DNA from: Lysinibacillus sphaericus
GTDB taxonomy: Bacteria > Bacillota > Bacilli > Bacillales_A > Planococcaceae
Length of the DNA: 64,000 nucleotides
Reading direction: 5' to 3'
NCBI RefSeq assembly: GCF_006864135.1
Contig: NZ_SADV01000010.1
Coordinates: 62,001-126,000, forward strand
Shown: one piece after another, positions 1-64,000 of the stretch
Layout: every line of letters starts with the position of its first letter
How positions within the stretch are numbered: the stretch's first letter is position 1
Position numbers and translations under genes: made by a program
The notes under the pieces: model-generated
Seen by the model: the letters and a program-made list of their open reading frames with translations, nothing else
The model's database searches: none
Told to the model about the DNA's origin: nothing

Positions 1-645
1 TTAGCAAAACGTGAAGTGTTTGGTGAGGTAGCAATTGACATGATTGCAGGCCCAAGTGAAATTGCCGTGTTAGCAGATGACACAGCATTTGCTGATGAAA
101 TCGCGGCCGATCTTTTATCACAAGCTGAACACGATAAATTAGCTTGTGCCATTTTAGTAACGACTTCTGAACAATTGGCTATAAAAGTAGCTGATGAAGT
201 GGAGAAGCAATTAACGACTTTACCGCGTGAAGAGGTAGCACGTGCATCTATAGAAAACTTCGGTGTCATTTATGTGGCTGAAACAATGGTAGATGCCGTA
301 GATGCCATTAATTCGCTAGCGCCTGAGCATTTAGAAATTATCACAAAAAATGCTGAGGCTGTAGCTGAGCAAGTACGACATGCAGGGGGTATTTTCATTG
401 GCCGTTATAGCTCTGAACCCGTTGGTGATTACTTTGCAGGGACAAATCATGTGCTGCCAACGAATAGTACTGCACGCTTTGCAAGCGGCTTAAACGTCGA
501 TGATTTTGTGAAAAAATCGAGCGTCGTCTTTTATAGTGAAAAAACTTGGGCAGAAAACGCACCGAAAATTGCACGTCTAGCACGTATGGAAGGCTTAGAG
601 GGTCATGCGCGTGCAGTGGAATCGCGTGGTTGGGAAAAGGGGTAA
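1..645 (+). CDS. hisD: Histidinol dehydrogenase, C-terminal part
   Basis: The reading frame is open from base 1, so the gene is cut by the window edge; about 214 codons remain. HisD oxidises L-histidinol to L-histidine in two NAD-dependent steps, the last reactions of the pathway. The fragment carries the family's conserved block [15 protein letters not shown] near the start, LAPEHLEI in the middle and the [23 protein letters not shown] stretch (given in parts: [19 protein letters not shown]). It is followed after 4 bases by hisB, as in the Bacillus his operon. The start codon lies outside the window. Confidence 0.95.
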
Positions 646-649
646 TACA

Positions 650-1249
650 ATGACTGAAAAGAAACGATATGCAAAAGTTGAACGTACAACAAATGAAACT
701 CAAATTTCTGTAGCTATCGATTTAGATGGTGAAGGGAAGGCAAATATTAAAACGGGTGTTGGCTTTATGGATCACATGCTTGACCTATTTATTAAACATG
801 GGCTTTTTGATGGGACGATAGAAGCGAATGGTGATACATATATAGACGATCATCATACAACAGAAGATCTAGGAATTGTATTAGGCCAAGCTATTCGTGA
901 AGCGCTCGGAGATAAAAAAGGAATAAAGCGTTACGGCACAGCATTTGTGCCAATGGATGATGCACTTGCACAGGTCGTTGTAGATTGCTCGAATCGCCCA
1001 CACTTAGAATATCGTGTGCCACAGTTGAAGGAAAAGGTCGGTAGCTTCGATACTGAATTAGTACATGAATTTTTGTGGAAGTTTGCACTTGAGGCACGGA
1101 TGAATGTTCATGTGATCGTACCTTATGGCCATAATACCCATCATATTATTGAAGCTATTTTTAAGGCGTTAGCACGTGCCATTGACGCAGCAGTTGAAAT
1201 TGATCCACGTGTTAAAGGTGTACCATCGACTAAGGGGCTGTTAACGTGA
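650..1249 (+). CDS. hisB: Imidazoleglycerol-phosphate dehydratase
   Basis: HisB dehydrates imidazole glycerol phosphate to imidazole acetol phosphate, the sixth step of histidine synthesis. The 199-aa protein has the two metal-binding His-rich repeats of the family: DDHHTTEDLGI near residues 65-75 and HNTHHIIEA near 160-170, plus GFMDHML. The ATG at 650 follows a GGGG-type ribosome site at the end of hisD. An upstream in-frame GTG at 605 lies inside hisD and would add an unrelated leader, so it was not chosen. The stop TGA overlaps the GTG start of hisH. Confidence 0.95.
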   Translation: MTEKKRYAKVERTTNETQISVAIDLDGEGKANIKTGVGFMDHMLDLFIKHGLFDGTIEANGDTYIDDHHTTEDLGIVLGQAIREALGDKKGIKRYGTAFVPMDDALAQVVVDCSNRPHLEYRVPQLKEKVGSFDTELVHEFLWKFALEARMNVHVIVPYGHNTHHIIEAIFKALARAIDAAVEIDPRVKGVPSTKGLLT

Positions 1250-1878
1250 AAATTGGTGTTATTGATTATGGAATGGGAAATTTATTTAGCGTTGAACAAG
1301 CATTAAAACGACTTGCCTGTGAGGTTGTTGTGACGGCTAACGAGACAGTGCTAGATGCAACAGATGCACTGTTACTTCCTGGTGTTGGAGCGTTTCCAGA
1401 TGCCATTAAACGTTTAGCTGAAACGAATTTAGATCAATATTTACACAAGGTGAAAGCAGAAAATCGACCACTTCTCGGAATATGCTTAGGCATGCAATTG
1501 TTATTTGAGCAAAGTGAAGAAGTGTCTCCGACGAAGGGGCTGGGCTTTTTTAAAGGAAGCATTAAACGATTTACTGGTGACAAAGCTGCACAGAAGTATC
1601 GAGTGCCGCATATGGGATGGAATGAGCTCGTAGTGACAAAGCATCCTTCTTGGTTAAATGGTGAAGTAACGGCAAAGCATGTTTATTTTGTGCACTCATT
1701 TTATGCAACTGATATCGATGAAACGGAGCTTGTCGCTTATGCGGATTATCATGGTATTAAAGTTCCTGGCATTGTGGCAAATGGCTCTATTACGGGCATG
1801 CAGTTTCATCCTGAAAAGTCAGGTGAACTAGGTGTGCATTTATTAGAGCAATGGTTGAAGGGGGTGGCATCATGTTAA
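1246..1878 (+). CDS. hisH: Imidazole glycerol phosphate synthase, glutaminase subunit
   Basis: HisH hydrolyses glutamine and channels ammonia to HisF in the IGP synthase heterodimer. It is a class I glutamine amidotransferase of 210 aa: the nucleophile is C80 in [10 protein letters not shown] and the His/Glu pair is in FHPEKSG near the C-terminus. The GTG start at 1246 overlaps the hisB stop (GTGA), and the 3' end overlaps hisF by 7 bases, so hisB-hisH-hisF are translationally coupled. In the usual Bacillus order hisA sits between hisH and hisF; here there is no room for it. Confidence 0.95.
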
Positions 1879-2633
1879 CAAAGCGCATTATTCCATGTCT
1901 TGATGTGAAAGAGGGACGTGTTGTAAAAGGTGTACAGTTTGTGTCATTACGTGATGCGGGTGACCCAGTTGAACTTGCTAAGTTTTATGATGAGCAAGGG
2001 GCAGATGAGCTTGTGTTTCTAGATATTTCGGCATCACATGAAGGACGTGAAACAATGGTGGATGTCGTACGACAAACTGCAGCTACATTAGCCATTCCAT
2101 TCACAGTAGGTGGTGGAATTCGAACGTTAGATGATATGAAACGTATTTTACGTGCAGGTGCCGATAAAGTATCAGTGAATACTTCTGCTTTAGAGCGTCC
2201 AGAGCTTATTAAAGAAGGTTCTGACTTTTTTGGCGCACAATGTATTGTTGTAGCTATTGATGCCCGCTATAGCGAAGAAGATGCCACGTGGATGGTTTAT
2301 ACGCATGGGGGCCGAAACAAAACAACATGGCGAGCAACTGAATGGGCGAAGGAAGCGGTTCGCTTAGGTGCAGGTGAAATTTTATTAACGAGTATGAATC
2401 AGGACGGTGAGAAATCCGGTTTTGATTTAGCGCTAACAAAAGCTGTGAGAGAGGCTGTGACAGTTCCTGTTATTGCAAGCGGCGGTGCAGGGAATGCCGA
2501 ACATTTTAACGAGGTATTAGCTGAAGGTATCGATGCAGATGCAGCACTTGCAGCATCCATCTTCCATTATAAAGAAACGAGCGTAGCACAAGTAAAAGAA
2601 TACTTACGTGAAAAAGGAGTGACAGTGAGATGA
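1872..2633 (+). CDS. hisF: Imidazole glycerol phosphate synthase, cyclase subunit
   Basis: HisF is the (beta/alpha)8 cyclase that uses ammonia from HisH to make IGP and AICAR. The N-terminus [20 protein letters not shown] and the motif LVFLDISAS mark HisF rather than its paralogue HisA, which begins differently. The catalytic aspartates are the one in PCLD (about residue 11) and the one in TSMNQDG (about 130). The ATG at 1872 is preferred over an upstream GTG-like start at 1851 because it matches the family N-terminus and follows GGGGTGG. It overlaps hisH by 7 bases and hisIE by 4 bases. Confidence 0.95.
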
Positions 2634-3247
2634 TTGACAGCATTAAATTTGATGAAAAAGGTCTTGTCACTGCGGTTGTACAAGATGCTAATACAAAAGA
2701 AGTACTAACTGTAGCGTATATGAATAAAGAATCTCTAGAAAAAACGCTTGAATCGGGAGAAACATGGTTCTTCTCACGTTCACGTCAAGAGCTCTGGCAC
2801 AAAGGGGCAACGAGTGGTCATACGCAAAAAGTTGTATCTATCAAGGCGGACTGTGATGGTGACGCATTAATTGTGGAAGTAATTCCTGCTGGACCGGCTT
2901 GTCATAATGGAACAACTTCTTGTTTTACGGAGATTATTCAGCACAATGCCAAGGTCGGATCTGTTGAGATTATTTCTAAACTCGTAAAGGTCATTGAAAA
3001 GCGTGAGCAAGAAATGCCAGAAGGGGCGTATACTACATATTTGTTCGATAAAGGAATCGATAAAATTTGTAAAAAAGTTGGAGAAGAAGCAACCGAAGTT
3101 GTCATAGGTGCAAAAAATCGCGATGCAGAAGAAGTGAAGTGGGAGGCCGCCGATTTAATTTATCACTTACTAGTATTACTGCAAGAGCAAAAAGTAAGTA
3201 TTTATGACGTGTTACATGTGTTAGAAAAACGTCACGAGGAGAAATAA
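2630..3247 (+). CDS. hisI: Bifunctional phosphoribosyl-AMP cyclohydrolase / phosphoribosyl-ATP pyrophosphatase
   Basis: A HisIE fusion catalysing steps 2 and 3 of histidine synthesis. The N-terminal cyclohydrolase part (about residues 1-115) has the zinc site pattern [10 protein letters not shown] and [12 protein letters not shown]; the C-terminal pyrophosphatase part has [12 protein letters not shown] and [13 protein letters not shown]. The ATG overlaps the hisF stop (ATGA). It is the last his gene in the cluster: a palindrome and an extended -10 follow before the next gene. Confidence 0.95.
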
Positions 3248-3263
3248 CGGCATATTGCTTATT

Positions 3264-3275
3264 GTATGTTATAAT
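3264..3275 (+). promoter_or_regulatory. Extended -10 promoter candidate for the TPR gene
   Basis: TGTTATAAT at 3267-3275 fits the TGN-TATAAT extended -10 form. No convincing -35 lies 16-18 bases upstream. It is 16 bases past hisIE and about 60 bases before the TTG start of the next gene. Confidence 0.35.
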
Positions 3276-3290
3276 AGAAGTTACTGTGTA

Positions 3291-3313
3291 AAGGAACGTA
3301 TAATACGTTCCTT
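3291..3313 (+). terminator. Perfect palindrome in the leader between hisIE and the TPR gene
   Basis: AAGGAACGTAT and ATACGTTCCTT form a perfect 11-bp inverted repeat around a single A, followed by the T-rich run ATTTCTTGTTT. It may be a weak terminator for the his operon or, because it follows the -10 at 3270, an operator or leader hairpin. The sequence does not decide between these. Confidence 0.4.
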
Positions 3314-3337
3314 ATTTCTTGTTTCGGAGGAAATATT

Positions 3338-4861
3338 TTGGAAAAGAAACGTCAAAAAGAGAATCAAACGAATATAGTGTCGTTCATTCCAACAGGCGAC
3401 TATTATTATAAAAAATCAATTCAAGCAATGAATAGCGGACAAATGAATAAAGCCTATAAATATTTACAGCGAGCAGTTGATTTAAGCCCTGATGATCCGA
3501 TGATTTTATTACAATTAGCGATAATAGAGTTAGAGGGTCAACGTTTTGAGGAAGCGTATGATCTACTTCGTCGTGCCTATCAAATAGATAAAGACAATCC
3601 AGAAATTATTTTTTACATGGCAGAGGTTTCAGGATGTATCGGCATCCTACATGATGCTAAGCGCTTTGCAGAGCAATATTTACAAATAGAGCCAGAAGGT
3701 GCCTATGCAGATGAAGCTGCTGAAATATTAGAGTTTGTTGATTTTGAGCAGGATGATTTTGAAGAGCTTGAAGGTTCAGCTGAAGATTTATATCGGCAAG
3801 AACAGGCGAGACGTTGTATGGAAAAGGGAGATTTCCCTGAAGCTATTAAAATGCTAGAAGACTTAATTGAAGATAGACCAGATTTTTGGTCAGCTTATAA
3901 TAACTTAGCCCTTGCCTATTTTTATGTAGGTGAAGCAGAACAAGCGAAAGCTCTGCTAAACACTGTATTACGTGAAAATAAAGGGAATTTACATGCACTA
4001 TGTAATTTAACGGTTATCGCATACTATGAAAAAAATGAAGAAGATTTAAAGGATCTTTTAGAAATACTTGTGAAAATTCAACCATACTTATGGGAACATC
4101 GCTACAAACTGGGTGCAACATTAGCGCTCGTTGGACAATATGATTTAGCATTTAAATGGTTGCGTAGCATGCAGAAAAGAGGCTATGTAGGCGATGCTGG
4201 CTTTTACTTTTGGTTATCACATGCCGCTTATTTCTCAGGACATGAAGAAATTTCAAAGAGTACATGGGAGCAGCTACTTGAGCTAGATCCCGATAAAGAA
4301 GGCTTTGAACCTTGGCGTCAAGAAGAAAACGATTATTCACTTGATGCATTAGAACATGATCGTGATTATATTGTAGAAAAGCTAGAGAGCGAATATACAA
4401 GTGAACGCATATTTGGTTTGTTTTTATTAAGCTGTACAGCACATAAACAGGAAATTATTGCGCATCCAAAATGGATAGATGTTGACCAATTTAATGCGTA
4501 TGAAAAGCTATTCCTCGCCTATGCATTAGGACATCAATTTGATATGAAAAACAAAGTAGAGGCTAGCTTTATACGAGCAGTTAGTGTGCCAGAAATTTTA
4601 CTAGAGCAGTATGAAAAGTTAACGACATTAATTGCACCAATGTTCCAAATGTGGTTTGTACTTTGTGAGCAAGCATTGATGAACAATTATCGTTTTACAA
4701 ATCCAGCAGCTATTGCAGGAGCAAATGATTATTTATTTCGTTCTTCCCGAATGCTTAAAGTTACAAAAAAAGAAATCGCTCAGCAATACGGAGTGTCAGT
4801 GTCAACTTTATCGAAGTATATTGAAGAGATTTTAATGTTTTTACCAGACACTCATAATTAG
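3338..4861 (+). CDS. yvcD: TPR-repeat protein with C-terminal helix-turn-helix (YvcD-like)
   Basis: 507 aa. Residues about 20-125 contain tetratricopeptide repeats (MNKAYKYLQRAVDLSPDDP, FEEAYDLLRRAYQIDKDNP) and more follow at 150-270; the last 50 residues include a helix-turn-helix (KKEIAQQYGVSVSTLSKYIEEIL). This matches YvcD, which in Bacillus subtilis also lies between hisI and trxB. No enzymatic motif is visible; TPRs usually bind other proteins. The start is TTG at 3338, 5 bases after GGAGGAAAT, and no better ATG lies nearby. The symbol is assigned by position and length. Confidence 0.8.
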   Translation: MEKKRQKENQTNIVSFIPTGDYYYKKSIQAMNSGQMNKAYKYLQRAVDLSPDDPMILLQLAIIELEGQRFEEAYDLLRRAYQIDKDNPEIIFYMAEVSGCIGILHDAKRFAEQYLQIEPEGAYADEAAEILEFVDFEQDDFEELEGSAEDLYRQEQARRCMEKGDFPEAIKMLEDLIEDRPDFWSAYNNLALAYFYVGEAEQAKALLNTVLRENKGNLHALCNLTVIAYYEKNEEDLKDLLEILVKIQPYLWEHRYKLGATLALVGQYDLAFKWLRSMQKRGYVGDAGFYFWLSHAAYFSGHEEISKSTWEQLLELDPDKEGFEPWRQEENDYSLDALEHDRDYIVEKLESEYTSERIFGLFLLSCTAHKQEIIAHPKWIDVDQFNAYEKLFLAYALGHQFDMKNKVEASFIRAVSVPEILLEQYEKLTTLIAPMFQMWFVLCEQALMNNYRFTNPAAIAGANDYLFRSSRMLKVTKKEIAQQYGVSVSTLSKYIEEILMFLPDTHN

Positions 4862-4948
4862 ACGTGAGCAACATAGTTGAATAACTTTTTACTTTCACAT
4901 ACGATGAACATACTAACATTATTATAAAAAAGTAAAAAATCTGTTTAG

Positions 4949-5905
<957 letters not shown>

Positions 5906-5989
5906 AGTGGATCATTGATAAGGGCAGTCTCCTCCCAAAATGGGGTGTGTAGTCAAGTGAATATTTTAGTAGAGTGCCCAAGATCAGGT

Positions 5990-6119
5990 TCATCACCAAA
6001 AGTTGTGGATGACTTTTGTTAAAACGTCTACTATGTAAATAGTTGATTTCCGTTCCGACTGGACGCCCCCAGGAAAGCGCCCAGTCGGAACGGAAGTCAA
6101 CCACACGTTTTGGTGATGA
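5990..6119. repeat. MITE-like intergenic element with 24-bp imperfect terminal inverted repeats
   Basis: Left end at 5990-6013 (TCATCACCAAAAGTTGTGG...) and right end at 6096-6119 (...CCACACGTTTTGGTGATGA) are inverted copies with a few mismatches. Inside, TTCCGTTCCGACTGG and its complement CCAGTCGGAACGGAA form a second long stem. There is no coding capacity. A longer version with the same ends lies at 30718-31041, and partial relatives at 21901, 24700, 38766 and 40186. It sits between trxB and the Nudix gene. Confidence 0.7.
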
Positions 6120-6248
6120 TCCCAAGATCGATATTTTGAGGAAAAAAATACAATTTTAATACGCTCTTAATATAGTTGTAACTTGAATGACATATAAAAG
6201 GTGTAATATATATATTGTAATTAGCAATCCCCCTTTTATTTTGTTGAG

Positions 6249-6288
6249 TAGGTTGTTTCCACCAAATTAGGTGGAGCAGCCTATTTTT
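6249..6288 (+). terminator. Terminator downstream of trxB
   Basis: TAGGTTGTTTCCACC pairs with GGTGGAGCAGCCTA around AAATTA, followed by TTTTTGTT. It lies beyond the repeat element, about 340 bases after the trxB stop. Confidence 0.65.
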
Positions 6289-6412
6289 GTTGTGAGCGGA
6301 AATTTTTATGACTGAGTTTCATATGTTTGAGTAAAGGTTAAAAACAGTATCGATGAAGTTACAATTGCAAATGACGTAAAGTTTAGAATTGAGGACAAAC
6401 CTTGTTTGGTCT

Positions 6413-6421
6413 TGCTATAAT
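6413..6421 (+). promoter_or_regulatory. Extended -10 promoter for the Nudix-rapZ cluster
   Basis: TTGCTATAAT ends at 6421 and includes TGC-TATAAT, an extended -10. The nearest TTGAGG (6389) is too far for a classical -35. It is 37 bases before the ATG of the Nudix gene. Confidence 0.45.
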
Positions 6422-6457
6422 GAAAGGTAGAATGCAAAAGAGATTAGAGGTGTGCCT

Positions 6458-6925
6458 ATGCAAAGAATTGCAAATTTAATAGCCGTAAAAGACGGTCAAG
6501 TGTTATTACTTCAGAAGCCGAGACGTGGCTGGTTCGTAGCTCCTGGCGGTAAAATGGAGAGCGGTGAATCGATTTATGAGGCTGCAGTACGTGAGTTTAA
6601 AGAAGAAACAAATGTCACACCAATAAATGCTCATTTAAAAGGTGTTTATACGATGGTTATTAAAGAGAATAATGAGGTAGTGGACGAATGGATGCTTTAT
6701 ACATTTGTTGCAAAGGATGTAGAAGGAGTACCGTTTAAAGAAACTAGAGAAGGCAAACTTGCATGGCACCCAGTAGAGGATTTGGAACATTTGCCAATGG
6801 CTGAAGGTGATCGAACAAACTTACAATTTGCTATCTCACAATCAGGCATTCAGTACGGTACATTTGAATACACAACTGATTTTGAATTACTTCATGAGAA
6901 AATACAAATATCAATCGAACAATAA
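6458..6925 (+). CDS. yvcI: Nudix hydrolase (YvcI-like)
   Basis: Small nucleoside-diphosphate-X hydrolase. The Nudix box is present from about residue 32 (GKMESGESIYEAAVREFKEE), with Asn where the box usually has its last Gly. The substrate cannot be read from the sequence; the N-terminus resembles oxidised-nucleotide pyrophosphohydrolases. The ATG at 6458 is 5 bases after AGAGGTG; an in-frame GTG at 6452 overlaps that site and is less likely. Nine bases separate it from rapZ, so they are probably co-transcribed. Confidence 0.85.
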   Translation: MQRIANLIAVKDGQVLLLQKPRRGWFVAPGGKMESGESIYEAAVREFKEETNVTPINAHLKGVYTMVIKENNEVVDEWMLYTFVAKDVEGVPFKETREGKLAWHPVEDLEHLPMAEGDRTNLQFAISQSGIQYGTFEYTTDFELLHEKIQISIEQ

Positions 6926-6934
6926 AGGAGCTGC

Positions 6935-7828
6935 ATGACAGTGGTGGTTGAAGGACCAAAAGGTACACATGAATTGGTTATTATTACAGGAATGTCTGGA
7001 GCTGGGAAAACAGTAGCTATTCAAAGCTTTGAGGATTTAGGGTATTACTGTATTGATAATTTACCACCAGCGCTACTCCCAACATTTTTAACCTTACTAA
7101 GGGATTCTGGTAAAAATATTACACGTATAGCAGCTGTCATGGATATGCGTGGTGGCGACTTTTTTGATTCTCTTATCGGCGCTCTCGACCATATTCTTAA
7201 AGAAGGTGACATCGTTGCACGAATTTTATTTTTAGATGCAGATGATGCAGCTTTAGTTAGACGTTATAAAGAGACAAGACGTGCACATCCATTGGCTGTA
7301 AATGGTTTACCATTAGATGGCATTAAACAAGAACGTAAGCTTTTATCCGAAGTAAAAGGTCGCGCTAAATTTGTCTATAATACATCTAATATGAAGCCTA
7401 AAGAGCTACGAGAAAAAATCGCTAAAGAATTTGCCAGTGATGCTGATAATATTTTCTCGGTAAATATCATGTCTTTCGGATTTAAACATGGTATGCCGAT
7501 AGATGCCGACTTAGTATTTGATGTCCGTTTTTTAAAAAATCCATATTATGTAGAAGAGTTACGCCATAAAACGGGATTACAAACTGAGGTATCTTCTTAT
7601 GTTCTGGCACTTGAAGATACGCAAACACTTATTCAAAAACTAACGGATTTGTTTGAATTTATGATTCCGCTCTATAGACAAGAGGGCAAATCACAACTTG
7701 TCATTGCTTTTGGATGTACTGGAGGACAGCATCGTTCAGTAACATTAGCAGAGTATTTTGGGGCATATTTAGCTGGAAAGGAAAACACTGTTATTACACA
7801 TCGTGACATCAATCGTAGAAAGGATTGA
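6935..7828 (+). CDS. rapZ: RNase adapter RapZ / nucleotide-binding protein YvcJ
   Basis: 297-aa P-loop protein. Walker A is GMSGAGKT (residues 19-26), and the family C-terminal signature [11 protein letters not shown] is intact. In Enterobacteria RapZ controls GlmS through small RNAs; in Bacillus the orthologue YvcJ binds and hydrolyses nucleotides and affects competence. Here the cluster yvcI-rapZ-yvcK-whiA-crh is typical for Firmicutes. The ATG follows AAAGGAG by 4 bases. Four bases separate it from yvcK. Confidence 0.93.
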
Positions 7829-7832
7829 GTGA

Positions 7833-8816
7833 ATGGGAAAGAAGCGAACAAAGCTTGTTGTAATTGGTGGTGGTACGGGGCTTTCTACGTTACTACGAGG
7901 GCTCAAGCACCACCCATTTGATATTACTGCAATTGTGACAGTAGCAGATGATGGTGGTTCTTCAGGACGTTTACGAGATGACTATGATATTCCACCACCT
8001 GGTGATGTCCGTAATGTGATCGCGGCGTTATCGGATGTTGAGCCGCTTGTAGAGCAAATGTTTCAATACCGATTTTCTGCATCAGAAGATTTACGTGGGC
8101 ATTCATTAGGTAATTTAATGCTGACTGCTTTAACAGATATTACCGGGGATTTTAACCATGCTATTAGCGAAATGGGAAAGGTTTTAAAGGTCCATGGTCG
8201 CGTCATACCAGCTGCCAACAAAAAGATAAATTTACATGCTGAGCTTGAGGACGGTTCAATCATTGAAGGGGAATCTAAAATTCCAAAGGCGAAAAAACGA
8301 ATTAGTCGAGTTTTTTTAGTGCCTGGAAATGTGAAACCGTTACCAGAGGCTATTCGAGCAATATATCGTGCTGACTATATTTTAATTGGTCCAGGAAGTT
8401 TATATACAAGCATAATTCCAAACCTCCTTGTAAAAGGAATAGGAGAAGCTGTTGTAAAGGCTAAAGGAAGAAAAATTTATGTTTGTAATTTAATGACTCA
8501 AAAAGGTGAAACCATTTCATATACAGCAGGTGATCATGTTAAAGCTATATATAAACATGTTGGAGACTCCTTCATTGATTCTATATTAGTAAATGATGTA
8601 AAACTCCCTCATCCTGTAAAAGAGCTTTATAAGGAAGAGTGTGCTGAGCCAGTAACATTCGACGTTGCAAAGCTTGAAAGCATGGGATTAGAGGTTATTA
8701 AACGGGATATTGCCACGATTCGCCCAGATGGGACGGTGCGCCATAATGCTACAAACGTTGCGAAATGGCTTGTAGATTACGCAAATATCTATGAACAAGA
8801 AGTTAGTGAATCATAA
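7833..8816 (+). CDS. yvcK: Gluconeogenesis factor YvcK/GlmR family
   Basis: 327 aa of the CofD-like/YvcK family: N-terminal KLVVIGGGTGLSTLLRGLK binds a nucleotide sugar, followed by VADDGGSSGRLR and PPPGDVRN. YvcK/GlmR binds UDP-GlcNAc and is needed for normal envelope synthesis on gluconeogenic carbon sources. The start ATG lies 4 bases after the rapZ stop and has GGATTGAGTG upstream. The 65-base gap to whiA contains TATGATAAGATG-type sequence that may act as a secondary promoter. Confidence 0.93.
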   Translation: MGKKRTKLVVIGGGTGLSTLLRGLKHHPFDITAIVTVADDGGSSGRLRDDYDIPPPGDVRNVIAALSDVEPLVEQMFQYRFSASEDLRGHSLGNLMLTALTDITGDFNHAISEMGKVLKVHGRVIPAANKKINLHAELEDGSIIEGESKIPKAKKRISRVFLVPGNVKPLPEAIRAIYRADYILIGPGSLYTSIIPNLLVKGIGEAVVKAKGRKIYVCNLMTQKGETISYTAGDHVKAIYKHVGDSFIDSILVNDVKLPHPVKELYKEECAEPVTFDVAKLESMGLEVIKRDIATIRPDGTVRHNATNVAKWLVDYANIYEQEVSES

Positions 8817-8881
8817 AGCGCTTATTGTATATGATAAGATGAACATATACATAGAATAAAAAGTTGAAAGGAGGGCGTGAT

Positions 8882-9829
8882 ATGTCTTTTGCTTCTGAAA
8901 CGAAAAAAGAGTTAACTCAAATAGAAGCGGACAATCATTGTATGAAAGCAGAAGTATCTGCCCTAATTCGTATGAATGGTTCATTATCCTTTGCTAATAA
9001 ACAGTTAAGCTTAGACGTACAAACTGAAAACGCTGCAATCGCAAGAAGACTTTATACGATTATGAAGAAGCTGTATCCGTATAATGTAGAGTTACTTGTT
9101 AGAAAAAAAATGCGTTTGAAAAAAAATAACGTATACATTTGCCGCGTAAGAGAAGGTGCGCGTGAGCTACTGATTGATTTAGAAATCATCTCAGACGACT
9201 TTCAATTTAATCATACTATTTCTCGGAAGCTCATTAAAAAGAGTGGTCAAAAAAGAGCATACTTACGGGGTGCATTTCTAGCTGGTGGCTCTGTCAACAA
9301 TCCAGAAACATCCGCCTACCATTTAGAAATTTATTCATTATATAAAGAGCACGGCGAGGCTTTAATGGATTTAATGAATGAATTTGAGCTAAATGCAAAA
9401 ACAATTGAACGAAAAAAAGGCTTTGTAACTTATTTAAAAGAAGCGGAAAAAATTTCAGATTTCCTTAACATTGCTGGAGCGCATCAAGCAATGATGAAAT
9501 TCGAAGACGTCCGTATATTGCGAGACATGAGAAATAGTGTCAATCGCATAGTCAACTGTGAAACAGCGAACTTGAATAAAACAATAGGCGCAGCATTACG
9601 TCAAGTAGAAAATATCCGATTTATTGAAAATTCAATAGGTCTAGATCAATTGCCAGAAAAACTACGTGAAATTGCACGATTACGCGTAGAATACCAAGAT
9701 GTCACACTAAAAGAACTTGGTGAAATGGTATCAAGTGGAACGGTTAGTAAATCCGGTGTCAATCATCGATTACGGAAAATAGATGAAATAGCCGATGCAT
9801 TAAGAAGCGGAGAAAAAATTGGTGGTTAA
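8882..9829 (+). CDS. whiA: Sporulation/division regulator WhiA
   Basis: WhiA combines an N-terminal LAGLIDADG-like fold with a C-terminal helix-turn-helix; in Bacillus it affects cell division and chromosome segregation. Recognised by [12 protein letters not shown] at the N-terminus, [16 protein letters not shown] near residue 135 and the terminal HTH ([23 protein letters not shown]). The ATG at 8882 follows AAAGGAGGGCGTGAT; the upstream TTG at 8864 was rejected because the ribosome site would then lie inside the gene. Confidence 0.95.
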
Positions 9830-9944
9830 ATTTTCATACTTTTCAGGTATGAATGTGAAAAGCCTAATCGCGTATTGTTCTTTTGCTAGTAAGTAAGGTA
9901 AGATAAAAATAATAGATGAACGGTAGTAAAGGGGAGTTTTAAGA

Positions 9945-10202
9945 ATGACCGAGAGAAGAGTCCATGTAAAATTAAAATTAGGACTACAAGCTAGACAAGC
10001 AGCACTATTTGTACAAGAAGCAAATCGTTTTAGCGCAGATATCTTTCTGGAAAAAGACGAGAAAAAAGTAAATGCTAAATCCATTATGGGTGTTATGAGC
10101 TTAGCCATTGCAAAAGGAACAGAGGTTGTACTTAGTGGCGATGGCAACGATGCTGAGCAAGCGGTTACAGCATTAGCAGCACTAATCGAAAAAGAAGATT
10201 AA
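9945..10202 (+). CDS. crh: HPr-like catabolite repression protein Crh
   Basis: 85-aa HPr paralogue. The residue corresponding to the phosphorylatable His15 of HPr is Gln15 (GLQARQA), while Ser46 (NAKSIMGV) is kept. This is the diagnostic pattern of Crh, which cannot take part in sugar transport but, when phosphorylated on Ser46 by HPrK, acts as a CcpA cofactor. It has the same place after whiA as in Bacillus subtilis. RBS AAAGGGGAG precedes the ATG. Confidence 0.93.
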   Translation: MTERRVHVKLKLGLQARQAALFVQEANRFSADIFLEKDEKKVNAKSIMGVMSLAIAKGTEVVLSGDGNDAEQAVTALAALIEKED

Positions 10203-10216
10203 AAAACTATGATGCA

Positions 10217-10262
10217 AAAACTGTCCAAACAGTAATACTTACATGTTGGACAGTTTTTTTTG
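10217..10262 (+). terminator. Terminator of the whiA-crh transcript
   Basis: AACTGTCCAA and TTGGACAGTT form a perfect 10-bp stem followed by eight T residues. Confidence 0.9.
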
Positions 10263-10334
10263 CGCTTTTGCACAGAAAGTAGAGCTAAAGCTTCAAGGAA
10301 ATAAAAGGATGTAATAGAAATAATAGTAAAAGAG

Positions 10335-11216
10335 GTGAAGAGAAAAGGCTACGACGGAAAGAAGAGTCAAAGCGGCGGAAAGAAAGGGCGAAGCGATGGA
10401 AAGGAGAGCCGAAGCGATGGAAAGAAGAGTCAGAGCGACGGAAAGAAAGGCCGAAGCGACGGAAAGAAGAGTCAGAGCGACGGAAAGAACGATCAGAGCA
10501 ACGGAAAGAAAAAGCTGCGACGGAAAGAAGAGCCGAGCGACGGATAGAAAGGCCGAAGCGACGGAAAGAAGAGCCGAAGCGATGGAAAGAAAGGCCGAAG
10601 CGACGGAAAGAAGAGCCGAAGCGATGGAAGAAGAGTCAAAGCGACGGAAAGAAAGGCCGAAGCGATGGAAAGAAGAGCCAAACGACGGAAAGAAGAGTCA
10701 GAGCGACGGAAAGAACGATCAGAGCAACGGAAAGAAAAAGCTGCGACGGAAAGAAGAGCCGAGCGACGGATAGAAAGGCCGAAGCGACGGAAAGAAGAGC
10801 CGAAGCGATGGAAAGAAAGGCCGAAGCGACGGAAAGAAGAGCCGAAGCGATGGAAGAAGAGTCAAAGCGACGGAAAGAAAGGCCGAAGCGATGGAAAGAA
10901 GAGCCAAACGACGGAAAGAAGAGTCAGAGCGACGGAAAGAACGATCAGAGCAACGGAAAGAAAAAGCTGCGACGGAAAGAAGAGCCGAGCGACGGAAAGA
11001 AGAGTCAAAGCGACGGAAAGAACGATCAGAGCAACGGAAAGAAAAAGCTGCGACGGAAAGAAGAGTCAAAGCGACGGAAATAAAAGGCTGTGAAGGAAAG
11101 AAGAGTCAAAATAATGGATAGAACCGTCAAAATGAAAGATAGAGTAGCCAAAGTCGTGGATAGAACCATTAAAATCGTGGATAGCCTTATCAAAGTGAAG
11201 GATAGTCCCATCAAAC
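10335..11216. repeat. Long 21-bp-period minisatellite between crh and clpP
   Basis: About 880 bases of degenerate 21-base units such as GAGCCGAAGCGATGGAAAGAA and AGGCCGAAGCGACGGAAAGAA (first 20 bases: AGGCCGAAGCGACGGAAAGA), decaying after 11090 into units like GTCAAAATGAAAGATAGAGT. Larger blocks are themselves duplicated: 10480-10690 and 10720-10910 nearly repeat. Because 21 is a multiple of 3, all forward frames stay open for long stretches, giving artificial heptad proteins rich in E, R, K, A or S-D-G-K. The array lies between the convergent genes crh and clpP. I see no convincing ribosome site, so I treat it as a DNA repeat and not a gene. Confidence 0.85.
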
Positions 11217-11277
11217 CAATACAATGTCGAACAAAAAAAGACATCTCAGAAATAATCTGGGATGCCTTTAACTATTT

Positions 11278-11859
11278 TTATTTGCGTTCCATAATTTGGT
11301 CGATTAGGCCGTATTCTTTTGCACGCTCAGCTGTCATGAAGTTATCGCGGTCTGTATCTCTTGCAATGACTTCAAGTGGTTGACCAGTACGTTCCGATAA
11401 AATTCCATTTAATTTTTCACGTAAGAATAAAATACGTTTTGCAGCGATTTCGATTTCAGTTGCCTGACCTTGTGCACCGCCAAGAGGTTGGTGAATCATT
11501 ACTTCAGCATTCGGTAATGCGAATCGTTTACCAGGTTCACCAGCAGCAAGTAGGAAAGCACCCATAGATGCTGCCATTCCGATACAAATTGTTTGTACTT
11601 GTGGCTTGATAATTTGCATTGTGTCATAAATTGCCATACCAGCAGTGATAGATCCACCTGGTGAGTTAATGTAAAGAAAGATATCTTTGTCTGGATCTTC
11701 TGCTTGTAGGAATAGAAGTTGAGCAACAATTGAGTTAGCAACGTTGTCGTCAATTGCACTTCCTAATAGGATAATACGGTCTTTTAGTAGTCGTGAATAG
11801 ATGTCATACGCACGTTCACCACGACTTGTTTGTTCAATAACTGTAGGAATTAAATTCAT
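11278..11859 (-). CDS. clpP: ATP-dependent Clp protease proteolytic subunit
   Basis: 193-aa serine protease that forms the tetradecameric barrel working with ClpC, ClpX or ClpE. The catalytic triad is at the classical positions: S98 in GMAASMGA, H123 in MIHQPLGG and D172 in DTDRDNF. Encoded leftward, convergent to crh. The ATG is preceded by GGAGGATTTAAC. A promoter and CtsR-like heptad pair lie 70-105 bases upstream, consistent with heat-shock control. Confidence 0.97.
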
Positions 11860-11932
11860 GTTAAATCCTCCTTAAAAAACTAAATTCGAATACTTTTGCT
11901 GAAAACTTCCTTGGTAATTCAGCTGTATCCTT

Positions 11933-11963
11933 ATCATACACATTATAGTCAGGGAAGGTCAAA
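11933..11963 (-). promoter_or_regulatory. clpP promoter overlapped by a CtsR-type operator
   Basis: On the minus strand TTGACC (11957-11962) and TATGAT (11933-11938) are 18 bases apart. On the plus strand AGTCAGG-GAA-GGTCAAA (11947-11963) matches the tandem-heptad CtsR operator A/GGTCAAA-NAN-A/GGTCAAA, the second half perfectly. The operator covers the -35 and part of the spacer, as expected for repression by CtsR. Confidence 0.6.
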
Positions 11964-11993
11964 TATTAACCCTGTTAAAGTAAAATAAATTAA

Positions 11994-12310
11994 ATCAATT
12001 TTGCCTTGGCGTAATTATAGTGCTGCTTCGCTTTCACAGAGAAAACATTTGTCGCCGCCGCGTCGCCCTCGCCCAGAAAACATTGGATGCTACCCATCGC
12101 TTTCGTCTAAAAAACATTTGATGCAGTCGCTTCGCTTCGCTCAAAAAACATTGGATGCAGTCGCTTCGCTTCGCTCAAAAAACATTTGATACAGTCGCTT
12201 CGCTTCGCTCAAAAAACATTGGATGCAGTCGCTTCGCTTCGCTCAAAAAACATTTGATGCAGTTGCTTCGCCCTCGCCCAGAAAACATTTTATCCTACCG
12301 CATTGCTTTT
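11994..12310. repeat. 34-bp tandem array of the dispersed repeat family upstream of clpP
   Basis: From 12120 to about 12289 the unit GATGCAGTCGCTTCGCTTCG-CTCAAAAAACATTT recurs with exact 34-base spacing (units start at 12120, 12154, 12188, 12222, 12256). Flanking sequence back to 12030 and on to 12310 is a degenerate form. The unit is the complement of a module (GCGAAAGCGAAGCG...CAGCAACAAATG) repeated with a 37-base spacing at 30897-31000. No gene is proposed; the open frame through the array is a product of the repeat. Confidence 0.75.
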
Positions 12311-12510
12311 GCTATAAAAACATTTACCGTTGCCGCCCTTTGCTTCCACGCAGATAAGGAATACCGCAAATGCTTTGCTCTCACGCAGAGATAGTGTGTC
12401 TCAGCATAATTAAGAATCTGTGATATCCGTCTGTAGTTTATCTTTTTCCGTAGTATTTTGACACTTATTGAATGAAGATAAAAAAAGTTAAAATGTTTTG
12501 CATTCTATAG

Positions 12511-12539
12511 TTGAAATATGGGCAATACGTTTGTATAAT
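12511..12539 (+). promoter_or_regulatory. Promoter for tRNA-Arg
   Basis: TTGAAA, 17 bases, TATAAT. It ends about 118 bases before the mature tRNA, leaving a leader with the stretch ACTTTTTTTTTGTTT just before the tRNA. Confidence 0.5.
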
Positions 12540-12656
12540 TGATAAGGTCACATAAGTTAAAGTACAGTACACTATTTTGCAGGTATGCTTCACATGAGGG
12601 TTATCTACATCATGCTTTTCTAAAGCCTAGGGTGAGTACTTTTTTTTTGTTTAATT

Positions 12657-12731
12657 GCCCTCGTGGTGTAATGGATAACACGTAAGATTCCGGTTCTTGC
12701 ACTGGGGGTTCGATTCCCTCCGAGGGCGCCA
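12657..12731 (+). tRNA. tRNA-Arg(CCG), CCA encoded
   Basis: Cloverleaf read by eye: acceptor GCCCTCG/CGAGGGC, D arm with AATGGATAA, anticodon stem TAAGA/TCTTG around loop TTCCGGT giving anticodon CCG, T arm with GGTTCGATTCC, discriminator G and encoded CCA. It reads Arg codon CGG. In Bacillus subtilis a CCG tRNA-Arg also lies near clpP. It appears intact and not occupied by an insertion. Confidence 0.95.
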
Positions 12732-12944
12732 TTTTACTGATTATTTGATTTACTTTTATAACTCAATTCTCCTAATAAGTAGTTTAGCAGCCTGCTTAGT
12801 GGGGAAAAGAGAAGGGAATATAATGGAAATATCGCCTAATAGGCATTATTCCCGTATATGTTCCTTTCAAACCTTCAAAAAAGCAACAATTCCAAATTAT
12901 TTTTTAGTGAACATACTGTACGTGAAGACTAGTTAAACTAGTCG

Positions 12945-12981
12945 AAAAAAAGAATCCTATCTGAGGGGATTCTTTTTTTTT
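12945..12981. terminator. Bidirectional terminator, first of three
   Basis: AAAAAAAGAATCC and GGATTCTTTTTTTT flank TATCTGAGG; A-run on one side and T-run on the other make it functional in both directions. Between tRNA-Arg and the leftward coat gene. Confidence 0.8.
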
Positions 12982-12992
12982 GCAAATAATCT

Positions 12993-13045
12993 AAAAATAG
13001 CACCAAGATGAATGGATAAACATTCACTCCTGGTGCTATTTTTAG
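12993..13045. terminator. Second hairpin terminator
   Basis: AAAAATAGCACCA pairs with TGGTGCTATTTTT, with an inner stem GAATG/CATTC. Symmetric A and T runs suggest function in both directions. Confidence 0.75.
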
Positions 13046-13071
13046 TTTTATGAAGTTTTTGCGAAAAGTTA

Positions 13072-13124
13072 AACAAGAGCAGCCCCTGGGTGATAGTGAC
13101 CACAGATGGGGCTGCTCTTGTTTT
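13072..13124. terminator. Third hairpin terminator, end of the coat gene
   Basis: AACAAGAGCAGCCCC pairs perfectly with GGGGCTGCTCTTGTT, followed by TTTT on the plus strand. It lies just past the coat-gene stop codon. Confidence 0.75.
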
Positions 13125-13130
13125 TTAGAA

Positions 13131-13745
13131 TTAATGAAGGGGATTTGTTGTAGTGCTGTATGCATTAAGCATCGTTTGCATATCTTGTTGAGAAAATTGA
13201 GGTACTTGATAGTAGCCATGCATATTTTGGTATATAGATAATTCGTATGCCATTTCAATGCAGTTGGGAATACTATCTGCAATAACGCGACGAACAACAG
13301 GGTTTGTAGTTTCTGTTGCTGCTGCAGTCATACCTTTTGCCACACCTTTTTGAGCGCCAAGTAAGAAGCCAGAAATACATTCATCGCTGAGCTCATTTGC
13401 ATTTTGCATTGGCTTTTTAGGTTGGCCAGGAGTCAATCCATATTTAAAATTATTTCCTGTCTCCATTTGATAGCGACCTGTAGGAACAGATGGATCATGA
13501 CCTGTGTTATAAGATTCCACAATAGTGTTATACATACCTAATGTGAAATTATATTGGCGATCCAAAATACTAAGCAACTCTGTGTCCTTAACATGTGGAC
13601 GTAAAACAATGGATTGATTCATACAAGCAATGATTGCACCTATTGTTTCATGCAAGTCCATTTGCTCATGTCCACCATGATTTAGGCTTTGTTGTTGATT
13701 AAACGATGTTTGGTTTGATGATTCGTTTTGAAACGATTGTGTCAA
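13131..13745 (-). CDS. Spore coat protein, CotF family
   Basis: 204 aa. The first 30 residues are Q/N/S-rich and likely disordered; the rest is helical with the CotF-like pattern MDLHETIGAIIACMNQSIVLRPHVKD and later SDECISGFLLGAQKG and EMAYELSIYQNMHGYY. CotF-type proteins are assembled into the spore coat and resemble ferritin-like bundles. The start is TTG (CAA at 13743-13745 on the plus strand), 8 bases after AGGAGG. It indicates a spore-forming host. Single gene, bounded by a terminator. Confidence 0.8.
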   Translation of the reverse strand: MTQSFQNESSNQTSFNQQQSLNHGGHEQMDLHETIGAIIACMNQSIVLRPHVKDTELLSILDRQYNFTLGMYNTIVESYNTGHDPSVPTGRYQMETGNNFKYGLTPGQPKKPMQNANELSDECISGFLLGAQKGVAKGMTAAATETTNPVVRRVIADSIPNCIEMAYELSIYQNMHGYYQVPQFSQQDMQTMLNAYSTTTNPLH

Positions 13746-13934
13746 AAAAAGCGCCTCCTAAATATCATAGTTTGTTACAGTATTAAGTATGGCACGTTAG
13801 AGAAATTTCATACGGTATTAATGCATTTGCATATATGTAGAATAGGGATGTTTTTTTTGCTGCACATTAGTGGTAAGAAAAAAGAAGGGCTTATCATGGA
13901 TGATAGCTAAAAGAAAGCGAAGGAGGTTTTAGAA

Positions 13935-14516
13935 TTGAAAAAAATATTTGGACCTGTAGGAATAATCGTTATTATTTTAGTTGTATTGGCCTTACTATTT
14001 ATTCCAAAATACAATAGTCTAGTAACGGCAGAGGAGAGCGTAGATTCGAAATGGGCGCAAGTTGAAAATCAGCTACAACGTCGCTACGATTTGATTCCGA
14101 ACTTAGTAGAATCTGTAAAAGGTTATGCTAACCATGAGAAAGAAGTGATCGCTAGCATTACAGAGGCACGTGCACAAATGGGAAGTGCTCAAAGTCCAAA
14201 GGAACAGGCGGTTGCCAATGATGCATTAAACGGAGCACTTAGTCGATTACTAGTAGTCGTAGAAAATTATCCGAATTTAAAGGCAGATGCAAATTTCCGT
14301 CAATTAATGGATGAATTAGCTGGGACAGAAAATCGTTTAGCAGTGGCTCGAGAAGATTATAACAATGAAGTGCAGACTTTTAATAAAACGGTTAAACGTT
14401 TTCCAGGCAATCTTATTGCAGGGATGTTTGGTTTTGAACAGAAAGAATACTTTAAAGCAGCTGCGGGTGCTGAAAAGGCACCATCTATAGATTTTGGCAG
14501 TTCAGGTAAACAATAA
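13935..14516 (+). CDS. lemA: LemA family protein
   Basis: 193 aa with one N-terminal membrane segment (GIIVIILVVLALLFIP) followed by the helical LemA domain: SVDSKWAQVENQLQRRYDLIPNLVESVKGYA and later ENRLAVAREDYN. The function of LemA is poorly defined; it commonly pairs with TPM-domain proteins, as here. Start TTG at 13935 after AGGAGGTTTTAGAA. Its TAA overlaps the ATG of the next gene by one base, so they form a two-gene unit. Confidence 0.9.
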   Translation: MKKIFGPVGIIVIILVVLALLFIPKYNSLVTAEESVDSKWAQVENQLQRRYDLIPNLVESVKGYANHEKEVIASITEARAQMGSAQSPKEQAVANDALNGALSRLLVVVENYPNLKADANFRQLMDELAGTENRLAVAREDYNNEVQTFNKTVKRFPGNLIAGMFGFEQKEYFKAAAGAEKAPSIDFGSSGKQ

Positions 14517-15280
14517 TGAAACGGTTACTATTCCAACTTGCTATTGTTAGCATCATGTTTATTCTGTCTATAAGAATGGCGGAGGCCGCAATGCCGACAC
14601 CGATGAAAAATACGTATATTCATGATTTTGCTAATGTTTTATCAACATCCGTAAAGGAAGAACTCAACCACTATTCAGAGCAGCTAGACAAAGGCACAGG
14701 TGCTGAAATTATGGTCGTAACGGTAGATACTATTAACGGAGAAGAACCAAAAATGTATGCAACAAAAATGATTCGTTCATGGGGTATTGGCGATGCGCAA
14801 AAGAATAATGGTGTTTTAATTTTAGCAACGTTTGGGCAGGGCGATGGCAATAATGATGTCGTCATTGCTGTAGGCCAAGGTCTAGAAGGAGCATTACCTG
14901 ATGGCAAGCTGGGGCGCATTTTAGATACAGCGTTTTATCCAAATGCAAGAGCTGGAGACATTAATAAGGCATTTAAAGCAACGTATGCAGACGTATTTCA
15001 AACTGTCGCACAGGAATACAATTGGGATGGAGAGATGCCTGAAAATACAGCTGACAATGAAGAAATGCCACCGTGGGTGATTATTTTAATCGCTATCATC
15101 GTACTTGTTATTTATACATTTATTTCTAATGGTAGAGGAGGAGGGCCTCGTTCTGGTAGACGTGGAGGTTTTCCGGGTAGTTTTCCAGGTGGATTCGGAG
15201 GTGGCGGCTCTAGGGGCGGTGGATTTGGCGGATTCGGAGGCGGCTCATCTGCTGGTGGAGGAGCAAGTCGGAAATTTTAA
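14516..15280 (+). CDS. TPM-domain membrane protein (YgcG-like)
   Basis: 254 aa. N-terminal signal sequence (about 1-24), extracytoplasmic TPM domain (about 30-170, with YIHDFANVLS and NNGVLILATFGQGDGNNDVVIAVGQGLEG), one membrane helix (PPWVIILIAIIVLVIYTFI, about 182-200), then a Gly-rich low-complexity tail of G, F, S and R. TPM domains are linked to phosphatase activity in some plant relatives; the bacterial role is uncertain. Coupled to lemA by a TAATG overlap. Confidence 0.88.
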   Translation: MKRLLFQLAIVSIMFILSIRMAEAAMPTPMKNTYIHDFANVLSTSVKEELNHYSEQLDKGTGAEIMVVTVDTINGEEPKMYATKMIRSWGIGDAQKNNGVLILATFGQGDGNNDVVIAVGQGLEGALPDGKLGRILDTAFYPNARAGDINKAFKATYADVFQTVAQEYNWDGEMPENTADNEEMPPWVIILIAIIVLVIYTFISNGRGGGPRSGRRGGFPGSFPGGFGGGGSRGGGFGGFGGGSSAGGGASRKF

Positions 15281-15430
15281 TTTCAGATGCCAGCCTTATG
15301 TAACGTAAGTGAACCGATAGTTACAAGTGTTTTGGTAGAGACAGATACAGAAGTCTCCCTCCTTTATAGGCGGTGGGATGAAGCTTCCGGTGGATGTCAC
15401 GTAATTATGCCGAGGCACAATTGTTTATAG
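15281..15430. other. Intergenic stretch with a structured, possibly repeated sequence
   Basis: No gene is seen in 15281-15584. Bases 15350-15420 hold GTCTCCCTCCTTTATAGG, CGGTGGGATGAAGCTTCC and CACGTAATTATGCCGAGGCA. The last block resembles the complement of 11996-12019 (TTTTGCCTTGGCGTAATTAT), so it is probably another dispersed repeat or a remnant of a mobile element. Confidence 0.35.
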
Positions 15431-15466
15431 TAAAAAAGTGAACTCAATGTAGTTTGCTTTTTTTAT
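15431..15466 (+). terminator. Terminator after the lemA-TPM unit
   Basis: AAAAAAGTGAACT pairs with AGTTTGCTTTTTTT around CAATGT, with a T-run on the plus strand. Confidence 0.55.
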
Positions 15467-15504
15467 TGGTTTAAAAGGGAAATATACTTAATTATTATCA
15501 ATAA

Positions 15505-15532
15505 TTGACAATGTAGATAAAATTGCTATAAT
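15505..15532 (+). promoter_or_regulatory. Sigma-A promoter of the first S9 peptidase gene
   Basis: TTGACA, 16 bases, TATAAT; both hexamers are consensus. A TATCGA...GATATA dyad follows. The second peptidase gene has the same arrangement at 17927-17954. Confidence 0.75.
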
Positions 15533-15584
15533 TCAATTATATCGACAAACGATATAACATAAACTGATATATGGAGGAATCATT

Positions 15585-17861
15585 TTGAAGAAGAGATTTT
15601 TATCAGCATCATTAGCGGTTATTTTAACATCATCTGCGGTCATTCCTGTATCTATGCAGGAAGTGCGCGCTGCCAATGAAACTAGCAGTCAAGTAGAAGT
15701 AAAAGAGGAACGTCTATCTGCTAAGGGATTTTTAGATTTAACTGTAACAGCTCTAACATTCCAACATGGATCAGAGACAATGCGTCAGCAAATCATTGAT
15801 ACGTGGGTAAAAGGCGAGGAATTAAAAGATTTAAGTGTCCATATTAAACGTGATGAAGCTGCACGTATTTTAGTAAGAGCTTTAAATAAAGAGGAAAAAG
15901 AAGCAACACTTGCTGAGTATCAAGAAAAAGCAAATAAACTTGGCTTATTTAACGGTCTGTCAACTAGTGAAACAATTTCTAAACAAGATGCGGTTAAAAT
16001 TTTAAATAATGCTAAAAATGTGAAAAATGGTGTCAGCAATAATGAAGGCGTGAAAGAAATTTCTGTCGAAGATTTCATGAAAAATCCAGGAAACGTTGGC
16101 TATGAACTTTCACCGGATGGCAATTACATAACTTTTAACGCTGCATGGGAAAACCGTAGAAACGTTTTCGTAAAAAAAATGAATGACGATAGCGAGCCAG
16201 TACGTGTATCTAGTTCAACGGATCGCGATATTGGTGGATCCTTCTGGAAAGATGATAATTTACTATATGTAAAGGATAAAGGTGGCGATGAAAACTTCCA
16301 CATTTATTCAACAACATTTAATGGTAATGAAGAAAAGGATTTAACACCTTATCCGAATGTAACAGTTGGGGTATTAAGTAGCTTAAAGGGCGTTAAAGAC
16401 GAAATCCTTATTATGATGAATAAAGAAGATGCAAAAGTCTTTGATGTGTACAAACTTAACCTAAAGACTGGTGAAACTACACATGTTGCGAAAAACCCTG
16501 GTAATATTACGAGCTGGATAGCAGACCGTGATGGAAATGTACGTATGGCAGTTGCTTCAGATGGTGTAGTAGGCACTGTTCTATATCGAGATTCAGAAAA
16601 AGATGAATTTAAGCCATTTATTGAAATGGAAGAAGGGGATCAAGTAACGCCACTTGCTTTCTCTAAAGACAATAAACATATTTTCGCAACTTCTAATAAA
16701 GGAAGAGACAAAGTAGAAGTAGTTAAATATGATTTAGAAGGTAAAGAAGAAGTAATTATGTCTAACTCAGAAGTAGATGTAACGGGTGTATTATATAGTG
16801 CTGAGAAAGATAAAGTATTGTACGGTGCATATGTATCAGATAAGACACATTATCAATTCTTTGACGAGGACTTTGAAAAACTATTCCGTAAAATTCAACA
16901 TAAATTAGGTGTTCAAGAAAGTGAATTAGGCATTAATGATTACAATAAAGAAATGACAAAATTCATTGTTAGCGTTTCTAGTGACACTGTTTACGGAAAA
17001 TATTATTACTATGATTCAACAACAGATGAAATGACAGAAATGGGAACGTTAAGCCCTTGGTTAAAACAAGAGGAGCTTGCAGAAATGCATCCAATTTCAT
17101 ATAAGAGTCGTGACGGCTTAACGATTAACGGTTATTTAACTTTACCGAAAAACAAAGAGGCTAAAAATCTCCCACTTATCGTCAACCCTCACGGTGGTCC
17201 GTGGGCACGTGATATGTGGGGCTTTAACCCAGAGGTACAGTTACTAGCTAACCGCGGTTATGCAGTACTACAAATGAATTTCCGTTCTTCAACTGGCTAT
17301 GGAAAAGAGTTTTTAGAGGCTGGTAATAAACAATGGGGTCTAAAAATCCAAGATGATATTACAGATGGCGTACAATGGGCAATCGACCAAGGGATAGCAG
17401 ACCCTAAACGCATCGGAATTTACGGTGCATCCTTTGGAGGTTATGCAACTTTAGCTGGGATTACATATACTCCAGATTTATATGCTGCAGCAGTGGACTA
17501 TGTAGGTGTATCCAACATCTTTACATTTTTAAATACAATCCCTCCGTATTGGGACACATTGCGTAACCAACTTTATAAGCGTGTGGGCAATCCAGAAGAA
17601 GATAAAGAGCTATTAACAGCCGCTTCACCTGTCTTCCATGTGGATAAAATTAAAACACCTTTATTTGTAGCTCAAGGTGCAAATGATCCACGTGTAAACA
17701 AAGCTGAATCTGATCAAATCGTTGAAGCATTACGTGCAAGAGGCGTTGATGTGGAATACATGGTGAAGGATAATGAAGGCCACGGTTTCCTTAATGAAGA
17801 AAACAGTATCGAATTCTACACTGCAATGCTAAAATTCTTAGACAGCCATTTAAAAAAATAA
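15585..17861 (+). CDS. Secreted S9-family prolyl oligopeptidase-like peptidase, copy 1
   Basis: 758 aa. Signal peptide about residues 1-29 ending near VRAANE; then an alpha-helical region (about 40-150) reminiscent of S-layer-homology repeats (AKGFLDLTVTALTF, SKQDAVKILNNA); a beta-propeller (about 155-480); and a C-terminal alpha/beta-hydrolase domain with catalytic S616 (GASFGG), D701 (GANDPR) and H733 (EGHGF). It should act outside the cell on peptides. Start TTG at 15585, 7 bases after GGAGG. The next gene is a tandem copy with an almost identical 5' third. Confidence 0.88.
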   Translation: MKKRFLSASLAVILTSSAVIPVSMQEVRAANETSSQVEVKEERLSAKGFLDLTVTALTFQHGSETMRQQIIDTWVKGEELKDLSVHIKRDEAARILVRALNKEEKEATLAEYQEKANKLGLFNGLSTSETISKQDAVKILNNAKNVKNGVSNNEGVKEISVEDFMKNPGNVGYELSPDGNYITFNAAWENRRNVFVKKMNDDSEPVRVSSSTDRDIGGSFWKDDNLLYVKDKGGDENFHIYSTTFNGNEEKDLTPYPNVTVGVLSSLKGVKDEILIMMNKEDAKVFDVYKLNLKTGETTHVAKNPGNITSWIADRDGNVRMAVASDGVVGTVLYRDSEKDEFKPFIEMEEGDQVTPLAFSKDNKHIFATSNKGRDKVEVVKYDLEGKEEVIMSNSEVDVTGVLYSAEKDKVLYGAYVSDKTHYQFFDEDFEKLFRKIQHKLGVQESELGINDYNKEMTKFIVSVSSDTVYGKYYYYDSTTDEMTEMGTLSPWLKQEELAEMHPISYKSRDGLTINGYLTLPKNKEAKNLPLIVNPHGGPWARDMWGFNPEVQLLANRGYAVLQMNFRSSTGYGKEFLEAGNKQWGLKIQDDITDGVQWAIDQGIADPKRIGIYGASFGGYATLAGITYTPDLYAAAVDYVGVSNIFTFLNTIPPYWDTLRNQLYKRVGNPEEDKELLTAASPVFHVDKIKTPLFVAQGANDPRVNKAESDQIVEALRARGVDVEYMVKDNEGHGFLNEENSIEFYTAMLKFLDSHLKK

Positions 17862-17869
17862 TAAATGAA

Positions 17870-17911
17870 AGAAGACTGTGCAGGAACTAAGTTTCCCGCG
17901 CAGTCTTTTAT
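17870..17911 (+). terminator. Terminator between the two peptidase copies
   Basis: AAGACTGTGC pairs with GCGCAGTCTT, followed by TTAT. The second gene has its own promoter right after. Confidence 0.6.
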
Positions 17912-17926
17912 CGTTAGGACCAATAA

Positions 17927-17954
17927 TTGACAAATATACTGAAGTTGGTATAAT
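17927..17954 (+). promoter_or_regulatory. Sigma-A promoter of the second S9 peptidase gene
   Basis: TTGACA, 16 bases, TATAAT, the same layout as upstream of copy 1, although the spacers differ. Confidence 0.75.
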
Positions 17955-18006
17955 TTCATTGTATTAACAATATGCATAATGCGTACTGATATAAGGAGGA
18001 ATCATT

Positions 18007-20283
18007 TTGAAAAAAAGGTTTTTATCAGCATCATTAGCGGTTATTTTAACATCATCTGCGGTTATTCCTGTATCTATGCAGGAAGTGCGCGCTGCCAATG
18101 AAACTAGCAGTCAAGTAGAAGTAAAAGAGGAACGTCTATCTGCTAAGGGATTTTTAGATTTAACTGTAACAGCTCTAACATTCCAACATGGATCAGAGAC
18201 AATGCGTCAGCAAATCATTGATACGTGGGTAAAAGGCGAGGAATTAAAAGATTTAAGTGTCCATATTAAACGTGATGAAGCTGCACGTATTTTAGTAAGA
18301 GCTTTAAATAAAGAGGAAAAAGAAGCAACACTTGCTGAGTATCAAGAAAAAGCAAATAAACTTGGCTTATTTAACGGTCTGTCAACTAGTGAAACAATTT
18401 CTAAACAAGATGCGGTCAAAATTTTAAACAATGCTAAAAATGTGAAAAATGGTGTCAGCAATAATGAAGGCGTGAAAGAAATTTCCATAGAAGATTTCAT
18501 GAAAAATCCAGGAAACGGCGGCTATCATCTTTCACCAGACGGAAATTACATTACTTATAAATCTGCATGGGAAAATCGTTCAAATGTGTTCGTAAAGAAA
18601 ATGAATGACGATAGTGAGCCAGTACGTGTATCTAGTTCAACGGATCGCGATATTGGTGGATCCTTCTGGAAAGATGATAATTTACTATATGTAAAGGATA
18701 AAGGTGGCGATGAAAACTTCCACATTTATTCCACAACATTTAACGGGAATGAGGAGAAGGATTTAACGCCATATCCGAATGTAACAGTTGCGTTATTAAG
18801 TGATTTACAGGGCGTTAAAGACGAAATCCTTATTACGATGAATAAAGAAGATGCAAAGGTCTTTGATGTGTACAAGCTTAATGTGAAGACTGGAGTAACT
18901 ACACATGTTGCGAAAAATCCAGGTAATATTGCAAGTTGGTTAGCAGATCATGATGGAAATGTACGTCTGGCAGTTACTTCAGATGGTGTAGAAGGAACTA
19001 TCCTTTACCGTGATTCAGAGAAAGATGAATTCAAACCGTTTATTGAAATGAAAGCAGGAGATGAAGTAATGCCACTTGCCTTCTCTAAAGACAATAAACA
19101 TATTTTCGCGACTTCTAATAAAGGAAGAGATAAAGTAGAAGTGGTGAAATATGATTTAGAAGGTAAAGAAGAAGTAATTATGTCCAACTCAGAAGTGGAT
19201 GTACTAGGTGTATTATACAGTCCTGAGAAAGATAAAATATTATATGGTGGCTATATAACAGATAAAGCACACTATCAATTCTTTGATGAAGACTTTGAAA
19301 AACTATTCCGTAAAATTCAAAACAAATTAGGTGTTCAAGAAAGTGAATTAAGCATTAATGATTACAACAAAGAAATGACAAAATTCATTGTTAACGTTTC
19401 TAGTGACACTGTTTACGGAAAATATTATTACTACGATTCAACAACTGATGAAATAAAAGAATTAGCAACGTTAGGCTCTTGGTTAAACCCAGAGGAGCTT
19501 GCAGAAATGCATCCAATTTCGTATAAGAGTCGTGATGGCTTAACGATTAACGGTTATTTAACTTTACCGAAAAACAAAGAGGCTAAAAATCTGCCACTTA
19601 TCGTCAATCCACACGGTGGACCATGGGCACGTGATATGTGGGGCTTTAATCCTGAGACGCAATTACTAGCAAACCGTGGTTATGCTGTACTACAAATGAA
19701 TTTCCGTTCCTCAGCTGGATACGGTAAAAAATTCCTTGAGGCTGGTAATAAGCAATGGGGTCTAAAAATTCAAGATGATATTACAGATGGCGTACAATGG
19801 GCAATCGACCAAGGCATTGCAGACCCTAAACGCATCGGAATTTATGGGGCATCCTTTGGAGGGTATGCAACATTAGCAGGTATCACTTATACACCAGATC
19901 TATATGCAGCCGCAGTTGATTACGTAGGTGTATCGAATATCTTTACGCTATTAAATACAATTCCTCCATATTGGGAAACAATGCGTGAAATGCTTTATGA
20001 GCGTGTAGGGCATCCAGAAAAAGATAAGGAGCTATTAACAGCCGCTTCACCTGTCTTCCATGTAGATAAAATTAAAACACCGCTATTTGTAGCTCAAGGT
20101 GCAAATGATCCACGTGTAAATAAGGCTGAGTCCGATCAAATCGTTGAAGCTTTACGTGCTAGAGGCGTTGAAGTGGAATACATGCTGAAAGATAATGAAG
20201 GCCATGGTTTCCATAATGAAGAAAACCGTATCGAGTTCTACACTGCCATGCTAAAATTCTTAGATAGCCATTTAAAAAAATAA
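18007..20283 (+). CDS. Secreted S9-family prolyl oligopeptidase-like peptidase, copy 2
   Basis: 758 aa, the same architecture as copy 1: signal peptide, helical N-terminal region, propeller, hydrolase domain with GASFGG, GANDPR and EGHGF in place. The first 160 or so residues are identical to copy 1, apart from synonymous or single changes; later parts alternate between near-identical and clearly diverged blocks (for example GYELSPDGNYITFNA versus GYHLSPDGNYITYKS). Start TTG at 18007 after AGGAGG. A tandem duplication with later divergence; both copies appear functional. Confidence 0.88.
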   Translation: MKKRFLSASLAVILTSSAVIPVSMQEVRAANETSSQVEVKEERLSAKGFLDLTVTALTFQHGSETMRQQIIDTWVKGEELKDLSVHIKRDEAARILVRALNKEEKEATLAEYQEKANKLGLFNGLSTSETISKQDAVKILNNAKNVKNGVSNNEGVKEISIEDFMKNPGNGGYHLSPDGNYITYKSAWENRSNVFVKKMNDDSEPVRVSSSTDRDIGGSFWKDDNLLYVKDKGGDENFHIYSTTFNGNEEKDLTPYPNVTVALLSDLQGVKDEILITMNKEDAKVFDVYKLNVKTGVTTHVAKNPGNIASWLADHDGNVRLAVTSDGVEGTILYRDSEKDEFKPFIEMKAGDEVMPLAFSKDNKHIFATSNKGRDKVEVVKYDLEGKEEVIMSNSEVDVLGVLYSPEKDKILYGGYITDKAHYQFFDEDFEKLFRKIQNKLGVQESELSINDYNKEMTKFIVNVSSDTVYGKYYYYDSTTDEIKELATLGSWLNPEELAEMHPISYKSRDGLTINGYLTLPKNKEAKNLPLIVNPHGGPWARDMWGFNPETQLLANRGYAVLQMNFRSSAGYGKKFLEAGNKQWGLKIQDDITDGVQWAIDQGIADPKRIGIYGASFGGYATLAGITYTPDLYAAAVDYVGVSNIFTLLNTIPPYWETMREMLYERVGHPEKDKELLTAASPVFHVDKIKTPLFVAQGANDPRVNKAESDQIVEALRARGVEVEYMLKDNEGHGFHNEENRIEFYTAMLKFLDSHLKK

Positions 20284-20291
20284 TATAAAAG

Positions 20292-20327
20292 TAAACTGTG
20301 CAGGGAGTACCTTGCACAGTTTTTTCT
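20292..20327 (+). terminator. Terminator after peptidase copy 2
   Basis: AAACTGTGCAGG pairs with CCTTGCACAGTTT, followed by a T-run. Confidence 0.8.
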
Positions 20328-20425
20328 AACTAGAACAGTGCTTAGGGATAGGAGCCAGTTTTGAAGGGAGCATTACACTCTCTTGTTTAATAGTTTTATA
20401 ATAGCTCTTAAGGGAGGTGCTGTAA

Positions 20426-20662
20426 TTGAACGTGAAATTTTTTAGTCGAGCTAATTGTGGACTATGTGTAGAAGGACTGCATACATTAAAGCTTGTACAG
20501 GAAGATATAGATTTCGATATAGAAATTATTAATATTGAAGAAGACGAGAGCATACATGAAAAGTATATGTTGATGATTCCGGTAGTAGAAAAAGATGGGC
20601 AAGTGATACAATACGGCAATTTGGATTACGCAACACTTATGGAGCATTTGTGTAGCGAATAA
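20426..20662 (+). CDS. Glutaredoxin-like thiol protein
   Basis: 78 aa with a thioredoxin fold pattern: [18 protein letters not shown] carries the redox pair C-GL-C near residues 11-14, and [10 protein letters not shown] has the cis-Pro loop. It resembles the DUF836/glutaredoxin-like family; the partner is unknown. Start TTG at 20426, 7 bases after GGGAGGTG; a GTG at 20432 is a weaker alternative. It is followed after 17 bases by the PaiB-like gene, so the two may be co-transcribed. Confidence 0.75.
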
Positions 20663-20679
20663 CAAAGGGGGATTTGCTT

Positions 20680-21288
20680 ATGTACATACCAGCGGCTTTT
20701 AAAATGAAGGATGTTTCCGAGATGATAGAAGTGATTCAGGAAAACAGTTTTGCAACACTCTTTTCGACTCATAAAGGAATGTCCTTTGCTACACATCTTC
20801 CGTTATTGTTGAATGACACAAAAGATTATTTAATTGGGCATTTTGCAAAAGGGAATCCTCAATGGAAGGATATTGAGAACCAAAAGGTTTTAGCAATATT
20901 TCATGGGCCACATTGCTACATATCTCCCTCATGGTATGAAACAAATCAAGCTGTTCCAACATGGAATTATGTAGCAGTACATGTTTATGGGGAAATCGAG
21001 CTTATGGAACACGATGATGAATTAATGAACTCCTTTAACAACATGATTAAAAAATATGAACATCCTACCAGCACATATAGCCTAACTCAGGTAGATGAAC
21101 AGCTTGTAAGTAATCTAAATAAAGGGGTTCAGGGCTTTAAATTAAAAATCTTAAGTATGGAAGGGAAGAAGAAGTTAAGTCAGAATCATTCTAATGAAAG
21201 ACAGCATTTAGTGATTCAAAAATTAGAAGAAATCGAACATATAAATGAGCAGCAAATTGCTCGTTTAATGAAGCAAAACAATAAGTGA
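20680..21288 (+). CDS. PaiB-like FMN-binding protein
   Basis: 202 aa. The N-terminus [20 protein letters not shown] and the block [17 protein letters not shown]...[13 protein letters not shown] are characteristic of the PaiB family, named as a negative regulator of sporulation and degradative enzymes in Bacillus; the fold binds FMN. The ATG at 20680 is 8 bases after AAAGGGGG and matches the family N-terminus, so the in-frame TTG at 20674 was not used. Confidence 0.85.
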
Positions 21289-21700
21289 ATCCTAGAAATT
21301 CCGCATTTTTTCTGCTATGTATGTGGCGGTGAAAGAGCGGAATATTTTTGCTTCTTTTAGCGTGCTTCCAAAGAGGAATGGCTAAGAACTCCACGTCTTA
21401 TGGCAATTTATCTGTGCGAAAGCGTAGCGGCAGCAAAACACAAAACTGAGGACCCACATCGAAATAATTGATAGTTACTTTACTCGAATTTTTAGCGGTA
21501 ATAACCACAATTCACAAATTGTTCAATGAAAGCGTTTAGAAATTGAACAGTTTGTGAAGACCTTCACATTAGACTTTATTTTTTAAAAAATAGGAGTAGA
21601 ATAAGAATCAGTAAGAGAATGTTATAAAACAGTTTATCAAAAATATCACATTTTTAGTGGTTGTTATATTACAAAAACATATAGTTGAAGGGAGATTTTA
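21289..21700. other. Intergenic region with a repeat scrap and a long hairpin
   Basis: Bases 21410-21440 (TGTGCGAAAGCGTAGCGGCA) belong to the dispersed repeat family. At 21513-21556 CACAAATTGTTCAAT pairs with ATTGAACAGTTTGTG; without a clear T-run this may be an operator or RNA hairpin. No gene is seen before 21703. Confidence 0.4.
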
Positions 21701-21702
21701 CA

Positions 21703-21825
21703 ATGTGGGTTATTACAGTATTTGAGAAAAAGGACGTTCGTATTTTTGAATACACAAATAAAAGTGAAGCAACAAAAGCTTTAGGCGGATTTAAGAAAAA
21801 CGCAATTTTATCTTTCACAAAATAA
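21703..21825 (+). CDS. 40-aa small protein
   Basis: A short frame of 40 codons with a good ribosome site (GAAGGGAG, 8 bases before ATG) and its own terminator right after the stop. The peptide starts MWVITVFEKKDVRIFEY and ends GGFKKNAILSFTK; it is mixed beta/alpha in pattern, with no membrane helix or signal. I do not know its function. The codon pattern, ribosome site and terminator argue for a real gene. Confidence 0.6.
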   Translation: MWVITVFEKKDVRIFEYTNKSEATKALGGFKKNAILSFTK

Positions 21826-21832
21826 GCTAATA

Positions 21833-21872
21833 AAAAACTCGTAGCCATGACAATGTGGTTACGAGTTTTTTT
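21833..21872 (+). terminator. Terminator of the 40-aa gene
   Basis: AAACTCGTAGCC pairs with GGTTACGAGTTT, followed by TTTTTTG. Confidence 0.8.
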
Positions 21873-21900
21873 GTTAATAGAAACTAAACACTGATTAATC

Positions 21901-22110
21901 AGACTCACTACCATAACGTGGGGGTGATTTCCGTTCCTGCTGGGCGCTTTGTTGCTGCCGCTACGCTTTCGCACAGCTAAGATCATGTTGCTGCCGCTAC
22001 GCTTTCGCACAGAGCAAAGCTTCCGAAGGGGTCCGATGAGCGGCTTCGCTCGCTCTAGGGTCTCGGGCCAACACGATGGAAGCCGTTATCACATGACGTG
22101 ATGATTTTAG
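21901..22110. repeat. Dispersed repeat, modular copy
   Basis: It begins with the family edge CACTACCATAACGTGGGGGT and TTCCGTTCCTGCTGGGCGCT, then the module TGTTGCTGCCGCTACGCTTT-CGCACAG in two copies about 40 bases apart (21950 and 21990), then AGGGTCTCGGGCCAACACGAT and GCCGTTATCACATGACGTGAT, which recur in other orders near 30825-30880 and 31860-31900. Confidence 0.65.
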
Positions 22111-22197
22111 CTGTAAAAAAACTTTTATAAGCCTTAGTCATCCACATTTAGGTCACTATGCTTAAATTACTTTTCAATGCCAAAACATAACATTTAC

Positions 22198-22226
22198 TTG
22201 CTCTTTATTTTAAAGCGTATTATAAT
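22198..22226 (+). promoter_or_regulatory. Promoter of cggR-gapA
   Basis: TTGCTC, 17 bases, TATAAT. The operator below begins 11 bases downstream of the -10, so it covers the start of the transcript. Confidence 0.65.
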
Positions 22227-22236
22227 GAAATTGTAA

Positions 22237-22273
22237 GTGGGACATAATTTTAAATAGTGGGACGAAAAATAAC
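22237..22273 (+). promoter_or_regulatory. CggR operator (autoregulation)
   Basis: GTGGGAC at 22237-22243 and again at 22257-22263 are direct repeats exactly 20 bases apart. The Bacillus subtilis CggR operator has the same 20-base period (CGGGACN6TGTCN4 twice). The second half-sites (TGTC) are poorly kept here. Position between promoter and cggR supports repression by a roadblock, relieved by fructose-1,6-bisphosphate in the known system. Confidence 0.65.
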
Positions 22274-22303
22274 CCACAACTATTATAAAGGGAGTAGATT
22301 AAT

Positions 22304-23335
22304 ATGTTATCTGTACCTGAGGCGCAGCAAAGGCTACTTCCAGAAATGTATCCGCTTCTGCAATCGAGATATCGTATTTTGCAAACAGTGCAGCTTATGC
22401 AGCCAATTGGGCGTCGTACACTTGCTGATTCACTTAAAATGACTGAACGAGAAATTCGTAAAGAAACGGATATTTTACGTGAGCAAGGGTTATTAGATTC
22501 TCAAAAGTCGGGTATGGTATGTACAGACGAAGGTAATGTAGTTATTGATAAGCTTCGAGCACTCGTCTATGAATGGTCTGGCATTACACAGCTAGCTAAA
22601 TTACTGAAAAACCATTTTGGCTTACAGCATGTAATTGTTGTTCCAGGTGATTACAATGAGGACAATACGATATTAACATTGCTTGGAAAAGAGGCAGCAC
22701 AACAATTTATATCAACAACCTTTGATGGTCAAATAGTAGCTGTTACTGGTGGCAAGTCGGTTGCATCACTCGCGCAATTTTTACATCCAGCTGATGTAAA
22801 CAACATTACATTTGTTGCTGCTCGTGGAGGTATTGGGCATGAAATGCAAATGCAAGCCAATACACTTGTCTCAACATTTGCCATGCAGATGGATGCACAG
22901 TATCGCACATTATTTTTACCAGAGCATTTAAGTGAGCAGGCCTATCAAGCAATGTTAACAGAGCCAATGGTAACTGAAATGATGAATTATTATGATCGTG
23001 CAGATTGTGTTATTCATGGTATTGGTTCGGCAGAAGAAATGGCAGTTCGTCGTAACTCATCGCCAGAGGATTTACAGATACTCGAAGAAAAGGGTGCAGT
23101 AAGTGAAGCATTTGGTTATTATTTCAATGCAGAAGGCGAAATTGTACATCGAATTCGAACAATCGGTATACAGTTTGAACAAGTGCAAAGAAGTAAGCAA
23201 GTCATTGCAGTTGCTGCTGGTAAACAAAAAGTGAAGGCAATGCTATCGTACTTTAAGGTAGCACCAAAGCAAACCATTTTTATAACGGATGAAGTAGCCG
23301 CAAAAGCTATCGCTGAAGGTTTACCTTCTTTATAA
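22304..23335 (+). CDS. cggR: Central glycolytic genes regulator CggR
   Basis: 343 aa of the SorC/DeoR family. The N-terminal helix-turn-helix lies at about 35-65 (PIGRRTLADSLKMTEREIRKE); the sugar-phosphate-binding domain follows (VAVTGGKSVASLAQFL, and TFVAARGGIGHEMQMQANTL). It represses the gapA-pgk-tpiA-gpmI-eno transcript until fructose-1,6-bisphosphate rises. The ATG follows AAAGGGAGTAG. Gene order cggR-gapA-pgk-tpiA-gpmI-eno is that of Bacillus subtilis. Confidence 0.95.
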   Translation: MLSVPEAQQRLLPEMYPLLQSRYRILQTVQLMQPIGRRTLADSLKMTEREIRKETDILREQGLLDSQKSGMVCTDEGNVVIDKLRALVYEWSGITQLAKLLKNHFGLQHVIVVPGDYNEDNTILTLLGKEAAQQFISTTFDGQIVAVTGGKSVASLAQFLHPADVNNITFVAARGGIGHEMQMQANTLVSTFAMQMDAQYRTLFLPEHLSEQAYQAMLTEPMVTEMMNYYDRADCVIHGIGSAEEMAVRRNSSPEDLQILEEKGAVSEAFGYYFNAEGEIVHRIRTIGIQFEQVQRSKQVIAVAAGKQKVKAMLSYFKVAPKQTIFITDEVAAKAIAEGLPSL

Positions 23336-23452
23336 ATTACTCAAATTTCGGCGGGTGCTACAACACTCTCTGAATGAGAATAGGGCCAATTGTGGATATT
23401 ATAAATGTCCGAGGCAAAATAAATTATTTAAACATTATTGGAGGAATTGACA

Positions 23453-24469
23453 ATGGCATTAAAATTAGCTATTAATGGATTTGGACGTATTGGACGATTA
23501 GTATTTCGTGAAGCAATGAAGCACGATGAATTTGAAGTGGTTGCAGTAAATGACCTAACAGATGCAGGCCAGCTTGCACACTTATTAACTTATGATTCAG
23601 TACACGGTATCTACGATGCTGATGTTTATGCAGACGGCGATTCTTTCGTAGTAAATGGAAAAAACATTAAAGTTTATGCTGAAAAAGATCCTGCAAATTT
23701 ACCTTGGGGCGAACTAGGTGTTGATGTAGTACTTGAATGTACAGGTAGATTCCGCTCAATGGAAGAAGTAGGTAAGCATATTCAAGCAGGTGCTAAAAAA
23801 GCTATTCTTTCAGCTCCAGCGAAGGGCGAAATGCCGACGTTTGTAATGGGGGTTAACCATGAGGATTATAACCCTGAAACAGATGATGTTATTTCAAACG
23901 CTTCTTGTACAACGAACTGTCTAGCGCCAGTTGCAAAAATACTTGATGAAAAATTTGGTATTGAGCGCGGTATGATGACGACAATTCACTCATATACAAA
24001 CGATCAACGTATCCTTGACTTCCCGCACTCTGACCCACGTCGCGCACGTGCTGGTGCAGTGTCAATGATTCCAACAACAACAGGTGCAGCAGTTGCAGTT
24101 TCAAAAGTATTACCTCACTTAAAAGGTAAACTAGATGGCTTCTCTATGCGTGTACCAACACCGAACGTTTCATGTGTTGACTTAGTAGTGGAGCTAAAAG
24201 CAGAAGTAACGAAAGAAGCCATTAATGCTGCATTAAAAGAAGCTTCAGAAAATGAGCTTAAAGGTATTTTAGGCTACAACGAACTACCATTAGTTTCAAT
24301 TGACTACAATGGTAACCATAACTCTTCAACTGTAGATGGTCTTTCTACAATGGTATTAGAAAATAGTATGGTAAAAGTTCTTGCATGGTATGATAACGAA
24401 ATTGGTTACTCTACTCGTTTAATGGACTTAGCTTTATTTATCGCAGAAAAAGGATTAAACACTAAATAA
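23453..24469 (+). CDS. gapA: Glyceraldehyde-3-phosphate dehydrogenase, glycolytic
   Basis: Oxidises and phosphorylates glyceraldehyde 3-phosphate with NAD. The N-terminal NAD-binding INGFGRIGR and catalytic C152 in SNASCTTNCLAP are present; the D35 region (VAVNDLTD) favours NAD. The ATG at 23453, 8 bases after GGAGG, is chosen over an upstream in-frame start at 23438, which would overlap the ribosome site. The 117-base cggR-gapA gap is the place where the mRNA is processed in Bacillus subtilis. Confidence 0.96.
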   Translation: MALKLAINGFGRIGRLVFREAMKHDEFEVVAVNDLTDAGQLAHLLTYDSVHGIYDADVYADGDSFVVNGKNIKVYAEKDPANLPWGELGVDVVLECTGRFRSMEEVGKHIQAGAKKAILSAPAKGEMPTFVMGVNHEDYNPETDDVISNASCTTNCLAPVAKILDEKFGIERGMMTTIHSYTNDQRILDFPHSDPRRARAGAVSMIPTTTGAAVAVSKVLPHLKGKLDGFSMRVPTPNVSCVDLVVELKAEVTKEAINAALKEASENELKGILGYNELPLVSIDYNGNHNSSTVDGLSTMVLENSMVKVLAWYDNEIGYSTRLMDLALFIAEKGLNTK

Positions 24470-24576
24470 GTGACATAATTCGATAACTAAAGTAAAAAGT
24501 GTGACACAATACCGCTTTTTGCGCACAAAAAGTATAGCCTTTATAATATCTTAAAGATATAATATACAAGGGTAAT

Positions 24577-24609
24577 GGGAGTGAGGGAATTTACCCTTAC
24601 TCCTTTTTT
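24577..24609 (+). terminator. Terminator between gapA and pgk
   Basis: GGAGTGAGGG pairs with CCCTTACTCC around AATTTA, followed by six T residues. It would separate cggR-gapA from pgk-eno, at least partly. Confidence 0.8.
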
Positions 24610-24699
24610 ATACGAAATATAAGGCAGATACGTGACTGGTTATGTAATTGCAAGACATAGAACGTGACTTTTGCTACTATAAAAGCAAGTAAAAGGGTA

Positions 24700-24740
24700 C
24701 TTCACCATAACGTGGGTTGATATCCGTTCCAAGCGCTTTG
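24700..24740. repeat. Dispersed repeat, short left-end fragment
   Basis: TTCACCATAACGTGGGTTGA and TATCCGTTCCAAGCGCTTTG match the left edge of the family, with the inner part missing. The rest of the 24610-24884 gap holds no gene that I can see. Confidence 0.55.
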
Positions 24741-24884
24741 TTGAAAAGGCTTATTAAACAAAATTAATCTTATATGATGATGGATCAACTATTTTTATCT
24801 AATACAGTTAAGTGAATCATGTGAGGAGCCAAGATGGGTGAATCCAGGTAATTCATGACTAAAAACTTTGAAGGGGGTTTCTTC

Positions 24885-26069
24885 ATGTTAAATAAGAAGA
24901 CGATGAAAGATATTGATGTAAAAGGTAAGCGCGTATTTGTACGTGTTGATTTTAATGTACCGATGGCAGAAGGTGCGATTACTGACGAAACACGTATTCG
25001 AGCAGCAATTCCTACAATTGAATATTTAGTGGAACAAGGTGCCAAAGTAATTTTAGCTTCTCACTTAGGACGTCCAAAGGGTGAAGTGAAAGAGGATATG
25101 CGCCTAACTGCAGTAGGTGTACGTTTAGCAGAATTAATGGGTAAACCTGTTACTAAATTAGATGAGTCAATTGGTCAAGAGGTTGAAGAAGCTGTTGCAA
25201 ATATGCAAAATGGTGACATTATTCTTCTTGAAAATGTTCGCTTCCACGCTGGCGAAGAGAAAAATGATCCAGCATTAGCAGAGCAATTTGCAAAATTAGC
25301 AGACGTTTATGTCAATGATGCATTCGGTGCAGCTCACCGTGCACACGCGTCAACTGAAGGAATTACTAAGTATGTACCAGCAGTATCTGGTTACCTTATG
25401 CAAAAGGAATTAGATGTGCTAGGTAAAGCATTATCTAAACCTGAGCGTCCATTTACAGCCATTATCGGTGGTGCCAAAGTTAAAGACAAAATTGGTGTGA
25501 TTGAAAGCTTATTAGAAAAAGTAGACCATCTAATTATTGGTGGTGGCTTATCATTCACATTCATTAAAGCGCAAGGTTATGATATCGGTAAATCTTTATT
25601 AGAAGAAGATAAAATCGATTTAGCAAAATCCTTTATTGAAAAAGCAAAGGCAAAAGGCGTGCAATTACATATGCCAATCGATGCCGTAGTCGCAAGCGAA
25701 TTTTCAAAAGATGCTGAAACACAAATTGTAGATGTAAACGCTATTCCAGCGGACTGGATGGGCTTAGATATTGGTCCGAAAACAGCTGCTAAATATGCAG
25801 AAGTTATTAAAAATTCTAAATTAATCATTTGGAATGGACCAATGGGTGTTTTTGAAATGGATAAATTCGCGAATGGTACAAAAACTGTAGCTGACGCTAT
25901 GGCGACAACAACTGGTTATACTGTGATCGGTGGCGGGGATTCTGCAGCGGCAGTAGAAAAGTTTGAAGTTGCCGATAAAATGGACCATATTTCTACAGGT
26001 GGTGGTGCATCACTGGAATTAATGGAAGGGAAAGAGCTTCCTGGAATTGTGGCATTAAACGATAAATAA
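24885..26069 (+). CDS. pgk: Phosphoglycerate kinase
   Basis: 394 aa. Signature [12 protein letters not shown] at the N-terminus, the helix [10 protein letters not shown], the nucleotide-binding [12 protein letters not shown] and the C-terminal [12 protein letters not shown] and STGGGASLE. Makes ATP from 1,3-bisphosphoglycerate. ATG 24885 follows GAAGGGGGT; the upstream in-frame ATG at 24855 has no ribosome site. Confidence 0.96.
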
Positions 26070-26107
26070 ATCATTAACGTGGAATAAAAACATAGGAGGC
26101 AAGAATG

Positions 26108-26861
26108 ATGCGTAAACCAATTATTGCAGGTAACTGGAAAATGTATAAAACATTTGAAGAGGCTATTCAGTTTGTTGATGCGGTACAGGACAAACTTCCT
26201 TCAAATGATAAAGTAGACGCTGTTGTTTGTGCACCAGCACTTTACCTACCTACGCTTGTGCAAGTTGCTAGTGAATCTGAGCTAGCAATTGGTGCACAAA
26301 CGATGCATTATGAAAACGAAGGTGCATTCACTGGAGAAATTAGTCCAGCTCAGCTAGCAAGTGTGGAAGTAGACTATGTTATTTTAGGACACTCTGAACG
26401 ACGTGAATATTATAACGAAACAGATGAAGCCATCAATAAAAAGGTTGCTGCAGCACTAGCACATAATATCGTACCAATTATTTGCTGTGGAGAAACGCTT
26501 GAGGAACGTGAAGCGGGGACTACTGAGCAAAAGGTTGCTCATCAAATTACAGCAGCACTTGCTGGATTTGGCGCACAAGAAGTGGAGCATATGGTGATCG
26601 CCTATGAACCTATTTGGGCAATTGGTACAGGTAAAACAGCTACAGCAGATGATGCTAACCAAGTATGTGGAGCAATTCGTGCGGTAGTGAAGGAATTATA
26701 TAATGCTGAAACGGCCAATGCTGTACGAATTCAATACGGTGGTAGCGTAAAACCTGAGAACATTCAGGAATTATTATTAAAAGAGCATATCGATGGCGCT
26801 TTAGTTGGTGGAGCAAGTTTACAACCAGAATCATATTTGAAATTATTGGAGGCGGCAGCAA

Positions 26862-26869
<8 letters not shown>
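26108..26869 (+). CDS. tpiA: Triosephosphate isomerase
   Basis: Interconverts DHAP and glyceraldehyde 3-phosphate. [12 protein letters not shown] with catalytic Lys, GHSERR with catalytic His, [12 protein letters not shown] with catalytic Glu, and [12 protein letters not shown] for phosphate binding. Two consecutive ATG codons (26105 and 26108) follow AGGAGGC; the second has the better spacing and the usual N-terminus. The 3' end overlaps gpmI by 8 bases. Confidence 0.96.
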
Positions 26870-29698
<2,829 letters not shown>

Positions 29699-29721
29699 GC
29701 TATTACTAAGTAGCTTTACTG

Positions 29722-29767
29722 GTATCGCCTCGAAGGTATTTACATACTTTTGAGGCGATTTTTTTGG
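29722..29767 (+). terminator. Terminator of the glycolytic operon
   Basis: ATCGCCTCGAAGGTAT pairs with ATACTTTTGAGGCGAT, followed by TTTTTTT. Confidence 0.9.
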
Positions 29768-29802
29768 TGGTTGGATGATTGAGGGGCAGTTTTTGGCAAA
29801 GA

Positions 29803-29988
29803 GATCGGGTAACGTGGGAACTACTCAGGTAGGGAGAAAAAGTGCTGGGGTACCCATAAGAACTGCCCAGGTAGGAGAAGTGCTCGGGTAACCCGGAAAA
29901 CTGCTCAGGTAGGACGAAAAAGTGCTCGTATACTCCAGAGAACTGCTCGGGTAGGAGCTGGGTTTCCGGGCTGCTCAGGTAAGATGAA
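29803..29988. repeat. 21-bp-period minisatellite between eno and the lipoprotein gene
   Basis: Pairs of 21-base half units such as GTGCTCGGGTAACCCGGAAA-A and CTGCTCAGGTAGGACGAAAA-A, giving a 42-base period from about 29840. The last units are degenerate. The unit sequence is unlike the arrays at 10335 and 41311 but the period is the same, and again the site is between convergent genes. Confidence 0.7.
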
Positions 29989-30045
29989 ATCCCCTAGGTT
30001 GCCTTTGAAGTCTAAAGAGAACCATTCAAATTAACAAAGATCCAG

Positions 30046-30651
30046 TTACTTGTTATGAATTTTTAATTTCAATAAATATACAAGATGGTCATCATTTATC
30101 ATTTTTTTCACTTCATTCTCGTTCTGTAAGTCGTATGTTCGTATAGAGTTTCCATTTGATTCTCTGTATACACCTAGTAAATAAGTTTCGTTCAATTTTA
30201 ATTTTACTGTTTCATCCCCAATTGCATAATCCCATCCACTAATACTACCAGCAGCTTGAATTTTGTCGATTTTTATAGGGTTTGCTTTAACACTTGGTCC
30301 ATAAAGAAAAGCAAAAGATTCATCATCAGTATTTATTATCCCAAACCCTATATTGCCTTCTTCTACTTTGTTTGGACTTTGCCCATATGAAAGTGCCGTT
30401 AAGGAATTAGACTCCAATTGCCCATCTTTGTAACTTTCAACCCAAAGATCAACCCAACTTTTATCGGCATTATTTAATTTGAAATGAAAGTCTTGTGCTA
30501 TGCCTAAATTTAAATCTATGAAAGTACTCACATATTTAGAATCGGTGTTAATTGAAATAGTCGCTAATGCTGTATCTTTTTGATTAGTGCAACCTGAAAG
30601 AAATAACAAAAACAATGTTGATAGGATACTAATAAAATACTTATTTCTCAA
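30046..30651 (-). CDS. Putative lipoprotein of unknown function
   Basis: 201 aa with a lipoprotein signal: MRNKYFISILSTLFLLFLSGC, lipobox LSGC at residues 18-21. The mature part has beta-rich stretches and no motif I recognise (WVDLWVESYKDGQL, GWDYAIGDETVKLKLNETYLLGVYRE). It should be anchored on the outer face of the membrane. Start TTG (plus-strand CAA at 30649-30651) with a weak site AAAGGCGG upstream. It is flanked by repeat arrays on both sides. Confidence 0.65.
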   Translation of the reverse strand: MRNKYFISILSTLFLLFLSGCTNQKDTALATISINTDSKYVSTFIDLNLGIAQDFHFKLNNADKSWVDLWVESYKDGQLESNSLTALSYGQSPNKVEEGNIGFGIINTDDESFAFLYGPSVKANPIKIDKIQAAGSISGWDYAIGDETVKLKLNETYLLGVYRESNGNSIRTYDLQNENEVKKMINDDHLVYLLKLKIHNK

Positions 30652-30717
30652 TAAACGAAACCGCCTTTCAAGAATTTACCGCCTTTATTAAAAAAGGCAA
30701 CGTGCTTTATAGAGGGC

Positions 30718-31041
30718 TCACCACCAAAAGTTGTGGATGACTTTTGTTAAAATGTCTACTATGTAAATAGTTGATTGGAGTGGAGACTGGGCGATTCCTC
30801 GGGGATCAGCGATAGAGGAAAGCATCACATCCTGTGATAACGCCTTCGTGACCAACATCGTGTTGGCCCGAGCCCCTGCAGCGTAGCGGATGTTTTCTGT
30901 GCGAAAGCGAAGCGTCAGCAACAAATGTTTTTTCTGTGCGAAAGCGAAGCGTCAGCAACAAATGTTTTTTCTGTGCGAAAGCGAAGCGGCAGCAACAAAG
31001 TGCCCAGTCGGAACGGAAATCAACCACACGTTTTGGTGATT
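30718..31041. repeat. Dispersed repeat, long copy with inner 37-bp tandem units
   Basis: Left end CACCACCAAAAGTTGTGGATGAC and right end CAACCACACGTTTTGGTGAT (31021-31040) match the terminal inverted repeats of the element at 5990-6119; the leading ~50 bases are also alike. Inside are CTGTGCGAAAGCGAAGCGTC-AGCAACAAATGTTTTTT units at 30897, 30934 and 30971 with an exact 37-base period, plus CATCACATCCTGTGATAACG, a module shared with 31860. Confidence 0.7.
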
Positions 31042-31210
31042 ATCCTTATAGAGTATTATTCGACAAATCTTGTAAAAAGACCTTGTAATGCTTTAATGGC
31101 ATAAATACACTTATTGAAAGCTATGCAAGTGCATTTATGCCATTATTATATGTTTAAATAGTAAAACATAAATTATATATAGGGAAAACAATACTGAAAG
31201 GAGAATTACA

Positions 31211-31723
31211 ATGAAAATTTTTGAAACAGAACGACTTACCCTTCGTCTACAAACAACAGATGATGCCGATTTTATCCTTGAGTTAATGAATGATCCTTCA
31301 TGGTTGCAGTTCATTGGTGATCGCGGTGTGAAAACAGTGGAGGAGGCATGTGAATATATAATAAATGGACCACTTCGCATGTATGAGCAATTTGGTTTTT
31401 GTTTTTATTTAGTTGAAAGAAAAGACGATCAAATCCCCCTTGGAATTTGTGGTTTTGTTAAAAGGGAGTCGCTAGAAGATGTGGATATTGGGTTCGCTTT
31501 TCTGCCTAAGTATTGGGGAAAAGGATACGCCTATGAAGCGGCCTCAGCAACATTGGCATATGGTATAGATATACTAGGGTTAAATCGTATTGTAGCTATT
31601 ACAACCCAAGATAATGAGGCTTCAGCTAAGTTGCTTGAAAAAATAGGCTTGAAGTTTGAAAGATTAGTCCAATTTTCCAATGATGCTGAAGAACTTAGAC
31701 TTTTTTCATTTAACTTCTTTTAG
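31211..31723 (+). CDS. GNAT family N-acetyltransferase (RimJ/RimL-like)
   Basis: 170 aa. Starts FETERLTLRLQTTDDADFILELMNDP, the usual opening of the RimJ/RimL-type GNAT group; the acetyl-CoA loop region is DIGFAFLPKYWGKGYAYEAASA. The acceptor substrate cannot be told. ATG at 31211 follows GAAAGGAGAATTACA. Stands alone between two repeat copies, with no operon partner. Confidence 0.85.
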   Translation: MKIFETERLTLRLQTTDDADFILELMNDPSWLQFIGDRGVKTVEEACEYIINGPLRMYEQFGFCFYLVERKDDQIPLGICGFVKRESLEDVDIGFAFLPKYWGKGYAYEAASATLAYGIDILGLNRIVAITTQDNEASAKLLEKIGLKFERLVQFSNDAEELRLFSFNFF

Positions 31724-31794
31724 CAAATGTGTTATGGAGCGACAGGTGAGAATTCTCTACCTTTAGAGGTGGTTAAATGAATGGGAGTTTAAGA

Positions 31795-31945
31795 CATATT
31801 TCAGCGGGTCACCAAACATCCGCTGAACTCTAGAAACTCAGTCTAAAAACGCCACATCCTGTGGTCACGAAGGCGTTATCACAGAACGTGATAGTTTTAG
31901 CCTTCGTTCCTCTATTTGCTTCAGGGTCTCATCTGTGACGCTATT
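31795..31945. repeat. Dispersed repeat, internal modules only
   Basis: CAGCGGGTCACCAAACATCC, GCCACATCCTGTGGTCACGAAGG, GCGTTATCACAGAACGTGAT and CCTCTATTTGCTTCAGGGTC are shared with 22040-22110, 30825-30880 and 40300-40370 in different combinations. A separate hairpin AACCCTTCCT/AGGAAGGGTT lies at 31962-31994. Confidence 0.55.
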
Positions 31946-32036
31946 CATTTCAGATAAGAATAACCCTTCCTCAATCAATTTTTAAGGAAGGGTTGAAAAT
32001 GGAAGTTGTAGAGTGAATGCCCTCAAAGATAATCTA

Positions 32037-32083
32037 CATAAAAAAGAGACAGTCTTTAGTGAGTAACACTTTAGACTGTCTCT
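32037..32083 (-). terminator. Terminator of the dlt operon
   Basis: AGAGACAGTCTTTAGTG pairs with CACTTTAGACTGTCTCT; on the minus strand it is followed by TTTTTTA. Confidence 0.85.
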
Positions 32084-32099
32084 GCTTTCGTTAAGTGAT

Positions 32100-33275
32100 T
32101 TATTTCTGTGCCCAATATTTGTCTAGCTCTTGATCTAGATAGACCCAGCCCTTCCATGCAATATGAATCGTATCCATAATGAAATAAGGATCATAGTCAT
32201 GGCTTGAGAAATCAACAAATGGAACACCATTATCAGTCAATATCTGGTTCATTTTTGCGTAATATTTATCACGGCGATCCGCAGGATATTCAGTGTAGTC
32301 ATACCAATGACCATTTACTGGAATAGAGATGAATAGAGGCTTTGCACCAGCATCTTTTAAAATATCAATGACAAGCTGTAAATCCTCATATTCGGGTGAA
32401 GTCGTGTAATCTTCGCCTTTTCGGAATCCTTTAAACCTATCAAGATTAGAATTTTTAAGTCGCTTATAAAACTTGTTTTCAATCATTAAATCATTGGAAA
32501 CACGCTTTTCGCCATATTTTTCGGCATTTTGTAGTTGTTGCTCAAATGTTTGGTTCGCAACTAGTTTGTCATTGTTCTTTAACTTACTCCCCTCTCGAGG
32601 GAAGAGCGAGTAATACAAATCTTTTTTCTCTAAAAGTGCCTTTTGGAAATGGCCAGCCAACATTGCAAGTCGCCCAATGATTGGTTTTTCCTTCCCACCA
32701 GATAATTTATATTCATAAATTGTTCTTAGCAGGTCATCGCGGTTTACTGTATCAAAATCAAGCAGGCGTTTCATTCCTCGATTTCGAAGATCTTCGTCAA
32801 TGTCTTTATTGTATGCTAAATCATAAGCATGCAACATCGAATAGTTAGGAGAGAAGTGTAATTCATTCATGCCCTTTTTCGTAAACCATTGGGGGGAAAT
32901 GATGAAAACAATTTTCTTATCCTTTAAATTCTTTTCCTGTGCAGCAAAATTTAAAAAGTGTGTAATAGACTGCATTCCACCACGCCCGACCATAAATGTC
33001 GTATACGGAGCATTTGTAGCACGAGTATAGTTATAAGGGTGGAACGGATCAAAACGATTTAATTCTGAGGAGCCATATAAAGGCATAGTATTAGGCTCCT
33101 GCAACATTCGCTCTTGGAAATACATCCCTTGGAACACTAACGGAGACATACTCGTCTTTGCTTGCTCTACATCTTCATCTGAAATCCAAGCTTTTATCCA
33201 GGAATTAGGGAAGAATATCAAGGCAGCAAAAAGAGCAAAAGCAATTAATAATGATAGAAAGCCTTTCTTAATCAT
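32100..33275 (-). CDS. dltD: D-alanyl transfer protein DltD
   Basis: 391 aa: one N-terminal membrane anchor (LSLLIAFALFAALIFFP) and an extracytoplasmic SGNH-like domain with LYGSSELNRFDPFHPYNY (Ser of the catalytic site) and near the end SSHDYDPYFIMDTIHIAWKGW (Asp and His). DltD works with DltB to transfer D-alanine to lipoteichoic acid. ATG overlaps the dltC stop by 4 bases. Confidence 0.93.
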   Translation of the reverse strand: MIKKGFLSLLIAFALFAALIFFPNSWIKAWISDEDVEQAKTSMSPLVFQGMYFQERMLQEPNTMPLYGSSELNRFDPFHPYNYTRATNAPYTTFMVGRGGMQSITHFLNFAAQEKNLKDKKIVFIISPQWFTKKGMNELHFSPNYSMLHAYDLAYNKDIDEDLRNRGMKRLLDFDTVNRDDLLRTIYEYKLSGGKEKPIIGRLAMLAGHFQKALLEKKDLYYSLFPREGSKLKNNDKLVANQTFEQQLQNAEKYGEKRVSNDLMIENKFYKRLKNSNLDRFKGFRKGEDYTTSPEYEDLQLVIDILKDAGAKPLFISIPVNGHWYDYTEYPADRRDKYYAKMNQILTDNGVPFVDFSSHDYDPYFIMDTIHIAWKGWVYLDQELDKYWAQK

Positions 33276-33505
33276 TGTCTTTCAGCTAATTCCGCAGCAA
33301 TACGATTTGGCGTGTTCCATTCCTCACGGTTGAAATCAGTAATTGGCACTGAGATATTAAAGCGGCTTTCAATTTCCACTAATAAATTAATTGTACCGAA
33401 TGAATCAAGAAGTCCTTCTTCAAATAAATCGATATCTGGATTTTCTAAAATGATATCGTCCTCACATAATTCTACTAGCATTTCTAAAACTTGTTGTTTA
33501 TCCAT
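33272..33505 (-). CDS. dltC: D-alanyl carrier protein DltC
   Basis: 77-aa acyl-carrier-like protein; the phosphopantetheine site is S35 in LLDSFGTINLLVEIE. DltA loads it with D-alanine in the cytosol and DltB takes it over at the membrane. ATG preceded by AAGGAGATTTATAAT. Overlaps dltD by 4 bases; 63 bases separate it from dltB. Confidence 0.95.
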   Translation of the reverse strand: MDKQQVLEMLVELCEDDIILENPDIDLFEEGLLDSFGTINLLVEIESRFNISVPITDFNREEWNTPNRIAAELAERQ

Positions 33506-33568
33506 ATTATAAATCTCCTTTATTGTTTAGGCTGCGTTATTCATAAAAATATAAAACAGAGCCATTAA

Positions 33569-34732
33569 TTAAAATAATGTTCCTGAAAAAATATAGAAAC
33601 CAAAGCAAATGGCATTAAACGTAATAAATACGCCGATTGCATGCGTCCATTTATTTTTTGGCCAAATCTTGCGCTTTTTATTCCAACGTTCAAATTTATC
33701 GAAGCAAATAATTAACAAGGCATGGTAGAGACCGTAGACAACAAAGTGCAATTCTAATCCGTGCCAAATACCCATTAAAAAGAACAGTAAAAAGAAGCCA
33801 AGATAAGAAACTGTATATTTGTTTTTAATCCATTTTTTCTTCGTCATCCAAAGTACGAAGCGCATATAAACATAATCCCTGAACCAGAATGAAAGACTCA
33901 TATGCCAACGGTTCCAGAAGTCTTTAATATTGCGACTCGAGAATGGACGGTTAAAGTTAATTGGCGTTTGAACACCCATAATGCGACTGACACCAACAGC
34001 AAAAGCACTATAACCTGCAAAATCGAAAAATAGATAAAAACTATACATATACATATACGCTATTTGCCCTTGAAAAGGTGTCAAATAGTTATACGTTTGA
34101 TTTGGTAAATAAATAAGTGTGTAATTGTATATTAAATAAGCCAAAATAAATTTATACAAAAAGCCTAAAAATATACAATTAATTCCGCTTAACAGCAGCT
34201 TTTGATAATCTTGACTAGATGGCACTGTGTGCATATCTTTATAAAAGCGTCGCCAACGATCAATAGGTCCTGAAGTTATTGTTGGGAAGAACAGTAAGAA
34301 ATAAGCAAGCTCAACTACTGAAATTTTATCCTTAATTAAGCCATCACGAGTTTCTAAAATCATTTGTACCGATTTAAAGGTAATATAGGATACCCCTAAA
34401 AATCCAAATAAATTATTAAGGCCAAGCATAGGCAGAACCTTCACAAGTACAAGTGGCAAAATAGACAGCAGTACAGCAATTACGAATACGGACGTGCTAT
34501 TCTTCTGTAAGCGATATTTTTGGTAACCGACAATTAATAGTAACTGAAATACTGTAAATAGTATAAGAGAAGTTGAGCCATTAAGGGAGTTACCAAAAAT
34601 AAGAGCTAACACGACAATCGAAATAAAGATATTATAGCGTTTAGCTGATTTCCCACGTAGTCCTAAAATAATGGATGGCATTAATAAAATACCAATGATG
34701 ATGAAGAAAAATATATTTCCATAAGCCGTCAT
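33569..34732 (-). CDS. dltB: Teichoic acid D-alanyltransferase DltB (MBOAT family)
   Basis: 387 aa with about ten or more hydrophobic segments. MBOAT family marks include DFAGYSAFAVGVSRIMG, the RNIKDFWNRWHMSLSFWFRDYVY block and the catalytic His in MGIWHGLELHFVVYGLYHA. It moves D-alanine across the membrane with DltC, DltX and DltD. ATG overlaps the dltA stop (ATGA). Confidence 0.95.
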   Translation of the reverse strand: MTAYGNIFFFIIIGILLMPSIILGLRGKSAKRYNIFISIVVLALIFGNSLNGSTSLILFTVFQLLLIVGYQKYRLQKNSTSVFVIAVLLSILPLVLVKVLPMLGLNNLFGFLGVSYITFKSVQMILETRDGLIKDKISVVELAYFLLFFPTITSGPIDRWRRFYKDMHTVPSSQDYQKLLLSGINCIFLGFLYKFILAYLIYNYTLIYLPNQTYNYLTPFQGQIAYMYMYSFYLFFDFAGYSAFAVGVSRIMGVQTPINFNRPFSSRNIKDFWNRWHMSLSFWFRDYVYMRFVLWMTKKKWIKNKYTVSYLGFFLLFFLMGIWHGLELHFVVYGLYHALLIICFDKFERWNKKRKIWPKNKWTHAIGVFITFNAICFGFYIFSGTLF

Positions 34733-36201
34733 ACTGTTTCCATAACCGCCAATCCTTTACGATCAACTTTACCGTTAGTATTTAAAGGTAAAGTGTCAAT
34801 GTATTTGAACGTTTTCGGAATCATATAAGATGGTAAATACTCCGCTAACAATGCTTTAAGCTGCTTCGTCATTTTGAAGGCAGAGTCTGTCAATGGTTCT
34901 CGTAGAACAACAAACGCACTTAGTGAAACAATTTCATCATCTTTTGAAATAGGTATAACAACACAGCTAGCAACAGCTGGAAGATTGCCAATTTGTTTTT
35001 CAATTTCCTCGATTTCTAAACGGTAACCGTGTAGTTTCACCTGGAAATCTTTTCGTCCAGAAAAGAACAGATAACCATCTTTTTCATAACCAACGTCTCC
35101 AGTTTTATAAATACGTTGATCCCCTATTGTAGGAAACGCTTTAAGTGTTAAATCAGGTGCCCCAAGATAACCTGCACTTACAGTCGGTCCAGAAATAATA
35201 ATCTCGCCATCTTCTTGCAAGGATAGATTAGGCTCAGATAGAGGAGCGATTGGTAATTGGTCAAATTGCTCAAGAAGCTCCTTTGTTACTTTCACATAAG
35301 ATACGGCAACCGTTGTTTCTGTAGGACCGTATAAGTTAAAAATAGAAGCTTGTGGGAAGCGCTGCATTAATTCTTTCGATACGGATACTGGTAAAACCTC
35401 TCCGCAGAATAAAAACGTATTTAAAGTAGGCATTAACGCCTGATCCCATTCTTTGTTCATTAAGCAGATCTTCGCAAAGGAAGGTGTAGAAGTCCAAACG
35501 CGAATATCAGATGAAGCTAATGACTCAAATAACGCTTTTGGATTAGCAATTTGCTCCTGCTTAATAGCGTAAAGTGTTTGCCCACTAACGAGTGCAGGAT
35601 ATAAATCCATAACCGATAAATCAAAGGAATAAGGTGCTTGATTTAGAAACACGCCAGATTCCTGTAAAGGGAAATGCTCATGCATCCAATCAACAAAATG
35701 TGCTAAATTATCAGCTGTAATTTGAACACCTTTTGGCTTACCAGTAGAACCAGATGTGTAAATAATATAATGAATTTCTTGATCCTTAACCCAAGTTGAA
35801 GGCTCTGTCGAAATGCTAGTAGCTTGAGCCACTAAATCACTTACTTCCACTACAGGAACTGATTGATTCGCGTTTAATGTTTCAGTTTTTAGTAGTAAAC
35901 AAGCCTGAGAAGCTTCTATTATAATTTGTAACCTTTCAGACGGTGTAGAAGAGTCAACCGGTACATATGGATGACCTGCCTTTACAGCTCCTAAAAAGGC
36001 AACGATTTGTAAAGGGGACATATGCCCGTAGACGACGATAGGTTGTTGTCTTTTCAAATCAAGAGCCATTAAATATTGCGCTACACAATCAGAAAGATGC
36101 CAAAGCTCACCATACGTTAAGGCATCACTATTGGTTTGATATGCAGTTCGATGTGGATGCTGTTGTGCCACTTTTTGAATAGCCTCTAAAATACTTAACA
36201 T
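34729..36201 (-). CDS. dltA: D-alanine--D-alanyl carrier protein ligase DltA
   Basis: 490-aa adenylation-domain enzyme that activates D-alanine with ATP and loads DltC. The P-loop-like IIYTSGSTGKPKGVQIT, FNLYGPTETTVAVSY, IYKTGDVGYEKDGYLFFSGR and the C-terminal NTNGKVDRKGL Lys are present. ATG follows AAAAGGAGATATAAA; dltX lies 18 bases upstream. Confidence 0.96.
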   Translation of the reverse strand: MLSILEAIQKVAQQHPHRTAYQTNSDALTYGELWHLSDCVAQYLMALDLKRQQPIVVYGHMSPLQIVAFLGAVKAGHPYVPVDSSTPSERLQIIIEASQACLLLKTETLNANQSVPVVEVSDLVAQATSISTEPSTWVKDQEIHYIIYTSGSTGKPKGVQITADNLAHFVDWMHEHFPLQESGVFLNQAPYSFDLSVMDLYPALVSGQTLYAIKQEQIANPKALFESLASSDIRVWTSTPSFAKICLMNKEWDQALMPTLNTFLFCGEVLPVSVSKELMQRFPQASIFNLYGPTETTVAVSYVKVTKELLEQFDQLPIAPLSEPNLSLQEDGEIIISGPTVSAGYLGAPDLTLKAFPTIGDQRIYKTGDVGYEKDGYLFFSGRKDFQVKLHGYRLEIEEIEKQIGNLPAVASCVVIPISKDDEIVSLSAFVVLREPLTDSAFKMTKQLKALLAEYLPSYMIPKTFKYIDTLPLNTNGKVDRKGLAVMETV

Positions 36202-36219
36202 AGTTTATATCTCCTTTTC

Positions 36220-36357
36220 TTAAAATTCCGTATATATAAATGGTCCTGCGTTCATATCATGGAAGCCATGGATAAGAAACAAGAGCGTTAAAATGATGAA
36301 GTAAAATAACGTAAAGCCTATAAAACGTAAAACCTCATTATTTTTAATGGATTGCAT
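36220..36357 (-). CDS. dltX: Small membrane protein DltX
   Basis: A 45-codon gene just upstream of dltA. The peptide starts MQSIKNNEVLRFIGFTLFYF, has one membrane helix (FTLFYFIILTLLFLI) and ends GPFIYTEF, matching the conserved C-terminal motif FIYxEF of DltX. In other Gram-positives this motif is needed for D-alanylation and mimics the DltB/DltD acceptor interaction. The ATG is 4 bases after GGAGGTGGA on the minus strand. Confidence 0.9.
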   Translation of the reverse strand: MQSIKNNEVLRFIGFTLFYFIILTLLFLIHGFHDMNAGPFIYTEF

Positions 36358-37006
36358 ATGTCCACCTCCAATTAAAAATGAAAAAAGATTATAACTTTGT
36401 AAATATATAAATAAATAGATATTTTTTCAAGTTTTTTCTAAATTATTTTTCCACTTATTAATTTTTCAACACTGTTTTGACGGATTGTAGCTTAAAATGT
36501 TGCTAAATTTCTTGATATTCATAAAATCATAAGATTAATTTAAGGTAAAATTAAGGTTTCTAAAAACTCACCTAAATGAAGGAAAGAAAATGATTTTCCT
36601 TTGTACCTCAATTTGAATTTTACTAAAACTACAATCACCTTTATTATCGCTGTTTTTCCGCTTCAATGGTACTTAAAAAATCCTTAAATTTCGTTTTAGA
36701 GCATTCGAAGCAATCTATTTTTTCGTTATTACATTAAGCATAATAAATGAAAGTAAAATCAAAGTAAATCGGACGGAAAAAATTGGCATAATTTATGGTG
36801 AGAGGGGATAACCAAAATGGAAGCTGTAAAAATGTTAAGCAGATGATTAAAGTGGTAATCTTTTGAGGACTGTTGCAAAAACAAATTTGAGCAAAAAAGA
36901 AAAGTGCCACCATCAAGTTAGACATCTCAACTTATGATAGCACCCTTATTTTTATCTCGCTACAGAATTCCAAAGTAAGTGGGAGAATAACTTTCCGTAA
37001 AAGCCC
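36358..37006. other. AT-rich intergenic region upstream of dltX
   Basis: No gene of normal size is seen. It must hold the dlt promoter; TATAAT on the minus strand near 36389-36394 could be its -10, but no good -35 is visible. At 36906-36950 GTGCCACCATCAAGTT pairs imperfectly with AACTTATGATAGCAC before a T-rich run, a possible terminator on the plus strand with no obvious gene before it, so it may be the remnant of a lost gene. Confidence 0.4.
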
Positions 37007-38647
37007 TTATTTGATTACATTTAAAACTTTTTTAGAAACGTAAAATTCAGTACCGTTGTAAACATTGATTGTATCAAAGGTATGTGTTTGTGCTGTCTTG
37101 TCTTGTTCGTATATTAAAATGTTCTTATTAACTGGGATTGTAACGGTTACATTATTTTTTTGTGCAATCAATTTAGGGTTATCTTTATCAGTTAAGTCAA
37201 TTTTAGATGTGTAGCCTTTTTCCGTAAATGCTTTTGTTGCTGGTATATATAAATCATCTGTAAGCTTATTTAAATCGAAGTCCATAAACTTTGCCATCGC
37301 ATGGGCTAAATCTGTGTTTTCTACAAGGCCTGTAATTTTAGATGGCCCGAATGAGTATAAAAACACATCATCACCAGTATGCCCACCGGTTGTAAAGCCA
37401 ATATGAGCACGGTTGGCAAGCATTTTTACCATTTCTTCTCCAGGGTCTTTAGCTAACTGTAAGGTCGCAAGCTCGTCCGGAGATAAATCATCTAATCCAT
37501 AAAGTGCAGCGACTTCTACAATATTTGATTTATCTTCCTTTAATTGGCTTAGTGCACCTTCAACGGTCATTTTAGCTTTCTTTAGAGGATCGATATAGGC
37601 AGAAACAGGTGTGTTGGAATAAGTACTTGTCGTGTTAGCATTCCCCATTGTAATCCCACTGTTGCCGTGGTCTGTAACAGCAATGACCATAGTATTGCCA
37701 TCTTTTTTTGCAAAATCAACCGCTTCCTTGACTGCATCATCAAACGATAAAATATCGCTAATCATGCCAATTGTGTCATTGGCATGAGCCGCCCAGTCCA
37801 CTTTACTGCCTTCTACAAATAAGAAGAAGCCATCTTCATCCTTTTTGAGCGTATCAATAGCTTTACTAGTCATCTCAGCAAGACTTGGCTCAGATGCTTT
37901 TGTTTTGGCACGATCAAAATCGTAGGCAAGGGCACCTGGAGCAAAGCTTCCCCAAATTTTTGACGATTTACTATTTAGAAGCTCATCTCGCGTTTTCACG
38001 ATGTCATAATTTTTTCCTTTAAGGACATCCACTAAATTCTCGCCATCTTTTCGAGCATTTTTAGTTGTGCCGGGTGCCAAAGACTCAAAGCCACCACCTA
38101 ATACGACATCAATGTTTTGATAAACTTGCTGCTCAGCGATGTCATCATATTGGCTTCTATTTTTAACATGTGCAGAAAAGCCTGCTGGTGTGGCATGCTG
38201 AATTTCCGAAGTAGCAATCAATCCAGTCGCCTTGCCCTGTTGTTTAGCCCCTTCTAAAACATTAGCTACAGGTCTAAAAGCATCCTCTTTGGCAATTTGC
38301 TTAAGCCCTGGTGAATTAATAACGGACGGTAATACACCTACAAATTTATCATTTGATTTATGGCCAGTTGCTAACGCAGTAGCGGCAGGAGCTGAATCAG
38401 TAATAGCTGAATCGGCAGAGTATGTACGCACGCCCCCTGATAAAATTTCATCCATCGCTAAACTTTGACCTTTAAACCAACGAGAAAGTGTAACGGCATT
38501 ATTACTACTACCATCCATCACGAGCATAATCACATTTGTTGGCTTCTTTACTTGAGCAGCTTCTACTTGCGGTTGAGCGATACTAATCGATGATAAAGCA
38601 ATTGCGCTTGCTAGTAACAATGAACTCCATTTTTTTGAATGTTTCAT
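37007..38647 (-). CDS. Alkaline phosphatase, secreted
   Basis: 546 aa. Signal peptide about 1-30 (LLLASAIALSSISIAQPQVEA). The alkaline phosphatase fold is shown by VIMLVMDGSSNN (metal ligand Asp), the catalytic Ser in AITDSAPAATALATGHK, EGSKVDWAAHAND, VTDHGNSG and FTTGGHTGDDV. A C-terminal extension of about 100 residues (after about 445) lies beyond the core. Releases phosphate outside the cell. ATG after AAGGAGGAAAATC. Probably phosphate-regulated. Confidence 0.9.
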   Translation of the reverse strand: MKHSKKWSSLLLASAIALSSISIAQPQVEAAQVKKPTNVIMLVMDGSSNNAVTLSRWFKGQSLAMDEILSGGVRTYSADSAITDSAPAATALATGHKSNDKFVGVLPSVINSPGLKQIAKEDAFRPVANVLEGAKQQGKATGLIATSEIQHATPAGFSAHVKNRSQYDDIAEQQVYQNIDVVLGGGFESLAPGTTKNARKDGENLVDVLKGKNYDIVKTRDELLNSKSSKIWGSFAPGALAYDFDRAKTKASEPSLAEMTSKAIDTLKKDEDGFFLFVEGSKVDWAAHANDTIGMISDILSFDDAVKEAVDFAKKDGNTMVIAVTDHGNSGITMGNANTTSTYSNTPVSAYIDPLKKAKMTVEGALSQLKEDKSNIVEVAALYGLDDLSPDELATLQLAKDPGEEMVKMLANRAHIGFTTGGHTGDDVFLYSFGPSKITGLVENTDLAHAMAKFMDFDLNKLTDDLYIPATKAFTEKGYTSKIDLTDKDNPKLIAQKNNVTVTIPVNKNILIYEQDKTAQTHTFDTINVYNGTEFYVSKKVLNVIK

Positions 38648-38685
38648 GATTTTCCTCCTTAAGGTAAGGTCATTTCACAAGTAAG

Positions 38686-38704
38686 TGTAAAGGAAGGTTG
38701 TAAA
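38686..38704 (-). promoter_or_regulatory. Possible Pho-box-like repeats upstream of the phosphatase
   Basis: TTTACA occurs twice on the minus strand, 13 bases apart (TTTACAACCTTCCTTTACA). PhoP sites are TTAACA-like repeats with about 11-base spacing, so this is only a weak match. Confidence 0.25.
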
Positions 38705-38765
38705 GCTACAATGAATTAATTGTTATGATATTGTGTGGATCTTGTTAAATGTGGCATATATAACT

Positions 38766-38865
38766 AAAATGTGGGGTTAATTTCCGTTCCGACTGAGCGC
38801 TTTCCTCCAGGCTCATCTGTAACCTGATCCAAGAGGAGTCACCCAGTCTTTACGAAAACTAGAGG
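38766..38865. repeat. Dispersed repeat, partial copy
   Basis: AAAATGTGGGGTTAATTTCC and GTTCCGACTGAGCGCTTTCC match the left edge of the family; the partner arm is degraded (CACCCAGTCTTTACGAAAA). Confidence 0.55.
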
Positions 38866-38917
38866 CTGAATGTGAAAATAGAATCTGACTTACTATCTAT
38901 TGGGATGGAAGCATAAG

Positions 38918-40162
38918 CTATAAATTTTGTGAATGTTTTTCACCATCAATGGTTTCGTATAATAAAACCCCTTTATCATTAATGAACAAGTTTTGAACCT
39001 CTTCCTCTAACAACACTTCTTCTGAGCCATCTTTTATAAATATCTTTGTTAAAAAGCCGGCATTATCATAATCACTACAATAAATCGAATCGTCAACTGC
39101 CGCAAGGAAATAACAAGCTGTTTCTGTAACCTGTCTACTTTGTTTTGTTGCTAAATCATAGGCGTATACCGTGTTATCGGCCATGCTATTATAATAAATA
39201 ACGTTGCCAACAGTATCCGCGTACCACATATCATGCATAAAATCATATGCATCGCTTGTAGCAGCAAAATAGTTGTCACGTGCCCAAATATGATCTTCAC
39301 TTAGTTTTTCGTCATTCACTAAAAAATATTCGTAGGAAATAGCATAAGGTTCATCAGGATTAACATCATTCCAAGTCGTATCAACATGATACCAATCACT
39401 ATTAACACTTACTAAATTCCATGCATGAAGCTGATTATCGCTATAGCCATAAACATATTTAGCATCAAGACCAGCCGCCAAAAATAAACGGTAGGCTAAA
39501 AGTGTATAAGCTTGGCAAACACCAGTTTCTTGACTTATTAATTCATAAACAGATTGACCTTCTGACGCATCTTCATCAGAATAAGTGGCTAGTTGTACTA
39601 CAAAGTCATTAACGACTTTAGCACGATGAAAATCATCCATGTCATTTGTAATATACTTAGTTGCAAATTTCTCTACATAATCATCGACTTTCTTTTCCTT
39701 TTTGGCATCTGTAAAATATGTAAAATCAAATTCTATCTCATAACCACTATCTACTTCCCGTGCTTCCCAGTTGAAATTTTTGATATATCCTGTTGTATAA
39801 GGATTAACAAAATTAAGTATGTTATAAAGATCATTCAGTTGTTCTTTAAACGTATCCCAATCTAATTTTCCCCTATATATTACTGTAAAGTTTGGGTCAA
39901 ACGTTGATATATGCTTCTCAACCTTTTTTGAGAATTGCAACAAAGCAAGATCTTTCTTAAATAATGTCGTTGAAAAAAGGTCTTCCGCAGAAAACTCCAC
40001 TGATGGAGCTTTACTAGTAGGCTCCTTAAAGTCCATAGAAGCCTCTTCTTCGGATGCAGGTTCCTCTGGTGCTAATACTTCGACGGCCTTGATAACAGCT
40101 GAGCAAGCGCTAAGCATGCATAAAATAATAAGTGAAAAAATTAGCAATAAACTTTTTTTCAT
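38918..40162 (-). CDS. Lipoprotein with transglutaminase-like domain
   Basis: 414 aa. Lipoprotein signal with lipobox LSAC (residues 17-20). A transglutaminase-like cysteine-protease fold lies at about 195-290: catalytic Cys in ETGVCQAYTLLAYRLFLAAG, His in NQLHAWNLV, Asp in WYHVDTTWND. The C-terminal third (YFAATSDAYDFMH, NVIYYNSMADNTVYAYDLATKQ) looks like beta-propeller strands of the DUF5050 type. It is likely tethered at the cell surface, acting on peptides or wall material. ATG follows GGAGGAATT. Confidence 0.8.
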   Translation of the reverse strand: MKKSLLLIFSLIILCMLSACSAVIKAVEVLAPEEPASEEEASMDFKEPTSKAPSVEFSAEDLFSTTLFKKDLALLQFSKKVEKHISTFDPNFTVIYRGKLDWDTFKEQLNDLYNILNFVNPYTTGYIKNFNWEAREVDSGYEIEFDFTYFTDAKKEKKVDDYVEKFATKYITNDMDDFHRAKVVNDFVVQLATYSDEDASEGQSVYELISQETGVCQAYTLLAYRLFLAAGLDAKYVYGYSDNQLHAWNLVSVNSDWYHVDTTWNDVNPDEPYAISYEYFLVNDEKLSEDHIWARDNYFAATSDAYDFMHDMWYADTVGNVIYYNSMADNTVYAYDLATKQSRQVTETACYFLAAVDDSIYCSDYDNAGFLTKIFIKDGSEEVLLEEEVQNLFINDKGVLLYETIDGEKHSQNL

Positions 40163-40185
40163 AATTCCTCCATTATAATTATATT

Positions 40186-40405
40186 TTTAGCTCATCACTA
40201 AAACGTGAGGGTGATTTCAGCGTTTTCCAGGGGACGTTCGATATGCCACTAAGAGCAACAGATGTTTTTGGGCGAAAGCGGCGGGATGTTGGTCCGAAGG
40301 CATGATCAGAGGACGTGATGCGCTTACCCCTCGTTCCTCTATTTTTGCAGGGTCTCTTCTGTGTCGCTAATCCCCAAGAGTTGTCTGGCCTCCACGCCAA
40401 TCAAC
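40186..40405. repeat. Dispersed repeat, modular copy
   Basis: Edge AGCTCATCACTAAAACGTGAGGG-type sequence, GATGTTTTTGGGCGAAAGCG, GCATGATCAGAGGACGTGAT and CCTCTATTTTTGCAGGGTCT, the same modules as at 31795 in another order. The right end (CCAATCAACTTAT) is close to the inverted edge. Confidence 0.55.
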
Positions 40406-40545
40406 TTATATGAACGGCATTTTTTGGGATTTTTGTGATGACTATACTTTTAACTATTATAGGATAATGTGATAGCAAGTTGGTATGTTGTTTTTTAGAA
40501 AAATTAACCGAATGAGGTAAAATGAGGATATTTATTAATCTTAGT

Positions 40546-40574
40546 TTGTCAAGAGAACCTTTTTTTGTTATAAT
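40546..40574 (+). promoter_or_regulatory. secG promoter
   Basis: TTGTCA, 17 bases, TATAAT, 41 bases before the ATG of secG. Confidence 0.7.
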
Positions 40575-40614
40575 ATATTATGTTGTGATGTTCGAAGTTC
40601 GGGAGGTGCAGTGA

Positions 40615-40842
40615 ATGCATACAGTAGTATTAGTTTCATTAGTTATCGTTTCAGTAGCGTTGATCGTTGTAGTATTACTTCAATCTAGTAAAAGTGCAGG
40701 CTTGTCAGGTGCCATCTCGGGTGGAGCTGAACAACTATTTGGAAAGCAAAAAGCACGTGGTATGGATCTAATCCTTCATCGTGTAACAATTGTGTTAGCA
40801 ATATTATTCTTTATTTTAGCACTCGCTATTACAAAAATCTAA
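40615..40842 (+). CDS. secG: Preprotein translocase subunit SecG
   Basis: 75 aa with two membrane helices ([20 protein letters not shown], and [16 protein letters not shown]) separated by the conserved loop [20 protein letters not shown]. Stimulates SecYE during protein export. ATG after GGGAGGTGCAGTGA. Followed by its own terminator and the 21-bp arrays; the order secG-est-rnr-smpB-ssrA is conserved in Bacilli. Confidence 0.95.
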
Positions 40843-40857
40843 TAGTTGAAGATATAT

Positions 40858-40890
40858 CGCCTAACCTTTACTGGTTGGGCGTTTTCTTTT
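40858..40890 (+). terminator. Terminator after secG
   Basis: CGCCTAACC pairs with GGTTGGGCG around TTTACT, followed by TTTTCTTTT. Confidence 0.8.
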
Positions 40891-41098
40891 ATGGTACTAA
40901 TTATTTGGATGTCGTCAATACATAGTTAGTTCAGCAAAGTCGTGTGTGGGGCAGGGAGATACTCGCGTGAGGTCGGGCGCGGAAGCGAAGAATGCTCGCG
41001 TGAGGCAGGGAGATACTCATGGAAGCGAAGTGAATACCCGCGCTAGGGTGTAAATACTGCGAATCGCAAAATTACGGATGGAAAAGCTAAAGTGATGG

Positions 41099-41235
41099 CT
41101 AGACTCCCCGAAGCGGCGGGATTTCGTGCTTTAGCGGCGATCCTTGCTTGGTTAGCGGCGGAATTTCATGTTTTAGCGGCGTTCTTCCTTTGGTTAGCGG
41201 CGCAACTCACACTTTTAGAGGCGAATTCTAAACAT
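41099..41235. repeat. 21-bp array, TTAGCGGCG type, between secG and est
   Basis: TTAGCGGCG recurs with exact 21-base spacing (TTAGCGGCGATCCTTGCTTG, TTAGCGGCGGAATTTCATGT, TTAGCGGCGTTCTTCCTTTG, TTAGCGGCGCAACTCACACT, last base of each unit omitted). Just before it, 40950-41050 holds looser repeats of CTCGCGTGAGG and GGAAGCGAAG. Confidence 0.7.
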
Positions 41236-41310
41236 AAGCTGGACAATTTGACAAAACTAAAGTCAGAATTGAAGAACATTGTATAGAATTTTACACAATA
41301 TTAAGGACTT

Positions 41311-41606
41311 GACTTCGAAGAGTCAAAGTGACGGAGAATCCCCGAAGCGACGGATAAAAGAGTCAAAGTGACGGAGAATCCCCGAAGCGACGGATAAAAG
41401 AGTCAAAGTGACGGATAGACACCCCGAAGCGGCGGATAGAAGAGTCAAAGTGACGGATAGACACCCCGAAGCGGCGGATAGAAGAGTCAAAGTGACGGAT
41501 AGACACCTCAAAGTGACGGATAGAAGAACCAAAATGCCGGATAGACTCCTCGAAATGCCGAATAGAATTGCCAGAAACATCAAAATGCTGAAAAAGACCA
41601 TCAAAT
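41311..41606. repeat. 21/42-bp array, GACGGA type, between secG and est
   Basis: Alternating 21-base units: GAGTCAAAGTGACGGAGAAT-C and CCCGAAGCGACGGATAAAAG-A, later with GGATAGACACC. The unit is related to that at 10335-11216 (AAAGAGTCAAAGCGACGGAA). The open forward frame through it is a by-product of the period. Confidence 0.75.
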
Positions 41607-41715
41607 TAACCGATAAAACCTCATAAAAGATGTAACAATCGCCAAAACTTTTTAGGAAGCTTCGGTATGGCTATAATGGTTATAGTATATGTATTTGGAT
41701 GAAGGAGGGCGCGCA

Positions 41716-42462
41716 ATGAAAAAATCGTTATCACAGCCTTTTTTCTTTCAGGCAGGAGCTAGAGCAGTTTTGTTATTGCATGGGTTTACGGGAAGCTCTG
41801 CGGATGTGCGAATGCTTGGGAGATTTTTAGAGAAAAAAGGGTATACTACATTAGCACCTCATTATAAAGGTCACGGTGTGGAACCGGAGGAACTTATTAC
41901 AACAGGTCCTGCTGATTGGTGGCAGGATGTCGTAGCTGCGTACAAACAGCTGCAGGATGCGGGCTATGAGGAGATTGCTGTTGCTGGCTTGTCATTGGGT
42001 GGTGTGATGGCATTAAATATTGCGCTTATTAACCCAGTGAAAGGTATAGTGACAATGTGTGCTCCAATGACGATGCGTACAACAGATGTTATGTTTCAAG
42101 GTGTACTGAAATATGCGAGGGACTATAAAAAGTTCCAAGGTAAAGATGAGGAGCAAATCGAAGCTGAGGTTGCGTTAATTGCTGAAAAGGGCATGCCATC
42201 TTTACAAGAATTGCGCGAGTTTATTGCCCGGACACGTCAAGAAATTGACATGATATATGCACCGATTTTTGTCGTACAGGCGACAAATGATGAGGTAATT
42301 GAGACAGAATCTGCCAACATTATATATAATCAAACTGAGTCACTTGAAAAACAAATCAAGTGGTATGAAAACTCAAAACATGTTATTACGTTAGATCAAG
42401 AAAAAGATCAGTTACATGAAGATATTTATCGCTTTTTAGAAAGCTTAAATTGGGCACAATAA
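41716..42462 (+). CDS. est: Carboxylesterase Est, alpha/beta hydrolase
   Basis: 248 aa. [20 protein letters not shown] holds the oxyanion region, the nucleophile Ser is in [12 protein letters not shown], the acid in QATNDEVIE and the His in [15 protein letters not shown]. This is the carboxylesterase found beside rnr in Bacilli (YvaK/Est). ATG at 41716 follows GAAGGAGGGCGCGCA; the in-frame ATG at 41689 lies upstream of that site. Confidence 0.9.
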
Positions 42463-42499
42463 AAATATAATTAGGATTTTCTCATGAAGGAGGGAAATT

Positions 42500-45043
42500 A
42501 TGAAAGACCAGAACAATTCACTACAAAGTCGTTTACTCGATTTTTTCGGTGAAGAAGAATATAAACCATTAACCGTTGGCGAAATCGAGGACGTATTTGG
42601 CTTTGAAGATGCTGACGAATTTAAAGAATTAGTGAAAACGTTAGTGCGTATGGAGGGGCAAGGTTTAGTTGTGCGTTCTCGCTCCAATCGTTATGGCTTG
42701 CCAGAGCGCATGAATTTACTTCGAGGTAAATTTATCGGACACGCGAAAGGCTTTGGCTTTGTGACACCTGATATTGAGGGGATGGATGATGTTTTCATTC
42801 CACCGCATGAAATAAATGGTGCGATTAACGGCGATATCGTTTTAATACGTGTTTTAAAGGAATCATTCGGTGATCGTCGTGAAGGTACGGTGACAAAGGT
42901 AGTAGAGCGTGGACAAACGAGCTTTGTTGGGACGTTCCAAGCAAATCGAGGCTTTGGCTTTGTTGTTTTAGATGACAAAAAACTACCGATGGACATTTTC
43001 ATTGCTAAGGGTGATACATTAGGAGCTGTTGACGGACACAAGGTTGTCGTGGAGGTAGCTACTTGGCCAGAAGATTTAAAATCGGCAACAGGCTATATTA
43101 CAAAAATATTAGGGCACAAAAATGACCCAGGTGTGGATATTCTCTCTATTTTATATAAGCACGACATTCCACCAGAATTCCCTGAAGAAGTGGTTGCTGC
43201 TGCGCAACGAGTGCCAGATGAAATTACAGAGGCAGATTTAGAAGGTCGCCGTGATTTACGCCATGAAACGATTGTGACAATCGATGGAGCTGATGCGAAG
43301 GACTTGGATGATGCTGTAACCGTAACGAAAAATGGAGACGGTACTTATAAACTTGGCGTACATATTGCAGACGTTAGTTATTATGTAACACAAGGCTCTG
43401 TAATAGATATTGAAGCTTATGATCGTGCGACAAGTGTATATTTAACAGACCGCGTTATCCCGATGATTCCGCACCGATTATCGAATGGGATCTGTTCATT
43501 AAATCCACAGGTTGACCGTCTAGTACTATCTTGTGAAATGATTATTGATGCAAATGGTAATGTGATTTCACATGAAATTTTCCAAAGTGTCATTAAAACA
43601 ACTGAGCGTATGACATATAGAGACGTTTACAAAATTTTAGAGGAGCAGGACGCAGAGCTAATTGCCCGCTATGAGCCACTAGTACCAATGTTTAAACATA
43701 TGGCTGAGCTGTCTAACATTTTACGAAATAAACGTCAAATGCGCGGTGCCATTGACTTTGACTTTAAAGAATCTAAAGTGATCGTGGACGAAGATGGCTG
43801 GCCAGTAGATATCGAATTACGTGAACGTACAGTAGCTGAGAAATTAATTGAAGATTTCATGCTAGCTGCCAATGAAACAGTAGCAGAGCATTTCCATTGG
43901 ATGAATGTACCGTTCCTTTACCGTATCCACGAAGATCCAAAGCCAGAAAAGCTCCAACGCTTCTTTGAATTTGTCACGAACTTCGGTATTTTAATCAAAG
44001 GTACAGGAAACACAGTCCATCCGAAAGCTTTACAAGATGTATTAAAAGCCATTGAAGGTATGCCAGAGGAGCCTGTTATTTCAACAATGCTTCTACGCTC
44101 CATGCAGCAGGCAAAATATTATCCTGAAAGCTTAGGTCACTTTGGTTTATCTACAGATTTCTATACACACTTTACGTCACCGATTCGACGTTATCCAGAC
44201 TTAATTGTCCATCGTTTAATTCGTACGTATTTAATTAATAAAGATACATCAAATGAGACAGTCGCACAGTGGAGTATGGCGATGGATGAAATTGCTGACC
44301 ATACGTCAGAGCGTGAACGCCGTGCTGTCGATGCAGAACGCGATACTGATGCACTGAAAAAAGCACAATATATGTCCGATAAAATTGGTGAAGAGTTTGA
44401 AGGGATCGTCTCATCCATTACAAACTTTGGGATTTTCGTGGAGCTACCAAACACGATTGAAGGACTTGTCCATATTAGCAATATGACAGATGACTACTAC
44501 CGCTTTGATGATCGTCAAATGATGATGATCGGTGAACGTACAAATCGCCAATTCCGTATCGGAGATGAAGTAACGGTACGTGTAGCAAATGTTATTATTG
44601 AGGAGTCATCGATTGACTTTGAAATTGTCGGAATGGTAACGTCTTATGGACGAACACGAAAAGCAGCACCTACTGTGATTCACGCACGCAAAAATTATAG
44701 CGACAACAAAGATGGTCGTAATGGCCGCAAAGGTGGTCGCAACGGGGAAGAGCGAAGCGGACGTGGCAGTCGCAGTGGTCGCAACGAAGAAGAACGAGGC
44801 GGACGTGGCAGTCGCAGTAGTCGCAACGAAGAAGAAAGAGGCCGAAGTGGCAATCGCAGTGGTCGCAATGAAGAAGGACGTGGCGGACAAGGAGAACGAC
44901 GTGAAAATGACCGTGATCCACGAGGACGCCGCAAAGATGGCTCAAACTCAAGCCCCGGCCCTAAAAAAGGCGTGAAGCAAAAGCAAAAGTTTTACGAGGG
45001 CGTAGCAAAGAAAAACAAAAAGAAAAAATCAAAACGTAAATAA
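42500..45043 (+). CDS. rnr: Ribonuclease R
   Basis: 847-aa processive 3'-5' exoribonuclease. N-terminal winged helix, two cold-shock domains ([24 protein letters not shown]), the RNB catalytic domain with [14 protein letters not shown] metal ligands, and a C-terminal S1 domain ([17 protein letters not shown]). The tail after about residue 735 is an unusually long run of R, G, N, S and E in near-repeats ([14 protein letters not shown]) ending in a Lys-rich stretch. ATG after GAAGGAGGGAAATT. Works with SmpB-tmRNA to degrade non-stop mRNA. Confidence 0.95.
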
Positions 45044-45161
45044 AGTAAAAGTAGAGGTGAAGGCACCAATTAGCGCTTTAGAGCAATTTGAAGCGGGTGC
45101 TTTCACTTTATCAATAAGGGCAGGTTGACCCTGCTTAACCTTTAAGTAGAGGGTGAATAAT

Positions 45162-45629
45162 ATGGCAAAAGGTACTGGTAAAGTATTAGCACAAAACAAA
45201 AAAGCCGGGCACGACTACTTCATTGAAGAAACAATTGAAGCGGGCATGGTGCTAACAGGCACAGAAATTAAATCCATCCGTGCAGGAAGAGTCCAACTAA
45301 AAGAATCCTATGTACAAATCCGTAGCGGTGAAGCATGGATCAATAATATGCATGTCAGCTCATTCGAACAAGGCAACCGCTTTAACCACGACCCACTGCG
45401 CGCCCGCAAATTGCTGCTACACAAAAAGCAAATCGGCGAGCTAGTCGGTGCCGTAAAACGTGACGGCTACACAATTGTCCCGTTAAAAATGTACATTAAA
45501 GATGGCTATGCCAAGCTCTTAATCGGCGTCGGCAAAGGGAAAAAGGATTACGACAAACGCGACGACATGCGCAAAAAAGCAGCAAAACGCGAAATGGAAC
45601 GTGCCTTCAAAGCAAAAAATCAAGATTAA
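45162..45629 (+). CDS. smpB: SsrA-binding protein SmpB
   Basis: 155 aa. Family block [30 protein letters not shown], and the basic C-terminal tail ([21 protein letters not shown]) that enters the decoding centre. Brings tmRNA to stalled ribosomes; its partner ssrA lies 1.1 kb downstream. ATG at 45162 after GAGGGTG; the upstream GTG at 45153 overlaps that site. Confidence 0.97.
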
Positions 45630-45639
45630 TAGGTTGTTA

Positions 45640-45677
45640 GAAAGCTCACTATTGAATGGTGAGCTTTTTGTTTTTTT
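45640..45677 (+). terminator. Terminator after smpB
   Basis: AAAGCTCACTATT pairs with AATGGTGAGCTTT, followed by TTGTTTTTTT. Confidence 0.85.
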
Positions 45678-45815
45678 AGCGAGAGAACGGATAAAATATA
45701 TCGTGCAAGACCGTTCTAATTGATGCTGGTTAAAAAATATAATGGAGAATGCATATAGAGAGCAAGTCTTGCGATTTAAGGAGGAGACACAATTCTTACG
45801 ATTAGAAGAAAAGTA

Positions 45816-46544
45816 TTGTTTGTGGAAATGGAGCATATTTATTTCGCAGAAAAGTGTAAGGATCTACAAGAAAGAAAAAAGCTAGTTTGCTATACTCAAA
45901 CAAAGCTCCCTGAGCAAAAACTTGAGGGACATACAACACTACAAATTATTTTACAGCAAGACGAAGATGTCCTGTTAGCGGATTTATCAAAAATGAATCG
46001 CTATATGCTTAGACGCGCAAGAAAAGAGCCCTACGAAGTAATTGTTAAAGAAAACCCAACTGATATAGAGCTGAAAGAATTCCAACAATTTTACAATGCA
46101 TTCGCAAAAATGAAACAAACAAATCGAGTTCGTAAATTCCATATGCAAACAATGAAGCTACTTCGCGAGCAAGGAGCACTAATATACACAAAGCTTCAAA
46201 ATGATAAAGGTGAGGCACTTTGCTATCGAATATACATTGTTGATGGAGATATGGTACTAAATTTATACACAGGTACTGCTGCATGGATCCAGAATAGACC
46301 TGATTTAAAGCAGCAAATCCGCTTCGCTAATCGTTATTTACTATGGGAAAATATTATGATGTTCCGAAGCAGAGGCTACGCTCGCTATGATTTCGGTGCA
46401 TTAACGAACAAAGAAGAAATCAAAGAATTTAAGCTTGGCTTTGGTGGACAAGAGGTAGATGTTTACTTTGGTTATCTTACAGATTCCATAGTTGGGAAGC
46501 TATTATTAAAATTACGAGAGTTGAAATTTAAGGTAATGCAATAA
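45816..46544 (+). CDS. FemAB/GNAT-like acyl- or aminoacyl-transferase
   Basis: About 242 aa. The pattern LLADLSKMNRYMLRRARKEPYEV, a central FYNAFAKMK and the C-terminal YDFGALTNKEEIKEFKLGFGGQEV resemble FemAB / BioF2-like proteins, which add amino acids to peptidoglycan precursors; shorter than classical FemX (over 300 aa). The chosen TTG at 45816 has no ribosome site. A strong AAGGAGGAG at 45778-45786 lies 5 bases before an in-frame ATT (45792), which would add LTIRRKV-type residues; ATT may be the real start. Confidence 0.65.
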   Translation: MFVEMEHIYFAEKCKDLQERKKLVCYTQTKLPEQKLEGHTTLQIILQQDEDVLLADLSKMNRYMLRRARKEPYEVIVKENPTDIELKEFQQFYNAFAKMKQTNRVRKFHMQTMKLLREQGALIYTKLQNDKGEALCYRIYIVDGDMVLNLYTGTAAWIQNRPDLKQQIRFANRYLLWENIMMFRSRGYARYDFGALTNKEEIKEFKLGFGGQEVDVYFGYLTDSIVGKLLLKLRELKFKVMQ

Positions 46545-46590
46545 GAAATAAGTTTCGAGGGAGCTAATTCTTTCCATCATAGCAGGACAC

Positions 46591-46619
46591 TTGAACTATA
46601 GATAGATTTGCTTTATAAT
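46591..46619 (+). promoter_or_regulatory. ssrA promoter candidate
   Basis: TTGAAC, 17 bases, TATAAT, about 110 bases before the mature tmRNA 5' end. Confidence 0.5.
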
Positions 46620-46731
46620 AAGTATTAATGAATGCCAGATTACATGGAAGCGTACTTTTAGCTCCCACCGTACTAGAAGAAATTCTAGCTCCTTTGCTTG
46701 AACGAGGCCATGTGCTTCGATTCATATTCAA

Positions 46732-47084
46732 GGGGACGTTACGGATTCGACAGGGATGGTTCAAGCTTTGGTCGCGCGTCGGAGGTCTCGGCTCCGTCAT
46801 CAACGGAAGTTATATAATAACTGGCAAACAACAAAACTTAGCTTTCGCAGCGTAAGCTCTTAAGCGCTCTGCCTCTCTATCGCCCATGTAGAGAACGTGG
46901 GGCCCAACTTTAGTGGGATACGGTCGATGGTGCCACCTGAGTCACCGACAAGAGATTTCCAGGTTAGCGTACAGGACGCCTGTTTGTCGGCATAATGCTA
47001 CGTGAATCGTAAATAGGCAAACTACACGCGTAGAAGCTGAAGTATTGGAGTTTCTGGACGCGGGTTCGACTCCCGCCGTCTCCA
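46732..47084 (+). ncRNA. ssrA: Transfer-messenger RNA
   Basis: 5' end GGGGACGTTACGGATTCGAC and 3' end GGTTCGACTCCCGCCGTCTCC-A pair as the tRNA-like acceptor stem (GGGGACG/CGTCTCC). The tag reading frame resumes at GGC 46823 and encodes GKQQNLAFAA before TAA at 46853, giving the tag (A)GKQQNLAFAA, with the hydrophobic end recognised by ClpXP. After the discriminator A the sequence is TAC, so the CCA end is not encoded, unlike ssrA of Bacillus subtilis. The right neighbour is an integrase, so the 3' end is probably part of an attachment site. Confidence 0.96.
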
Positions 47085-47090
47085 TACTGT
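47055..47090. other. Predicted left attachment site (attL) in ssrA
   Basis: The T-arm and acceptor part of tmRNA abut non-tmRNA sequence at 47085 (TACTGTGAAATG). The 3' end of ssrA is a well-known integrase target. The missing CCA fits a crossover in this stretch followed by element-derived sequence. The exact core cannot be set without the attR copy. Confidence 0.5.
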
Positions 47091-47111
47091 GAAATGTACT
47101 GAATTTCACTG

Positions 47112-47158
47112 AGTGTCATGAACGTTGTTAAATCAACGTTTGTGGCACTTTTTTAATG
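47112..47158 (+). terminator. Terminator downstream of ssrA, on the island side
   Basis: GTGTCATGAACGTTG pairs with CAACGTTTGTGGCAC around TTAAAT, followed by TTTTTT. If the attL boundary is right, this terminator is brought by the element. Confidence 0.7.
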
Positions 47159-47187
47159 CTATTGAGTTGTACTGAATTGGATTGAAC

Positions 47188-47240
47188 CCTTATTAAATAC
47201 CTTATTAACCTTTGTTAATCCTTTGTTAGTCCTTTAATTG
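47188..47240. repeat. Iterons of about 11 bp next to attL
   Basis: CCTTATTAAAT (47188), CCTTATTAA (47200), CCTTTGTTAAT (47209), CCTTTGTTAGT (47220) and CCTTTAATTG (47231) form a direct repeat series with 9- to 12-base steps, running into the integrase 3' end. They may be arm-type integrase or excisionase sites. Confidence 0.5.
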
Positions 47241-48403
47241 TTTTCGTCAGATTTATCGTTTAGGAAGGTTGTAAATTTATCGATAGTACCTGATTTCGTT
47301 TTTCGCGTAACGTGTGCGTAAATTTCTAATGTTGTTTTTACGTCACTATGGCCTAAACGGTATTGTACTTCTTTAATTGATGCACCCGCTTCAAATAGTA
47401 GGGAACAGTGCGTATGACGTAGACCATGTGTTGTAATGTGTTCTAACTGGTGTTTTTTTAGGAAGTCTGAAAGCCACAGAACTGTTTTACTGGGATCTTG
47501 TAGCACGTTATAGGTGTTAGAGAACACTAACTGCTTCTTGGTTTTGGTATTGATTTTCATCGCCGAAAAAATGGTCTCTTGTTCGATCCGCCAAAGTTTT
47601 AATAGGTCCATCGTTTCTTGGTCGACTTTAATGGTACGCGATTTACCGGTTTTGGTAGTACCAAGATATAAACCATTTTCACCGCGCTTTACCGCCTTCG
47701 TAATACGAATTTCAAAAGTTTCAAAATCAATATCGTTCCATCTCAGTGCAAATACTTCACCTTTTCGCATACCTGAAAACGCAAGTAATCGAAAGACAGC
47801 TTGCTTTTTTATATTTGCATCTTCTTGTAAGTAGCTTAAGAATTGTACAAGCTGGTCACGAGAATAAAAGTTTTCAAATTCTTCGTCATCGACATCAATT
47901 GAAATTTTAGATTTAATGACAGGCATTTCAACTAACTCAAAAGGGTTTTTATCAATAATGCTATGTTTAATAGCATACTTTATAACAAGGGCGGCATAGT
48001 TTTTTATCATACTAAAACGCTTTAATTTTTTTGACCATTGATTAACATGCTTTTGACAAATAGCTGCATCAATATTGGCAATTCGATATGATCCGAAGGC
48101 CGGTAAAATATGATTTTGAAAAATCCGCTTTGTTTTTAATAGAGTGCTGTCTTCTACAGTATTTTCATATTGCTCTAACCATAAATGGTATACCTCTCCA
48201 TAAGTATCTTTAGCAACCGTACCATACGTCCCGTTTCTGATTTCTTGTTGCAATGTTAAATAAGCATCTTTGGCGTCCTTTTTAGTTTTAAAGCCACTGC
48301 GAGTAGTAGTCTTTTCTTTACCTGTTAATGGATCAGTGCCGATATAAATGTGAAATTTATACCGAATTTCATTATTTTGTAGTTTATATGTTTTAATCTT
48401 CAC
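47234..48403 (-). CDS. int: Tyrosine recombinase / integrase, ssrA-proximal
   Basis: 389 aa. N-terminal arm-binding domain (YKFHIYIGTDPLTGKEKTTT, the AP2-like type), SAM-like core-binding domain (about 65-155), catalytic domain with Arg in FSGMRKGEVFALRW, HGLRHTHCSLLFEAG (HxxR) and the nucleophile Tyr in LEIYAHV. All catalytic residues are kept. GTG start at 48403, 8 bases after AGGAGG on the minus strand. Its stop is next to the attL iterons, the usual arrangement for integrases of ssrA-borne elements. Confidence 0.93.
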   Translation of the reverse strand: MKIKTYKLQNNEIRYKFHIYIGTDPLTGKEKTTTRSGFKTKKDAKDAYLTLQQEIRNGTYGTVAKDTYGEVYHLWLEQYENTVEDSTLLKTKRIFQNHILPAFGSYRIANIDAAICQKHVNQWSKKLKRFSMIKNYAALVIKYAIKHSIIDKNPFELVEMPVIKSKISIDVDDEEFENFYSRDQLVQFLSYLQEDANIKKQAVFRLLAFSGMRKGEVFALRWNDIDFETFEIRITKAVKRGENGLYLGTTKTGKSRTIKVDQETMDLLKLWRIEQETIFSAMKINTKTKKQLVFSNTYNVLQDPSKTVLWLSDFLKKHQLEHITTHGLRHTHCSLLFEAGASIKEVQYRLGHSDVKTTLEIYAHVTRKTKSGTIDKFTTFLNDKSDENN

Positions 48404-48514
48404 TGTATTTTCCTCCTGTATCGTGCTTACGGAGACAAAGAGGGTGTAGTATTTAGTACTACAGTTTGATTTTATGCGAGAAGCAATATTTTAGCAAATA
48501 GGACATTGTAAAAC

Positions 48515-48560
48515 AAAAAAACGCAGTAGAGTTTTGAGGCTCTATTGCGTATAAATATTT
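48515..48560. terminator. Hairpin between the two integrases
   Basis: CGCAGTAGAG and CTCTATTGCG flank TTTTGAGG; an A-run on the left gives a T-run on the minus strand, which would end transcription of the upstream integrase gene. Confidence 0.6.
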
Positions 48561-48679
48561 GTTGATTCTACTACATGAGGGATGTAGGTCATCGGATCAA
48601 TTGAATTCCTTCGTTAGATATTCTTCGTTACATTGTAAGTCTGATACTATCTTTTTTACCATACTTTCTTTCCTTCTAA

Positions 48680-49861
48680 TTACTTGATGTCAAATTTTTC
48701 ATAGTAATCAAGCAAAGATTGTAGAGTCTCTAGTTTTACATATTCTGTAACGTGAGTATAAACTCTGATAGTTGTCGGATTCTTCGTTGGTGAATGTCCT
48801 ACTCTATGCTGGATACCACTGAAATTTGCTTCGGCTTCACATAGGTGTGTCACGTGGGTATGTCGTAATCCGTGTAGAGTAATACGCTCCAAATTAGCTT
48901 TATTAAGAGCTTCTGTTAGATACTCATTTGGTATGTTTTGTTTTAAATGTTTATTCACTGTATTAGTGAATAATAACTGTTCTTTTTCTGGTTTACGATG
49001 TAGACCCAATCGCTTTAACTCTTCAAATTGTAACTCTTTCCAAGTTTTTAAAATATCTAAAGTTATAGGGTCTAAGGGGATAATACTATTAACCTTAGTT
49101 TTAGTAGGACCAACATTATTCCCTTCATTATATTTTGAATAGGAGTAAGCTGCTTCAATTGATAGTTTCGCATCATCAAAGTTTACATCAGACCAAGTTA
49201 GAGCCAATAATTCGCCTTTACGCATTCCTGTAAACATAAGAAGACGTAATATACATTGCTTTTTAAAAGCTAGGTCAGGTAATACTTGAAGCAACTTTTT
49301 AAAATCTGTTACTTTGATGTAATTGTCGTTTTGCGTATGCGGAGCTTCCTTTGGTATTTTAGCCGAATTGAATGGATTTACATGAATATTCCCGTAACGT
49401 ATAGCTGTTTCCATAACATCTGAAGCATAGTTAATAATATGATGGAAAAACTTCAACTTTTTTGACAGTTCAATAGCAAATTGATCACACATTGCCACGG
49501 TGATTTTAGCTAATTTTTTTTCGCCGAAGAACGGTAAGATATGATTATTAAAATACCCCTCTGTTTTAGAATAAGTACTCATTGTAATTCCTGAAATTTT
49601 ATAGTTTTCATCCCATAATACAAATACATCCTTAAATGTTTTTAACATATTTGTAGGGGAAATGCCTTTTGTAAACTCATACTTCAGCTTATCAATAGCT
49701 AGTTCTGCGTGTTTTACGGTTTTAAATTTACTTCGAGTTACTATTTTATCTTTACCTGTTAAAGGATCAACGCCAAGATATACTGTGAAACGAAATAATT
49801 CTGCTCCATTCTTCAATTTATATGCTTTAATAGCATTGTATCTTTTCGACACATTTTTCAT
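48680..49861 (-). CDS. int: Tyrosine recombinase / integrase, second copy
   Basis: 393 aa, same domain order as the first integrase and related to it but clearly diverged (FTVYLGVDPLTGKDKIVTRSKFKT at the start). Catalytic Arg in FTGMRKGELLALTW, HGLRHTHVTHLCEAEA, and the final Tyr in RVYTHV. The C-terminal block has an expanded spacing (GHSPTKNPTTIRVYTHV) compared with GHSDVKTTLEIYAHV. ATG preceded by AGGGGAAT. Lies 66 bases downstream of the excisionase-like gene, so this one may be its true partner. Confidence 0.9.
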   Translation of the reverse strand: MKNVSKRYNAIKAYKLKNGAELFRFTVYLGVDPLTGKDKIVTRSKFKTVKHAELAIDKLKYEFTKGISPTNMLKTFKDVFVLWDENYKISGITMSTYSKTEGYFNNHILPFFGEKKLAKITVAMCDQFAIELSKKLKFFHHIINYASDVMETAIRYGNIHVNPFNSAKIPKEAPHTQNDNYIKVTDFKKLLQVLPDLAFKKQCILRLLMFTGMRKGELLALTWSDVNFDDAKLSIEAAYSYSKYNEGNNVGPTKTKVNSIIPLDPITLDILKTWKELQFEELKRLGLHRKPEKEQLLFTNTVNKHLKQNIPNEYLTEALNKANLERITLHGLRHTHVTHLCEAEANFSGIQHRVGHSPTKNPTTIRVYTHVTEYVKLETLQSLLDYYEKFDIK

Positions 49862-49933
49862 ACTGTAAATTCCCCTAATTCTTTTTATTGGAGGAGATTA
49901 GTTCTAAGAAGTAATCTCCTCAAAAATTAATAT

Positions 49934-50119
49934 TTAAAAGCTGTGTTGTTTCATAAATTCATCTAAGGATGATTTAGATACACGGCGAAGTCGACCAATC
50001 TCAGCTACTTCTAATCCCATGGAACGAAAAGTTAATAATGTCTTATAAGACACATTTAAATATTTTGCAGCTGCTTGTAAATTCATCCAAACATCATTAT
50101 CAATGTTACTTTGTTGCAT
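49934..50119 (-). CDS. Excisionase-like MerR/HTH_17 DNA-binding protein
   Basis: 61 aa with a winged-helix pattern: WMNLQAAAKYLNVSYKTLLTFRSMGLEVAEIGRLRRVSKSSLDEFM. This is the layout of excisionase-family regulators that bend attachment-site DNA. The ATG at 50119, 8 bases after GGGGGTG, is preferred over the longer version starting at 50140. Encoded with the same polarity as both integrases. Confidence 0.8.
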   Translation of the reverse strand: MQQSNIDNDVWMNLQAAAKYLNVSYKTLLTFRSMGLEVAEIGRLRRVSKSSLDEFMKQHSF

Positions 50120-50223
50120 CTGTATCACCCCCTTTCTCATGCTAGAAGACTAGATATCTAGCAATGTTGTTTTAAAGCTGAAAATATAATAACAGCTGTT
50201 TTTTCATATTCGAATAGCTACTG

Positions 50224-51900
50224 TTAAAAATTTTTAACTTGGTTTACAAAAGGCGATAAGATAATAAATTCTTTTCGTCCAGATTTACCACCAAATTCAT
50301 ACTGAATAAAGCCTCGCTCTTCTAAAGTTTTTAATGCTAAGTTAAAGGGCGCTGCAGTAGTAAAAGTCTTTTTTGTTTTTTGCCATAAATCTTGTTTAGG
50401 AACTTTACTGGTTTTCTTTTCTTGAGCTAGTAATCCTAATTTACGTAGCAAATATTGAGCTAAATCGTTCGATTCTTTGTTAAACATGATTCCAAAGGCA
50501 TTCATAATTTGAGAATCAAAGTATTCCTTTAATCTAAGTGCATCCTCTAATGTCTTTACATCTAACGTCGTAGGAATATCTGCCTTTTCTTTTGAGTTTT
50601 CAATGTGTTTAGCAACATGCAATAAACCCGCAATCCGTAGTAAATTTCCAGTGATTTTGCCGCCCCAACTTTTTAAAGCGTCGCCATATAGCTTTTCTGG
50701 CAAGAATAATGTCTCTACATTATGCTCGAATTTCTTCAAGACATCATACGATTCTGAGGAAAGTTTAAGTGCGACTGAAACTTTTTCTTCAAAACTAAGT
50801 AGTTTAGAAATTAAATTGTTATATGATTTTTTCGTAACGGAATCTACTGGTTTAGCATTGTACACATCTCGTTTGCCTAATAAATCTTCAGGTATTGCGA
50901 TAAGAAATCGTGGGATTAAACCCCGATCAATAATTTTTTGAGGCATATCCTGAATAACGGTTGGCTGCGCAGAGATGCAAATCGTTACTAAAGGCTCTTC
51001 TATTCGTTCAGTATCTCTTGAAATTCGATCAGTCCGCAGGGAGTCACCCGAATAACCCTTTAAATACACATCTAGTTTACTTGCTTCTAATTTAATTGAT
51101 GATTTTAACCGTTCAAATAAATCACCTTCTGAAGAAGCAATCGCAATACGTTCAGAGTTTTGGGTAATCCTTGAGACGATTACTTCTTCGGTTGAGTTAT
51201 CTAGAATGAGGGCTGGGGTTGGCTTTGGTTTTAACTTTTCTCTTTCAACCCATAAATTCTCCAACACTTCTAGATGTTCACTGTCGCCTGATTTTGTATA
51301 TTCATTTTCAAGTTTATCTATACGTTTCTGTAGTAAAGATAGTAGTCTTGCATCTTTTTTTTGTATTTCTTGATGTGACTTAATAAGGTTTGATTCATAC
51401 TCGAATATAGGTCCCATCATCAATCCAAAAATAGTCGACTTACGATTTGAGGGTTGCAATAGTACAGCAGTGTATGTGTTCAAAGGTTCTTTCCAGCCTT
51501 TCGTAGGTTCAACGTGAAACTTCTTTTGTAAAGCAGTTGATAGTACACCAATTAAACTAATTGCAGCAAGATCTACTGGCGTCTGTGCAAATCGACTTAC
51601 TGATAAAACCATATTCTTTAAAGTGCTAGGAAAAACATTGACGTCAAATTGCTTTGAGGTTAACTCTTCAAATGTTATTGGTGGTTGCCATTCGTATCCA
51701 TATTCATCAGTACTATTTATATTCTCATGTAGTTCTTCATAAAGTTGAAGTTCTTTACCTTTACCGTTGGTTGTGATTATTTTAGTTTGCTTTATTGCAC
51801 TTTCAATGTTTTGCTTAGATTTAACTGTTGAGAAATTCACCTCCACTTCTTGTCTATTTTGATCAAATTCATTCGACTCTTGTTTATTTTGCATATCCAA
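50224..51900 (-). CDS. DUF3987 (YfjI-like) protein
   Basis: 558 aa. After a Q/N/E-rich N-terminus (about 1-75) it shows the DUF3987 pattern: FPSTLKNMVLSVSRFAQTPVDLAAISLIGVLS, a P-loop-like block with NRKSTIFGLMMGPI (a degenerate Walker A), SSEGDLFERLKSSIK and the late ISAQPTVIQDMPQKIIDRGLIPRFLI. DUF3987 proteins resemble primase-associated helicases of phages and integrative elements and may drive element replication, which is inference. Start TTG at 51900 after GGAGG, or ATG at 51894. Confidence 0.75.
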   Translation of the reverse strand: MDMQNKQESNEFDQNRQEVEVNFSTVKSKQNIESAIKQTKIITTNGKGKELQLYEELHENINSTDEYGYEWQPPITFEELTSKQFDVNVFPSTLKNMVLSVSRFAQTPVDLAAISLIGVLSTALQKKFHVEPTKGWKEPLNTYTAVLLQPSNRKSTIFGLMMGPIFEYESNLIKSHQEIQKKDARLLSLLQKRIDKLENEYTKSGDSEHLEVLENLWVEREKLKPKPTPALILDNSTEEVIVSRITQNSERIAIASSEGDLFERLKSSIKLEASKLDVYLKGYSGDSLRTDRISRDTERIEEPLVTICISAQPTVIQDMPQKIIDRGLIPRFLIAIPEDLLGKRDVYNAKPVDSVTKKSYNNLISKLLSFEEKVSVALKLSSESYDVLKKFEHNVETLFLPEKLYGDALKSWGGKITGNLLRIAGLLHVAKHIENSKEKADIPTTLDVKTLEDALRLKEYFDSQIMNAFGIMFNKESNDLAQYLLRKLGLLAQEKKTSKVPKQDLWQKTKKTFTTAAPFNLALKTLEERGFIQYEFGGKSGRKEFIILSPFVNQVKNF

Positions 51901-52202
51901 ATTTCCTCCATTTTCTTTGACTTTCTTGCCTAAGTACCTAAACGTTAAATAATACTTTGACAGCTTGCTTTCCGGATAGGCTGCTGTCGAATACTAGAAG
52001 GACTAATCAACTTGTCTTACTAAAATTTGAATTATTCTACCATGGTATTTTATAGATTCGAATAGCTATAAATATTTTTATTAAATTGTTTAAATGCAAC
52101 CCCGGTGTATTTCTTCAAATCTGCAAATCAGTATATCTTATGATTTTTTACGTTCTTATAGTTCTAAAGTATTATTCAGGTTTTTGTATTGTAGAAAATA
52201 AA

Positions 52203-52228
52203 AAGGGTTATCCATTAGGACAACCCTT
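52203..52228 (-). terminator. Hairpin with T-run on the minus strand
   Basis: AAGGGTTATCC pairs with GGACAACCCTT; on the minus strand it is followed by a T-rich run. The gene that it would have ended is not obvious, since the next minus-strand gene starts downstream of it. Confidence 0.5.
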
Positions 52229-52406
52229 ACTGCACTTTGTTATATGAATTTGTTTTATTTAAATGGAAAAAACGGGTATTTAATTATTTGGGCAAAGATT
52301 ACCTGAAGATTATTTATTCTATTTCATGGTATTTATTTATATCTACAAATTTTTAGTTTTGAATGAACTATGAAATTAAAGAATACAACTTGTTTTATCT
52401 ATTAGG

Positions 52407-52462
52407 AACAAGTATTATTTCTGTTACTTTTAAAAATAACATAAATAATACTTGTTTTTTTA
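52407..52462 (+). terminator. Strong terminator-like hairpin in the leader of the S-like/M-like trio
   Basis: AACAAGTATTATTT pairs perfectly with AAATAATACTTGTT, with an inner stem GTTACTTTT/AAAAATAAC, followed by TTTTTTATTTG. It ends 40 bases before the first start codon. It could block read-through into the defence cluster, or act as an attenuator in its leader. Confidence 0.7.
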
Positions 52463-52501
52463 TTTGTTTTAATTTATAGTATTCACAAGGAGGTGCTGAA
52501 C

Positions 52502-53101
52502 TTGAAGATTTCGGACAAAGCGAAAGTATCGGTTGGTTCTCAGGCAAAACGATTTGAAACAGAGGATGAGGCAGCACAAAAGGTGACCGTATTAAATTCG
52601 AAAGATTTCAATGAGGCTCTAGGAGAGAGCTATCGGGGAAGTGGAGAAGAACAGCAAATTAAGGTTACAGAAGTAGGTTTACAAAAGTTAAATACTGTAG
52701 GCGGAGAGCGTTTGGTGATTCATTTACAACTTAGAAAAGCAGCAATTTTATCAGAAAAGGTTGAAGGTTACATTGTTCCTGCAAACTTCGCGACTGTTGA
52801 ATTAGATGGGGATGTATATCCACCATTTTTTGTTTGGTACTTCAATCATCACCAAGAAATGCGCAAACAAATTGAAGCAATGACAGACAGTAGTCGTACA
52901 GTTGCAATGCTAAAAATCAGCGGGATTAAGGATTTAGAAATGGTATTGCCGTCATATGAAAAGCAAGTGTTAATTGGAGACATTCATATGATACGTATTC
53001 AAAAGATAAAACTTCAAACAGAAATAAATGAGATGGAAGAAAAGTTAATGAATGAGAAGCTGAAAAATGCGGTAGGAGATGCTAATAATTATGAAGTCTG
53101 A
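52502..53101 (+). CDS. HsdS-like half protein (single target-recognition domain)
   Basis: 199 aa. The second half has the shape of a type I specificity subunit: GYIVPANFATVELD, YPPFFVWYFNHHQEMRKQIE, LKISGIKDLEMVLPSYEKQ (compare the family pattern of ISxxxLKxIxIPLPxxxxQ) and a long terminal helix (TEINEMEEKLMNEKL). Real HsdS has two such halves; this has one, so it would need to dimerise or pair with the downstream M-like protein. TTG start at 52502, 6 bases after AAGGAGGTG; an in-frame GTG at 52493 overlaps that site. Overlaps the next gene by 11 bases. Confidence 0.7.
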   Translation: MKISDKAKVSVGSQAKRFETEDEAAQKVTVLNSKDFNEALGESYRGSGEEQQIKVTEVGLQKLNTVGGERLVIHLQLRKAAILSEKVEGYIVPANFATVELDGDVYPPFFVWYFNHHQEMRKQIEAMTDSSRTVAMLKISGIKDLEMVLPSYEKQVLIGDIHMIRIQKIKLQTEINEMEEKLMNEKLKNAVGDANNYEV

Positions 53102-53288
53102 ACTAATTTGGCAACGTGCAGATAGTTTAAGAGCCGATTTAATTGGCTGCCATCTAGATGGATTGAAAGCATTATGTTTTTTAAAATATTTTAATACGGA
53201 AATAAATTTAGATGAGCTACAAAACTTTAGTAAGCCGACTTTAAAGGAAAGAATACAATTTTCTTTACAAGGAAGTGAAATGGATTGA
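53091..53288 (+). CDS. 65-aa orphan protein between S-like and M-like genes
   Basis: Starts MKSELIWQRADSLRADLIGC and is mostly helical and charged; no family recognised. It overlaps the upstream gene and its TGA overlaps the TTG start of the M-like gene (TTGA), so it is translated as part of a coupled trio. An earlier in-frame ATG at 53079 is possible; GGAG at 53073-53076 is too near to it and too far from 53091, so the start is uncertain. Confidence 0.65.
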   Translation: MKSELIWQRADSLRADLIGCHLDGLKALCFLKYFNTEINLDELQNFSKPTLKERIQFSLQGSEMD

Positions 53289-54769
53289 ATAAAAATTCAG
53301 ACGTACAATCAATTTTTAATTTGATGGACAGGTTTAGAGGGGTTATTAATACGCCGGCTATCGTCAAAATATGTATTAATCTTTTAGCCTTTAAAGACTT
53401 AAGTAATAAATTTGAACAACAAATCAAATCCACTTTACCAGGCAACACCTCAATAGAAGTGGCTTGGAATAATCGAATGGAAAAAGAATTATATATTCAG
53501 CCAGTTGCTCATGAATTAGGTTATGAAATCGCCCCGACTTTATTATGGTCTTATTTAGTGAACTTAGCACAAAATGAATCGCCATTATTTGAAGTTTCAT
53601 TGGTGAAGAAAAGTATCGAAGAATTACAAATGTCTTCGTATTCATTAGGTACAAATCAAATTTTTGGTCATTTATTTGAGGAATCATTATTAATAAGAGA
53701 TGTTCCGGGCCTATCTAATGAAGAAAAAGCGGTGCTATTAAAGAGGCTTATGACAGGGTTAGATAGAATTGCAGATGATAAGAGGTTATTCGAGTATTTA
53801 ATAAACTCTCAAAGCCAAAGTGCGAAAATGGGTGGAGAATATCTCACTTCTTCATCAATTGAAAGATTATTAAAAGCTTTTCTAACAAGTTATAAAGGTG
53901 ATATGAGTGAGATTTATGATCCAACTGTAGGAACTGCTTCATTATTATTGGCAGCCCCATCAGAAAGAGTGGGAAAATATGTTGGGCAAGAAATTAATCC
54001 GGAAGTGCTGAATCTAGCTTATATGAATTTGTTAATGCATGATATTGATTATCGTAAAATTGATTTACAACTAGGCAACACATTAATTGATCCGAAACAT
54101 TTAGGGCAACAATATGATGTAGCAATTGGAGAGCCGCCTTTTGGGGGAATGTGGAGTCCAGAACAGCTAGAGGGTAGTGATCCGAGATTTGCTATATATG
54201 AGAAAGTAGCTCCAAAATCTAAAACGGATTTTGCTTATATTCAACATATGTTATACCAGTTAAAAGAAGATGGCGTTTGTTTCTCAATTCATAATATAGG
54301 TGTATTATTTAGGGGGGCATCAGAAGCGGATATTCGTAGACAAATTGTTAACCACAATATGTTAGATGCGGTAATTACATTGCCGAATGGTCTATATGCT
54401 CCTTACACATCAATTCCCGTATGCCTATTAATATTTAAGAAAAAGCGTAGTCATCGAAATGTTTTGTTTATCGATGCTTCAAATGACTATATTACTGAGC
54501 AACGGGCTAATAACCAATTGTCGGAATCACATATCCATAGAATTGTTGAAACATATAATTCTTATGAAGATGTTGAACGTTATGCAAGAGTAGTTTCGCT
54601 TGATGAAATTGAAGAAAATGAATTCAATTTAAATCTAGCCCGATATGTAGATAATAGAGAGCCTGAAGAAACTATTGATATAATGTTATTGGAGGCGGAA
54701 ATAGCAGCGAAAAAAGCAATGTTAGAAAACGTTGAAAAAGAACTTCGGGAAAAATTGTTATTACTGTAA
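53285..54769 (+). CDS. HsdM-like protein with altered methyltransferase motifs
   Basis: 494 aa in the layout of type I N6-adenine methylases: helical N-terminal domain, GGEYLTSSSIERLLKAFL (compare GQFRTPRHIINMIVEL in HsdM), motif I and motif IV. Motif I is YDPTVGTASLLLAA (D212), where the usual DPxxGxGG/DPAMGSAG is changed; motif IV is GEPPFGG (E283) instead of NPPF. With Glu for Asn at the catalytic site, methyl transfer is doubtful, while the fold and possibly SAM binding are kept. Start TTG at 53285, overlapping the orphan by 4 bases. A coiled-coil-like tail follows residue 465. Confidence 0.8.
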   Translation: MNKNSDVQSIFNLMDRFRGVINTPAIVKICINLLAFKDLSNKFEQQIKSTLPGNTSIEVAWNNRMEKELYIQPVAHELGYEIAPTLLWSYLVNLAQNESPLFEVSLVKKSIEELQMSSYSLGTNQIFGHLFEESLLIRDVPGLSNEEKAVLLKRLMTGLDRIADDKRLFEYLINSQSQSAKMGGEYLTSSSIERLLKAFLTSYKGDMSEIYDPTVGTASLLLAAPSERVGKYVGQEINPEVLNLAYMNLLMHDIDYRKIDLQLGNTLIDPKHLGQQYDVAIGEPPFGGMWSPEQLEGSDPRFAIYEKVAPKSKTDFAYIQHMLYQLKEDGVCFSIHNIGVLFRGASEADIRRQIVNHNMLDAVITLPNGLYAPYTSIPVCLLIFKKKRSHRNVLFIDASNDYITEQRANNQLSESHIHRIVETYNSYEDVERYARVVSLDEIEENEFNLNLARYVDNREPEETIDIMLLEAEIAAKKAMLENVEKELREKLLLL

Positions 54770-54810
54770 CTAATACAAAAAAGTTTAAAACAGCAAAAGG
54801 GATTGAAAAG

Positions 54811-54832
54811 GCCCCTACAATATTGTAGAGGC
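54811..54832. promoter_or_regulatory. Palindrome between the M-like gene and hsdM
   Basis: GCCCCTACAATATTGTAGAGGC is an 11-bp inverted repeat with one mismatch (each half: GCCCCTACAAT, ATTGTAGAGGC). Followed by TTGGATTTCC, not a proper T-run, so an operator is as likely as a terminator. Confidence 0.5.
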
Positions 54833-54866
54833 TTGGATTTCCTTTACTAAAAAGGAGCAGAATTGA

Positions 54867-56363
54867 ATGATTACAGGTGAAATTAAAAATAAAATTGATA
54901 ATATTTGGACAACGTTATGGACGGAAGGAAATACAAACCCGTTAACAAACATCGAACAATTAACATATTTACTATTCATTAAAGGTTTAGATGAAGGTGA
55001 ATTGACAAAAGAAAATGAGGCAGCATTTTTAGGGCTTGACTATAAAGGCATCTTCTCGGAAATGCCAGCAGACTTTACAGATATGCAAAAGCAACACTGG
55101 CCAATGATGCGCTGGACACAGTTTAAAAACTTACCTGCACAAGAAATGTATGAAGTAATGGTGAACACAATATTCCCATTCATCAAATCATTAGGTGGTA
55201 AGGAGGAATCGGCTTTTTCAAAGTACATGAAAGATGCGATGTTCCAAATTAACAAGCCAGCAACATTACAAAAGGTTGTAACAGCACTTGATAGTATTCC
55301 AATGGAAGACCGTGATACACAAGGGGACATTTACGAGTATTTATTATCTAAGCTGCAAACATCTGGTACAAATGGTCAATTCCGAACACCGCGCCACATT
55401 ATTAATATGATTGTAGAGTTAATGAAGCCATCACCAGAGGATATAATTATCGATCCAGCAATGGGTTCAGCAGGATTCCTCGTATCAGCGAGTGTGTATT
55501 TACGTAAAAATCATAACGATTTATTTTTAGTACAAGGGCTAAATGAGCATTTCCATAATGATATGTTTTTCGGAAACGATATGGATACGACGATGTTGCG
55601 TATCGGTGCGATGAATATGATGCTACACGGCGTAGATGCACCGAATATTGATTACCGTGACTCATTATCTGAGGAAAATAAAGAAGCAGATAAATATACA
55701 TTAGTATTAGCGAATCCACCGTTCAAAGGCTCACTAGACTATGAAGCAGTTTCAAATGATTTACTAAAAGTAGCGAAAACGAAGAAGACAGAGCTACTGT
55801 TCCTATCACTTATTTTACGTACGTTAAAAGCTGGTGGACGCGCGGCAGTTATAGTACCAGATGGCGTATTATTCGGTAGCTCAAATGCCCATAAAGCGAT
55901 TCGTAAAGAAATTATTGATAACAACAAATTAGAAGCGATTATTTCTATGCCTAGTGGTGTATTCAAACCATATGCAGGAGTTTCTACAGGTATTATGATT
56001 TTCACGAAAACAGGTACAGGCGGAACAGATAATGTATGGTTCTATGATATGAAAGCTGACGGGTACTCATTAGATGATAAACGCACAGAGATTGAAGCGA
56101 ATGATATAGAGGATATTATTGAACGTTTCGGGAACTTACAAAATGAAGCAGAACGCAAACGGACAGACCAATCATTCTTTGTACCAGTAGATGAAATTCG
56201 TGAGCAGGGGTATGACTTGTCGATTAATAAGTATAAAGAGGTTGAGTATGAGGAAGTAGAGTATTCAAGTCCCAAAGAAATTTTAATTAGTATAAATGAA
56301 ATAGAAAAGGAAATTCAGGCAGGGATTAAAGAGTTGGAGGGATTATTAAATGCCAACTTATAA
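54867..56363 (+). CDS. hsdM: Type I restriction-modification methylase subunit HsdM
   Basis: 498 aa N6-adenine methyltransferase with an intact core: HsdM N-terminal helical domain (1-150), GQFRTPRHIINMIVEL, motif I DPAMGSAGF (from D196), and motif IV NPPF (N283). Forms M2S with HsdS to methylate, and with HsdR to cut. ATG after AAAAGGAGC. It overlaps hsdS by 14 bases. Its second catalytic site position is the same residue number (283) as the altered one in the upstream M-like protein. Confidence 0.95.
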   Translation: MITGEIKNKIDNIWTTLWTEGNTNPLTNIEQLTYLLFIKGLDEGELTKENEAAFLGLDYKGIFSEMPADFTDMQKQHWPMMRWTQFKNLPAQEMYEVMVNTIFPFIKSLGGKEESAFSKYMKDAMFQINKPATLQKVVTALDSIPMEDRDTQGDIYEYLLSKLQTSGTNGQFRTPRHIINMIVELMKPSPEDIIIDPAMGSAGFLVSASVYLRKNHNDLFLVQGLNEHFHNDMFFGNDMDTTMLRIGAMNMMLHGVDAPNIDYRDSLSEENKEADKYTLVLANPPFKGSLDYEAVSNDLLKVAKTKKTELLFLSLILRTLKAGGRAAVIVPDGVLFGSSNAHKAIRKEIIDNNKLEAIISMPSGVFKPYAGVSTGIMIFTKTGTGGTDNVWFYDMKADGYSLDDKRTEIEANDIEDIIERFGNLQNEAERKRTDQSFFVPVDEIREQGYDLSINKYKEVEYEEVEYSSPKEILISINEIEKEIQAGIKELEGLLNANL

Positions 56364-57561
56364 ATTAATTGAATTAATTGATGATGTAATTAGTGGTGAG
56401 TGGGGACAAGATGTTGAAGATGAAACTAATGGGATTAAAGTTATTAGAACAACTAATTTTTCTAACACAGGGAAATTAGATTTAGATAAGGAAGTTGTTT
56501 TTCGAAATATCGATAAAGCTAAAGTAGCAAAAAAGAAGCTACAATTGGGTGATATCATAATAGAAAAATCTGGAGGTAGCCCTGATCAGCCAGTAGGACG
56601 AGTAGTGTATTTTGAAGAGGATGAGTTATATCTTTGTAATAATTTCACAAGTGTTTTAAGGCCAAAAAAAGAGCTAGTAGTTCCGAAGTTTTTATTGTAT
56701 GTACTGTTTAATTTGCATCGAACAAGAAAAGTTTTAAAATTCCAAAATAAGACTACGGGTATTATTAATCTGAAGTTAGAACAATACCTTAATCAAATTG
56801 ATGTAATAATACCTTCATTAGAAATTCAGAAAAAAATAGTTTTAACTCTGGATCAAGCATATGCATTAATAGAAAAACGCCAATCCCAAATCACAGCATT
56901 AGACGAATTAACACAAAGTTTGTTTTTAGAGATGTTTGGAAACCCAATTCAAAATTCATTAGAGTGGAAAGTTCAAAAATTAGAAGAGGTTGTTGAAAAA
57001 GACAGTTCTATTTCATATGGTATAGTTCAAACTGGTCAAGAAATTGATGGGGGTATACCAGTAATTAGACCAGTGGATTTCAATGATGAAATAGATGTAG
57101 GGAAATTAAAGAAAACTAGCGTAGAAATATCAAATGCATATTCTAGAACAATTTTAAAAGGTAATGAATTATTAATTACTGTACGAGCTAATATTGGGAG
57201 TGTTATTTTAGCAACTTCTGAAATGGAAGGTATAAATGTTACCAGGGGTATAACACCAATTAAATTCAACGGAAAAATTATTGATCGTCGTTATGCTATG
57301 TATTTATTTAAAAACATAAATATGCAAAGATATTTGAAGGAACTATCCAAAGGGATTACGTTAATTCAGTTAAACATGTCGGATTTAAGAAAAGTTCCTA
57401 TAATATTACCACCAATTGAAATGCAGTTGGATTTTGCTTTAAAAATTGATCTTATTCAAAAACAGAGGAAAATGTTGAAAAAATCTTTAGTGGAAACGGA
57501 CGAACTATACAACTCCCTACTCCAAAAAGCCTTCAAAGGCGAGCTATTCCAAAAACAATAG
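56350..57561 (+). CDS. hsdS: Type I specificity subunit HsdS
   Basis: 403 aa with two target-recognition domains, each followed by a conserved helix: first TRD ending about 170 (IDVIIPSLEIQKKIVLTLDQA), second starting with NPIQNSLEWKVQKLEEV and ending (LRKVPIILPPIEMQLDFALKID). The last residues LLQKAFKGELF are typical. Determines the two-part DNA target. ATG overlaps hsdM by 14 bases. Target sequence cannot be predicted from the protein by eye. Confidence 0.93.
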   Translation: MPTYKLIELIDDVISGEWGQDVEDETNGIKVIRTTNFSNTGKLDLDKEVVFRNIDKAKVAKKKLQLGDIIIEKSGGSPDQPVGRVVYFEEDELYLCNNFTSVLRPKKELVVPKFLLYVLFNLHRTRKVLKFQNKTTGIINLKLEQYLNQIDVIIPSLEIQKKIVLTLDQAYALIEKRQSQITALDELTQSLFLEMFGNPIQNSLEWKVQKLEEVVEKDSSISYGIVQTGQEIDGGIPVIRPVDFNDEIDVGKLKKTSVEISNAYSRTILKGNELLITVRANIGSVILATSEMEGINVTRGITPIKFNGKIIDRRYAMYLFKNINMQRYLKELSKGITLIQLNMSDLRKVPIILPPIEMQLDFALKIDLIQKQRKMLKKSLVETDELYNSLLQKAFKGELFQKQ

Positions 57562-57587
57562 CCCAATCTTACAAAGGAGATGAGTAA

Positions 57588-60500
57588 ATGTTGAACTTCG
57601 ATTTTTTAAAGGATAAACAATCATTTAAAAGCTTTTCTAATGCTTGCTTTGAAGCGGAGAAGGCAATGCAAGTAAGCCCTGCCACGGTTGCGATTTTGTC
57701 GCGCCGTGCGCTAGAGCTTTCGGTGAAATGGGTGTATCAGTTTGATAATGATGTGAAAGTACCCTATCAAGATAATCTTTCAAGTTTGATTCATGATCGT
57801 CACTTTTTAGGGATTATAGATGAAGAGTTATTACCGATGATGAAATATGTTGTGAAGCTTGGAAATGCAGCTGTACATACGAATGTTGCGATTACACGTG
57901 ATGAAGCTGTACTAACTCTTCATAATTTACATCAATTTGTTTCGTGGATTGATTATTGCTACGCAGAGGAATATACGGCTACTGATTTTGATGAAGCGTT
58001 ATTATACGATGCAGATTACAAACGAGAGCGTCCTGAGGAATTAAGTAATTTATATGAAAAGTTAAGTGCGAAAGACCAATCACTTGAAGAATTACGTAAG
58101 CAAAATGAAGAACTTCGTGAGTTGTTAACAGCAAACCGAGTAGAAGCACAGGAAGATTATAATTTTGATGTGGATACGATATCGGAATTCGAAACACGTA
58201 AACGCTATATCGACCTAGATTTAAAATTAGCAGGCTGGGAAATCGGTAAAAATGTTGAGCTAGAGTATCCTGTAGCGGGTATGCCAAACGTAAAGGGTGA
58301 AGGCTTTGTCGATTATGTACTGCGCGGTAAAAATGGCAAAATTTTAGCCGTTGTCGAAGCGAAACGTACATCTCGTGATCCGAAAGAGGGACGAAATCAA
58401 GCGAAGTTGTATGCGGATTGTGTACAGCAAGTGCAAGGATTACGACCAATTATTTTCTATACAAATGGTTTCGAAACATTTATTTGGCATGATCATTACG
58501 CTGCTCGAAAAGTGTCCGGTTTTTATACACAAGATGAGCTGCAATTATTAATCGACCGTAGTCATTTAAAACAGCCGTTAACAAATATCAACATTAACGA
58601 CGACATTACAAACCGCTACTATCAAAAAGAGGCGATTTTAGCGATTTGCGATACGATTAGCAATAACCAACGTAAAGGCCTACTTGTCATGGCAACGGGT
58701 AGTGGTAAAACACGAACGGCTATTTCGTTAGTTGATGTGTTAACGAACAATCATTGGATTAAAAATGTGCTTTTCCTTGCAGATCGTACCTCATTAGTAA
58801 AACAAGCGTTTCGTAACTTTAATACATTGCTGCCGAACTTGTCGTTAAGCAATATGTTAGAGAAAAAATCAGATCCTGAAGCCGCTCGTATGGTATTTTC
58901 TACATATGCAACGATGATGAATGCCATTGATGAAGTGAAGCGTAAAGATGGCAATCGCTTATTTACAGTCGGTCATTTTGATTTGATTATTATTGACGAA
59001 TCACATCGTTCGATTTATCAAAAGTATAAAAGTATTTTTGATTATTTTGATGGGATGCTTGTCGGCTTAACCGCAACACCAAAAGATGAGCTAGACAAAA
59101 ATACGTATACGATTTTCGATTTGGAAAATGGTGTCCCAACCTTTGCTTATGAATTATCAAAAGCGGTGGAGGATGAGTATTTAGTCGATTATCGAACGCG
59201 TGAAACGACGATGAAAATTTTAGATGATGGTATTCGCTATGAGGATTTATCAGAAGATGAAAAAGATGAGTTTGATGAAATTTTCGAAGACGAAACGCAA
59301 GTAAAAGATATTGATAGTTCCGCCATTAACAACTTTGTATTTAACTCAAATACAATTGATCAAGTATTGAATGACTTAATGGAACACGGCTTGAAGGTTG
59401 CAGGCGGTGATAAATTAGGGAAGACGATACTTTTTGCGAAAAACCATAAACACGCAATGGCTATTAAAGAACGTTTTGATTTGAAATTCCCTGAATACGG
59501 GGGAGATTTTGCAGAAGTAATCGATTATAGTGTGGAATATTACCAATCGTTAATTGATGATTTTTCTGATACTGATAAAATGCCACAAATTGCTATTTCA
59601 GTGGATATGCTAGATACAGGAATCGATGTACCAGATGTATTGAATTTAGTATTCTTCAAAAAGATACGCTCGAAAACAAAATTCTGGCAAATGATTGGTC
59701 GAGGTACACGTCTACGTAAAGATTTATTTGGTCCTGGGATGGACAAGGAGTACTTTTTGATTTTTGACTATTTAAGAAACTTTGAGTACTTCCGTGAAAA
59801 TGAAAAAGGGGAACAAACAAAAATTACCGAAACGTTAACGGAAAAGCTATTTAATTCGAAAGTTGATATTGTCCGTGAATTGCAATCGCTTCAATATCAA
59901 GAAGGAACGTTTATTTCATACCGTGAGCAGTTATTGAAAGAGATTTTATCGGATGTCCGCGCCTTAAATGATGAAAACTTCCGTGTGCGACAGTATTTAC
60001 AATATGTCCATAAATATCAAAATGAGGAAAGCTGGCAAGCGTTATCAGTCGTTCAAACAAATGAAGTAAAAGAAAATATATCTCCGTTAATTATACCAAT
60101 TGAGGATGATGAATTAGCCAAACGCTTTGACCTTCTAATGCTGACGATTGAAATAGCAAGTTTGCAATCAAATAACGCAACGAAACCAATTCGCCGTGTT
60201 GTAGATACAGCTGAGGCTCTTTCGAAGCTAGGGACAATTCCGCAAGTATTAGCACAAAAAGATGTCATCGATCAAGTGCGAACAACTGAGTTCTGGGAAA
60301 CAGCTTCGTTAGCAGATTTAGAAAAGGTACGTTTAGCGATGCGTGATTTAATTCGTTATATCGAACGTTCAAATCAGAAAATATACTATACGAATTTCCA
60401 AGATGAAGTAATGACTGTTGCCGAAAATGCTTCTATTTTAAATGTCAATGACCTCAAAAGCTATCGCAAAAAGGTCGAGCATTATTTAAAAGAGCATCAG

Positions 60501-60926
60501 CACGAAGATACGTTGGCAATTTACAAGCTGCGTAACAATAAGCCATTAACGAAGCAGGATGTCTCCTATTTAGAACAAATCTTGTGGACAGAGCTTGGTT
60601 CAAAAGAGCAGTACGAAAAGGACTATGGCGACACACCAGTTACAAAGCTTGTGCGTAAAGTAGTAGGGCTAGACCGCCAAGCTGCCGTTGAAGCATTTTC
60701 AGCATTTATTTCAGAGCAAAACCTTAATCTCCAGCAATCGCAATTCGTCGAGACAATTATTGATTACATCGTAAGAAACGGTACACTTGAACGCCAAGCA
60801 TTGCAGCAAGACCCGTTTAGTTCAGTAGGGGGGATAATGGTTGTGTTCAAAGACGAGTTACCAAAAGCGCGAGGGATTTTGGATGTTATTGATCGGATAA
60901 ATCGTAATGCGGTGGATATTTCGTAG
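57588..60926 (+). CDS. hsdR: Type I restriction endonuclease subunit HsdR
   Basis: 1112 aa. N-terminal DUF4145-like domain (about 5-125, SRRALELSVKWVY, KLGNAAVHTN), coiled coil (155-185), PD-(D/E)xK nuclease (D242, E257-A-K259), then the SF2 translocase: Walker A ATGSGKT (369-375), DESH (470-473), GLTATP and QMIGRGTRLR, and a C-terminal EcoEI-like domain. ATG after AAAGGAGATGAG, 26 bases from hsdS. Cuts unmethylated DNA after translocation. Confidence 0.95.
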   Translation: MLNFDFLKDKQSFKSFSNACFEAEKAMQVSPATVAILSRRALELSVKWVYQFDNDVKVPYQDNLSSLIHDRHFLGIIDEELLPMMKYVVKLGNAAVHTNVAITRDEAVLTLHNLHQFVSWIDYCYAEEYTATDFDEALLYDADYKRERPEELSNLYEKLSAKDQSLEELRKQNEELRELLTANRVEAQEDYNFDVDTISEFETRKRYIDLDLKLAGWEIGKNVELEYPVAGMPNVKGEGFVDYVLRGKNGKILAVVEAKRTSRDPKEGRNQAKLYADCVQQVQGLRPIIFYTNGFETFIWHDHYAARKVSGFYTQDELQLLIDRSHLKQPLTNININDDITNRYYQKEAILAICDTISNNQRKGLLVMATGSGKTRTAISLVDVLTNNHWIKNVLFLADRTSLVKQAFRNFNTLLPNLSLSNMLEKKSDPEAARMVFSTYATMMNAIDEVKRKDGNRLFTVGHFDLIIIDESHRSIYQKYKSIFDYFDGMLVGLTATPKDELDKNTYTIFDLENGVPTFAYELSKAVEDEYLVDYRTRETTMKILDDGIRYEDLSEDEKDEFDEIFEDETQVKDIDSSAINNFVFNSNTIDQVLNDLMEHGLKVAGGDKLGKTILFAKNHKHAMAIKERFDLKFPEYGGDFAEVIDYSVEYYQSLIDDFSDTDKMPQIAISVDMLDTGIDVPDVLNLVFFKKIRSKTKFWQMIGRGTRLRKDLFGPGMDKEYFLIFDYLRNFEYFRENEKGEQTKITETLTEKLFNSKVDIVRELQSLQYQEGTFISYREQLLKEILSDVRALNDENFRVRQYLQYVHKYQNEESWQALSVVQTNEVKENISPLIIPIEDDELAKRFDLLMLTIEIASLQSNNATKPIRRVVDTAEALSKLGTIPQVLAQKDVIDQVRTTEFWETASLADLEKVRLAMRDLIRYIERSNQKIYYTNFQDEVMTVAENASILNVNDLKSYRKKVEHYLKEHQHEDTLAIYKLRNNKPLTKQDVSYLEQILWTELGSKEQYEKDYGDTPVTKLVRKVVGLDRQAAVEAFSAFISEQNLNLQQSQFVETIIDYIVRNGTLERQALQQDPFSSVGGIMVVFKDELPKARGILDVIDRINRNAVDIS

Positions 60927-60936
60927 TCTAAATAAT

Positions 60937-60975
60937 TAGAGAGTATTTATGTGATTAAGTACTCTCTTTATTTCA
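60937..60975 (+). terminator. Terminator after hsdR
   Basis: AGAGAGTA pairs with TACTCTCT across a 14-base loop, followed by TTATTT. The rest of 60927-61269 holds no gene I can support. Confidence 0.65.
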
Positions 60976-61269
60976 GTTGGGAAATGTAATTAAAACCTAT
61001 TTATAGAAACTTCTTGGTAGAAGGATTTTATGGGACTGGAAAATCAAAAATGATGTGGATCAAAACTCTAAATAAAAGATAAGATGGAAATGGAAATTTC
61101 CCTCTGCCTACAATCGTCTTTGGAGAAACGATTTACTAATATTAAAATTCACTAAACGAAATCGCGGTTATTGGTTATTTTCAATAAGAATGAAATAAAT
61201 TTAATTGTTAGAGTTAATTAGTAGTGTAGGCAGTGATTTAAAAATTAATGTAGAAAGAGGACTGATTTA

Positions 61270-62253
61270 GTGGCTACTTATACAAAAGTTAATATGAATG
61301 AATTTATAAAAAAGCATATCGATTTAGATTCAGACGTTACTAAGAAAGCTCGAATTAGTAGAGATTTTTTATATAAGCAATTAGAAGAATTACCTAGTAA
61401 AGCGGTGAATTTCCCGCGATTATATCCAAGCAAACATATTTATAATTATGGTTCGTTTTCGAGGAAAACAAAGATTCGGCCATTAGATGATATTGATTTC
61501 ATGTTGGTCTTTGCAGCAGATGGAACAACATATCAGGATTTTGGTGATGAGGTAAAATTAACTGTTCCAGAAGAAGCAACTAATTTATACAAGTTGCGAG
61601 ATGAAGATGGTTATTTAAATTCAAGAAAAGTAGCAAATAAAATTAGAGATAATATATCTAAAGTTTCTCAATATAAAAAAGCGGATATTCGATCAAGCCA
61701 AGAAGCGGTAATCTTAAGCTTAACTAGTTATGATTGGACCTTCGATATTATACCAGCATTGAAGACAACAGAAGAAGCAGACGGAAGGTCCTATTATTTG
61801 ATTCCAAATGGAAATGGTCATTGGAAGAAAACAGACCCTCGAATCGATCAATCAAGAGTAACCGAGACAAACCAATCTACAGATTTTAATGTTATTGAAT
61901 TTATTCGAATTATAAAGTATTGGAATAAAATACAAAAGATTAATATTTCGTCGTATTTGATAGAAAACATAGTTTTGAATTACGTTGAAAGTTACTACAT
62001 TTGTTCTAATAGAAAGAAACAATTAAGTTCTTTTTTTGGCTATTTAAAAGATGCTATTTTTGAACCTGTATTAGACCCTAAAGGATTACAAGGAAATTTG
62101 AATGAATTAGAGTACACTAAGAAAAAATTAATACAAAATAAGGCTGTTGCTTGTGAATCTGCAGTTGATAAAGCATTGGAGTTTGAAATGGCTGTAAATT
62201 ATGAAAATGCTGATAAAAAGTGGCGTGTGGTTTTTGGTGATGATTATGAATGA
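61270..62253 (+). CDS. CBASS-type CD-NTase (SMODS-like nucleotidyltransferase)
   Basis: 327 aa. The polymerase-beta-type core is IYNYGSFSRKTKI (G61-S62), D74-I-D76 in RPLDDIDFMLVF, and a third carboxylate in SYDWTFDIIPAL (about D159). This G-S...D-x-D spacing and length fit the SMODS family that makes cyclic oligonucleotide second messengers on phage infection. Start GTG at 61270, 9 bases after AGAGG. Overlaps the next gene by 8 bases. No Cap2/Cap3 ubiquitin-like partners are seen, so it would be a minimal two-gene system. Confidence 0.85.
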   Translation: MATYTKVNMNEFIKKHIDLDSDVTKKARISRDFLYKQLEELPSKAVNFPRLYPSKHIYNYGSFSRKTKIRPLDDIDFMLVFAADGTTYQDFGDEVKLTVPEEATNLYKLRDEDGYLNSRKVANKIRDNISKVSQYKKADIRSSQEAVILSLTSYDWTFDIIPALKTTEEADGRSYYLIPNGNGHWKKTDPRIDQSRVTETNQSTDFNVIEFIRIIKYWNKIQKINISSYLIENIVLNYVESYYICSNRKKQLSSFFGYLKDAIFEPVLDPKGLQGNLNELEYTKKKLIQNKAVACESAVDKALEFEMAVNYENADKKWRVVFGDDYE

Positions 62254-63103
62254 ATTGTTTCCTATTAAAGAAAGACAAAATACTCCGGAAAACATTATTT
62301 ATTTACGGGGACAAAGACAGGCATACAAACAAGCTAAAAACTTTTATATGTGGAGAATGTTACTGAGTATAGCTTGGCCGATAATAGCTGTTATTTTATA
62401 TTTTACTTTTGAAAATGAAATTGCTAACGCCGTAATAGTAGTTAGTTCTCTGATTTTGATTGCAACATTTATTATAGAATACTATGAAAAGGCTTTTACT
62501 AAAATGGGGGCAACCATACAAGAATCTTTTGATACGAATGTGTTTAATTTAAAGTGGAATTCACACTTAATAGGTGGAAAAATTAGTAAAGAAGATATTG
62601 TTTTGCTAGCTGAAAAAGAAAAAACAGAGGAATATAAATTGAAAGATTGGTATACAGGGATAGCTACTGATAATGAATCTGAATACACATTAAAAGCACA
62701 AAGAATGAATACGGCATGGTCCATAAAACAAAAAGAGAAATTTAGTATGTTTCTCTTTTTATCAGGTATTCTAATTTTCACTTCTTTGGTGATCATTGGA
62801 TGTTATACCGGCTTTGAATTATATGATTTTTTAATAATGTTGTTCTTCCCAACTGTTTCATTGTTTATTTACCTTTTTAAGGGATGGTTTGACTTTCTTC
62901 AACAAGTTAAAGAGTTAAAAAGAATTACATCGTCTATTGATGATTTGTTAGATAAGCAAACTAAGGTTACTAAACAAGAATTACGTTCTATTCAAGATTC
63001 TATTTATATTCATGGAAGGATACCTAATAACATTATTCCAGATGTATTATATAATAGAATGAGAAGCAAACTTGAACAATTATTTAGGCATACAAATAAG
63101 TAA
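62246..63103 (+). CDS. S-4TM family putative pore-forming effector
   Basis: 285 aa with two pairs of membrane helices: WRMLLSIAWPIIAVILYFTF and AVIVVSSLILIATFIIEYY near the N-terminus, then FLFLSGILIFTSLVIIGCYTG and FLIMLFFPTVSLFIYLFKGW, with a soluble part between (about 85-170) and a cytosolic tail. This is the layout of S-4TM proteins, known partners of SMODS nucleotidyltransferases and predicted to open membrane pores when bound to the nucleotide. ATG 62246 is within the 3' end of the synthase gene; an ATG at 62240 is also possible. Confidence 0.82.
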   Translation: MNELFPIKERQNTPENIIYLRGQRQAYKQAKNFYMWRMLLSIAWPIIAVILYFTFENEIANAVIVVSSLILIATFIIEYYEKAFTKMGATIQESFDTNVFNLKWNSHLIGGKISKEDIVLLAEKEKTEEYKLKDWYTGIATDNESEYTLKAQRMNTAWSIKQKEKFSMFLFLSGILIFTSLVIIGCYTGFELYDFLIMLFFPTVSLFIYLFKGWFDFLQQVKELKRITSSIDDLLDKQTKVTKQELRSIQDSIYIHGRIPNNIIPDVLYNRMRSKLEQLFRHTNK

Positions 63104-63599
63104 CTGTCTCCGAAAGAAAAATTTTAATCATTTTCATTTTGGGTTAAACTTTGGGTCAGGCTCCAAATTAGACACTGAAAATGACCTGAAAACGTGGATA
63201 TATAAGCATTCATATAAAATAGAATTTTACTCCTACCGATTTAGGTATATAAAAGTTTGTAATTTATGATGAACAACAACTACAGCTACAATTAATTATC
63301 TACCATCAGCACCCACCACAAGAGTAGTGTTTGAAGAAATGCTAACACTTTGCTAACGTAATCCTATAAAAAGCGGTAAATACCCGTTAAAGAAGTCACA
63401 ACCATTAACGTCCAAAATGTTGATTTACCCCACTTTTTAAACATCGCGTTAACAATGTTACACACTTTCAACTCACTGGCGGCATGATTTAATATTGCCT
63501 TTTAAAGAGGTGATATTTTAAATACATGACGATCTAATATTTTCGAGTTAATCACATCTGCTAACTTTTTCTTCTTTAGTTTGATTTTTAGTGAGCAAA
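63104..63599. other. Gene-poor stretch after the CBASS pair
   Basis: No supported gene. A short open frame overlapping 63072-63269 has neither ribosome site nor family. AT-rich, with no repeat or hairpin that I trust. Confidence 0.4.
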
Positions 63600-63945
63600 A
63601 TGAAGAGTCAGTTGTTGGATATACTTTTCCAATATGTCAAACGCTTTAAAGAAGCAAATGATGACTACATCTTTGAAGAACTACGATTATTCCTTGAGGA
63701 AAAATCAACGCAAAGATTAACAGAGCAATATCGGGGGAAGTTTTTTGTTTTACAAATAGGATAACTTTCCTGGCCAAACAAGCTTGCTTAACTCGTTACA
63801 AGAGCAAGGCTTCTTACATGTTAAGGATTTCCCGAAAGAGCTAGTGCTATTAGGCAAGTACCGCAATGTCGGCGAGACGGCATTAGCGAATTTATTTAAT
63901 CAGCTAAAGGTGAAGGGAATGGAGTTTACAAAGGTTGAGATTTAA
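63600..63945 (+). pseudogene. Decayed gene with a frameshift
   Basis: ATG at 63600 opens a frame MKSQLLDILFQYVKRFKEAN that stops at 63764 (ending FFVLQIG). Starting at about 63760 another frame is open to TAA at 63945 and reads on as NFPGQTSLLNSLQEQGFLH ... GKYRNVGETALANLFNQLKV. The two parts look like one C-terminal protein piece joined by a frameshift. I do not recognise the family. Confidence 0.4.
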
Positions 63946-64000
63946 GGTTAGTACAGGATGATAGGGTGGCTTCATTTAGTAAGTGTTACGAAACATATTT

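Follow-up and report, generated by a model that had tools for sequence, protein, structure and literature searches.

A gene for a half-size specificity subunit (half-S) and a gene for an HsdM-like protein that has lost its catalytic motifs (pM) stand ahead of an intact type I restriction-modification operon in the window, that is, the whole 64-kb stretch of DNA analyzed here. We lean toward the view that the two products form a methylation-free half-S2-pM2 complex that binds operators and autoregulates its own operon and, via read-through, the defense genes behind it. Direct support comes from gene order, catalytic motif loss, selection on pM at other loci, operator pairs, and operator variation that follows the half-S family (hsdS_short, or S_short). 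What we infer from these is the complex with its subunit ratio, its binding to operators, and its action as a repressor, together with any control that it exerts on the genes behind it.

Organization of the trio in the window

The half-S gene (52502-53101, forward strand; 199 aa) was called from open reading frames and profiles and belongs to the hsdS_short family. Its start codon is a TTG with AGGAGG ahead; a GTG at 52493 falls within the ribosome site. It overlaps by 11 bases a gene for a 65-aa orphan (53091-53288, forward), which would have 69 aa if translated from an alternative in-frame ATG at 53079. The orphan in turn overlaps by 4 bases the gene for the 494-aa pM (53285-54769, forward). 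Next come the hsdM of the adjoining type I system (54867-56363, forward), which has NPPF intact and is of a different HsdM family from pM, an hsdS with two specificity stretches (56350-57561, forward; family and PADLOC matches), and hsdR (57588-60926, forward; family matches). These results confirm the first-pass annotation, which had described three overlapping genes ahead of an intact hsdM-hsdS-hsdR; the gap between the pM end and the hsdM start is 97 bases.

The best predicted sigma-70-type promoter of the trio, by consensus score only, lies at 52390-52418 on the forward strand (TTGTTT, 17 bp, TATTAT), and a second candidate (TTGTTT / TATAGT) was noticed by eye just downstream of it. The trio's island is preceded by a tmRNA gene (46732-47084) and, by eye, two integrase-looking frames, and a CBASS-type cyclase with a 4TM effector is located after the island genes. 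No close relative of the trio was found among the pM relatives, the genome contigs, and the half-S profiles of class and order.

Searches that included Pfam and PADLOC gave no family for the orphan. Compared with the HsdM N-terminus, it scored 4.5 bits by profile (3 of 500 shuffles higher, not significant), and in pairwise local alignment 1 of 500 shuffles was equally good, a weak resemblance in sequence. A plasmid search turned up no homologue that convinced us, and by eye the orphan does not look like the product of the third, small gene at the L. salivarius plasmid loci (Lactobacillaceae). The orphan had been put forward as a third subunit; we abandon that idea, as the protein is not conserved. 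AlphaFold2 without an alignment gave a mean pLDDT of 37 for half-S and 53 for the orphan.

pM is an HsdM-like protein without catalytic motifs

The window pM matched the Pfam family N6_Mtase (1e-77) and aligned to the solved HsdM 3lkd over 8-485 (E 1e-59), which suggests that the HsdM domain order is kept. Its motif IV reads EPPF, compared with NPP[FY] in all 17 HsdM relatives fetched, and the AGEF pocket motif is replaced by GGEY; the earlier label of "pseudo-M" was correct. In PacII, both motifs build the pocket, and the substitutions F171A, N276A/F279A, F180A, and N285A/Y288A impair methylation (PMC9613975). We aligned eight pM proteins (from the window, the C. futsaii group, L. paracasei, four L. 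salivarius loci, and locus L140) with eight canonical HsdMs. The catalytic N of NPP[FY] and AGEF were lost in all eight pM. The replacements were DPPY/NGRT in C. futsaii, DPPY/SGSL in L. paracasei, DIPL or DMPL with SEFS and DPPI or DPPM with DNYD in L. salivarius, and VPPF/PDES in L140. Eight additional L. salivarius pM carry DPPI or DPPM and likewise have no N of NPP[FY]. As motif I is still recognizable in most pM, SAM binding may persist.

In a tree of 44 rows, the window, futsaii, and paracasei pM fell inside a 33-row clade (95/100) made up mostly of HsdMs of half-S operons, with the caveat that the pM rows, that of the window included, are long branches with program warnings and that the L140 pM lies outside. 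The active hsdM of the window and that of futsaii were placed outside the clade holding their pM. In the two groups for which we computed pairwise dN/dS, purifying selection maintains pM, though less stringently than it does hsdM: the values were 0.06-0.25 in L. salivarius (15 pairs, eight of them, between two clades, with a saturated dS of >1.5) and 0.16-0.31 in the futsaii group (15 pairs), compared with 0.02-0.14 for hsdM (11 pairs).

With the window pM alone as query, genome contigs yielded 30 relatives, all of them distant, and viral contigs yielded two. When a pM profile was run on viral contigs, the best 80 of 130 loci held 80 M-like frames with NPP[FY] and one without; no half-S-pM pair and one half-S-like frame (L176) were seen in them. 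A phage-record search with pM returned 57 records, all below 60% identity.

The half-S protein belongs to the hsdS_short family

The window half-S matched the PADLOC type I specificity subunit (E 7e-10) and no Pfam family above the family cut-off. The half-S family profile fits one half of the solved HsdS 1yf2, which bears out the original description of this 199-aa product as an HsdS-like protein with a single TRD. Of 14 records matched by the window half-S in a plasmid search, ten come from staphylococci or Mammaliicoccus and four from lactobacilli. The staphylococcal matches include the hsdRSMS systems published in the one paper that we found on hsdS_short; hsdS_short and half-S proteins are already known. 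In those systems, hsdS_short has 191 aa, is invariable, and is separate from the full-length S. Correct methylation (S. xylosus) reportedly depends on it in E. coli, also when the promoter is a foreign one, and without it methylation of the S_long motif was spoiled. hsdS_short alone on a plasmid was reported to be toxic, and the authors measured only transcripts (PMC10030836).

A profile built from the window, futsaii, and paracasei half-S matched 28 of 398 genomes of the class, its own genome counted, and 26 of the 28 places matched were frames of at most 234 aa. A wider profile (A3), whose matches include full-length S genes, had hits in 29 of 261 genomes in the order and in 31 of 398 in the phylum. 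We fetched 27 and 31 regions, in which a script located the half-S frame in 24 and 31, respectively. Canonical hsd genes adjoin half-S in 54 of these 55 loci, some of which are closely related; the gene orders are R-Ss-M-S, Ss-R-S-M, and Ss-M-S-R, and in some cases a gap precedes S. Among the 54, one has an odd order (L145) and one has an M with NMPF (L143). The single exception, L140, carries half-S and pM with an EcoRII-type system downstream. The hsdS_short family reaches far beyond Staphylococcus, into many Firmicutes type I operons. The window half-S is not directly ahead of a catalytic hsdM, the next M-like gene being pM, without NPP[FY].

The half-S-pM pair heads different defense systems

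A half-S gene with a dead M, each with other motif losses, was found in four further settings: the futsaii group, L. paracasei, L. salivarius, and L140. The hosts are Lactobacillaceae plasmids and one genome of the same phylum (L140). The futsaii group comprises 12 plasmid records of at least 95% identity, of which we opened seven. Half-S was present in six of the seven, and hsdM-hsdS-hsdR followed in six of the seven (with a shortened hsdM in L052); in L057, half-S was neither annotated nor found, and an IS30 gene lies upstream. A holin-like toxin is annotated antisense upstream of the futsaii group unit in six of the seven opened records. The order in L. paracasei (L054) is half-S, pM, hsdM, hsdS, hsdR.

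L. salivarius contributed 31 plasmid records. We opened 12, and each contained half-S together with a pM that lacks NPP. In 10 of the 12 the head is the same throughout, with a divergent integrase and a small third gene in addition to the pair, while the cargo behind it varies. PADLOC identified type III-like methylases in L231, a IIG-like enzyme in L232, BREX BrxA/B/C in L234, and the candidate system PDC-M33 in L235. By annotation only, L230 and L233 are type I, with multiple hsdS genes plus xerA, L242 is BREX, L237 has the same genes as L235, and L238-L241 have other cargo. No full-length HsdS is annotated at the BREX, type III-like, IIG-like, and EcoRII-associated pair loci.

The pair is conserved both where an hsdMSR set adjoins it (futsaii group, paracasei, L230, and L233) and where none does (at BREX, type III-like, and IIG-like cargo and near EcoRII). 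The relatives are neither scattered single genes nor an ordinary hsdMS pair broken by mutation, the two outcomes that the first-pass annotation had named against its own proposal, and pM dN/dS across the two groups spans 0.06-0.31. That the same parts head unrelated defense systems suggests a portable on/off control of immunity rather than a weapon. We also considered a CreTA-like toxin-guard model and set it aside: by eye there was no obvious toxin frame in the window, none is annotated directly upstream in paracasei or in the L. salivarius loci that we opened, and it is the S_short promoter, not the toxin, that has operators on either side.

Palindrome pairs lie upstream of half-S genes

On reading the regions upstream of half-S genes, we noticed repeated 18-bp bipartite palindromes. 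We scored them as pairs by a likelihood ratio for two palindromic sites, with 12 widths, from -200 to +50, against 100 dinucleotide shuffles; L089 and L099 (near-duplicates) and L112-L114 (no S_short frame by script) were left out. This score superseded an earlier one (26 loci, arms of 7, 60 shuffles) that missed short-arm sites and in which no shuffle was as good in 10 of the 26 loci, with the window at 37/60. By the likelihood-ratio score, at most 2 of 100 shuffles were as good in 22 of 57 S_short regions, compared with 17 of 203 control regions from the same loci (p 3e-7); with widths of 18 or 20 only, the counts were 20/57 and 4/203 (p 2e-11). These p values overstate independence because the loci are related.

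Pairs at ≤5/100 were found in 17 of 22 R-Ss-M-S loci, 3 of 7 Ss-R-S-M loci, 5 of 7 Ss-M-S-R loci, 2 of 16 loci with an NPPFSLDK-type HsdM, 2 of 4 pM loci, and not in the one locus of odd order. The pM loci scored 1 (futsaii), 70 (paracasei, L054), 62 (L140), and 5 (window) of 100, the window value stemming from the two arms of a long dyad (width 23) and not from an operator pair. Six L. salivarius loci, scored apart, gave 0 to 3 of 100 shuffles. Among the 32 loci with a scored pair, 24 have their best sigma-70-like predicted promoter between the two sites, where 12.5 would be expected. Across 10 L. salivarius loci, 9 of them distinct, the invariant columns numbered 20/20 in the arms, 8/16 in the cores, and 89/164 in the whole region; parts of the predicted promoter are invariant as well. 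We examined nine leaders of the genes behind the pair (six from L. salivarius and one each from futsaii, paracasei, and the window) and found no operator-type site in any of them; control of the cargo would therefore need read-through.

We then compared the divergence of the sites with that of the proteins by a Mantel test on 26 loci; 12 of 38 were dropped, namely L146, L099, and ten with an operator score of <20.5 or none. Operator distance followed S_short distance with HsdM held (partial r 0.45, 0 of 5,000 permutations), whereas with S_short held it did not follow HsdM distance (r -0.10, p 0.84); the sites were picked automatically, and a few look doubtful. Within the 19 R-Ss-M-S loci alone, the S_short effect was smaller (r 0.25, p 0.01). 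In L053, L099, and L146, the half-S proteins are 93-97% identical and GTAG-N10-CTAC sites are common to all, with drifting cores; the full S of L099 has only 32% identity to that of L053. By analogy with engineered half-S enzymes such as EcoR124INT, a twofold site is what a half-S dimer would be expected to read. The S. xylosus TMW 2.1324 operon (L146) has GTAG-N10-CTAC twice. The motifs assigned to this strain are GCATC and ACCN5RTGT (PMC10030836, Table 1); as GTAG-N10-CTAC is absent from them, the sites seem not to be methylated.

The window contains a single putative operator

With a matrix from other half-S loci, we located the putative operator GTTACTTTTAAAAATAAC (GTTA-N10-TAAC, single copy) at 52423-52440. 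It ranked first in the 64 kb with a matrix of 11 other loci that were chosen after the site had been noticed, and second with the loci of nearest half-S (6) or all site-giving R-Ss-M-S loci (21). The site outranking it in these two less biased sets lies at 39185, within a coding frame. In leave-one-out runs, the matrix approach recovered the upstream region in 11 of 11 loci. GTTACTTTTAAAAATAAC is the genome's sole perfect match to its pattern; with up to 2 mismatches, the pattern was no commoner than the control (4 and 4 versus 3 and 4). No second copy of the site turned up.

The putative operator covers the start site that the best predicted promoter would imply, and it forms the tip of a long dyad, a predicted hairpin followed by a T run (52404-52459, forward; 22 pairs, -18.5 kcal/mol, z -5.4, 0 of 200 shuffles). 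By eye, this hairpin resembles a staphylococcal hsdR terminator with an embedded operator (L053). Several sites, that of the window among them, lie within terminator-like hairpins, those other than the window's by eye.

Proposed control complex and alternative readings

In the mechanism that we propose, S_short would dimerize and two pM would join it to give an M2S-like clamp unable to methylate. The clamp would bind the 18-bp bipartite palindromes at its own promoter as an autorepressor, and read-through across the short gap would extend control to the defense genes behind. In ancestral S_short systems the partner would be the normal HsdM, so that the complex would sense how much HsdM is available; where pM is present, this dedicated dead copy would be the partner and would free the module to head unrelated systems. 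The methylation-free, M-S-like DNA-recognition complex of the first-pass annotation survives in this proposal; for the functions it had listed, a sensor of DNA state, a modulator of HsdR, or a separate defense system, we consider transcription control likelier.

Some results count against control. The window has one operator copy, paracasei and L140 have no pair, and no site precedes the cargo in nine leaders; only 2 of the 16 NPPFSLDK-type HsdM loci have a pair at ≤5/100; pM is less constrained than hsdM, and the window pM sits on a long branch of the tree; and the need for hsdS_short in methylation, along with its reported toxicity on its own, points to a part in the enzyme (PMC10030836). 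The main rival starts from that need. S_short-pM may be an accessory subunit of the neighboring type I enzyme that enters M2S or swaps with it and adjusts its assembly, its fidelity, or its restriction activity, much as hsdS_short appears to in hsdRSMS, a serious possibility that we nevertheless judge unlikely. Canonical hsd genes adjoin S_short in 54 of 55 loci, as expected of such a subunit, and in E. coli the S_long motif is no longer methylated properly once hsdS_short is lost, a defect that operator control cannot explain because a foreign promoter was used, unless dropping the first gene lowered HsdM translation in those constructs (PMC10030836). However, the pair heads BREX, type III-like, and IIG-like cargo and lies near an EcoRII system where no full-length HsdS is annotated, the window hsdM is of another family, and an accessory subunit leaves the operators unexplained. 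An S_short-M system may combine control with an enzyme role; pM pairs ahead of BREX or type III-like cargo favor control.

Improbable, in our estimate, is that the operators are real but bound by another regulator of the host or element, or act as RNA hairpins or terminators. The location of several sites, including that of the window, in terminator-like hairpins would fit this; however, the sites track S_short divergence and not HsdM, their arms are kept more than their cores, and at 24 of 32 loci the sites bracket the predicted promoter, an unusual position for terminators. We give still less weight to the trio as the decaying remnant of an hsdR-S_short-M-S operon that a second type I system has overtaken. 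The upstream hairpin looks like an hsdR terminator (by eye), there is a single operator, the window pM falls within the clade of S_short-type HsdMs, and no close trio relative was found, but the three frames are intact and coupled, and catalytic loss occurs in other lineages too, where dN/dS, computed for two groups, is far below 1. It is very improbable that pM is a methyltransferase of altered chemistry (for example, m4C) in a noncanonical M1-M2-S enzyme. PacII-type systems do pair two different M subunits, and the futsaii and paracasei pM retain DPPY; yet PacII M1 and M2 have NPPF and NPPY with AGEF and AAEF (PMC9613975), and the pM have EPPF, DPPY, DIPL, DMPL, DPPI, DPPM, or VPPF, those aligned being without AGEF.

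Within the control reading, a more speculative version, which we hold to be rather improbable, would make S_short-pM a portable tripwire: a dead decoy would stay on the operators until Ocr or ArdA removed it, switching on a second-line system. Ocr and ArdA bind an M-S complex (PMC9613975). By that analogy, and with the same low expectation, the trigger would be an anti-restriction protein, from a phage or a plasmid, that takes hold of M-S complexes, and the cargo would be BREX, type III-like systems, CBASS-linked type I, and others.

Comparison with known systems

The C (controller) proteins of type II restriction-modification systems are encoded by a small head gene with paired palindromic operators at its own promoter. 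They are HTH dimers and control linked defense genes. A half-S-pM complex would act in the same role, assembled from pieces of a type I enzyme: it shares the small head gene and, by our reasoning, the control of linked defense genes; paired operators stand at the S_short promoters of many loci, and the window has one copy only. It differs in that a half-S and dead methyltransferase complex would take the place of the HTH dimer, and no HTH family was matched in the trio's three proteins at E 1 or better. To our knowledge, few regulators of type I systems have been described, RptR among them, and how type I systems handle entry into a new cell and overexpression is an open question; the operators make that question directly testable. 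If the control reading is true, it explains the role of the puzzling hsdS_short subunit, type I enzymes gave rise to transcription regulators, and swappable defense islands share a reusable control head.

RptR is a repressor linked to type I restriction-modification defense islands; unlike the proposed complex, it is a small homodimer on TAGCTA direct repeats, with no M-S parts named in its abstract (PMC12255303). In open-license PMC papers, we found no report of a dead HsdM with a half-S, of operators at S_short genes, of a defense head unit with swappable cargo, or of hsdS_short or an inactive HsdM as a regulator. PacII-type systems are alike in that two different M subunits are tied to type I S subunits; they differ in that both M are catalytic with one full-length S, whereas pM is without both motifs and has its own half-S (PMC9613975). 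The closest likeness in layout is to the hsdRSMS systems of Staphylococcus, in which a half-size S gene of its own conserved family lies directly before hsdM and, as seen here upstream of L053, L099, and L146, the same kind of operator pair is present. There, the HsdM motifs are intact, and the authors suggest a stabilizing, not a regulatory, role (PMC10030836). In the window, by contrast, the partner of half-S is a dead M, and a separate hsdMSR stands behind it, or, in relatives, a system that is not type I.

Surroundings of the island in the window

A tmRNA gene lies directly before the island and, with the frames behind it, occupies window positions 46732-52000. Going by eye, we take two of these frames to be integrase-like, one excisionase-like and another, of 558 aa, primase/helicase-like. 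Directly 3' of hsdR are a CBASS cyclase and a 4TM effector (61270-63103). Elsewhere in the window, a tandem pair of genes, 758 aa each and very similar to each other, was observed at 15585-20283; both are presumably S9-peptidase-like.

Candidate operators and other half-S loci

The 97-base leader separating pM, the HsdM paralogue that has lost its catalytic motifs, from hsdM contains a palindrome, CCCTACAATATTGTAGAGG (window 54815-54845), which bears no resemblance to the putative half-S operators. The 18-bp pair formed by these operators is mostly absent from half-S systems with the NPPFSLDK-type HsdM (loci L126-L130, L133-L139 and L141-L144); their operator, if any, differs in form from the pair. 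At L143 (9094-10713), the HsdM adjoining half-S reads NMPF, not NPPF. A HEAT-repeat gene accompanies half-S and pM (VPPF) at L140 (8572-15457), where the genes downstream encode a C5 methylase as well as an EcoRII-type enzyme. In the futsaii group, a gene annotated as a holin-like toxin lies antisense, 0.3-0.8 kb 5' of half-S (L051, L052, L055, L056, L058 and L059).

A conserved head unit with variable defence cargo

Ten of the 12 Ligilactobacillus salivarius megaplasmid loci opened (L231, L232, L234, L235 and L237-L242) share a head unit in which half-S and pM are accompanied by a divergently oriented gene for a site-specific integrase and by a small gene whose product, judged by eye, is membrane-like. 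Behind this unit, the defence cargo varies among the ten. The cargo border of the L. salivarius loci carries a conserved inverted repeat, which in L230 reads AGACACAGGA ... TCCTGTGTC and may be the site at which defence cargo is exchanged.
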